32,396 nucleotides of DNA from positions 1 to 32,396 of the forward strand of contig NZ_JACJQJ010000090.1 of NCBI RefSeq assembly GCF_014696615.1, written 5' to 3'. This DNA is from Nostoc linckia FACHB-104. GTDB lineage: Bacteria; Cyanobacteriota; Cyanobacteriia; Cyanobacteriales; Nostocaceae. The position numbers and the translations under genes were made by a program. Positions 1-32,396 of this stretch are shown here, piece by piece (positions within the stretch are counted from its first letter, which is position 1; each line of letters begins with the position of its first letter). The notes under the pieces were generated by a model, which saw only the letters and a program-made list of their open reading frames with translations, was not told the origin of the DNA and made no database searches.

Positions 1-512
1 AAATCACACCCCCAATACGCCGTTCAGCCTGGAAAGGCCCATGAAAAAAATGATACTTTGCAATGTAAATCGATAAAAAGTCAGTAATCTTTATTGCCCT
101 GTCAAACATTTGGTAACAAGTTTTTTGGATAACAGTATGAAGTTTTAGAAGTCTCCAGTAATTGCCTATCAGTCAAGGATAAGCATAATTTTAATTACTA
201 GAAGAAATCATGATGTAGGGTCTTGCCATTTGCTTTTTATGTGCTCGACACTATTTGTATGTTGTTCCTTTATCATTTCCCAGCCAAAGACCACACTCTT
301 TAATTAATGTGCCAAGATGGTTGCTGCTGTTTCAATTTTTGGCTGGGACAGCCCGCAGATAGTAGTGAGAGTTTCCCAACACAGCGCTCGCCGAGAAGCT
401 CGCTCAACTCATCAATGCTTTCAGAAAACCATCTGGTTATTCCACGATTAATGGTATATTAGTACAAAAGCACTAATAGCTGCCTACCACTAGTTTCTTC
501 CCTGCAATAGAC
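1..512. other. gene-free leader region
   Basis: No reading frame with convincing coding character is visible in either strand over this stretch. The only features I can point to are at its right end: a palindromic LexA-like box and a -10-like TATATT just in front of the first + strand gene. The left edge is cut by the window, so a gene ending outside cannot be excluded. Confidence 0.5.
461..474 (+). promoter_or_regulatory. LexA-like operator and putative promoter
   Basis: The sequence AGTACAAAAGCACT fits the cyanobacterial LexA consensus RGTACNNNDGTWCB with one mismatch (C for T in the right half). It sits in a wider palindrome, ATTAGT-N8-ACTAAT (459-478). A TATATT that could act as a -10 (455-460) touches its left edge, and the first + strand start codon is about 40 bp downstream. 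A repressor here would cover the transcription start. The match is visible; the regulator assignment is inferred. Confidence 0.4.
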
Positions 513-806
513 ATGACAGATTCTCATTCTCTATTTTCGAGTTATGAAGAGTTAGTGCAAAATCATGCCAGACAATTTGACCCACAGATTGCACAATTGC
601 AACAGCTAGTAACAACAAGAATGCAAGAACTTCGTGCCGCAGAGCAGACGTTGCTTGATGCACAAGCAATAGAACTTCAAAACATCTTTAATGCTCTGGC
701 CACTAAGGAGCCTTGTAAAAATAACTTGAACAATTTTTATATAGAAGCTTTGTCTAGCAAGCATTCCAAAATAAATTTGTACAACTTATTCTTACATGAA
801 TCCTAA
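513..806 (+). CDS. small hypothetical protein, helical
   Basis: I do not recognise this 97-residue protein. It is hydrophilic. A central stretch (about residues 20-60) is rich in Gln, Leu, Ala and Glu and reads as one long amphipathic helix or short coiled coil, with no signal peptide or membrane segment. The ATG is the first in frame but has no clear Shine-Dalgarno sequence in front. The candidate promoter and LexA-like box lie 40 bp upstream, which would place the start close to the transcript end. A second small frame overlaps its last 11 bases, an arrangement typical of translational coupling. Coding status is plausible from amino-acid composition, not proven. Confidence 0.45.
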   Translation: MTDSHSLFSSYEELVQNHARQFDPQIAQLQQLVTTRMQELRAAEQTLLDAQAIELQNIFNALATKEPCKNNLNNFYIEALSSKHSKINLYNLFLHES

Positions 807-1020
807 TGCTCGCTGCTTGTTGTCAACGCCAGAATCCTTACCATTTGTGCAAGAATTAAAACAGCTCAAAGTCATAATTGGTATACGCGCAAATCTGAAT
901 TTAGTATTGGGCGTTGCATATTTGTGGAATGAATTTAGACTTCTAGACAAAGCTGAAAGCCGATTCTTTGAGCCTTTGCGCCTACTCTGCGGGAACGGCT
1001 GCGCCGAATGCGTGAGATAA
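796..1020 (+). CDS. small hypothetical protein ending in a repeat
   Basis: This 74-residue frame begins inside the end of the preceding gene (11-bp overlap). I recognise no family. The first 58 residues have ordinary composition with a hydrophobic patch near the middle. The last codons run through a GC-rich palindromic repeat (about 968-1017, containing GCGGGAACGGCTGCGCCG) of the dispersed type common in Nostoc-like genomes. The C-terminus is therefore probably repeat-derived, and the original gene may have ended elsewhere. It could equally be a chance frame. Confidence 0.3.
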   Translation: MNPNARCLLSTPESLPFVQELKQLKVIIGIRANLNLVLGVAYLWNEFRLLDKAESRFFEPLRLLCGNGCAECVR

Positions 1021-1057
1021 AAATCATCCCATCAATCAGCAACGCCCCAGATATTTC

Positions 1058-2404
1058 TTACTTGACTTTGCTCAAGCTCCGTTTATCCTCAGAGATTAAG
1101 GTATCGCTTGATAGTTGAACTTGTTCTATCGATTCCCCTAACAAGAGTTGCATTGTCTTCTTTTGTAGATGCTCAATCTCGGTTAATGAGATGTTGGAAT
1201 CAGGGTAGAGCAAGTTAAAAAACATTTGGTCTCCCAAGGTCGCAACTCCGATAAAGCGACCCTTTGCAACATGAATAGCTCCAGATGGGCCATATATAGC
1301 TGCAAGTTGGAGATGTCCATACTGTGTAGGAATATGCAATTTTCCGAGATTACTAACAAGAACGTCATACCTATACAGTTCTTGGAATATCTCTTTAATC
1401 GTATCAATACTGGGATTGCTAGTAATAAACGCTTGAGCTTCGGGAAGATGGGCAAAAATCTGGTCGGGTGACATCTTCTGATTGAGCTGCGCCTTGATGA
1501 CATGAGCTAAGTCCCAAAGCGATAAATTCGGGGTAATGGTATGAGCCGAAATATTTGATGTGAAGTAGTAGCCAAAGTCCTCTTGAATGGGAGGAGTGAG
1601 GAATTGACGAATATTAATCGCTGTCAAACAATTCAGGGTGACAGATTGTTGTTGCTCAAGCCTCTGAACTTCTACGCCATTTTGAGAGTAGCTGGATTGC
1701 GCGATCGCTAACAAGAAAGCTGCACAAATAGCCGCATGAACGCTAGTTTGGGCTTGCTGACAACGGCGAATCACGGTAGCAGTCTCTTCGGGTGACAGCG
1801 ACCAGGTTAAGAGACGAAAGTGAAGACTTTTTGCTGGCGGTATAGTCTGGCTAGGATTTACCAACTCTAATTGTGAGTCTTTGGTTGGAGGTTGAATTTT
1901 GTGAGCAATCGGCGTTAGATATTCATAGGCAGGACGTTCGGGTAAAATCTGTTGCTGACTACCTGGTATCCCAATCACTTGCAGTATATCCCGCAGCAAG
2001 TAAACTACTGACATACCATCAGCGATCGCATGGTGACAGGTTATTATCAGTTCTGAGCAATCTGCTGCGTGAACCAATACGATCCGAATTAGTGGGGCTT
2101 GATTCCAGTTAAATGGATGGGCAAGCTCTTGTTCCACTTCCTGTTGCCACTGCTGTTCACTTTGTCGTTGCACCACTCGTAAGGGAATAGTAGCTGAATC
2201 TTTAGTAAACCAAGGGTTTCCCAAGGAATCAAGAACGATTCGTACCCCCAGTAAGGGATGTCGTTGTTGTACCCAAGCTAGTGCCTGCTGTAATGAGTCA
2301 ACCTGAAGTTCCCCAATTACCTTTGCAGCTACTGTGAAATGTAGCGGTATCGCCTGGTCATGTAACCAGAATATACGTTCTTCAATACCAAGTTGTCGAA
2401 GCAT
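1058..2404 (-). CDS. condensation-domain acyltransferase-like protein
   Basis: A 448-residue stand-alone condensation-type protein (chloramphenicol acetyltransferase-like fold), as in NRPS condensation domains and PapA/alcohol acyltransferases. The diagnostic HHxxxDG motif is HHAIADG at residues 124-130; its second His is the expected general base. A later EDFGYYF segment resembles the conserved DFG-type motif of the second lobe. Size matches a single free-standing domain, and no carrier-protein or adenylation domain is present nearby. The start has a good ribosome site (AAGAGG) about 6 nt upstream. The family transfers an acyl group to an amine or hydroxyl acceptor; the substrate cannot be told. 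It is the last gene of the minus-strand series, separated from the upstream dehydrogenase by the remains of a quinone oxidoreductase gene. Confidence 0.8.
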   Translation of the reverse strand: MLRQLGIEERIFWLHDQAIPLHFTVAAKVIGELQVDSLQQALAWVQQRHPLLGVRIVLDSLGNPWFTKDSATIPLRVVQRQSEQQWQQEVEQELAHPFNWNQAPLIRIVLVHAADCSELIITCHHAIADGMSVVYLLRDILQVIGIPGSQQQILPERPAYEYLTPIAHKIQPPTKDSQLELVNPSQTIPPAKSLHFRLLTWSLSPEETATVIRRCQQAQTSVHAAICAAFLLAIAQSSYSQNGVEVQRLEQQQSVTLNCLTAINIRQFLTPPIQEDFGYYFTSNISAHTITPNLSLWDLAHVIKAQLNQKMSPDQIFAHLPEAQAFITSNPSIDTIKEIFQELYRYDVLVSNLGKLHIPTQYGHLQLAAIYGPSGAIHVAKGRFIGVATLGDQMFFNLLYPDSNISLTEIEHLQKKTMQLLLGESIEQVQLSSDTLISEDKRSLSKVK

Positions 2405-2433
2405 AAAAAACCTCTTGGAAGAATTTATCTGAG

Positions 2434-2651
2434 TTATAAATTGATCGCAATTTTGCTAACATCTGTCCCCGCTTCCACAATCCCACCTAGATCATTTCCT
2501 AGCACAGTAGCGAGGACTGATTTGGCATGGGGCGTTTTACCTGTGTGGATCAAAGCGAGTGGGTTTACGGTTGGGGAATTTCAGCACTACGAAATGTCGC
2601 AGTTTGAAAATCATTTACAATCAGTACGTGCATAGTTGATATTGGCTCCAT
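2434..2651 (-). pseudogene. decayed quinone oxidoreductase gene (internal deletion)
   Basis: Only the two ends of a zeta-crystallin-type oxidoreductase gene remain, joined by a deletion of roughly 780 bp. The left part (about 2434-2475) matches the 3' end of the intact paralog at 9407. The right part (about 2490-2651) matches its 5' end, including stretches such as CAGTTTGAAAATCAT and the region around the start codon with an AAGGAG ribosome site. The match continues across the intergenic bases into the 3' end of the next dehydrogenase gene, exactly as at 10360-10520. This copy and the one at 9407 therefore derive from one duplicated oxidoreductase-dehydrogenase pair. Confidence 0.8.
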
Positions 2652-2661
2652 ATTCCACTCC

Positions 2662-3492
2662 TTATCTGTAATCGGTAGACTCAGCCAGAGTTCGCCATTT
2701 TTGCGTCTCTTGCTCAACGTAGGCGTTCTTCTGGGCTATTGCTTGAAGCGTGTCTGTACCTAGAGGTAAGCGTAGGGGCGGTTCTGGGGTGTTGACAATC
2801 TCAACAATGACTTGGGCGAGTTGGATCGGATCTCCTGGTTGCTGATAGTTCCTTTCAACTGCCATGTCGCGGGTTTTACCTACAGTTTCAGCATAATCAG
2901 GGATTTGTACTCTACTCTGACGCAGTGAACTACTATCAAGAAAATTGGTACGGAAAAATCCTGGCTCAACCACCGTAACGTGAATGCCCAACGGAGCTAG
3001 CTCGTAATGTAGGGCTTCGGTAATCCCTTCGACGGCAAACTTGGTTGAGCCATAAACCCCCCATCCTGGGTAGGAGCGATAGCCACCAATAGACGATAAA
3101 TTAATGATGTGTCCAGAGCGATTTTGACGCATACTGGGCAGCACAGCACGGGTTACATTTAGTAGCCCGAAGACATTGGTGCGATAAACACTCTCAACTT
3201 CTTCGCCACTGCACTCTTCGACTGCTCCGAGCAAACCGAATCCAGCATTGTTAACCAATACATCGATTTGTCCAAATTTTTCTAGACTAGCGGCGATCGC
3301 TGCTTTTACCTGAGTCTCATCAGTGACATCCATGCTCAGTACTAATATGTCTTTATTGGTTGCAAACTGTTGCAAATCAGCTTGATTGCGGGCGGTGGCA
3401 ATTAATCTATTACCTGCTGCCAAAACTGCTTTCGCAATCTCGGCACCAAAGCCCCGTGAAGCACCAGTAATCAGCCATGTTCTCTGAGTCAT
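2662..3492 (-). CDS. short-chain dehydrogenase/reductase (copy 1)
   Basis: A 276-residue classical SDR. The nucleotide site TGASRGFG (residues 9-16) and NNAG (81-84) form the Rossmann fold. The catalytic set is Ser133/134 and Tyr147-x3-Lys151 (YGSTK). It should reduce or oxidise a carbonyl/alcohol with NAD(P)H; the substrate is unknown. The arginine-rich region after the first strand (TARNQ) suggests NADP preference. The start is supported by AGGAGA 6 nt upstream. About 90 nt further upstream lies promoter copy A (3592-3620), shared with two other genes of the cluster. Its 3' end and the following intergenic bases are duplicated as a fragment at 10428-10525. It is homologous to, but clearly different from, the SDR at 6150. 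Confidence 0.9.
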   Translation of the reverse strand: MTQRTWLITGASRGFGAEIAKAVLAAGNRLIATARNQADLQQFATNKDILVLSMDVTDETQVKAAIAASLEKFGQIDVLVNNAGFGLLGAVEECSGEEVESVYRTNVFGLLNVTRAVLPSMRQNRSGHIINLSSIGGYRSYPGWGVYGSTKFAVEGITEALHYELAPLGIHVTVVEPGFFRTNFLDSSSLRQSRVQIPDYAETVGKTRDMAVERNYQQPGDPIQLAQVIVEIVNTPEPPLRLPLGTDTLQAIAQKNAYVEQETQKWRTLAESTDYR

Positions 3493-3591
3493 GATTTATC
3501 TCCTGAAAATTATTCGGGTTAGTAGCAAAGCTTCGATATGCAATATCTCATATTCATGCAATTGATTTGCTATTGGTGTTTGCATGAATTC

Positions 3592-3620
3592 AATATAGGA
3601 AATTGACTCGAACTTGTCGT
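3592..3620 (-). promoter_or_regulatory. shared promoter, copy A
   Basis: On the minus strand: -35 ACGACA (3615-3620), a 17-bp spacer, -10 TATATT (3592-3597). The 14-mer TGAGTGGACGACAA covering the -35 is identical in copies A, B (7788) and C (12236), and the predicted start region ATTCATGCAAACAC is nearly identical. It drives the dehydrogenase starting at 3492, with a leader of about 90 nt. Confidence 0.65.
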
Positions 3621-3688
3621 CCACTCAGGGTTGACAGTTTTACACAACAGTATGATTGATGAATTAGTCAATCTCAACATGGTAGGGT

Positions 3689-3710
3689 GATTCCAACTTA
3701 AGTTGGAATC
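3689..3710. promoter_or_regulatory. 22-bp perfect palindrome, operator copy A
   Basis: ATTCCAACTTAAGTTGGAAT (3690-3709), extended by one matched base each side, is a perfect palindrome. It begins exactly 70 bp upstream of the -35 of promoter A, the same distance as in copies B and C. No T-run follows in either direction, so it is unlikely to be a terminator even though it lies 43 bp past the preceding stop codon. Probable binding site for a dimeric regulator. Confidence 0.65.
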
Positions 3711-3752
3711 TAAATTCAACTGAAAAAACAACTTAGTTACACAACAGGTGGT

Positions 3753-4658
3753 TTAAGCCTGCTGCAAATATTTCTCGAACCATCTCAAGGCAGTTATACT
3801 TGCAATCTCAAAGCCCTCTCCCTGGAAAGCATCAAAGTGTCCGCCTTTCAAGATTGTGAGGGACTTCGGCTCCATCGCCCGCGCATAGACAGCAGCAGCT
3901 AAGTCAGCAGGTGCAAGAAAGTCCTTCTCGCCGATAATCAAGCATAGCGGGGTGGGAAAAATTGCCTCAATGTGAGGAATCGGTTCGTAATATAGACAGT
4001 GTTCAATCGATTCCAAAGTGAGCCGATTTTCCCATGTTCCTTCACTGGGATTCTTAGCTGATTCAACCCAAGTGAAAGCGTCTGGTGTCGGTAACAAGCT
4101 GGGTTGGCCAGGTGGAGCAACTAACGGGAAGTAGTTCACTTCTTTGGTTTGATACCGTTTTATCCGGTCTTGTGCAAGTAGTTTTATGAGTTCTTCGAGT
4201 TCAAGTGGAGAACTCAGGCGGCGAGAGTTGAGAAATCCACTCACTGTAGGCATCTGTGCCACAACTGCTTTGACGCGCCGATCAAATGCGGCCAGATGCA
4301 GCGCGTGACCGCCGCTATAGGAGAAACCCCAAACACCTATGCGCTCAGGATCAACTTCTTTTTGTAGTTGAGTCCAAGTGATAGCATTGCGGTAGTCTTC
4401 ATACTGCTCGGTAGGGAAGATTTGCCCACGAGGTTCTCCCTGACTAGCACCAAGGTAGCGATAATCGAATAACGTAACGACGAACCCAGCTTGAGCGAAG
4501 AACTCAGCGAACTGAGGTAGTCCCATCTCTTTGGTCAAGCCAATTCCATGAGCCATGACGATTGCGGGAAAGCGATTGCCAGATGCTATTTTATCCGGAG
4601 TATAAAAGGTGACAGAACACTTTAGTCCCTTACTTTCAAAGCTGGTTGTTCTTTGCAT
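3753..4658 (-). CDS. alpha/beta hydrolase, acetyl-xylan-esterase/Xaa-Pro peptidase-like
   Basis: An alpha/beta-hydrolase-fold protein of 301 residues from the ATG at 4658. The frame stays open to a TTG at 4712, but family alignments normally begin near the [17 protein letters not shown] region, so the ATG is preferred; neither start has a clear ribosome site. The nucleophile elbow is GFSYSGG (catalytic Ser), the acid lies in GEKDFLAP, and the His in KGGHFDAF, so the triad is complete. A MAHGIG oxyanion-region motif is present. Such proteins hydrolyse esters or peptides of small substrates; the exact reaction is unknown. An unrelated hydrolase fragment ends right at its 5' end (4709), which suggests a rearrangement junction at the gene front. 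Confidence 0.8.
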
Positions 4659-4708
4659 AGCTGTTGTGGGAGTTAGTAAATTTGTTAGAGATTGCTTTTT
4701 AGGTCGTT

Positions 4709-4847
4709 TCAAATCTGTGCCATACCGATAAATTTCTCTACGATCTGTGCCAGGCGATCGAACGTGTAGTCAAATCCATGCACAGTTGGCATAGAACTGT
4801 TACCGTAGCCCGGATAATCAGGTGCAACCAGATGAAAGCGGTACGTA
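4709..4847 (-). pseudogene. alpha/beta hydrolase fragment
   Basis: An open stretch of 45 codons with no start, bounded upstream by a stop, reads FHLVAPDYPGYGNSS and then [13 protein letters not shown] before a stop. This is the strand after the oxyanion loop and the following helix of an epoxide-hydrolase/haloalkane-dehalogenase-like enzyme (usual form: HLIAPDYPGFGNSD). The catalytic Ser, acid and His regions are absent. It is not a piece of the gene at 3753, which has a different sequence there, nor of the one at 10573. It is a fossil of a further hydrolase once present in the cluster. Confidence 0.7.
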
Positions 4848-4854
4848 AATTACG

Positions 4855-6045
4855 TTAAGAATAAGGTGTAATAGTTGGCATCGTTCCAGTCAGCGCCCAA
4901 TTGCCGACTTCCCGAATTTTGTAGTCCACCGGATCGTGGAGTGTTGCTGTGCGGAGGTTTCGCCAGTAGCGATCAAAGTCATAACTGCGTGTAGTAGCGC
5001 TTGCACCCATTACATCAAACATCTGCGTTGTGATCGCTAAACCAATTTTCGTGACGAATGCTTTGGCGGTGTAAACGGCGATTGCGGCTTCTCCTCTTTG
5101 TTGGGCGGTTAAATTAATACCCTGTTCGTTGGCAGTTTGCAGTACTTGAGCCGCGCGATCGCTAAGTAATGTTGCCGCTTCTAACTCCATCCAAAATTCA
5201 CCGTAGTGATGCAGAATATAAGGGTCTTGAATCGCTTGTTCTATCCCAGACGTAATCCAGGGGCGAGTTCTGGTTGTGGTGTAGTCTCTTGCAGCTGCAA
5301 ACGCGCCTTGGATAATACCCAGATAGATGTTGACTTGATTGAGTTGCTTGAAGACATTCAGCAGACTGGCGATCGGGCTGTCATTTGCATAAATAGAAGT
5401 CAGAATTTCATCTGGTCTCACCAGCACCTGCTCAAACGTAACGCTACCTGAGTCTGTTTGGCGTTGTCCCATGTTGTCCCAATCGCCATTAAAGTGAATA
5501 CCGGGGCGATCGCTCGGAACAACTGCAATGATGGGCTGTTGAGAATCAGCGTTTAAGGCACTGACAATCATCCTGTCTGATAGGCTTGCTCCTGTGGCAA
5601 ATCGCTTGATACCATTCAACTGCCAGCCCCAGCTTGTGGAAGTTGCCACTAATCTTGGATCTAGTACATTGACTGCATTTGCCCAAAACCAGTTGTGCTT
5701 TACTGTCTCTAAGTAGAATTGTTCTACCTGTGTTGGATTGCTGGTTGAGAGGGAGCTGACAATTGAGGTGTGATTGCCAAACAGTTGACCAATCGAGCCA
5801 TCAGCTTTGGAGAACTCCCGGATCAACTGAAAGATTTTAACCCAAGAGGTTTCTCCTAACCCCCCATAAATCTTAGGAATCACCAGATTGAGTAGACAAC
5901 TTTGGCGCAACTGCTCAATCTCATGGATTGGGCGGCTACCACCATTGCGATCGCGCTCTGGGGCTGTTTTGGCAAATTCCTGAGCAAGTTGATGACCGAT
6001 ATCGAGAACATTAAGGGATTGTGCTTTTTCAAGACATTGGATCAT
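4855..6045 (-). CDS. DszC/SfnB-like flavin monooxygenase (acyl-CoA dehydrogenase fold)
   Basis: A 396-residue member of the acyl-CoA dehydrogenase superfamily. The sequence around GSIGQLFGNHTSIVSSLS and the WDNMGQRQTDSGSV segment match the SfnB/DszC branch (reduced-flavin-dependent monooxygenases acting on organosulfur compounds) rather than true acyl-CoA dehydrogenases: the usual catalytic Glu context is not apparent, while WDNMGQRQT-DSG is characteristic. Such enzymes need FMNH2 from a partner reductase; none is obvious in the window, though the flavin reductase at 7937 or the dehydrogenases could be redox partners. The start has GAAGGA upstream. It follows the dehydrogenase at 6150 with a short gap that holds a dsbA scrap. 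Substrate not predictable. Confidence 0.75.
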   Translation of the reverse strand: MIQCLEKAQSLNVLDIGHQLAQEFAKTAPERDRNGGSRPIHEIEQLRQSCLLNLVIPKIYGGLGETSWVKIFQLIREFSKADGSIGQLFGNHTSIVSSLSTSNPTQVEQFYLETVKHNWFWANAVNVLDPRLVATSTSWGWQLNGIKRFATGASLSDRMIVSALNADSQQPIIAVVPSDRPGIHFNGDWDNMGQRQTDSGSVTFEQVLVRPDEILTSIYANDSPIASLLNVFKQLNQVNIYLGIIQGAFAAARDYTTTRTRPWITSGIEQAIQDPYILHHYGEFWMELEAATLLSDRAAQVLQTANEQGINLTAQQRGEAAIAVYTAKAFVTKIGLAITTQMFDVMGASATTRSYDFDRYWRNLRTATLHDPVDYKIREVGNWALTGTMPTITPYS

Positions 6046-6097
6046 AGTGAGTTATCCTTCAGCAATTTAGTTCTTGCTGCTTCATGTGTGAGGTAAA

Positions 6098-6142
6098 TTC
6101 CAGTGATCGCTAATCGCTATACAAAGCTGGGGTAGCAGTTGC
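6098..6142 (-). pseudogene. dsbA-like gene scrap 1
   Basis: About 45 bp, including ACAAAGCTGGGGTAGC and CCAGTGATCGCT, match the region 7122-7166 inside the DsbA-like gene with a small deletion between the two matched blocks. It lies between the dehydrogenase stop and the monooxygenase start. It is best explained as the last trace of a duplicated dsbA gene. Confidence 0.65.
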
Positions 6143-6149
6143 TTTGTTT

Positions 6150-7025
6150 CTAAACTTGCTGGGTGAGGCTAGGAAAATTAAATCCCACGCCCGCATTGGC
6201 GGTAGACTCTTGCCAGATATGCTCAAAGCGCTGATATTCTTCGATATCTGAGGAAAGTTTTTGAACAATCGTTGGTAGTGCATTCGGGCCGATCGCTAAG
6301 TGAAGCGGCGGGTCAGGTAATTCCACCACTTTCAACATTGCTTGAACACCCGTTGGTACATGACCATAAGGATACTCTTCCCTAAGTTTGACCACTTCCG
6401 CCCAGAAAGAATTGTACTCTGGCATTTGCTTTGCCGTAATCAAAGAGCGACCTGAAAAGTCGGTCTCAAAGCCTCCTGGTTCAACAATTGTCACCTTAAT
6501 GCCAAAAGGTTTAAGTTCTTGTGCGAGGGTCTCTGAAAGTCCTTCGACTGCAAATTTAGAAGCATGATATAGCCCCATCGTAGGAAATGTTCTCCGTCCG
6601 CCTATTGAAGAAATATTCAAGATATGACCAACGCCTTGTTTCTTGAATTTCGGAATGACGGCACGAGTCACATTTAGCAGCCCAAAGAAGTTGGTTTCAA
6701 ATTGGTCACGGATTTGCTGGTTGCTTACTTCCTCAATTGCACCCATCAATCCATAGCCCGCGTTGTTCACCAGCACATCAATTTTGGTGAATGCTGCTAA
6801 ACCACTCTGCACCGCCGTTTGAATGGTTGCTGGATCGGTAACATCTAAACGAACTGCCTTTCCCGTCTGTGGATATTGCTGCTCTAAATCTTGAATTTTG
6901 CTGACATCACGAGCCGTTGCAATGACACGATCGCCTTGAGCCAAAGCAGCTTCAGCTAAAACCCGACCAAAGCCCGTAGAACTGCCTGTAATCAGCCACA
7001 CGCGAGATGATGTTTGATTCGTCAT
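6150..7025 (-). CDS. short-chain dehydrogenase/reductase (copy 2)
   Basis: A 291-residue classical SDR with TGSSTGFG (residues 13-20), NNAG (87-90), Ser140 and Tyr153-x3-Lys157 (YHASK). The TARD sequence after the second strand favours NADP(H). Annotation pipelines usually call such proteins oxidoreductase or SDR; the carbonyl substrate is unknown. The ribosome site is AGGAA upstream of ATG. The DsbA-like gene ends 48 bp upstream, so both probably share the transcript from promoter B. It is a distant paralog of the SDR at 2662, not a recent duplicate. Confidence 0.9.
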   Translation of the reverse strand: MTNQTSSRVWLITGSSTGFGRVLAEAALAQGDRVIATARDVSKIQDLEQQYPQTGKAVRLDVTDPATIQTAVQSGLAAFTKIDVLVNNAGYGLMGAIEEVSNQQIRDQFETNFFGLLNVTRAVIPKFKKQGVGHILNISSIGGRRTFPTMGLYHASKFAVEGLSETLAQELKPFGIKVTIVEPGGFETDFSGRSLITAKQMPEYNSFWAEVVKLREEYPYGHVPTGVQAMLKVVELPDPPLHLAIGPNALPTIVQKLSSDIEEYQRFEHIWQESTANAGVGFNFPSLTQQV

Positions 7026-7073
7026 GATATATTCCTGAATAAACTAACACTGACTTGATTAGTCTTTGACTGC

Positions 7074-7631
7074 TCAATTTGCTGTATTGACAATGGCTGC
7101 TATTAACTGCTCCATATTCCAGCGATCGCTATACCAAATCCCATTAATAAACAAAGCTGGGGTAGCTGTTACTCCGCTATGGATGCCACTTTCAATATCT
7201 TGATTGATGCGCTCAAGATGCAGATGCTTACACATATCTTGGAGAAATTGGGAGATATCGAGTCCTAGATCGTTGGCATACTCTACTAAATAACCATCTG
7301 CTAACTGTTGTTGATGAATAAACAAAATGTCATGTATTTGCCAAAACTGACCTTGAACAGCAGCTGCTTCAGCCGCTTCAGCCGCACGTAGAGCTTGAGA
7401 ATGAATTTTTATCTGAGGAAAATGACGGAAAATAAAGCACAAATAATCCTCCCCTAACGAAATACTCAGTTGTCGCCCAATGACTTTCAACAACCGATAA
7501 ACATCCGCACTCTCTTGACATTGGTAATCTCCATACATCACCAGTACCACAGAGGCACTTAACAGCCCTTGTTTACGATCCTGGGTTGAAGGTGGGACAA
7601 ATAATAAACGGTGTTGACGGTCATTGTTCAC
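7074..7631 (-). CDS. DsbA-fold thioredoxin-like protein with single active-site Cys
   Basis: A 185-residue DsbA/FrnE-type thioredoxin-fold protein. YGDYQCQES (residues 33-41) occupies the place of the usual YxDFxCPxC, so the first cysteine (Cys38) is kept but the second is Ser41. The cis-proline loop is TATP (155-158) and is followed by FINGIWY, as in family members. There is no signal peptide, so it should act in the cytoplasm. With one cysteine it cannot be a dithiol oxidase. It may act by a monothiol mechanism, as a glutathione-dependent reductase or isomerase, or as a peroxidase-like enzyme. AGAGG lies 15 nt before the ATG. Promoter copy B is about 130 bp upstream. Confidence 0.8.
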   Translation of the reverse strand: MNNDRQHRLLFVPPSTQDRKQGLLSASVVLVMYGDYQCQESADVYRLLKVIGRQLSISLGEDYLCFIFRHFPQIKIHSQALRAAEAAEAAAVQGQFWQIHDILFIHQQQLADGYLVEYANDLGLDISQFLQDMCKHLHLERINQDIESGIHSGVTATPALFINGIWYSDRWNMEQLIAAIVNTAN

Positions 7632-7764
7632 TGGAACCTCTTAAGGGAAGTATGTTTACCGCAAGCATCACTTGCGGGGATTACGCCTACATCCCTCTCT
7701 GTGCTATGTGTATCAGCAAACTTGAATCTGGCAACTGGATTGCTATCTGTGTTTGCATGAATCT

Positions 7765-7793
7765 AATATATGCAATTGATTTTGGTTTGTCGT
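7765..7793 (-). promoter_or_regulatory. shared promoter, copy B
   Basis: Minus-strand -35 ACGACA (7788-7793), 17-bp spacer, -10 TATATT (7765-7770). Nearly identical to copy C over about 170 bp and aligned without gaps to the more divergent copy A over the promoter-operator span. It serves the DsbA-like gene starting at 7631. Confidence 0.65.
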
Positions 7794-7862
7794 CCACTCA
7801 CAGTTGATACTTTTATTTAATCGAGTGGGCGATCGCTTAATCCATCTGACAATGGAAGAGTA

Positions 7863-7882
7863 ACTCAAACTTTAGTTGGAAT
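7863..7882. promoter_or_regulatory. operator palindrome, copy B
   Basis: ACTCAAACTTTAGTTGGAAT is the same dyad as at 3690 and 12311, with one arm slightly degenerate. It begins 70 bp from the -35 of promoter B and lies just beyond the 3' end of the flavin reductase gene. Confidence 0.55.
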
Positions 7883-7936
7883 TCAATAAAATGACTCAAT
7901 TCCCCTTCCAAATATAAGATGTCTGCATTTGCTGCT

Positions 7937-9331
7937 TCACATCTTTGAAAACAGCAAATTTAACCCTTCGGTCATTGTGGGATGAGTCAACACACCATCG
8001 CGCAAAACGGTGTAAGGCATTTGAGCTTGGATCACCATCTGCACAGTTGAAATCACTTCACCTGCTTCATGACACAAGAGTGAAGCACCGAGAATATGCC
8101 CTGTCTCAGTATCCACGATCGCCTTCAACAAACCATCAGTTTTACCTAGTGTTCTCGCTCTGGGAATGGCTGAGGCATCCAGTTTTGCTACTCGAATGGC
8201 ATACCCTTGTTGCCGTGCTTCGGTTTCAGTCAACCCCAAATGCGCCAGTTCTGGATCAATGAACAGACAGGAGGGAATTGGGCGATCGCTAGTGTTGCGG
8301 TTGCCGCCATCAATCAAATTTGCTTTGATAATCCGATAATCGTCCAGCGACACATGGGTATATTGCGGGCCGCCATTGATGTCGCCTAACGCCCAAATAC
8401 CTGGTACATTCGTTTCTAGGCGATCGTTAACTACAATAAATCCACGAGCATCAGTTGCCACACCAGCAGCAGCTAAATTTAAGCTATCGGTAGTTGGCAC
8501 ACGACCAACAGCAATGAGCAAATGTGAACCTTGAAGCTCTATTTGCTGATTAGCAACTTGGATTTGCAGTTTGATTGCATTGCCAGCACGATCAGCCTTT
8601 AACACTTTCGCATTCAGCAGAAATTCAATATCCTCTCGTTCCAGCAATGTCTGCACCGCTATTGCAATATCTGGATCTTGCTGTGAAAGAATTTGCTCAC
8701 TTTGTCCAATCACCGTAATGCGAGAACCAAAGCGCCGGAACATTTGAGCAAACTCCAATCCAATATAGCCGCTACCGAGAATAAGTAAATGTTCAGGCAA
8801 CTGCTCTAGCTCCATAATCGACTCGCTAGTCAAAAACCCAGCTTCTTTAAGTCCGGGTATGGATGGAATCAAAGGTCGTGTGCCTGTGTTAATAAACAAT
8901 CGTTCTGCGGTAATTAACCGAGTATTGCCTTCATCTGTCGCCACTTCAATCGTTTGAGGAGCAACAAAGCGTCCCGTACCAACGATCAGTTCGTGACCAA
9001 GAGCTATTTTTAGATTGTGCAAGTTCATTTCACGCATCGATTGCACAACTATTCGTTTGCGGCGAATCACCTCTGCAAAATCAAGGGTGGAAGCATGGAC
9101 TTTAATACCATAAGCAGCACTGTTACGGACTATATTCGCAACATTGGCACTTGCCACCATAGTTTTGGTAGGAATGCAAGCAACATTAATGCAAGTGCCA
9201 CCTATCATGTTTAGGCTACGTTCAACCAAAGCAGTTTTACGTCCAGTTGCCACTAGCGCAGGTGCGAGAGTTTTACCCGCTTTGCCACCGCCAATAATAA
9301 TATCGTCGTAATGTTCCATATTCATGCACAT
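7937..9331 (-). CDS. RclA/MerA-like flavin disulfide reductase
   Basis: A pyridine-nucleotide-disulfide oxidoreductase of 464 residues. The FAD site is IIIGGGKAGKTLA near the N-terminus. The redox-active disulfide is Cys47-x4-Cys52 in GGTCINVACIPTKT. A second dinucleotide site is ILGSGYIGLEF, and the ALGDI motif lies in the FAD C-region. The dimerisation domain ends with His450-Pro-Thr and Glu455, the catalytic base pair. Mercuric reductases carry an extra C-terminal Cys pair, absent here, so RclA-type (Cu/reactive chlorine) or other NAD(P)H-dependent reductase activity is more likely. It is not a lipoamide dehydrogenase of a 2-oxoacid complex by context. Several ATGs lie close together (9331, 9325, 9319); the last fits the family start MEHYDDIIIGGG. 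Confidence 0.85.
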   Translation of the reverse strand: MCMNMEHYDDIIIGGGKAGKTLAPALVATGRKTALVERSLNMIGGTCINVACIPTKTMVASANVANIVRNSAAYGIKVHASTLDFAEVIRRKRIVVQSMREMNLHNLKIALGHELIVGTGRFVAPQTIEVATDEGNTRLITAERLFINTGTRPLIPSIPGLKEAGFLTSESIMELEQLPEHLLILGSGYIGLEFAQMFRRFGSRITVIGQSEQILSQQDPDIAIAVQTLLEREDIEFLLNAKVLKADRAGNAIKLQIQVANQQIELQGSHLLIAVGRVPTTDSLNLAAAGVATDARGFIVVNDRLETNVPGIWALGDINGGPQYTHVSLDDYRIIKANLIDGGNRNTSDRPIPSCLFIDPELAHLGLTETEARQQGYAIRVAKLDASAIPRARTLGKTDGLLKAIVDTETGHILGASLLCHEAGEVISTVQMVIQAQMPYTVLRDGVLTHPTMTEGLNLLFSKM

Positions 9332-9406
9332 TTCTTTTGTTGAATGTTCATGCCGATCGCAATCCTATTTAAGTTGTGAAAAATATTGGTTTTGGTAGTT
9401 CACTGT

Positions 9407-10405
9407 TCACAAATCGATGACAATTTTGCTGACAGCCGTACCTTGTTCCACCGCTTCATGGGCAGACAGTGCAGTATCTAAAGTAAAATGGCGGGGGTCA
9501 ACCACTGGACGCAGTTGTCCAGCTTCTGCCAATTGGGTGGCTTGGCGGAGAATCTCACCATGATGAACGCGACCTTCGCCAGTCAATAGAGGCAGAAGTA
9601 CGAACACACCAGAATATGTTGCAGCTTTGCGTGAGAGGGTCAGTAGAGAATGAGTCCCCCAGCCATAGTTACTAACGACGTGACCGTAATTGCGTACTGC
9701 CTTGAACGCATCATCCAGGGTAGAACTCCCAACTGTGTCGTAGACTATATCAAACCCTTGACCATCCGTGAATGTCTGTACGATTTGCTCAATTGATGTG
9801 CTGTTATAGTCGATCGCTACTGCACCGAGTTGTCGCACCATGTCATGCTTTGGAACTGAAGCAGTTGCAAACACTTTAGCACCACGAGCTTTGGCAATCT
9901 GCACAGCGATATGACCGACTCCGCCAGAACCGCCGAGTACAAGAACTCTATGTCCTGCACTGACATTCGCTCGATCAACCAGTCCTTCCCAGGCGGTCAA
10001 AAATACCAGGGGTAAAGCTGCTGCTTCTCGCATACTGAGGTTAATTGGTTTTTTCGCCAACAAATCGGCATCGACAGCCGCAAACTCAGCTAGTGAACCT
10101 TGCAGTCCACCAACTCCACCTGTCAACCCGTAGACTTGATCACCAACTTTGAATGCGGTAACGTCTTGTCCAACTGCTTCAACGACCCCAGCAAGATCGC
10201 ATCCCAGCACAGCAGGAAATACAGATTGAGTATGAGGTGCTTTACCTGTGCGGATTTTGCTATCGAGTGGATTCACACCACTTGCCTTAATTTGTACTAA
10301 AACTTGGTTAGCACTAGGTTCTGGTCGCGGAATTTCGGCAGCACGAAATGTTGCAGTTTGAAAATCATCTACAATTAGTGCGTGCATCGTTGATAATGAC
10401 TTCAT
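9407..10405 (-). CDS. zeta-crystallin-type quinone oxidoreductase
   Basis: A 332-residue medium-chain reductase/dehydrogenase. The N-terminal GroES-like part includes VKIKASGVNPLDSKIR-type sequence (residues 37-52). The Rossmann motif VLGGSGGVGHIAVQIA lies in the middle. The zinc-ligand cysteines of alcohol dehydrogenases are absent, as expected for the quinone oxidoreductase branch, which reduces quinones or enones with NADPH. The start has AAGGAA 7 nt upstream; a second ATG (MHALIVDD) is also possible. It is the intact copy of the gene decayed at 2434-2651. Downstream sits the flavin reductase with a 75-bp gap, and upstream a fragment of the dehydrogenase that was its duplicated partner. 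Confidence 0.9.
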   Translation of the reverse strand: MKSLSTMHALIVDDFQTATFRAAEIPRPEPSANQVLVQIKASGVNPLDSKIRTGKAPHTQSVFPAVLGCDLAGVVEAVGQDVTAFKVGDQVYGLTGGVGGLQGSLAEFAAVDADLLAKKPINLSMREAAALPLVFLTAWEGLVDRANVSAGHRVLVLGGSGGVGHIAVQIAKARGAKVFATASVPKHDMVRQLGAVAIDYNSTSIEQIVQTFTDGQGFDIVYDTVGSSTLDDAFKAVRNYGHVVSNYGWGTHSLLTLSRKAATYSGVFVLLPLLTGEGRVHHGEILRQATQLAEAGQLRPVVDPRHFTLDTALSAHEAVEQGTAVSKIVIDL

Positions 10406-10427
10406 CTTTCAATTCCTTATCTGTAGT

Positions 10428-10525
10428 TAGTGGACTCAGCCAGAATTCGCCAATTGCCTAAAGTGTATCTGTGCCTAGAGATAAGCGTAGGGGTGGTTTG
10501 TCTGTGTTGACCTTGGGCGCTTATA
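10428..10525 (-). pseudogene. decayed SDR fragment (3' end)
   Basis: GACTCAGCCAGAATTCGCCA and AGATAAGCGTAGGGGTGG match the 3' end of the dehydrogenase gene at 2662-2815, with the piece between them deleted and nearly all of the upstream coding part lost. Continuous similarity runs from here into the intact quinone oxidoreductase start. With the reverse situation at 2434-3492, this shows that a two-gene unit was duplicated and each copy lost a different gene. Confidence 0.8.
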
Positions 10526-10572
10526 TCCCCCAGTAATCAACCGGAGGCCTGACGGATCACAACTCGTAATGC

Positions 10573-11552
<980 letters not shown>

Positions 11553-11560
11553 TCACAAAC

Positions 11561-12055
11561 TTATTGCCTATGTGAATGCGGCTCATCTTTACTTATGGAA
11601 AGGGGTTCTCCGACGATCCAGGTGTCATACTGATATGCTAGATCTGCCCAACCTTCGGGCGGCGTTTGACCTATTTGGGGGAAGAATTCGTCCATATCGC
11701 CAGGTACAAAGGTGAAAAGCAATCGAGCTACTCCCGGCCCCAGGTTCACCCATCCATGTATGCTGTTACGGGGTACAACAACCGACGTTCCTGGCCCAGC
11801 CTCAAACTCTTCGCCTGCACAGTGAAAGCGAAATCTGCCTTCAAGTACTTCAAATATCTCTTCCCTATCTTTGTGATAGTGGAGTGGCGGGCCTGAGAAC
11901 GGTGGGACACGCGCTTCGATGATTGAGAAAGCTCCAGCGACATCTCTGCTATGCACACGGATAGCCATTTGCTCACCAGGCATAGTATCGAACCAATTGA
12001 GGTCTTCGCCCTGGCTGACAATTGCAACTTTGTTTTTACTGAATTCGGTACTCAT
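11561..12055 (-). CDS. cupin-domain protein
   Basis: A 164-residue single-cupin protein from the ATG at 12055, which has an excellent ribosome site AAGAGGTAAT; an upstream in-frame ATG at 12091 lacks one. Cupin motif 1 is PPLHYHKDREEIFEVLEG (two His, Glu) and motif 2 is PGTSVVVPRNSIHGWVN (last His). These supply the usual 3-His/1-Glu metal site. Proteins of this size include quercetinase-like dioxygenases, isomerases and non-enzymatic binding proteins; activity cannot be fixed. It is the first structural gene after the response regulator and is preceded by promoter copy C and a scrap of dsbA. Confidence 0.85.
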   Translation of the reverse strand: MSTEFSKNKVAIVSQGEDLNWFDTMPGEQMAIRVHSRDVAGAFSIIEARVPPFSGPPLHYHKDREEIFEVLEGRFRFHCAGEEFEAGPGTSVVVPRNSIHGWVNLGPGVARLLFTFVPGDMDEFFPQIGQTPPEGWADLAYQYDTWIVGEPLSISKDEPHSHRQ

Positions 12056-12100
12056 GGTATTACCTCTTATAATTATGCAATTGAGGATCAAAGCTCTTGA

Positions 12101-12135
12101 TTACTTGCAAAGATAATGGCTACCATCAACTCTGT
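12101..12135 (-). pseudogene. dsbA-like gene scrap 2
   Basis: On the minus strand the codons read E-L-M-V-A-I-I-F-A-S-stop, close to the C-terminus of the DsbA-like protein (E-Q-L-I-A-A-I-V-N-T-A-N). Immediately upstream the sequence TTGAATCTGGCAACTG matches the leader region of the dsbA gene (7722-7737). This looks like a dsbA copy reduced by one large deletion to promoter plus last codons. The promoter now precedes the cupin. Confidence 0.45.
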
Positions 12136-12212
12136 TTCCGATTCTGAGTTGAAGATGAGACCAATAATCTTGAATCTGGCAACTGAATTACTATCTGTGT
12201 TTGTATGAATTT

Positions 12213-12241
12213 AATATATGCAATTGACTTTGGTTTGTCGT
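12213..12241 (-). promoter_or_regulatory. shared promoter, copy C
   Basis: Minus-strand -35 ACGACA (12236-12241), 17-bp spacer, -10 TATATT (12213-12218), TGAGTGGACGACAA over the -35. It lies between the response regulator and the cupin and should transcribe the cupin. Confidence 0.65.
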
Positions 12242-12310
12242 CCACTCACAGTTGGCACTTTTATTTAGTCGAATGGAGAATTGCTTAACCCATCTGATAA
12301 TGGAAGACTA

Positions 12311-12330
12311 ACTCCAACTAAAGTTGGAAT
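12311..12330. promoter_or_regulatory. operator palindrome, copy C
   Basis: ACTCCAACTAAAGTTGGAAT, the same dyad as at 3690 and 7863, begins 70 bp from the -35 of promoter C and 23 bp past the response regulator stop codon. Confidence 0.6.
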
Positions 12331-12353
12331 CGAAAGTTAACCAAAAGCACAGC

Positions 12354-12986
12354 CTACAAACTGACAATCCCGCGTTTTACCGCAATAATCACTGCTTGAG
12401 TGCGATCGCTTACTCCCAATTTACTAAGAATGCGATTAACGTGAGATTTGACTGTGCTTTCGCCAATAGTTAAAGCAGTTGCAATATCTGAATTACTCAT
12501 TCCTTGCGCCATTAAACCCAGTACCTCTAGCTCTCGTTCGCTCAGTTCTGGGTTACTCATGCGCTGCACTAGCTTTGCCCCCACTTCCGGTGGAATGTAC
12601 TGCTGACCGCGATTAACCATGCGAATGGCATTAAGCAGTTCGCTGGGTTTTGCATCCTTGAGCAGATAGCCTTTCGCTCCCGCCTGCAATCCGCGATAAA
12701 TATCTTCATCGCCATCATAGGTGGTTAGCACAATAATTTGGGCAGGTTTAAATTTGGCACAAATAGCAGTAATGGCTGCTACTCCTCCCATTTGCGGCAT
12801 TCGCAAATCCATCAAAGTCACATCCGGTTGATGTTCACCAAAACAAGCGATCGCCGCTTCTCCATCTTCTGCTTGAGCAATTACTGTCATTTCGGGATCG
12901 CGATTAATAATGGTTGCCAATCCTTGTCTGACAATGGCGTGATCGTCAACAATTAAAACGCGAATTGTAGTGGATTGGCTAAGCAT
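12354..12986 (-). CDS. NarL/FixJ-family response regulator
   Basis: A 210-residue two-component response regulator. In the receiver domain (about 8-122), Asp14-Asp15 bind metal, Asp60 (VTLMDLRMP) is the phospho-acceptor, Thr88 and Lys110 (YLLKDA) complete the site. In the LuxR-type helix-turn-helix (about 147-207), LSERELEVLGLMAQGMSN and TVKSHVNRILSKLGV are typical. It starts 5 nt after the kinase stop, and its ribosome site (GAGGG) lies inside the last kinase codons, so it is translationally coupled to its cognate histidine kinase. NarL-type regulators bind inverted heptamers as dimers. The 20-bp palindromes upstream of three neighbouring genes, the nearest just 23 bp past this gene, are candidate targets. 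Confidence 0.93.
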   Translation of the reverse strand: MLSQSTTIRVLIVDDHAIVRQGLATIINRDPEMTVIAQAEDGEAAIACFGEHQPDVTLMDLRMPQMGGVAAITAICAKFKPAQIIVLTTYDGDEDIYRGLQAGAKGYLLKDAKPSELLNAIRMVNRGQQYIPPEVGAKLVQRMSNPELSERELEVLGLMAQGMSNSDIATALTIGESTVKSHVNRILSKLGVSDRTQAVIIAVKRGIVSL

Positions 12987-12991
12987 GATTT

Positions 12992-15900
12992 TTACCCTCG
13001 ATTGACAATGACAATAATTTCTGTTCCTTGCCCTAGTTGGCTGGCAATTCTCAATTGCGCTCCAATTCGCTCTGCCCGTTCGCTCATTCCCAACAATCCA
13101 AATCCGCCAACCGAGGGAATGCTACCGACACCAAAGCCTTGCCCATTGTCTTTGATGCTCAATGTAGTTTGTGCATCTCCATAGACTAACTCCAGGCGAA
13201 TTTCGTCAGCCATTGCATATTTAATCGCATTTGTCAATGCTTCCTGCCCAATTCGCAGTAAGTTATTCTCCACTTCGGCGGGTAAAGGATAGGCTGTACC
13301 CTGAATTTCGTAAATCAAAGCAGTATCATCGGTAGCAGATCTCATTTGCGTCACAAGGCGATGGAGGGCGCTAGATAAATCGCCTTCCTCTAATAACTGA
13401 GGGCGGAGTGCTGTGACTGAGCGACGAGCTTCAGCTAGCCCGATTCGTGCCAATTCATCGATCATCTCCAGATGGGCCTGTGTTGCTTCTAAATCATCTA
13501 CTAGCACTTGGGCTGCTGCACCAACTTGAACCAAAATACCTGTAAAGGCTTGAGCCAGCGTATCATGAATTTCCCGCGCCATACGGTTGCGTTCTTCTAC
13601 AATTGAGGCTTCTTCGGCACGTTTGCGTTCACGCAGTGCAGCGTTTCGCTGTTCGCTGATGTCTGTGATTAACCCATAGTATCCTTTCACTTGACCATTG
13701 GCATCGAAATCAGGAATGAGCGAATTACTAATATATTTCTTGCCCAATACACAGGGAATTTCTGCCTCATAGGTTGTGATTTGCCCTGCCAGTGCTTGAT
13801 TAATGTACGGTTGCATAACTTGATAAGCCGCATCATCCAAGGTTTCGCGAATATGCTTGCCCAAAATCTCATCTTGACTACGAGCAAACCATTCCTCATA
13901 AGTGCGGTTGGCAAACCGATAATGCTGCTTGGCATCTACATAGGTGATACAAACAGGTAGAGCGTCTGTAATCACTCGTAATTCCTGTTCTCGTAAGCGA
14001 AGCTCATCGTAAACATCGCGCAATTCGGCTTCGCTTTTTTGTAAAGCTGCTGTTCGTTGGGCAACCTGTTGCTCTAAGGTGCAATTGTAATCGGCTAACA
14101 ATTTCTCGGCTTGTTTGCGCTCAGTAATATCTTGAAAGGCTGCGATCGCATAAGTCAAATTGCCCTGTTCGTCAAAGACTGGAGTTCCCCATGCCTCAAT
14201 GGGGATTTTGGCGTTTTTGTGGTAAATTTCTATATCATCAACTCTAGTATGTTCGCCCCTTAACGCTCGGAAAAGTGGCATTCTCTCAGTTGGATATTTT
14301 TGAGCAGTTCCAGCTTGATAAGCTTGATAAACCTCTGTAAGTTGATCGAGTGTCACAGAAGGATCAATATCTTTAGCCAATAGCTGAGTTGCTCGCCCAT
14401 TGAAGTAATAAGGGTGTCCCCATTTATCTACAACTGCAACACAGACTGGAATTGCTTCCAGAAATTGAGTCATCTTACTTTCGCTCTCACGCACCTTGGA
14501 GTAGAGCCTAGCATTTTCGATGGCAATGGCTGCTTGAGTTGATAATAGATGTAAAAGTTGCGCTCGCTCTGGTGTAAATGCTCCAGTTGCTAATTGATTT
14601 TCTAAATATAATACACCAACAAGTTTATTTTGATTTAATAGCGGTAAACAAAGAAGTGATTGAGTTTGGTGCTGCTGAATATATGGTTCGTTGGTAAAAT
14701 TACCTTCACGAGTTGCATCATTTAAAATGATAGATTCATGAGTCCGAATCACATACTGGATAATTGATTCCGGCAGATGATTTTTAGTTGGGAGCGATTG
14801 TAGCACTCGCGTAGTACAAACACTCTCAGCATCAGCTAGTTCATAAGCAGCTTCAATTAGCCATTGTCCGGAGTTTTCCAAAATCAAGAACCCAGTTTGT
14901 GCGCCAGCATTCTCAATTAAGATTTTCATCAAGGAAGTGAGCAACTGATCTAGTTCAATTTCTCGAGAAATTGCTTGTGACGCTTTCATCACTGTTGCCA
15001 AATCGAGCGCGACACCTGAGCGATTAGAGGTAGTTCCTGAAGTTGTGCGGATTGTTGTCCCAGCCCTAGCTGACGGCTGAGAAAATAACTGTGGATACCG
15101 AGTTTCTAAATCTTGAACTTTTGTTGTGGCTCCCCAGCGTTCATAGCAGTAGTGAGCTTCTTTTATATAGGTTTGGGCGATTTTCTCCCGACCTCGCGCT
15201 AAATAATTTTTAGCAGCCAATTCGTATGCTAAAGCTTCTTCTTGGATATATCCATTTTCCCTAGCTCCCTGAATTGCTAGTTCATAAAACTCTTCTGCCT
15301 CAAACAATTGCCCCAAAACTCTCGCGCGCTCTGCGGCGATTAAATGATATTTATGTAGAAAATTCATTGGTGCATAATTTGACCATTGCTGCATTTTCTC
15401 CTGACTCAGGGAAACGTATTTGAGGATTTCTTCTTGCTGTTGAGAGTTGCTTGCGGAGTATATTGCAAGTTTTGCTAAAGCACTATAGAAGTGGTATACA
15501 GGAATCAGCGGTGTGGCAATGACGTTGATCGCATAACGTTCTGTGATGGCTGCATTCTTACATGCCTGAGCATACTCAGAAAATAAATAGCACAGGAAAA
15601 GTTTGTTGAAATAGACATGAAAGATTTTGGTTCCATCGTTTGCAATTTCATCACTTAGCAGGCTATTCTCCTCATTGTAGGCTTCTCCCATGAGGCAGGA
15701 GGGATTGAGGGAGGGTTTGAGCAAATTTAAGACAGATTGCTGAAATATTTGATTCCAGGTGAGTGATGTTGTCTGTTTAATTTGACGGATGGCTTCACAA
15801 TACGTTGCCATCTCACGTTCAACCTCTACAAGTTCCTTGCCAACAATAAACAATTGCAGGCAGTAAGTAAAAGCACCATAGGCAGCAAACTCTAAATCTC

Positions 15901-18900
15901 CAGTTTCCAGCCCACTTTGATAGGCTTCTAGGAATGGCTGTGATGTCTCCCGAACATGCTCTTTCCAGTGAATGATGAAGTTAGCAACCGTGAACGATGT
16001 TCTAGCTTTCAGTGAATGGATGTTCAAATGATGTAACAGTCTTAATGCAAGCTGCCCAAACTTGTAGCCAGACTCAATGTTTCCGACTATCCCACAAAGA
16101 ATCAACCCAAAGTTAGCATACGCAAAGGGAGACAGAAAGGCATTGCCATACTCAATTGACAAGTTGACCTGTTTCGATACCAGTAGGGGCATCAGATCGG
16201 GAACAGCGATATAAGCAGCAATTGTCACACTGGATAAGATTTGCATTGCCGCCAACTTGTCTGGTTCGGTCATTGGGGGCAAATGAATTAAGTCTTCGAT
16301 CGCTTTCTCGCCAAAAAATGATGCGATGCTTCCTGTGGGAGCGGTGCAAAGCACCATCGCGTCTAGTTCCATCTGTATATCTGACTGAGTTGGGTTTTCG
16401 GGAAAACTGATCCCCAGTAACTGCAATACTCGCAAAGCTGTATCGATGGCTAGCAATGGTTGGTTCTGTGCGATATAGGTTTGAATTTTGACTTCGTAAA
16501 CTTTTACGGTATCGAGAACCGTTTGAGCTTCTTGTAGAACGATCGTTGCCCAGTATTCTACTTGCTGAAAGTCGCCACACAAATATGCAACTTCTGTGCT
16601 TTCTGAATACAAACTTAATGTTAGGTCATAGTTTTTTTGCCAGCTAGGCTCAGCTAGCCATGCTCTACCTGTGGCTAAATAGGTTTGAGCCATACTATAG
16701 GCGATCGCTGCCTTTGCTTTCTGAGCTGCAATTAAATTTAATTTGGCGATTTTATGTCGTTCTCGCGAATCGCTCAAAAGTTCAATCCCATGATTGAGAT
16801 GATCGACAATTTCAAATATCTGCTCTGATAGTCGCTCAGTTAAGGTGTTTTCCAGAAGGTTGCGACCAATTTGTAAATGCACCACCTGTTTATGCGACTC
16901 ATCAATTAAAGCGTATGCGGCTTGCTGCACGCGATCGTGCAAAAACTTATATTCTTGAATTAACAGGTTTTCGTCTAATTCAGATAAAGGTTGAATTAAT
17001 CCTGCTTGAATAGCTGCTAATAAATCTCGAAAAACTTCTTGAGCGGTTTTCTCACAAACGATCGCCAACGTATCTAAATCAAATTCGGCACCGACACAAG
17101 CCGCTAATTGGAGAATGTATCTTGTATCATCTGGTAGTTTTTTTAACTTGTGCAGCAACAACTCTACAACATTATCGGTGATATTTTGAGCTTGAATCTC
17201 AGCAATGTTCCACTGCCAACATAGGTTTTTTGCATTAAAGGTTAGCAGATTTTCGCTATACAGCATTCGCAAAAATTCACCGACAAAAAAAGGATTGCCT
17301 TCGGTTTTACGCAGCACTAACTCAGCTAAGGGACGTATAGTCTCTGTATTGTGATGCAGCGTTTCAGCAATCAACTGACTCAATGGCTCCAGTGTTAAGG
17401 GTGCTAGAATAATCTCCCCAAGCACGACTCCTTGTTTTCGTACTCGCTCCTGCAATAATCTGAGTGGATGCGTTGGACTGACTTCGTTATCCCGATAGGC
17501 TCCAATCAAAAATAGATGTTGAGTTTGCTCGTCAAGGAGCATTAATTCAATCAGCTTCAGAGTCGCAGAATCTATCCACTGCAAATCATCAAGGAAGATC
17601 ACAAGCGGGTGTGACTGGGAACAAAACACCCGTACAAACTGTTGAAAAACTCGATTAAAACGATTTTGGGCTTCCGCAGATCCAACTTCTGCTACAGGGG
17701 CCTGCTTGCCAATAATCAGTTCAACTTCCGGGATTACATCAATAATGATTTGTCCATTGCTTCCTAAAGCTTTTAGAAGTCGCGATCGCCACTGTTGCAA
17801 CTGCTCATCCGGTTCGCCAAGTATTTGCTGCACCAATTTCTGCAAAGCATCTGCGATCGCGCTGTAAGGAATATTGCGCCCAAATTGATCGAATTTACCC
17901 CAAATAAAATAGCCGCGCTTGGCGGTGATTGGTTTATAAATTTCCTGCACTAATGCTGATTTCCCAATTCCCGCATAACCAGAAACCAACATCATTTCAA
18001 CCTTGAATGTTGGTTTGCTAGTTTGTGCCTGTTCTGAAGTCTTTTCTACATAGTCTCGTGAAGCAGCAACGCGCTCAAAAGCTGCTAGTAACATTGCAAC
18101 TTCCCGATCCCTGCCATAAAGTTTTTGGGGAATTTGGAACTGATCTCTAATGTCCAAAAGACCCAGTTGAATGCTATGAATTTGTCCGATTTTTTTTAAT
18201 TGGTCAGCACAAATTTCTAAATCCGCTTTGATTCCCCAAGCACTCTGATAGCGTTCCTCTGCATTCTTCGCCATCAGTTTGAGAACAATATCTGAAACTG
18301 CTTTGGGAATCGTTGCATTCAATTCATACGGTGGAGGTGGCTGTTTAGCAATATGACAGTGGACTAACTCCAGGATGTCTGTTGTGGGAAAAGGCAGATA
18401 TCCGGTTAGCAATTCATAGAATGTCACACCCAGCGAGTAAAAATCAGTGCGATAATCAAGCAAACGGTTCATTCTCCCTGTTTGCTCTGGCGACAGGTAG
18501 GCTAGGGTTCCTTCTAAAACATGAGGGCTTTTGAAAGTCGGATTCGTGCGGTTAAATTGGGTGGCAATCCCGAAGTCAATAATTTTGACAACACCAGTAT
18601 CCGGATTGAGAACAATATTTCCAGGATTGATATCCTTATGAATAATATTGGCTGCATGAATTTTGCCCAGAATATCTGTGAGGTTGATGGCAAGAGGTAA
18701 AAAAGCAGATAAGGGCATGGGGCAGAAATCTGGACGCTTATGCATCCATTTCGCTAGTGACTCTCCACCAAAATCTTCTAAAAGAATAATGAGTGTGCGT
18801 TGATATTCCTGCTGGCTATATGCCTTGATCGCACCTTCTAAGTTAAGCGATCGCGTAATTTCATATTCCTGCCTGTAGCGGGTGAGTTCCGATGCCGTAG

Positions 18901-19027
18901 GATAGTCCTGTTTGAGAACTTTGAGAATAACAGGCGTGCGATCTGACAGCTTGATGCCACGGTACACCACAGAATTCTTGCTGGAATATATCTGAGCATC
19001 AACCACAACATCAGGTAGCGTAATCAT
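12992..19027 (-). CDS. hybrid Ser/Thr kinase-AAA-GAF-PAS-histidine kinase sensor
   Basis: A 2011-residue multi-domain sensor. Order: (1) Ser/Thr kinase domain, about residues 10-280, with Lys36 (VILKVL), HKDINPGN and DFG at about 130-153 and APE-like SPEQTG; (2) a P-loop NTPase of the STAND/AAA_16 type, Walker A SGYAGIGKS at about 350, Walker B LVIFLDDLQWID; (3) a long helical repeat region (about 650-1300); (4) a GAF domain (about 1370-1520); (5) two PAS domains (PVCVAVVDKWG and PVCITYVDAKQ) separated by a coiled coil; (6) a HisKA_3 histidine kinase with REIHDTLAQAF and HATPase motifs NAIKYA, DNGQGFG, GLLGM. The ATG at 19027 has AAGGTG upstream. Both kinase activities appear intact. Signal unknown; the GAF and PAS domains suggest a small ligand, redox or light cue. 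Confidence 0.93.
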   Translation of the reverse strand: MITLPDVVVDAQIYSSKNSVVYRGIKLSDRTPVILKVLKQDYPTASELTRYRQEYEITRSLNLEGAIKAYSQQEYQRTLIILLEDFGGESLAKWMHKRPDFCPMPLSAFLPLAINLTDILGKIHAANIIHKDINPGNIVLNPDTGVVKIIDFGIATQFNRTNPTFKSPHVLEGTLAYLSPEQTGRMNRLLDYRTDFYSLGVTFYELLTGYLPFPTTDILELVHCHIAKQPPPPYELNATIPKAVSDIVLKLMAKNAEERYQSAWGIKADLEICADQLKKIGQIHSIQLGLLDIRDQFQIPQKLYGRDREVAMLLAAFERVAASRDYVEKTSEQAQTSKPTFKVEMMLVSGYAGIGKSALVQEIYKPITAKRGYFIWGKFDQFGRNIPYSAIADALQKLVQQILGEPDEQLQQWRSRLLKALGSNGQIIIDVIPEVELIIGKQAPVAEVGSAEAQNRFNRVFQQFVRVFCSQSHPLVIFLDDLQWIDSATLKLIELMLLDEQTQHLFLIGAYRDNEVSPTHPLRLLQERVRKQGVVLGEIILAPLTLEPLSQLIAETLHHNTETIRPLAELVLRKTEGNPFFVGEFLRMLYSENLLTFNAKNLCWQWNIAEIQAQNITDNVVELLLHKLKKLPDDTRYILQLAACVGAEFDLDTLAIVCEKTAQEVFRDLLAAIQAGLIQPLSELDENLLIQEYKFLHDRVQQAAYALIDESHKQVVHLQIGRNLLENTLTERLSEQIFEIVDHLNHGIELLSDSRERHKIAKLNLIAAQKAKAAIAYSMAQTYLATGRAWLAEPSWQKNYDLTLSLYSESTEVAYLCGDFQQVEYWATIVLQEAQTVLDTVKVYEVKIQTYIAQNQPLLAIDTALRVLQLLGISFPENPTQSDIQMELDAMVLCTAPTGSIASFFGEKAIEDLIHLPPMTEPDKLAAMQILSSVTIAAYIAVPDLMPLLVSKQVNLSIEYGNAFLSPFAYANFGLILCGIVGNIESGYKFGQLALRLLHHLNIHSLKARTSFTVANFIIHWKEHVRETSQPFLEAYQSGLETGDLEFAAYGAFTYCLQLFIVGKELVEVEREMATYCEAIRQIKQTTSLTWNQIFQQSVLNLLKPSLNPSCLMGEAYNEENSLLSDEIANDGTKIFHVYFNKLFLCYLFSEYAQACKNAAITERYAINVIATPLIPVYHFYSALAKLAIYSASNSQQQEEILKYVSLSQEKMQQWSNYAPMNFLHKYHLIAAERARVLGQLFEAEEFYELAIQGARENGYIQEEALAYELAAKNYLARGREKIAQTYIKEAHYCYERWGATTKVQDLETRYPQLFSQPSARAGTTIRTTSGTTSNRSGVALDLATVMKASQAISREIELDQLLTSLMKILIENAGAQTGFLILENSGQWLIEAAYELADAESVCTTRVLQSLPTKNHLPESIIQYVIRTHESIILNDATREGNFTNEPYIQQHQTQSLLCLPLLNQNKLVGVLYLENQLATGAFTPERAQLLHLLSTQAAIAIENARLYSKVRESESKMTQFLEAIPVCVAVVDKWGHPYYFNGRATQLLAKDIDPSVTLDQLTEVYQAYQAGTAQKYPTERMPLFRALRGEHTRVDDIEIYHKNAKIPIEAWGTPVFDEQGNLTYAIAAFQDITERKQAEKLLADYNCTLEQQVAQRTAALQKSEAELRDVYDELRLREQELRVITDALPVCITYVDAKQHYRFANRTYEEWFARSQDEILGKHIRETLDDAAYQVMQPYINQALAGQITTYEAEIPCVLGKKYISNSLIPDFDANGQVKGYYGLITDISEQRNAALRERKRAEEASIVEERNRMAREIHDTLAQAFTGILVQVGAAAQVLVDDLEATQAHLEMIDELARIGLAEARRSVTALRPQLLEEGDLSSALHRLVTQMRSATDDTALIYEIQGTAYPLPAEVENNLLRIGQEALTNAIKYAMADEIRLELVYGDAQTTLSIKDNGQGFGVGSIPSVGGFGLLGMSERAERIGAQLRIASQLGQGTEIIVIVNRG

Positions 19028-19185
19028 TCTTATCACCTTGTCAAAGCATAGAAAGAACCGCAAACCCAAATAGAATTAATACTTATTATTCAAGTTCTAC
19101 TTTGAGAAGTCAATCTACCTATTATGTATCTGTACCAAGCAAAGCTCAATGTGCGTAAATTGAACAACGGACGCTCTGGTACTAT

Positions 19186-19452
19186 CTATTTCGATTTTCG
19201 TACCGATTTGGGCGGTGTTCGATGTGCGCCAAAATATTTCTCACTGCGATAACGCAGCCACACCCGCAACACTTGCGGTATCTGCTGTTTTTGCTCTTTA
19301 GTTAATGTGTTGTAAAGAGCCAATGCGCGATCACGCTCACCTCGACAAGCAGCATTGTTATGAGCGTCCCAATAGCTACGAGCTACTCGAATGCGACGAC
19401 AGACTTCTTTAACTAATGCTTCTCCTGTGAGCGGAGCATCTTGCTTTGCCAT
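19186..19452 (-). CDS. small basic conserved-looking protein
   Basis: An 88-residue lysine/arginine-rich protein without a recognised domain. It looks helical, with an EALVKEVCRRIRVARSYW segment followed by an LYNTLTKEQKQQIPQVLR segment and a basic tail (KSVRKSK). Two cysteines (Cys18, Cys35) are too far apart for a metal knuckle. The ATG has no obvious ribosome site. It is convergent with nothing and stands alone upstream of the sensor kinase with a gap of about 160 bp. Its basic character would allow nucleic-acid binding, but that is only a guess. Confidence 0.55.
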   Translation of the reverse strand: MAKQDAPLTGEALVKEVCRRIRVARSYWDAHNNAACRGERDRALALYNTLTKEQKQQIPQVLRVWLRYRSEKYFGAHRTPPKSVRKSK

Positions 19453-19621
19453 ACTTAAATCTGCTCAATTGATAATGTCATCGTAGCGAATCAGATTTAT
19501 TCTCACAATTATAAATTGACAGTTGGCAAGCTATGCCTGTTTTTAACTGCTGACTGATTTTTTAGTTCCGAAATCACTGGATCTTTTGTTGTAGCTATAA
19601 TTTGTCAAGTATAGAAATTGT

Positions 19622-19850
19622 ATGAGTGAGCCAAAATTCCACACAATAGACCCTGAAGCTATAAAAAATATTTCTATTGAGCAGATTCAATCTCAACATC
19701 ATCAAGTTTTAGAAACTGCTGACTACACTATTGCTGTACGGGGTCAAATGAGCAGTGATTCCGAAAGTTACGCTAAGGAATTGATGAGCTACTTTTAATA
19801 CTGCGATCGCTACGGATAAAGCTGTACCAATTGAAGTCTCTAAAATTTAG
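19622..19850 (+). pseudogene. small gene with probable frameshift
   Basis: The first frame runs 58 codons from ATG 19622 (beginning MSEPKFHTIDPEAIKN) and stops at 19798 within ACTTTTAATA. Shifting frame at that point gives a protein-like continuation TFNTAIATDKAVPIEVSKI to a stop at 19850, for a total of about 75 residues. A TATAAT (19596-19601) precedes the start. Either it is a functional 58-residue protein or a frameshifted 75-residue one; the continuation favours the second. Family not recognised. The gene is acidic, unlike its basic neighbour. Confidence 0.4.
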
Positions 19851-19888
19851 GAGCTTCAAACCCTTGCTGTGCCGTATTAATTTTTTGC

Positions 19889-19914
19889 ACCAAATAACCT
19901 ATAGGTTAATTGGT
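19889..19914. promoter_or_regulatory. 26-bp near-perfect palindrome
   Basis: The core TAACCTATAGGTTA is a perfect palindrome, and ACCAA/TTGGT arms extend it to 26 bp with a single mismatched pair. It has no T-run and no stem-loop spacer, which points to a protein-binding dyad rather than an RNA hairpin. It lies between two decayed reading frames, so its present target gene is unclear. Confidence 0.5.
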
Positions 19915-19983
19915 ACATCCAGAATTGTGAAAAATATCGGTTTGCAGAATGCTTATCCAGTAAGGGTTACAGCCTTAGCGTAA

Positions 19984-20133
19984 CTTTCTGTTCGATTGCT
20001 CATTTACCCCCGTGGAGAAAAAGTAAGCCTGGATATTGGTGTGTTTCCCCGTCACGGAAAACGCGCGATTAGAGACGGAGACAAAGCTTATTTAGTTGAC
20101 GAGTCAGCACTGAAAAACTTTTGGGATAGCTGA
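19984..20133 (+). pseudogene. reading-frame fragment, 49 codons
   Basis: After a stop at 19981, one + strand frame reads LIYPRGEKVSLDIGVFPRHG, then KRAIRDGDKAYLVDESALKN, and a stop. Its composition is protein-like but there is no ATG or GTG start before the body of the fragment. It is probably the 3' end of a lost gene. I do not recognise it. Confidence 0.3.
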
Positions 20134-20182
20134 AACTTGAGAAAAAGGTATAACCTGTTTGAGAAGAAACCCAAATAAGGGG

Positions 20183-20199
20183 GGAAAACGAAGTTTTCC
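20183..20199. other. stable short hairpin
   Basis: GGAAAAC-GAA-GTTTTCC, a 7-bp perfect stem with a 3-nt loop, 50 bp past the preceding fragment's stop. No T-run follows, so a terminator role is doubtful. Confidence 0.3.
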
Positions 20200-20280
20200 G
20201 TATATTCAGACAGGAGTTTGTTGTAATGCTTGATATATCAGGATTGATAAAAGATTATATGGAAAGTTTCTGCATATTGA

Positions 20281-20479
20281 AGAATACATTCGTCAGAATA
20301 CCTGACTTTTCACGGGAAGTCCTCAAGCCTCCAAAAAGCGTGGCTTTTTCCACAGGCTAATTCTCAATAACTCTGAGTTAATGAAAATAGCTAACGGAGA
20401 AATCAGCGCTTGGGAAACCATCAAAATGACCTTTTCCACATGCCGTGAAAAGTCAGGTCAGAATACATCCGTCAGAATA
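20281..20479. mobile_element. MITE-like element with inverted and direct repeats
   Basis: Perfect 15-bp inverted repeats CCTGACTTTTCACGG (20301-20315) and its complement (20443-20457) are flanked outside by a 20-bp direct repeat, AGAATACATTCGTCAGAATA (20281-20300) and the same with one change (20460-20479). The interior (about 127 bp) encodes nothing convincing and contains an AAAAAGC-GTG-GCTTTTT hairpin (20333-20349). A third copy of one end lies at 24119-24149. This is the layout of a small non-autonomous element, with the direct repeat either a target duplication or part of the element. Confidence 0.55.
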
Positions 20480-20500
20480 CAATCAGTTGCGGGTCTGAAT

Positions 20501-20570
20501 CCCCCACTGATTGAACGCGAGTGCGTCTCCCCGAGTGAGAAGACTACCAAATTTTCAATTTGGTGGGGGT
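20501..20570 (+). ncRNA. compact structured RNA or element end
   Basis: CCCCC (20501-20505) can pair with GGGGG (20565-20569), enclosing small stems and an 8-bp hairpin ACCAAATT-TTC-AATTTGGT (20546-20564). The result is a multibranch fold of about 70 nt. It could be a small RNA, or the imperfectly palindromic end of an IS200/IS605-type element. No transposase of that type is nearby. The pairing is visible; the function is not known. Confidence 0.3.
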
Positions 20571-20791
20571 GCAAAAACGCCGTTTATTCATCTGCCAGTC
20601 GCACAGAATCCAAGCAAGAGAATTCTGGTTCCTGACTCCTGAATTCTGCATAATAAATAGTTAGCCCACTGTCACATAAAGTTTTTGATTTGGGTGGAAC
20701 TTGGAGATAGAGTGGTTTATCCATACAACTGGAAGATGAAGCACTTACCCAACCAACTAGCTAACCGGATTAAACTCATACTTAACATTTG

Positions 20792-21259
20792 ATGCAAATG
20801 AAGCTATTAGCTTTCTTCGACAAAACAGTGGTATCCTACAGCGAAGTGGCGGATATAGATGGCTTAATTGAAAGGATAGTTATTTTTGCCCACCGACATA
20901 AATATGAGAATAAGAAGGTAGATCGCGATACCTTAGTGATAAAGAAGTCAGGTTTATGGCTGATGCTAACTGGATTATCAGCGAGCCTGAGAATTTCAAT
21001 ATCAATTCAGCCAGACAAAACTGAAATAACCTTAAGTGATTATGTCAAAGAATTTAGGCTAAAACAATTTATTTTTTTAGCTACTTTTTTGATTAGCTCT
21101 CCACTATTTTTTTGGAGTAATTTTGCTGGCATCTTCCTCATTCTAATTTTCCCTGCCTATGGTGCATTTAGGCAATATAGGTTGATGGAGGACATGAAAG
21201 TAGAAATTGATGATTATTTTGCACAAAGATTGGCAAAGCCAAATACAGGGCGAAGGTAG
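20792..21259 (+). CDS. hypothetical membrane protein
   Basis: About 155 residues. A soluble N-terminal part (about 1-85) is followed by two adjacent hydrophobic segments (QFIFLATFLISSPLFFW and FAGIFLILIFPAYGAF) and a charged C-terminal tail, giving a hairpin of two membrane helices with both ends on the same side. I do not recognise the family. Start could be ATG 20792 or 20798; no strong ribosome site decides. It stands alone in an accessory region. Confidence 0.6.
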   Translation: MQMKLLAFFDKTVVSYSEVADIDGLIERIVIFAHRHKYENKKVDRDTLVIKKSGLWLMLTGLSASLRISISIQPDKTEITLSDYVKEFRLKQFIFLATFLISSPLFFWSNFAGIFLILIFPAYGAFRQYRLMEDMKVEIDDYFAQRLAKPNTGRR

Positions 21260-21291
21260 TGTAGTGCGATTGCCCCTAAGGTAAAGCAGTG

Positions 21292-21426
21292 ATGATTTGG
21301 GGAGAGGTTGAGAAAGGTGTGATGGGGGGTGATTGCTGTACAATGTTGGCTAACAACCCCAATGCACACCCCTCTGTTGTTCAATTTACACCCACAAAAG
21401 TTTTTGTCCACCATTCGACCTCATGA
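21292..21426 (+). CDS. possible 44-residue protein
   Basis: An open frame from ATG 21292 to TGA 21426 reads MIWGEVEKGVMGGDCC and continues TMLANNPNAHPSVVQ to a His-rich tail. The composition looks protein-like and the frame is closed by a stop 14 bp before the first GTG. No clear ribosome site and no family recognised. The two minus-strand frames over the same bases look less natural. It lies between two larger hypothetical genes. Confidence 0.3.
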   Translation: MIWGEVEKGVMGGDCCTMLANNPNAHPSVVQFTPTKVFVHHSTS

Positions 21427-21494
21427 TTTGCGGATAAACTTGAAAGTATGATGGAGTGAAGAACACCTGAGATTAACTGTTTGGAGATAGTTGA

Positions 21495-21968
21495 GTGTGG
21501 TTGTGGGAAAAGGACTCGATTGAATACGAAATCTTCAAAAAATACGAGCGAGCATTAGTTAGCATCGGCGTTAACTTTTCATCGGAAGAAGTCCAAAGCG
21601 CTCTGGAATCTGGCAGCTATGGGCTAGAGGATGCCTTAAGAAGCACAATTGATTACGTGCTATGGTTGCACAAAAATGAGAAACAAATTTTCCCAAATGC
21701 CATATTAATTCGGGCTTTAGTTGAGCAGTGGAAGCCAAAAGCATGGCGTGATGATTATCTGGAGCTACCAATTTTGGAATCGCCAGGGCAAAGATGGTGG
21801 AATACCGCAGCATCCATATGGGGATATGATGTGCGTAATCAACTTGTTGCTGACGTATTCTATGAAGATGGCAGAGAGTTCATCAAATTCACCAACGGTA
21901 AAGAAATAAAGGTAGAGACTGCTTGGCGTTGGGAATGGGAGCGAGTTCTCAAATATGCAACTATTTGA
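21495..21968 (+). CDS. hypothetical protein, Trp-rich C-terminus
   Basis: 157 residues from a GTG with GGAG 9 nt upstream (21482-21485). The N-terminal half is helical and acidic. The C-terminal half has many Trp residues (QRWWNTAASIWGYD, AWRWEWERVLKYA) around a beta-rich stretch with FYEDGREFIKFTNGKEIKV. No signal peptide or membrane segment. I do not recognise it; proteins of this look are found on cyanobacterial accessory elements, but that is context, not evidence of function. Confidence 0.55.
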   Translation: MWLWEKDSIEYEIFKKYERALVSIGVNFSSEEVQSALESGSYGLEDALRSTIDYVLWLHKNEKQIFPNAILIRALVEQWKPKAWRDDYLELPILESPGQRWWNTAASIWGYDVRNQLVADVFYEDGREFIKFTNGKEIKVETAWRWEWERVLKYATI

Positions 21969-22181
21969 AAGCGTTGTTTGCAGGATTTGCCTTAGGGACT
22001 TCCAATTTCAAAATGGCAATTTTGTGCCAATAACTTGGTGATTTTTTGCAAACTATTAACGGTTCAGTAAGGGTAAACTATTGAATCCTTGTAATTAGAT
22101 AACAGGTTGAGCAACATGCAATATTTCGAGTAGTGGCTAGACGGCGTTGCATAATAAAGGGATGAATTGAGGTGTTCTACT

Positions 22182-22541
22182 GTGCAGTGTCCATACTGTG
22201 AGTCTACGGAGATTAGAAAAAATGGAAAGCGACGAGGTAAACAGAATCACATTTGTGTTCAGTGCGGTCGTCAATTTATCGATGTTTACAGTCCACCAAA
22301 AGGCTACTCAGATGAGGTAAAACAAGAATGCTTAAAAGCCTACGTTAATGGCATGGGTTTGCGCGCAATTGAGCGGAACAAAGGTGTTCATCATACAACT
22401 ATAATTTATTGGTTAAAACAAATTGGTGAGCAACTTCCAGATGCACCGCCAATGACAGATATACCATCAGTTGGAGAGTTGGATGAACTGGAAACTTTTG
22501 TCGGGTCAAAAAAAACAAAATATGGTTGTGGACGGCTGTAA
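22182..22541 (+). CDS. insA: IS1 transposase, InsA-like N-terminal frame
   Basis: From GTG 22182 (family start QCPYCESTEI; the frame stays open further upstream). It has a zinc-finger-type region with CPYC (3-6) and CVQCGRQF, followed by a helix-turn-helix region GMGLRAIERNKGVHHTT. It ends with the sequence ETFVGSKKTKYG, before which the A8 run (22508-22515) allows -1 slippage into the downstream frame. InsA alone normally acts as DNA-binding repressor of the element; the frameshifted product is the transposase. Confidence 0.85.
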   Translation: MQCPYCESTEIRKNGKRRGKQNHICVQCGRQFIDVYSPPKGYSDEVKQECLKAYVNGMGLRAIERNKGVHHTTIIYWLKQIGEQLPDAPPMTDIPSVGELDELETFVGSKKTKYGCGRL

Positions 22542-22930
22542 ATCACTTTTGCGAAGGCATTTTGGCTTGGGTTTTGGGAGATCATAGCGCCGAAACATTT
22601 AAACCTTTGTGGGAGATTGTTTGCTGTTGGCAATGTTATTTCTACGTGACGGATGGATGGAAAGTTTATGCCAGTTTTATTGAAGCAGGAGACCATATTG
22701 TGAGCCAGCGCGTTGCGGGGGTCCCCCCCGTTGTAGCGACTGGCGAACCCGAAAGGGTCAGCAAAACATATATGACCAGGGTAGAAGGTGAAAATACTCG
22801 TTTACGTCATTATCTGGCACGACTACATCGAAAAACACTATGCTATTCCAAATCTGTAGATATGCTCAAATACTCGATTCGATTGTTACTTCACTACCTA
22901 AAGTATAGAGAAATACCTGTATTTGGCTGA
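22508..22930 (+). CDS. insB: IS1 transposase, InsB-like frame (by -1 frameshift)
   Basis: The downstream frame carries the IS1 catalytic region: VTDGWKVY, and after the inserted repeat YMTRVEGENTRLRHYLARL and LCYSKSVDMLKYSIRLLLHY, the conserved C-terminal block. No own start is needed: tandem AAA codons at 22509-22514 within the A8 run permit a -1 shift to read K-N-K-I-W-L-W. A foreign stretch of 19 residues (about RVAGVPPVVATGEPERVS) is inserted in frame between DHIVS and KTYMTR, encoded by a palindromic repeat. Whether the enzyme still works is unknown. Confidence 0.8.
   Translation, partial: KKNKIWLWTAVNHFCEGILAWVLGDHSAETFKPLWEIVCCWQCYFYVTDGWKVYASFIEAGDHIVSQRVAGVPPVVATGEPERVSKTYMTRVEGENTRLRHYLARLHRKTLCYSKSVDMLKYSIRLLLHYLKYREIPVFG
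22706..22762 (+). repeat. palindromic dispersed repeat inside transposase
   Basis: GC-rich sequence containing GCGGGGGTCCCCCCCG and GGCGAACCCGAAAGGG, of the small dispersed palindromic type common in Nostoc-like genomes. It is 57 bp long, a multiple of three, and is bordered by GTGAGC and GTCAGC, near-identical 6-mers that may be a target duplication. It adds 19 residues to the transposase without breaking the frame. Confidence 0.7.
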
Positions 22931-22958
22931 ATCATCCCGCATTTATGCAACGCCCCGT

Positions 22959-23314
22959 TATTTTTTGGTGTAAAACTCCCTGACCCCCCGGCGCTTGGTG
23001 TACAGTTTTGGGATTGGGAATGGTTTAACAGTCGGGCTGATGAGATGCCATACATCAGAATCATTGGCCCCACAGGTAGCGGTAAGACCACCCTTACAGA
23101 CTGGTTGGCTGATGTTGTACCACATGATGAAAGGCTAGTCATCACAGTCAAGCGCAAACCTCATCAATGGGTGGGCTTGCCAGTTTACGGCGTACCTGAA
23201 AATTACACCATCATCCGCAATAAATTAGAATGGCTGCAAACTGAGCGAATCGAGCGTACAGCCTTGTTGCAGTTACCCAAAGTCAAGAAATTCTTAGAGG
23301 AAAATAGGAGCTAA
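22959..23314 (+). CDS. P-loop ATPase-like protein, 5' end cut by IS1
   Basis: From the ATG at 23045 an 89-residue protein begins MPYIRIIGPTGSGKTT, a perfect Walker A motif. The same frame is open upstream to the IS1 border and reads FFGVKLPDPPALGVQFWDW then EWFNSRADE in a protein-like manner, so the original gene was longer and its 5' part was removed when IS1 inserted. At 89 residues it lacks an obvious Walker B and is too short for a complete ATPase fold, so internal or 3' loss is also possible. Related P-loop proteins on plasmids handle DNA, but the family cannot be fixed. It is followed 5 bp later by the HNH-like gene. Confidence 0.5.
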
Positions 23315-23319
23315 ATAAT

Positions 23320-23832
23320 TTGAAACCTAGAAGAAAATATCAAGCAACCAGAGAAATTATTAAATTTGAATATGCCTCTAATTGGGATGTGACTTGTAAA
23401 CGTACCTACAAGCTACAAGCTAAATGTACAAATAACCCAATGCACGGTTATGCCCAAGTTGTTCATCATCTCAAATACAAAATTGGGTGGGTGCGCCGTA
23501 TTTTGTACACAGTGCGATTAGTATTCCACTGTTTTATAGGGATAGTAACTCTCTTTGTTAATAAAGCAGCAGCCATCAAAAACTTTAATCAGGTGTTATT
23601 CCTTGCAAAATGTGTGGCTTTAGGTTGGGTGTCTGGCGTGGAAATCCCCGGCTGGGACTGCGTACCTGTTTGCCAGTACTGCCACGAAAATAGCTACGGC
23701 CGTTCCAACAACCCTGATAGCGTTCATTACTATCAACATTGGATTCAACAAGGAGGAATTAAAAACCATCAAGCTGCAAAGAAAGCTTGGGAATTAAAAA
23801 TCAAGTTTTGGGTGCTGGTAATAATTCGTTAA
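23320..23832 (+). CDS. HNH-like protein with a hydrophobic insert
   Basis: 170 residues from a TTG start 5 bp after the preceding stop. VVHHLKY (His49-His50) and VPVCQYCHEN (Cys118-x2-Cys121-His122) are the two halves of an HNH/beta-beta-alpha-metal motif, as in small HNH nucleases. In ordinary HNH proteins these are about 20-25 residues apart; here about 70 residues separate them, including a hydrophobic stretch (YTVRLVFHCFIGIVTLFV) that could be a membrane segment. The N-terminus YQATREIIKFEY also resembles the start of such proteins. Either an unusual HNH protein or one interrupted by foreign sequence. It may form one unit with the P-loop gene. Confidence 0.5.
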   Translation: MKPRRKYQATREIIKFEYASNWDVTCKRTYKLQAKCTNNPMHGYAQVVHHLKYKIGWVRRILYTVRLVFHCFIGIVTLFVNKAAAIKNFNQVLFLAKCVALGWVSGVEIPGWDCVPVCQYCHENSYGRSNNPDSVHYYQHWIQQGGIKNHQAAKKAWELKIKFWVLVIIR

Positions 23833-24040
23833 GTGTTTACATTCTATTAGTAGCATGGTAGTCAATCGCACAAAGCAGTGTTGTTAATTTCCTCGCTTGT
23901 ATATTTTGTTCTTAGAGCGATCGCACTATATTTCATATCACTAATCAGCTTCTTAGCCTTAACTGAAGTGTATTGGAATAAACTAGTTACTTTAGCTATT
24001 TAAGCTGTTCAACAACAAAATACTAAGGCAGCAATTATTA

Positions 24041-24154
24041 CTTATCTTGAGCGCACTAATTGAACCTTTAAATCTGAAAGTAGAGCGATTGTATTTAGAC
24101 CGAGAATTCTTCTGTGTTCCTGACTTTTCACGGGATGTGGAAAGTCAGGTTTAA
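24041..24154 (+). pseudogene. transposase fragment (ISH3/IS4-like)
   Basis: One + strand frame reads LSALIEPLNLKVERLYLDREF then FCVPDF before running into the hairpin repeat and a stop at 24154. The LYLDREFFCVP segment is characteristic of the region around the second catalytic Asp of ISH3/IS4-type DDE transposases in cyanobacteria. Upstream the reading is broken by stops. Only this fragment is recognisable. Confidence 0.45.
24119..24149. repeat. hairpin copy of the 20301 element end
   Basis: CCTGACTTTTCACGG here continues as GATGTGGAAAGTCAGG, matching the right-hand end of the element at 20281-20479 (read on the other strand) over about 29 bp. It can itself fold into a hairpin with a 9-bp CCTGACTTT/AAAGTCAGG stem. 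It truncates the transposase fragment. Confidence 0.55.
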
Positions 24155-24630
24155 AAAGAAGCTCCAGGTAGGTTTTCTCTCATCTATTTACTCTCAAACA
24201 AATGCTTGAATTTTTACGTCAAACAGTAGACCGCAAGTATGCGGTAGCCTGCGAAGTTTGTTTAACATCTGGTTGATTTTTGGAGTTTATCTATAAGTGA
24301 ATCTTATTATTCAAATCTCACAATCATCTTTTATACATTTTCTAAAAAAGTATCATATACTACCATTTTTTAGCGAGCGCAGAATTTTTAGGTCTACTGA
24401 AATTCCCAAGGAGGTACTGCGTTGGGGTCGCTCCAAACCCCAGCGCGGTTTGCGATCGCCATCTGCTCAGACTGTTCTATCACTCCCTTGTTTGGACAGT
24501 TGCCACTGTAGCGGGTATAGTGCCGAGAAGCTGGAGCAAAATTAAAGTAAAAGCTTACCGTTGCGGCAAACAATTGCTTTAAGCCACATTATTTCGTGAA
24601 GCGATCGCATCCTTTTTTGATGCAGCGGCT

Positions 24631-24810
24631 TAGCCCTGTTTTGTCAATCTGGGAGAAGCCAATCCCTGGAAGCCTTTCGGAGCTTTACTTTTCAGCTTTT
24701 GGTTATAAATTTTAGTTTCTGTTAGAAAATAAAGGCTCAAAGCTTGATTAAATAAAACTTTCAGAGTTTAGCTTCGATTATTCCTTTCCGAAAGTGATAA
24801 AACAGGGTTA
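24631..24810. repeat. imperfect inverted-repeat element
   Basis: TAGCCCTGTTTTGTCA (24631-24646) faces TGATAAAACAGGGTTA (24795-24810), 14 of 16 pairs. CTTTCGGA (24674-24681) faces TCCGAAAG (24787-24794), contiguous on the right but split by 27 bp on the left. The AT-rich interior of about 100 bp encodes nothing. Probably a decayed MITE or the two ends of a lost insertion sequence. Confidence 0.45.
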
Positions 24811-24952
24811 GTATTAGCCCAAAAATTTCATTTGTTGCTAGCGGTGAAAAACGCGGCTAGTTGGGCGCTTACATCTTACACCATTCTCAACAAGACCTAA
24901 AAAACTGATTTTCTCAACCCAAAATTAAGGTTTTGATGATTAGTAATTCTCA

Positions 24953-24972
24953 AGAAACCCGGTTTTTCACCC
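24953..24972 (-). repeat. dispersed repeat next to monooxygenase 3' end
   Basis: AAGAAACCCGGTTTTTCACC belongs by appearance to a repeat family widespread between cyanobacterial genes (GAAACCGGGTTTCTT type). It lies about 65 bp past the monooxygenase stop. A minus-strand frame over it (24897-25160) is a by-product. Confidence 0.35.
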
Positions 24973-25035
24973 AGGTGCAAGATATAAGTTTTCTCATCAG
25001 TCACGTATACATCAAATACACTCGCTTCTAACCTA

Positions 25036-26523
25036 TCACGAATGCTTCTGAATTTCTGGGGCAGAACTGAATACCAGCACACCGTCTTCAATCGCCTCAC
25101 AACGAACCATTTTCTTGTCACGTTTGTAGCTTTGAGCTCCAATCCAGGGTTCGCGATCACCTTGCTTCGGCAACAAGTGTATCACCCTTTGTATGTAGCC
25201 AGAGGAGAAATTCTCAACCAAGGGACGTGCAGTCATGTTCTGCTCTTCATCCCGCAGACGTGGTGTACATTGAGGAGAGCTAGTCTTATCCATGTGATTG
25301 ATGATGCGGCAAATATATTCCGCTATCAGGTCAGCACGTAGAGTCCATGAGGCATTGACGTAGCCAAAGACCGAAACAAGGTTCGGTACATTGGAATACA
25401 TCATACCCTTGTAGACATAGGTATTCGAGAAGTCAACTGGCTGACCGTCAACGTCAAATTTTACACCACCAAGTACAAGGAGATTGAGTCCCGTTGCCGT
25501 GACAATGATATCGGCTTCCAGTTCCTGACCCGATTTTAGGAGGATACCCTTTTCGGTGAAAGTCTCTATATTATCGGTGACAACCGATACCTTGCCTGAC
25601 TTAATCGCCTGAAACAGGTTACTGTTTGCCACTAGGCAAAGACGCTGATTCCAAGGATTGTAGCGTGGAGTAAAATGTGTTTCAACATCATAGTCAGCAC
25701 CAAGTTCTTGACGCACCATGTCGATCAGTTTCTGCTTGCTCATCTCTGGTTTAGCACGCATGGTCTGATAAGTAATCTGTTGAAGCGCAATGTACTTCAA
25801 ACGCATGATGAGATAGATCAGTTTGGCAGGCAGAAACTTCTTCAGAAAGTTGGCAATTGCATCCTCGTCGGAGCGTGACAAAAGATAAGTTGGTGAACGT
25901 TGCAGCATCACTACATGTTCTGCATCTTTAGACATTTCTGGTACCAAGGTGATTGCGGTTGCTCCAGAACCGATGACCACCACCTTTTTACCGCGATAAT
26001 CGAGACTCTTGTCCCATTTTTGTGGATGAATTATCTTGCCCTCGAAGCGATCGCGACCTTTGAATTCGGGGGTGTAGCCACCCTCATAGCTGTAGTAGCC
26101 AGAACACATCAGAAGGAGATTGCAGGTGAAGCAGACGGTCTCATCTGTACCCTTGCGTTGAGTTTCAATCGTCCATGTGGAATTGGTGCTTGACCAAGTA
26201 GCTTTCTTGACGAGATAACCATAGCGGATATGTTTATCGATACCGTTCTCTGTGGCAGTCTCCTGCACATATTTGAGGATTGACGGTCCATCGGCGATAA
26301 CTTTCGCTTCTTTCCACGGCTTGAAGTTATAGCCGAGTGTATACATATCGCTATCGGAGCGGATGCCTGGATAGCGGAAGAGGTCCCAGGTTCCACCCAT
26401 AGAGTCTCTTCCTTCCAGAATCATGTAGCTTTTTCCTGGGCACTTGCTCTGTAGCTGATAAGCTGTGCCGATTCCGGAAAGTCCTGCTCCGACAATCACA
26501 ACGTCGAAATGTTCTATGGACAT
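25036..26523 (-). CDS. Baeyer-Villiger-type flavin monooxygenase (EthA-like)
   Basis: A 495-residue class B flavoprotein monooxygenase. FAD site GAGLSGIG (residues 12-19), GGTWDLFRYPG (43-53), the Baeyer-Villiger fingerprint FxGxxxHxxxWD (FEGKIIHPQKWD, 160-171), NADPH site GSGATA (185-190), and ATG near VTATGLNL. The overall pattern and length match the EthA/AlmA group, which oxidise ketones to esters, thioethers or long-chain alkanes using NADPH and O2. AAGGAA lies 7 nt before the ATG. It stands alone; a repeat borders its 3' end and an inverted-repeat element lies 140 bp upstream of its start. Substrate unknown. Confidence 0.88.
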   Translation of the reverse strand: MSIEHFDVVIVGAGLSGIGTAYQLQSKCPGKSYMILEGRDSMGGTWDLFRYPGIRSDSDMYTLGYNFKPWKEAKVIADGPSILKYVQETATENGIDKHIRYGYLVKKATWSSTNSTWTIETQRKGTDETVCFTCNLLLMCSGYYSYEGGYTPEFKGRDRFEGKIIHPQKWDKSLDYRGKKVVVIGSGATAITLVPEMSKDAEHVVMLQRSPTYLLSRSDEDAIANFLKKFLPAKLIYLIMRLKYIALQQITYQTMRAKPEMSKQKLIDMVRQELGADYDVETHFTPRYNPWNQRLCLVANSNLFQAIKSGKVSVVTDNIETFTEKGILLKSGQELEADIIVTATGLNLLVLGGVKFDVDGQPVDFSNTYVYKGMMYSNVPNLVSVFGYVNASWTLRADLIAEYICRIINHMDKTSSPQCTPRLRDEEQNMTARPLVENFSSGYIQRVIHLLPKQGDREPWIGAQSYKRDKKMVRCEAIEDGVLVFSSAPEIQKHS

Positions 26524-26663
26524 GGTTTATTCCTTCTGCCTCCATTTTGGGCAATGAACAGATTCACATCCCTGCAAACTATTCTTGTAATTTACAGTGA
26601 ATAAATCTAACTTACATTCCGCACCCCAACTGTTATATCTGAACAGTTGAGCGACCGCTAATT

Positions 26664-26833
26664 TGAGGTTGAGCCGAGATAAGGGCTAGAACGGAAATAA
26701 GCTCTGAAAATCCTTGATTTTTCGTTACCCATAACAGTGTTACCTACAATAAAGTAGCAAATTACCAAACCTATGTAGGATGATCGTTAAGAGCCTTAAT
26801 TTCCGAAATTGCAGCTATCTCGGCTCAACCTCA
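26664..26833. mobile_element. inverted-repeat element (170 bp)
   Basis: A perfect 17-bp inverted repeat, TGAGGTTGAGCCGAGAT (26664-26680) and its complement (26817-26833), with weaker similarity continuing inward (CGGAAAT-AAG-CTCT on both sides, to about 45 bp). The interior holds a promoter-like AT-rich stretch and the start codon of the next small gene. This is MITE-like architecture; no clear target duplication is seen. Confidence 0.55.
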
Positions 26834-27034
26834 CCTTCACCTACAACTCGTTCTGTAACTGCTAACGCTTGTGGCTTTGTAATTTTCAAAGGTACATCTT
26901 CCAGCCCTTTACCAACTTCTTTTATGGTCGGTACAACTAGCTATACTGTGGCGACCCTGCCTAATGCTACAACCGCTCCTTATTGTATAACGGTTGATGG
27001 AACGCCTTTTGGCTACATTCCTGCATCCTGGTAA
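26780..27034 (+). CDS. small hypothetical protein, start inside element
   Basis: 84 residues, rich in Ser, Thr and Pro, with three cysteines and a body beginning about SPSPTTRSVTANACGFVIFK. The first 18 codons lie inside the right arm of the inverted-repeat element, so the natural N-terminus was probably replaced or the start is element-derived. The rest reads like a small secreted or repeat-domain protein fragment (TTSYTVATLPNATTAPYC). No family recognised. Confidence 0.4.
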   Translation: MIVKSLNFRNCSYLGSTSPSPTTRSVTANACGFVIFKGTSSSPLPTSFMVGTTSYTVATLPNATTAPYCITVDGTPFGYIPASW

Positions 27035-27089
27035 TTGAGTTAGCGATCGCTCTTTTTTCCTCTAAGAATGGAAGCGATCGCTTAAAACT

Positions 27090-27260
27090 ATGAATAAACT
27101 CTTCACTCTATTAACAATATTCATTTCTTTGCAATTACCTGCAATTGCACAACAAGCCACAGCATTTAAGGATAAAAATTACTTACAACTTCATGGCATT
27201 CAATTCCGTAAATTCCGCGTTTGGCTTTTTTTATGCGATTATCCTCGCTTGAATAGATAA
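27090..27260 (+). CDS. short exported protein or truncated gene
   Basis: 56 residues from ATG 27090. The N-terminus MNKLFTLLTIFISLQLPAIA is a clear signal peptide with a likely cleavage after AIA (before QQATAF). Only about 36 residues follow, with a basic RKFRVWLFLCDYPRLNR end. The mature part is too short for a known periplasmic family; the gene is probably cut short, with its natural continuation lost. A HIP1-containing spacer precedes it. Confidence 0.45.
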   Translation: MNKLFTLLTIFISLQLPAIAQQATAFKDKNYLQLHGIQFRKFRVWLFLCDYPRLNR

Positions 27261-27394
27261 TGCATACTGCTATTTCAGCCGAAACTCCGAATTTTTGGGA
27301 GGTGCGATCGCATACCTTCATCCAAGACTGAGCTCTCCCCCCTCAAATCAAAGTGCGTCATAGCCAAGTGCATCAATACCCACAGTTATTGACG

Positions 27395-27556
27395 TTATTC
27401 AACTTCAGTTTCTTCATCACCTTGCACGGTTTTGAGAACCGATTCCAGACGATAACCAGCCTCACGAATATAGTACCCAGCAGCACCCAGGTCTTCAAAT
27501 ACGCTATCAAATTGAGGATGAGTTGAGGGAAAAATCTTTCTGAGGCGATCACCACT
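27395..27556 (-). pseudogene. C-terminal coding fragment
   Basis: One minus-strand frame, bounded upstream by a stop and without a start, reads DRLRKIFPSTHPQFDSVFED then LGAAGYYIREAGYRLESVL and ends EETEVE-stop. Its composition is far more natural than the overlapping frame from 27600. It is the last 53 codons of a gene whose front is missing or frameshifted into the ATG frame at 27600. Family not recognised. Confidence 0.4.
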
Positions 27557-27658
27557 TCACTCGTACCTCCTACAATTTCCTCAGGGAGCGCAGTCCCCAT
27601 GCATAAATGCTCTATCTTGTATTATGTGTGTTACAATAGAGCAAATACTGAAATATAA

Positions 27659-28726
27659 GAGGCTAAAAATGAAAATGCAGGACGCATAAATGGCGGCTGT
27701 AAGTTAAGTCGCCAAATCGAAAAAGAATTTATTAACTTTTACCAAAAACACGGGCATTATCATTTACCAGAATATTCCTTAATTTCGCAAGACAGGAATT
27801 TACTCTACACAATCGCTGGGATGATACCGTTTAAGCCCATCTTTGAAGGGCATCAACAGCCGATATACAATCGAGTTGTCACATCTCAAAAATGTATTCG
27901 TACCAATGACATTGGCTCAGTAGGTAAAACTAAAAGACACTTAACTGGATTTACAATGCTGGGGCACTTCAGTTTTGGAGATTACTTCAAACAAGAAAGT
28001 ATTTCTTTAGGATATTACTTGGTAACTCAAATTTATGGAATTAATCCCAATAATTTGATTATTACGGTTCACCCAGAGGATGGAGAAACTCAAGAATTAT
28101 GGTCTCAGTATTTGCCAAAAGAGCGTATTGTTTGCAGCAATGACAATACTTGGAGTTCTGGCAAGCCTGGAATAATCGGACGTTGTACAGAGTTCTTCTA
28201 CGATTTTGAGCCGAAAGGACTAGATAGCATTGACTTAGATTCAGACCGATTCTTGGAGTTTTACAATATCGTGTTTGTAGATTCTCAAATTGACAATGAT
28301 GGCAATATACATCCCAATCCCATCAAATGTGTTGATTCTGGTTTAGGATTAGAACGCTTAACTTACATCCTCAGCAACAAAACAAGCATTTATGAGATAA
28401 ATTGCTTTAGTCAAAGTTTTGATAATCCCATTTTAAAAGACCACTATCGAACTTGTAACTGGATTATCAATGAGGGTATCAAGCCTAGCAATTCTAAACA
28501 TGGCTATATTCTCCGAAAGTTAATGAGAAGAATGTTTCATCTTGGATACAAGCCAAAAAACAATCCAATTTTTCTGGAAGAATATGAAAAATACCAAAAA
28601 GTAATATCCCTTGGTAAGCAGAAGTTAAGCCAGATTAATAACCCAACGTCAAGTGATTTATTAAATCTCTACCAAACTTTTGGTATACCCATTGAAATTA
28701 GCCAACAAATTATCGATAACTTTTGA
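27659..28726 (+). pseudogene. alanyl-tRNA synthetase-like catalytic domain, no normal start
   Basis: The frame is open from 27659 and homologous to AlaRS from the first codons on: IEKEFINFYQKHGHYHLP, LLYTIAGM (27800-27823), VTSQKCIR, TMLGHFSFGDYF, IIGRCTEFF, VDSGLGLERLTYIL (class II motif 3 region), GYILRKLMRRMFHLGY. It stops at LYQTFGIPIEISQQIIDNF, exactly where AlaRS passes into the editing and C-Ala domains, so it is a stand-alone core of up to 355 residues. No ATG, GTG or TTG exists in frame before the internal ATG 27821, which would remove the first essential helix. An out-of-frame ATG (27669, MKMQDA-stop) suggests a frameshift, or leader reading with recoding. Either a pseudogene or an unusual paralog; not the housekeeping enzyme. 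Confidence 0.6.
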
Positions 28727-28929
28727 TAAAAAGCTATCGATGGGAACCGCCTTTTCTACGAAAGGCTTCCGCCAACGTGCAGCGTTTTGTAGAGAAGAGT
28801 GCGACCCACGCACCGCTATAGTTTTACTCTTGCGACCAGAGTTACCCAAGACTCAGAAAATATCTTTCACTTGAGCTTTTTCTGTAGTTTAACCGCTGCA
28901 ATGGCGCACAGCAATTACAAAGCATCAGG
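28727..28929. other. repeat-bearing spacer
   Basis: Between the AlaRS-like frame and the transferase stop. It contains GC-rich dispersed-repeat sequence (about 28755-28835, with TACGAAAGGCTTCCGCCAAC) and no credible gene. Confidence 0.35.
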
Positions 28930-29568
28930 TTAAGGAGTTATTTTGGCATAAAAATCCTCATCCGCACGCATAAGAGCAGGTCGCTCCATCAAGTGCTTGA
29001 TATACCTGCTGAGAGGCTCATTATCTTTAAGCATCCCTAGTTTGAAAGCCCATAACAAAACCCCTCCAATCACAATATCAGCAGCGCTCAATTTGTCTGC
29101 TACTAAGTAATTTTTATCCGCCAGTACCTCTTTTAAAGGTAGAGCAACTCGGTCAAACCATTGCAAAGCTTCCTGTGATGAAATTGCGGAGCGTACTTTT
29201 ATTGGGAGTATTTTTTCTGGCAACTGAGGTAGAACATCAAACATAAAATGTTCTACGGGTGGTTCTAATGTAGATGTAGCGTAAAATAACCATTGTAAGT
29301 AATAGCCACGTTCATGACTATCTAATGCTGGAGCAAACCCCATTAACTGATATTTATCAGCAAGATATGCACAGATAGCAGCAGATTCAAAAATCGTGAC
29401 TGCCCCATCTATTAAAATTGGCACTTTTCCATGTGGATGCAACTTTTGATATTCTGGCTGTTTGGTCATATTCATATCAACCTGTACCAATTCATAGGGA
29501 ACTCCCATCTCTTCTAACAGCCACCGAGGACGTACTGCTCGTGTCGTAGGAATGTAGTACAGTTTCAT
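28930..29568 (-). CDS. glutathione S-transferase family protein
   Basis: 212 residues. The N-terminal thioredoxin-like domain begins KLYYIPTTRAVRPRWLLEE and contains HGKVPILIDG (cis-Pro of the glutathione site) and ESAAICAYLADKY (Glu-Ser contact to glutathione). The all-helical C-terminal domain includes AADIVIGGVLLWAF, the N-capping box region. Length is standard. It lacks the Ser/Cys-rich start of theta/beta forms; Tyr4 or Tyr5 or Thr8/9 could be the catalytic residue. It conjugates or reduces electrophiles with glutathione in the cytosol. GAGG lies 14 nt before ATG. Confidence 0.88.
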   Translation of the reverse strand: MKLYYIPTTRAVRPRWLLEEMGVPYELVQVDMNMTKQPEYQKLHPHGKVPILIDGAVTIFESAAICAYLADKYQLMGFAPALDSHERGYYLQWLFYATSTLEPPVEHFMFDVLPQLPEKILPIKVRSAISSQEALQWFDRVALPLKEVLADKNYLVADKLSAADIVIGGVLLWAFKLGMLKDNEPLSRYIKHLMERPALMRADEDFYAKITP

Positions 29569-29646
29569 GCTTTATATCATTGCCTCGCTGATTTAAGACG
29601 AAGCAGTTAGTCATAGGTAATTAGGAAATGTGAGTTGGCTATCAAG

Positions 29647-29808
29647 TTAGCACCAGATATTTAATAGTACGCGGATATCCCAACAAAGCGATCGCCTACT
29701 TTGTCTTTTTATCGATTCGTAAGCTTCAGGCGACAGCCAAGAGCCATCTTCTAGTTGCTGGTAGCCTTGCACCATGACCAAAACCACAGTTAACCAAGTT
29801 GTCAGCAT
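29647..29808 (-). CDS. possible 53-residue protein
   Basis: An open minus-strand frame reads MLTTWLTVVLVMVQGYQQ, then LEDGSWLSPEAYESIKRQ and a basic tail. The middle looks protein-like but I know no family and see no ribosome site. It may be the end of a lost gene. The rest of the 29569-29935 spacer holds a HIP1 site and nothing else I can name. Confidence 0.25.
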   Translation of the reverse strand: MLTTWLTVVLVMVQGYQQLEDGSWLSPEAYESIKRQSRRSLCWDIRVLLNIWC

Positions 29809-29935
29809 CAATGGTTGTACTTTAGTCGTGTTTTATACGCTCTGCCCACTGCTGGCAATTTCGGGTAATTAGTCCTGGTGTTGCGGTGTTTGGTCGAACT
29901 CATGTTAATTTGTCACTGTACATGAGAGTTGTTAC

Positions 29936-29970
29936 TTAAAAACCCCAGAGCGATATCCTTGCTCCGGGGT
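29936..29970 (-). terminator. Rho-independent terminator
   Basis: On the minus strand: ACCCC-x-GAGC stem, 9-nt loop, GCTC-x-GGGGT, followed directly by TTTT. Nine base pairs with one internal mismatch and a U-run make a good intrinsic terminator for a transcript coming from the tRNA-like unit at 30023-30155. A second small stem (GACGT-AAAA-ACGTC) precedes it. Confidence 0.6.
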
Positions 29971-30022
29971 CGGTTGACGTTTTTACGTCCCACACAGTCT
30001 TTTTATTTCCGATCGCAGTGGT

Positions 30023-30155
30023 TCAGATCAAAGCTTTGCAGTCTTGCCACTAGACCATCTCGGCACGATAGAGTGGAAAACGCGGACTTGGCACAAAGCC
30101 AAGTGGAGCGATTTTCTAAGAAGCCGAGAACGGGATTTGAACCCGTGTTGCAACA
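30023..30155 (-). ncRNA. tRNA halves in reversed (permuted) order
   Basis: Read on the minus strand, first comes a tRNA 3' part: T-arm ACGGG-TTCAAAT-CCCGT (30130-30146) and acceptor strand TCTCGGC (30123-30129). After 58 nt containing a 7-bp hairpin (30086-30104) comes a tRNA 5' part: acceptor GCCGAGA (30058-30064), TG, D-arm GTCT-AGTGGCA-AGAC (30041-30055). The acceptor strands pair perfectly (7 bp). GCAA after the D-arm can pair with TTGC before the T-arm as an anticodon stem. Neither half has its other half in the normal place. Either a circularly permuted tRNA-like gene or two decayed tandem tRNAs. Anticodon not assignable with confidence. Confidence 0.5.
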
Positions 30156-30252
30156 GCATAGACCAAAGCGAGTGATACTGGCAGACGGGGAAGCTTAATA
30201 CTAGTCATAAATATCTTTTAATACAGCTTCTTAGAGGACAAGCGGTGTTGCC

Positions 30253-30281
30253 AGTCTGTCCATATATTATGTGGACAGACT
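30253..30281. terminator. strong hairpin after nuclease gene
   Basis: AGTCTGTCCA and its complement TGGACAGACT form a perfect 10-bp stem around a 9-nt AT-rich loop, 26 bp past the nuclease stop codon. No proper T-run follows on the nuclease strand, so termination or 3'-end protection are both possible. Confidence 0.4.
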
Positions 30282-30306
30282 TTCTCATTTTGCCAATTAT
30301 CAAAAC

Positions 30307-31617
30307 TTACAAATTATCGACTCGCGCCTCTATTACAGACTGAGTAGATGTTGAGACAGCCGATAAGAAATCGAATCCTGTTAGAGATTCAAGTGAATCA
30401 ACGCTAACTCGGTAGTTTCTCCAATCAGCATTCCGAACCCCTTGAGTATTAGGAATGTTAACAGCAATGACTCTTGTAGATGTTGTGACACCAGACACTC
30501 CAGACCCTGGAGTATCTAGGACAACAATAATTTTCCAAGTGCGATTGGGAACTGTAACCTTACCAGTAGCAATAGTGTTAAAGAATCCATTGCTTCCAGT
30601 ACCGCCCGTTCCATATCCACCGGAAATTATATAGAGTTCTTTCCCCTGACTAACCAGAGTTCTAGCGTAATTTTCTAAGTTAGCCCAAATCCCCTGATTG
30701 TTATCAGGCGCTTGAGCAATCATGTTCGACATCAAGAAGGTACTGGAGTTAACAGCAACTGTGCTAGTCCGGTCGCCTGAAGGTGTCATGTGTCCTCTAT
30801 CAAATCCACTACCGCTAAAATCGGTAGATTGAACTTGATAGCAACCGGCTGGTAAGGTGGTATCAGCACGAAAGTCATCTTGTCTTGGTGTGCTTCCTAA
30901 CCAAATATTATTTAACTGCCAAGATACCCAATTGGATCTGCCTAAACTGCAATTGTATCCAACCGCATACTGTACTTTATCAAGCAAATAATTGTTTAGA
31001 TTGGAAGTTCCGGCACCACTAGGATTACCTATTGTTAGATGTACGCTTGTACTACCGCCACCACCTGAAGTACCATAATCGGTGATTATAATATTATCAA
31101 TGTTAGTTCTGTTGGTAGTTCCATCAGTTTTGCGAACTTCACAGCGAGATGTGCCAGAGATGTTAGGCGTAAAAGTTGCAGTCTGTAAAGTTGTTGAACT
31201 GGTTGTGACTGTTGAACCAACTTGTGACCATGAACTACCACCATTAGCTGAACACCACAACTGCCAATTGGTACTGGCATCAGAACCAAACTTTGCGTGT
31301 TTAATGCTAACTGTGCCAGCACCAGTAGTGCGGTCAAATTTCATTGAGACTTTACCACTGTTGCGGATACGTGCAGATTGTGTACCGCTTTTTGCATCAG
31401 TTGTCAGATTGCCAATCAAGGCATCATCCAAATTCCAAACACCTGTAGCGAGGGTGACATCAGCAGCAGCATAACTGCCTTTTGAGCCAGTTTCAAAACC
31501 TTCAACAGTTGTTGCACCTTTTGCACTAAATAGTGTGTTGAAGGTAATTAGTAAAATTATTACTACTCCTGTCAACCACCCATTGCGATAAACTTTGCGC
31601 CAAAAATTCAATAACAT
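30307..31617 (-). CDS. exported DNA/RNA non-specific endonuclease (NucA-type)
   Basis: 436 residues from the ATG at 31617 (preferred: signal segment WLTGVVIILLITFNTLFSAKG follows; GAGG lies about 14 nt upstream; the longer frame to 31671 adds only unlikely residues). The signal peptide is followed by a beta-sandwich-like, Ser/Thr/Gly-rich N-terminal domain (about 35-180) and a GGGGS linker. The C-terminal nuclease domain has the catalytic DRGHMTPSGDR motif (DRGH about 273-276) and NNQGIWANLENYAR supplying the metal Asn and Glu. This is the Serratia nuclease/Anabaena NucA family: an Mg2+-dependent enzyme cutting DNA and RNA outside the cytoplasm. The extra N-terminal domain probably binds cell-surface or extracellular polymers. 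No NuiA-like inhibitor gene is visible beside it. Confidence 0.88.
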   Translation of the reverse strand: MLLNFWRKVYRNGWLTGVVIILLITFNTLFSAKGATTVEGFETGSKGSYAAADVTLATGVWNLDDALIGNLTTDAKSGTQSARIRNSGKVSMKFDRTTGAGTVSIKHAKFGSDASTNWQLWCSANGGSSWSQVGSTVTTSSTTLQTATFTPNISGTSRCEVRKTDGTTNRTNIDNIIITDYGTSGGGGSTSVHLTIGNPSGAGTSNLNNYLLDKVQYAVGYNCSLGRSNWVSWQLNNIWLGSTPRQDDFRADTTLPAGCYQVQSTDFSGSGFDRGHMTPSGDRTSTVAVNSSTFLMSNMIAQAPDNNQGIWANLENYARTLVSQGKELYIISGGYGTGGTGSNGFFNTIATGKVTVPNRTWKIIVVLDTPGSGVSGVTTSTRVIAVNIPNTQGVRNADWRNYRVSVDSLESLTGFDFLSAVSTSTQSVIEARVDNL

Positions 31618-31835
31618 TATTGTTGATTTAACCTCGAAGTTCAGCAGGAGAGCATTCCCAGTTAAAAACAACAGGATGATAACTAACTGTGTTGCTTATG
31701 TAGGTTAAATTCTTATTACTGTTAGATTATGTCTGTTGGTTGTGTGAGTGTCTGATTGTGATGGATTTCCGAGTTTTATATAAGTCACCAAAGGGCGATC
31801 GCTTTTAAGTAGATGGGGTCTTCTCGAAACCCATC

Positions 31836-32111
31836 CTACCTTTTTTCTGCAATTAAATTTTGAAGGTAGTCCCGCGTTTCTAACAAGTTTAGATACAGAA
31901 AATTCCCGTTTTTATCAAGTATTTCGTATTCATCGATAATGACATGATTAGCATCTTGCCCCCACCCAAGACCGGAAATTAACCCTAAAGCACAAGCCTT
32001 GCTTCCAAGCTCACCGATTTCTAATAGTATGTTTTTATATTCTGCTTTTAGTTTCCCTGTCCTAATCATCTCATCAAGTCTTGCTTGATATTCAGCATTA
32101 GTTTCACTCAT
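31836..32111 (-). CDS. small hypothetical protein
   Basis: 91 residues from ATG 32111 (the GTG one codon upstream is less likely). N-terminal helix NAEYQARLDEMIRTGKLKAEY, then a Gly-rich hydrophobic stretch KACALGLISGLGWG, and an acidic DEYEILDKNGNFLYLNLLETRDYL end. No signal or membrane anchor. Not recognised. Its gene starts about 200 bp upstream of the nuclease frame's own leader but the two are separated by a spacer, so they are probably independent. Confidence 0.5.
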   Translation of the reverse strand: MSETNAEYQARLDEMIRTGKLKAEYKNILLEIGELGSKACALGLISGLGWGQDANHVIIDEYEILDKNGNFLYLNLLETRDYLQNLIAEKR

Positions 32112-32200
32112 CACATCAACTTACTAAAGGTCATAGGCGCAAAATCAACAGCAATCACACTTAATATCATGCTCATGAACTAAATAAGAAGCCAATATAA

Positions 32201-32338
32201 TTAAATTCTAGCAAGCCACTTTGTAAGAGCTAAATCAACCAGTAGTTCAAGAGAACTAGAAACTTGATAAGTAGGGCGTAAGTTGCTATAGCCCTCTTCT
32301 GTCACTCTCCGGAGTAAGCAAATAGTAAAAAAGCTAAA
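32201..32338 (-). pseudogene. possible C-terminal coding fragment
   Basis: A minus-strand frame bounded upstream by a stop reads RRVTEEGYSNLRPTYQVSS then LELLVDLALTKWLARI-stop. It looks protein-like; a GTG at the VTEEG position could start a 34-residue peptide. It could also be the tail of a gene cut by frameshift. The rest of the window to 32396 shows nothing else. Confidence 0.25.
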
Positions 32339-32396
32339 TCATCCAGAAGCATAACAGGGTTTAAATTGATTCATTGCCGCAATTAAATGATTGAAT

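Follow-up and report, generated by a model that had tools for sequence, protein, structure and literature searches.

We found that three predicted operons in the window (the whole 32,396-nt stretch of Nostoc linckia FACHB-104 DNA that was analysed) are each preceded by one copy of a minus-strand operator-promoter module, in which dyad-like sites follow one another every 24 bp down to the -35 hexamer. The adjacent two-component regulator is predicted from its sequence to bind these arrays and probably does so. It is likely that, through the 24-bp ladder, this regulator and an HstK-type kinase would activate the three putative redox/detox operons cooperatively, in class II fashion. Each module would then be the promoter of one of three tandem operons:

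12213..12241, minus strand: copy C promoter, ACGACA-17-TATATT (pattern search)
7765..7793, minus strand: copy B promoter, ACGACA-17-TATATT (pattern search)
3592..3620, minus strand: copy A promoter, ACGACA-17-TATATT (pattern search)
near 12206 (C), 7758 (B) and 3585 (A), minus strand: predicted transcript starts
7937..12055, minus strand: genes behind copy C, namely cupin, alpha/beta hydrolase, zinc-type alcohol dehydrogenase and pyridine nucleotide-disulphide oxidoreductase (operon predicted from order and gaps)
3753..7631, minus strand: genes behind copy B, namely DsbA-like, SDR, acyl-CoA dehydrogenase and alpha/beta hydrolase (predicted operon)
1058..3492, minus strand: genes behind copy A, namely SDR, then a condensation/PapA-like acyltransferase (predicted operon)

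The initial annotation had described the same layout in three places, and we confirmed it as three ungapped 165-nt copies at 3545-3709 (A), 7718-7882 (B) and 12166-12330 (C); copy B, in the middle, shares 68% identity with copy A and 88% with copy C. Dyad and promoter are thus separated without insertion or deletion in the window, and TGAGTGGACGACAA is unchanged across the three copies, both as had been claimed. The pattern TGAGTGGACGACAA-N7-TCAATT (up to 3 mismatches) occurs 3 times in the window vs a mean of 0.00 in 100 shuffles, and the 17-base dyad pattern (up to 2 mismatches; copy B has one) gives 6 strand matches, which are 3 sites, vs 0.34 expected. The proposed gap of exactly 70 bp holds in all three copies from the end of the 16-bp dyad core to the G of GACGAC; counted to ACGACA, it ranges from 69 to 71 bp with the dyad end chosen. 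The 20-bp dyad of copy C does start 23 nt past the stop codon of the NarL-type regulator gene.

The region between dyad and -35 had been taken to drift at constant length. The constant length stands, but the drift is not free: the 70-bp interval is filled by imperfect copies of the dyad with a 24-bp period. These are units U2 to U5, and an extra weak unit, U1, is present in many relatives. The units in the window are as follows:

12313..12328, minus strand: copy C U2, TCCAACTTTAGTTGGA, perfect 7-2-7 dyad and strongest site (alignment and symmetry)
12289..12304, minus strand: copy C U3, TCCATTATCAGATGGG, 24 bp downstream of U2 (unit alignment)
12265..12280, minus strand: copy C U4, weak in this copy (unit alignment)
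12241..12256, minus strand: copy C U5, GCCAACTGTGAGTGGA, abutting the -35, centre at about -42 from the predicted start (unit alignment)
7865..7880, minus strand: copy B U2, TCCAACTAAAGTTTGA (alignment)
7793..7856, minus strand: copy B U3, U4 (weak) and U5, in 24-bp register (unit alignment)
3692..3707, minus strand: copy A U2, TCCAACTTAAGTTGGA (alignment)
3620..3683, minus strand: copy A U3, U4 and U5, in 24-bp register (unit alignment)

Autocorrelation was computed on modules from which those more than 80% alike had been dropped. With 21 modules dereplicated from 68, the top lags among 79 were 24, 72 and 48; with 18 dereplicated from 127 (modules with more than one gap also removed, 137 to 127), the top four of 74 lags were 72, 73, 48 and 24. 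Mean identity at lags 24, 48 and 72 in the 18 modules was 0.474 vs 0.259 ± 0.027, a value matched by 0 of 2000 column permutations. Since 24 bp is about 2.3 helical turns, neighbouring sites face different ways. The earlier idea of selection on the helical phase of one distant dyad was hence not borne out, and on the autocorrelation evidence the ladder displaces it.

Symmetry is concentrated in U2 (TCCAACT-TT-AGTTGGA, two inverted 7-base arms 2 bp apart), the only strong even-centred dyad. Scored as 16-bp even-centred dyads, U2, U3, U4 and U5 reach 0.93, 0.51, 0.47 and 0.37 (median 0.25) and rank 1, 6, 10 and 20 among 73 centres; a mid-linker centre scores 0.54, above U3 to U5. The test of unit symmetry (0/400) is driven largely by U2. 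As an odd-centred 7-1-7 dyad, a form tried after looking at the data, U5 scores 0.62, the best odd-centred value.

Freely varying spacing in relatives, which would have spoken against the initial annotation, was not seen: a model search gave 70 bp in 117 of 135 modules (112 of 130 once identical ones are counted once), although 1-bp shifts to 69 bp occur in 12, 67 bp in 5 and 46 bp in 1. The search model (R1) was built from the sequences of 35 already detected modules and allows gaps while leaning to the common spacing; it found 137 modules, 132 of them distinct, and 135 span the interval and enter the count. A less biased count came from 80 loci fetched by regulator protein, retained from 500 stretches encoding regulator homologues, in which the dyad was sought freely in the upstream 170 nt and the GACGAC-like and TATATT-like hexamers were allowed at most one mismatch each. 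A module lies within 700 nt 3' of the regulator in 65 of these 80 loci, with a spacing of 70 bp in 61 and of 69 bp in 4; 15 have none within 700 nt 3' (one, L084, on a contig that is too short), and 5 have none anywhere in the locus. Of the 137 modules from the model search, at least two (L165 and L169) repeat DNA already present as L082 and L081. In L102 the 46-bp spacing is short by exactly one 24-bp unit, as would be expected of a modular array rather than of a phase fixed at 70 bp. A different operator, with a spacing of 67 and no clear ladder, is seen in the most divergent group.

These counts bear on whether the three copies are just recent duplicates of one promoter-operon cassette, whose equal spacing was inherited and is functionally uninformative. 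A cassette has indeed been duplicated in the window, with stubs at 10323-10511 matching 2569-2796 (families D2-D4), and copies B and C share 88% identity. Against this, the geometry recurs across many genera (those 117 of 135 modules), units and regulator change together (below), and a MAFFT alignment of 38 copies is gap-free from dyad to -35 while its flanks need many gaps, though net-zero compensating gaps were placed in many BLAST pairs. Duplication as the whole account is very unlikely and largely refuted by the cross-genus conservation; it explains only the origin of the window copies. The geometry kept across genera supports a selected operator-promoter module.

The gene beside copy C encodes the candidate binder:

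12354..12986, minus strand: NarL/LuxR-type response regulator (Response_reg and GerE), predicted array binder (domain and PDB matches)

It combines a receiver (PF00072, 1.5e-28) with a GerE helix-turn-helix (PF00196, 7.9e-20), as NarL/LuxR-type regulators do, and matches VraR (4e-44), DevR (2e-35, fifth best) and NarL (2e-33) in the PDB. The window's genome has only three regulators above 46% identity (100, 81 and 69%), each with a module directly 3', that of the third being weak at 25.8 bits. The contigs of these three regulators carry all 6 modules that reach E<1e-4 in this genome. Among 208 genomes of the family, 80 have both module and regulator, 2 the module only, 18 the regulator only and 108 neither (Fisher p 6e-37, kinship ignored). 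Thus 80 of the 82 genomes with a module carry a close relative of the adjacent regulator, and in the other two it was not found at the threshold. These R1 figures, 82 of 208 with stricter filters for large sets, supersede a BLAST survey (59 of 217 genomes).

Recognition helix and operator letters also co-vary. One regulator clade has a Ser-to-Gly change in the recognition helix, and its arrays carry C-to-T at the same base of U2 to U5. The EGTVKSH helix occurs in 25/25 regulators of this clade and 0/56 others; clade support was 100/100 from a bootstrap that had not settled, and one tree row, L071_C32like, was badly extracted and forms a long branch. In a first reading 5 of 86 rows escaped the helix pattern; it later assigned 78 of 81 loci, the other three all being EST. 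At the EGTVKSH-clade loci (33 modules), T stands at position 3 in 33 U2, 33 U3, 24 U4 and 31 U5 units, vs 0/75, 7/74, 0/72 and 0/73 in the other 75 modules. The change does not extend to the right half of U3 in the TCTA clade (A at position 14 in 3/33), and no change of the position-3 type was seen in U1. Helix and operator also match at 16/16 arrays outside the 700 nt 3' of the regulator (17 less L153:4885, which adjoins its regulator), in 5/5 additional TCTA loci whose stretch includes a regulator (L169 being the contig of L081) and on 2/2 named plasmids, with the converse on 2/2. Since few lineages are involved, each probably of one origin, these rows are not independent. A second proposed link, of VKTH helices with ACC-type arms, is weak: such arms are likewise seen in modules L059:11502, L162:7585 and L168:6674, and L059 and L162 have regulators of other helix types.

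Because regulator and array co-vary, the adjacent regulator, named earlier as first candidate, is well supported at the level of sequence by linkage and co-variation together. It is very unlikely that the array is bound by some other protein, such as a nucleoid protein or the AraC-type regulator found near some loci, and that the neighbouring regulator is only linked. Trichormus variabilis ATCC 29413 and Oscillatoria PCC 7112 do carry an AraC-family gene in the same stretch, but no AraC-type regulator was found among the 16 window proteins scanned, the cupin alone giving a weak AraC_binding match, and it is with the NarL-type regulator's recognition helix that the operator letters change, even at arrays away from that regulator.

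The likely phosphate donor for the regulator is encoded just upstream:

12992..19069, minus strand: 2025-aa dual Ser/Thr and histidine kinase, predicted partner of the regulator (domains Pkinase, AAA_16, GAF, PAS, HisKA_3, HATPase_c)

We propose that each ladder offers four sites (perhaps five in many relatives), each for a regulator dimer, at the 24-bp period. U2, the strongest, would probably load the first phosphorylated dimer; the weaker U3 and U4 would then be filled cooperatively by their neighbours, down to U5, which at about -42 and abutting the -35 would touch RNA polymerase as a class II activator site. A site touching the -35 could also repress, and NarL-family regulators can do so as well. 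The arrays might then be operators at which dimers of the regulator occlude the -35 and keep RNA polymerase off until released by a signal. ACGACA has 4/6 consensus letters and the two hexamers together 9/12, so some basal promoter activity is possible. However, a blocker would seem not to need a ladder that extends over 80 bp upstream, and a site in a U5-like position serves activation by NarL at ogt and by DevR (PMC7419079, PMC3029386). We consider repression unlikely and activation the better reading.

The first gene behind the modules is most often DsbA-like (84 of 126, first-gene starts being assigned mechanically). In Trichormus variabilis ATCC 29413, for example, the relative of the window's regulator is AVA_RS28515, and its array, at L181:11356-11499, precedes the DsbA gene AVA_RS28490. 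The cassette recurs in distant genera and also on plasmids, 3 of the 4 plasmid records examined being typed conjugative. The start regions look conserved (GCAAAC ... GTTTGC); a structured leader RNA was rejected for now, RNAalifold on 22 leaders giving zero consensus pairs and an Rfam scan of the window giving no family at or above its gathering score.

More tentatively, and with somewhat less than even confidence, we suggest a mobile cassette of giant dual kinase, NarL-type regulator and redox/detox operons, in which the rigid 24-bp ladder acts as one nucleoprotein unit and duplicated cassettes in one genome are kept apart by concerted change of units and helix. Orthogonal regulator-operator pairs would thus form a naturally occurring series. 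Co-evolution of the units of an operator array may keep duplicated two-component systems insulated from one another, and this would be a compact case. For most dual kinases of filamentous cyanobacteria, targets are to our knowledge not known; one large group of them gains here a concrete predicted operator, regulon and recognition code, with natural helix and operator variants. Titles and abstract starts among the matches listed in the open-licence literature showed no description of this array.

The kinase resembles HstK/cbSTKIII of filamentous cyanobacteria, defined in PMC2176072, whose passages on these kinases name no operator, by an N-terminal Ser/Thr kinase, a C-terminal histidine kinase and at least one GAF between: here Pkinase spans 31-275, GAF 1372-1517, HisKA_3 1826-1892 and HATPase_c 1934-2021. 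Unlike that definition, it also has AAA_16 and PAS, and an output array is proposed for it. The E. coli ogt promoter has NarL sites at -44.5 and -77.5 (PMC7419079); U2 is likewise exactly 7-2-7 and one site abuts the -35, but ogt lacks a ladder, its two sites being spaced differently. DevR/DosR promoters of Mycobacterium have close-packed boxes, the proximal one overlapping the -35, and cooperative binding (PMC3029386); judged by sequence, the modules likewise have at least two close-packed boxes with the proximal one at -35. The DevR palindrome TTSGGGACTWWAGTCCCSAA (PMC2275270) has the same centre as ATTCCAACTTTAGTTGGAGT here. Its outer letters differ from those here, the neighbouring kinase here is a dual kinase, and the modules have 4-5 units, repeated every 24 bp and kept in nearly one register in more than 100 promoters. 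The arrangement is best read as a long, rigid variant of NarL/DevR-type promoters.

We found a minus-strand element of about 165 nt in three ungapped copies in the window, each comprising a dyad, an ACGACA-17-TATATT promoter and a conserved start region. The 70-bp geometry proposed in the initial annotation, counted from the end of the dyad core to GACGAC, holds in all three copies, and chance is excluded for both the dyad and the -35 block in the window. By coordinates, the arrays of copies C, B and A start 23, 54 and 43 nt, respectively, after the gene before them.

Elements, neighbouring genes and gene runs behind the arrays in the window
3545-3709, minus strand: copy A
7718-7882, minus strand: copy B
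12166-12330, minus strand: copy C
12354-12986, minus strand: NarL/LuxR-type response regulator
12992-19069, minus strand: kinase, HstK type
Gene run behind copy C: cupin, hydrolase, alcohol dehydrogenase, disulphide oxidoreductase
Gene run behind copy B: DsbA-like, SDR, acyl-CoA dehydrogenase, hydrolase
Gene run behind copy A: SDR, acyltransferase

The predicted transcribed start regions (12135-12207, 7687-7759 and 3514-3586, minus strand) are partly conserved in relatives (GCAAAC ... TTGC); no consensus RNA fold was obtained for them. Downstream of the full SDR of copy A, a stub at 2569-2796 resembles the start of the alcohol dehydrogenase, and a stub of the SDR end (10323-10511) lies ahead of the full alcohol dehydrogenase (start 10405). 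These reciprocal stubs suggest duplication of an SDR-dehydrogenase cassette, with one gene lost per copy.

The interval from dyad to -35 contains 24-bp repeat units. When 21 dereplicated modules were cut into 24-bp pieces counted from the dyad, the consensus of the dyad unit, U2, started TCCAACTTnAGTTGGA, followed by U3 (TCCATTnTnAGATGGA), U4 (TCnATCAnTCTATTGT) and U5 (nTCAACTCTnAGTGGA), and a weaker U1 precedes U2 in many relatives. The top three of 79 lags in this set were 24, 72 and 48. A larger set of 127 modules, dereplicated to 18 and restricted to U2-U5, gave 72, 73, 48 and 24 as the top four of 74 lags. Averaged over lags 24, 48 and 72, the score was 0.474 vs 0.259 ± 0.027 for permuted columns, with 0 of 2000 permutations as high. 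The three window copies by themselves had 72, 73, 24 and 48 as top lags; the high rank of 73 is consistent with U5 being offset by half a base.

Dyad symmetry was 0.93, 0.51, 0.47 and 0.37 for U2 to U5 (ranks 1, 6, 10 and 20 among 73 centres), and an inter-unit centre also scored up to 0.54. Hence, U3-U5 are supported more by the repeat than by their own symmetry. In a test chosen after looking, U5 was the top odd-centred dyad among 80 centres (0.62). U5 adjoins the -35 hexamer, and its centre lies about 42 bp upstream of the predicted start; class II activators sit about 42 bp before the start.

For relatives, 80 loci were fetched via the regulator protein, a -35/-10 pair was sought in the 700 nt following the regulator on its 3' side, and the best dyad was taken anywhere in the 170 nt preceding that pair. 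This placed a module within 700 nt in 65 of the 80 loci, with a spacing of 70 bp in 61 and 69 bp in 4, and a -35/-10 spacer of 17 in 58 and 18 in 7; 75 of the 80 held at least one module anywhere. A sequence-only model returned 137 modules from 100 sources (132 distinct). The expectation that relatives keep the spacing was borne out: among 135 modules spanning the interval it was 70 bp in 117, 69 in 12, 67 in 5 and 46 in 1 (distinct modules only: 112, 12, 5 and 1). The 46-bp module (L102:6342) cleanly lacks exactly one 24-bp unit, and the five 67-bp modules belong to a divergent paralogue group with a different operator and no clear ladder.

The window's own genome (9.39 Mb) encodes three regulators of the group (100, 81 and 69% identity; next 46%). 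Each has a module directly 3' of it, that of the third being weak (25.8 bits), which upholds the adjacent regulator as candidate, and all six modules at E<1e-4 are confined to the contigs of these regulators. Among 208 family genomes, at a regulator cut-off of E<=1e-80 that we chose, 80 had module and regulator, 2 the module alone, 18 the regulator alone and 108 neither. The two of 82 module genomes lacking a regulator at this cut-off (G173 and G124) may carry orphan arrays or a diverged regulator. An order-level sample of 243 genomes included 19 with the module, of which 17 were from outside the family. In locus L051, where the regulator ends at 10630, a second regulator gene of the group takes the place of a module on its 3' side. 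The third own-genome regulator (69% identical; L154, contig C32, 2411-3178) has the helix ESTVKFHINK and a differing dyad, CTGAACTTAAGTTCGG, with a weak module match, possibly a third, separate operator code within one genome.

Recognition helix and operator co-vary. One regulator clade (n=25, support 100/100) carries EGTVKSH in 25/25 members, and this helix occurs in 0/56 remaining regulators (52 EST, 4 ENT). All 33 modules in the loci of this clade are of the TCTA type. With gaps left out and the modules of loci L154-L171 not included, position 3 was T in 33/33 (U2), 33/33 (U3), 24/33 (U4) and 31/33 (U5), vs 0/75, 7/74, 0/72 and 0/73 in the other 75 modules; position 14 was A in 33/33 each at U2, U4 and U5 and in only 3/33 at U3. 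The pattern recurs at 16/16 arrays located elsewhere than in the 700 nt on the regulator's 3' side, as well as in 5/5 further TCTA loci with a regulator in the stretch (L169 being the contig of L081 again); in the sixth, L170, no regulator was seen in the stretch. Annotated plasmids pair EGTVK with TCTA (2/2) and ESTVK with TCCA (2/2). Three VKSHVTR regulators go with CGACT...AGTCG arms, and modules adjoining VKTH regulators have ACC-type arms, a weak link because ACC arms also occur in loci with other helix types (L059, L162). If each unit binds that regulator, the homologous base would be expected to change in several units, as seen here; because each helix type arose about once, independent co-variation events are few.

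Of the 137 modules from relatives, 126 are followed within 600 nt by a first open frame with a length of at least about 100 codons, which matches the window's DsbA-like protein in 84 cases; smaller clusters, named from single members, were cupin (8), isochorismatase (7), SDR (6) and GMC oxidoreductase (4). Across the 80 loci, the open frame preceding the regulator gene is 1700 codons or longer in 48, 600-1699 codons in 24 and shorter in 8; in L060, of the middle class, it is a dCache-HAMP-PAS histidine kinase. The cassette is carried on plasmids typed conjugative in Trichormus variabilis ATCC 29413, Nostoc sp. UHCC 0926 and Oscillatoria PCC 7112, and on a Fischerella NIES-4106 plasmid typed non-mobilizable.

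Elsewhere in the window, about 19.1-25.0 kb holds no open frame above 170 codons. Within it, a 52-nt inverted repeat and repeated or inverted CCTGACTTTTCACGG-type blocks (19727-20024, 20288-20457, 24106-24143) may be mobile-element remains. A 301-aa frame (27821-28726) matches only positions 38-314 of 552 of the alanyl-tRNA synthetase family profile (tRNA-synt_2c), as a truncated or incomplete copy would.

Most likely, a signal acts through kinase and regulator ladder on three operons. The kinase would phosphorylate the regulator, whose dimers would load on U2 and spread, presumably cooperatively, along the predicted sites to U5, where the regulator would contact RNA polymerase at -35; the three operons would then probably be induced jointly. 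By arithmetic, a 24-bp step corresponds to about 2.3 turns. Adjacent dimers would then be offset by roughly 100 degrees around the helix, with U1 and U5, separated by 96 bp, on nearly the same face. DevR (PMC3029386) and NarL at ogt (PMC7419079) are close parallels, from which the present array differs in its rigid 24-bp register.
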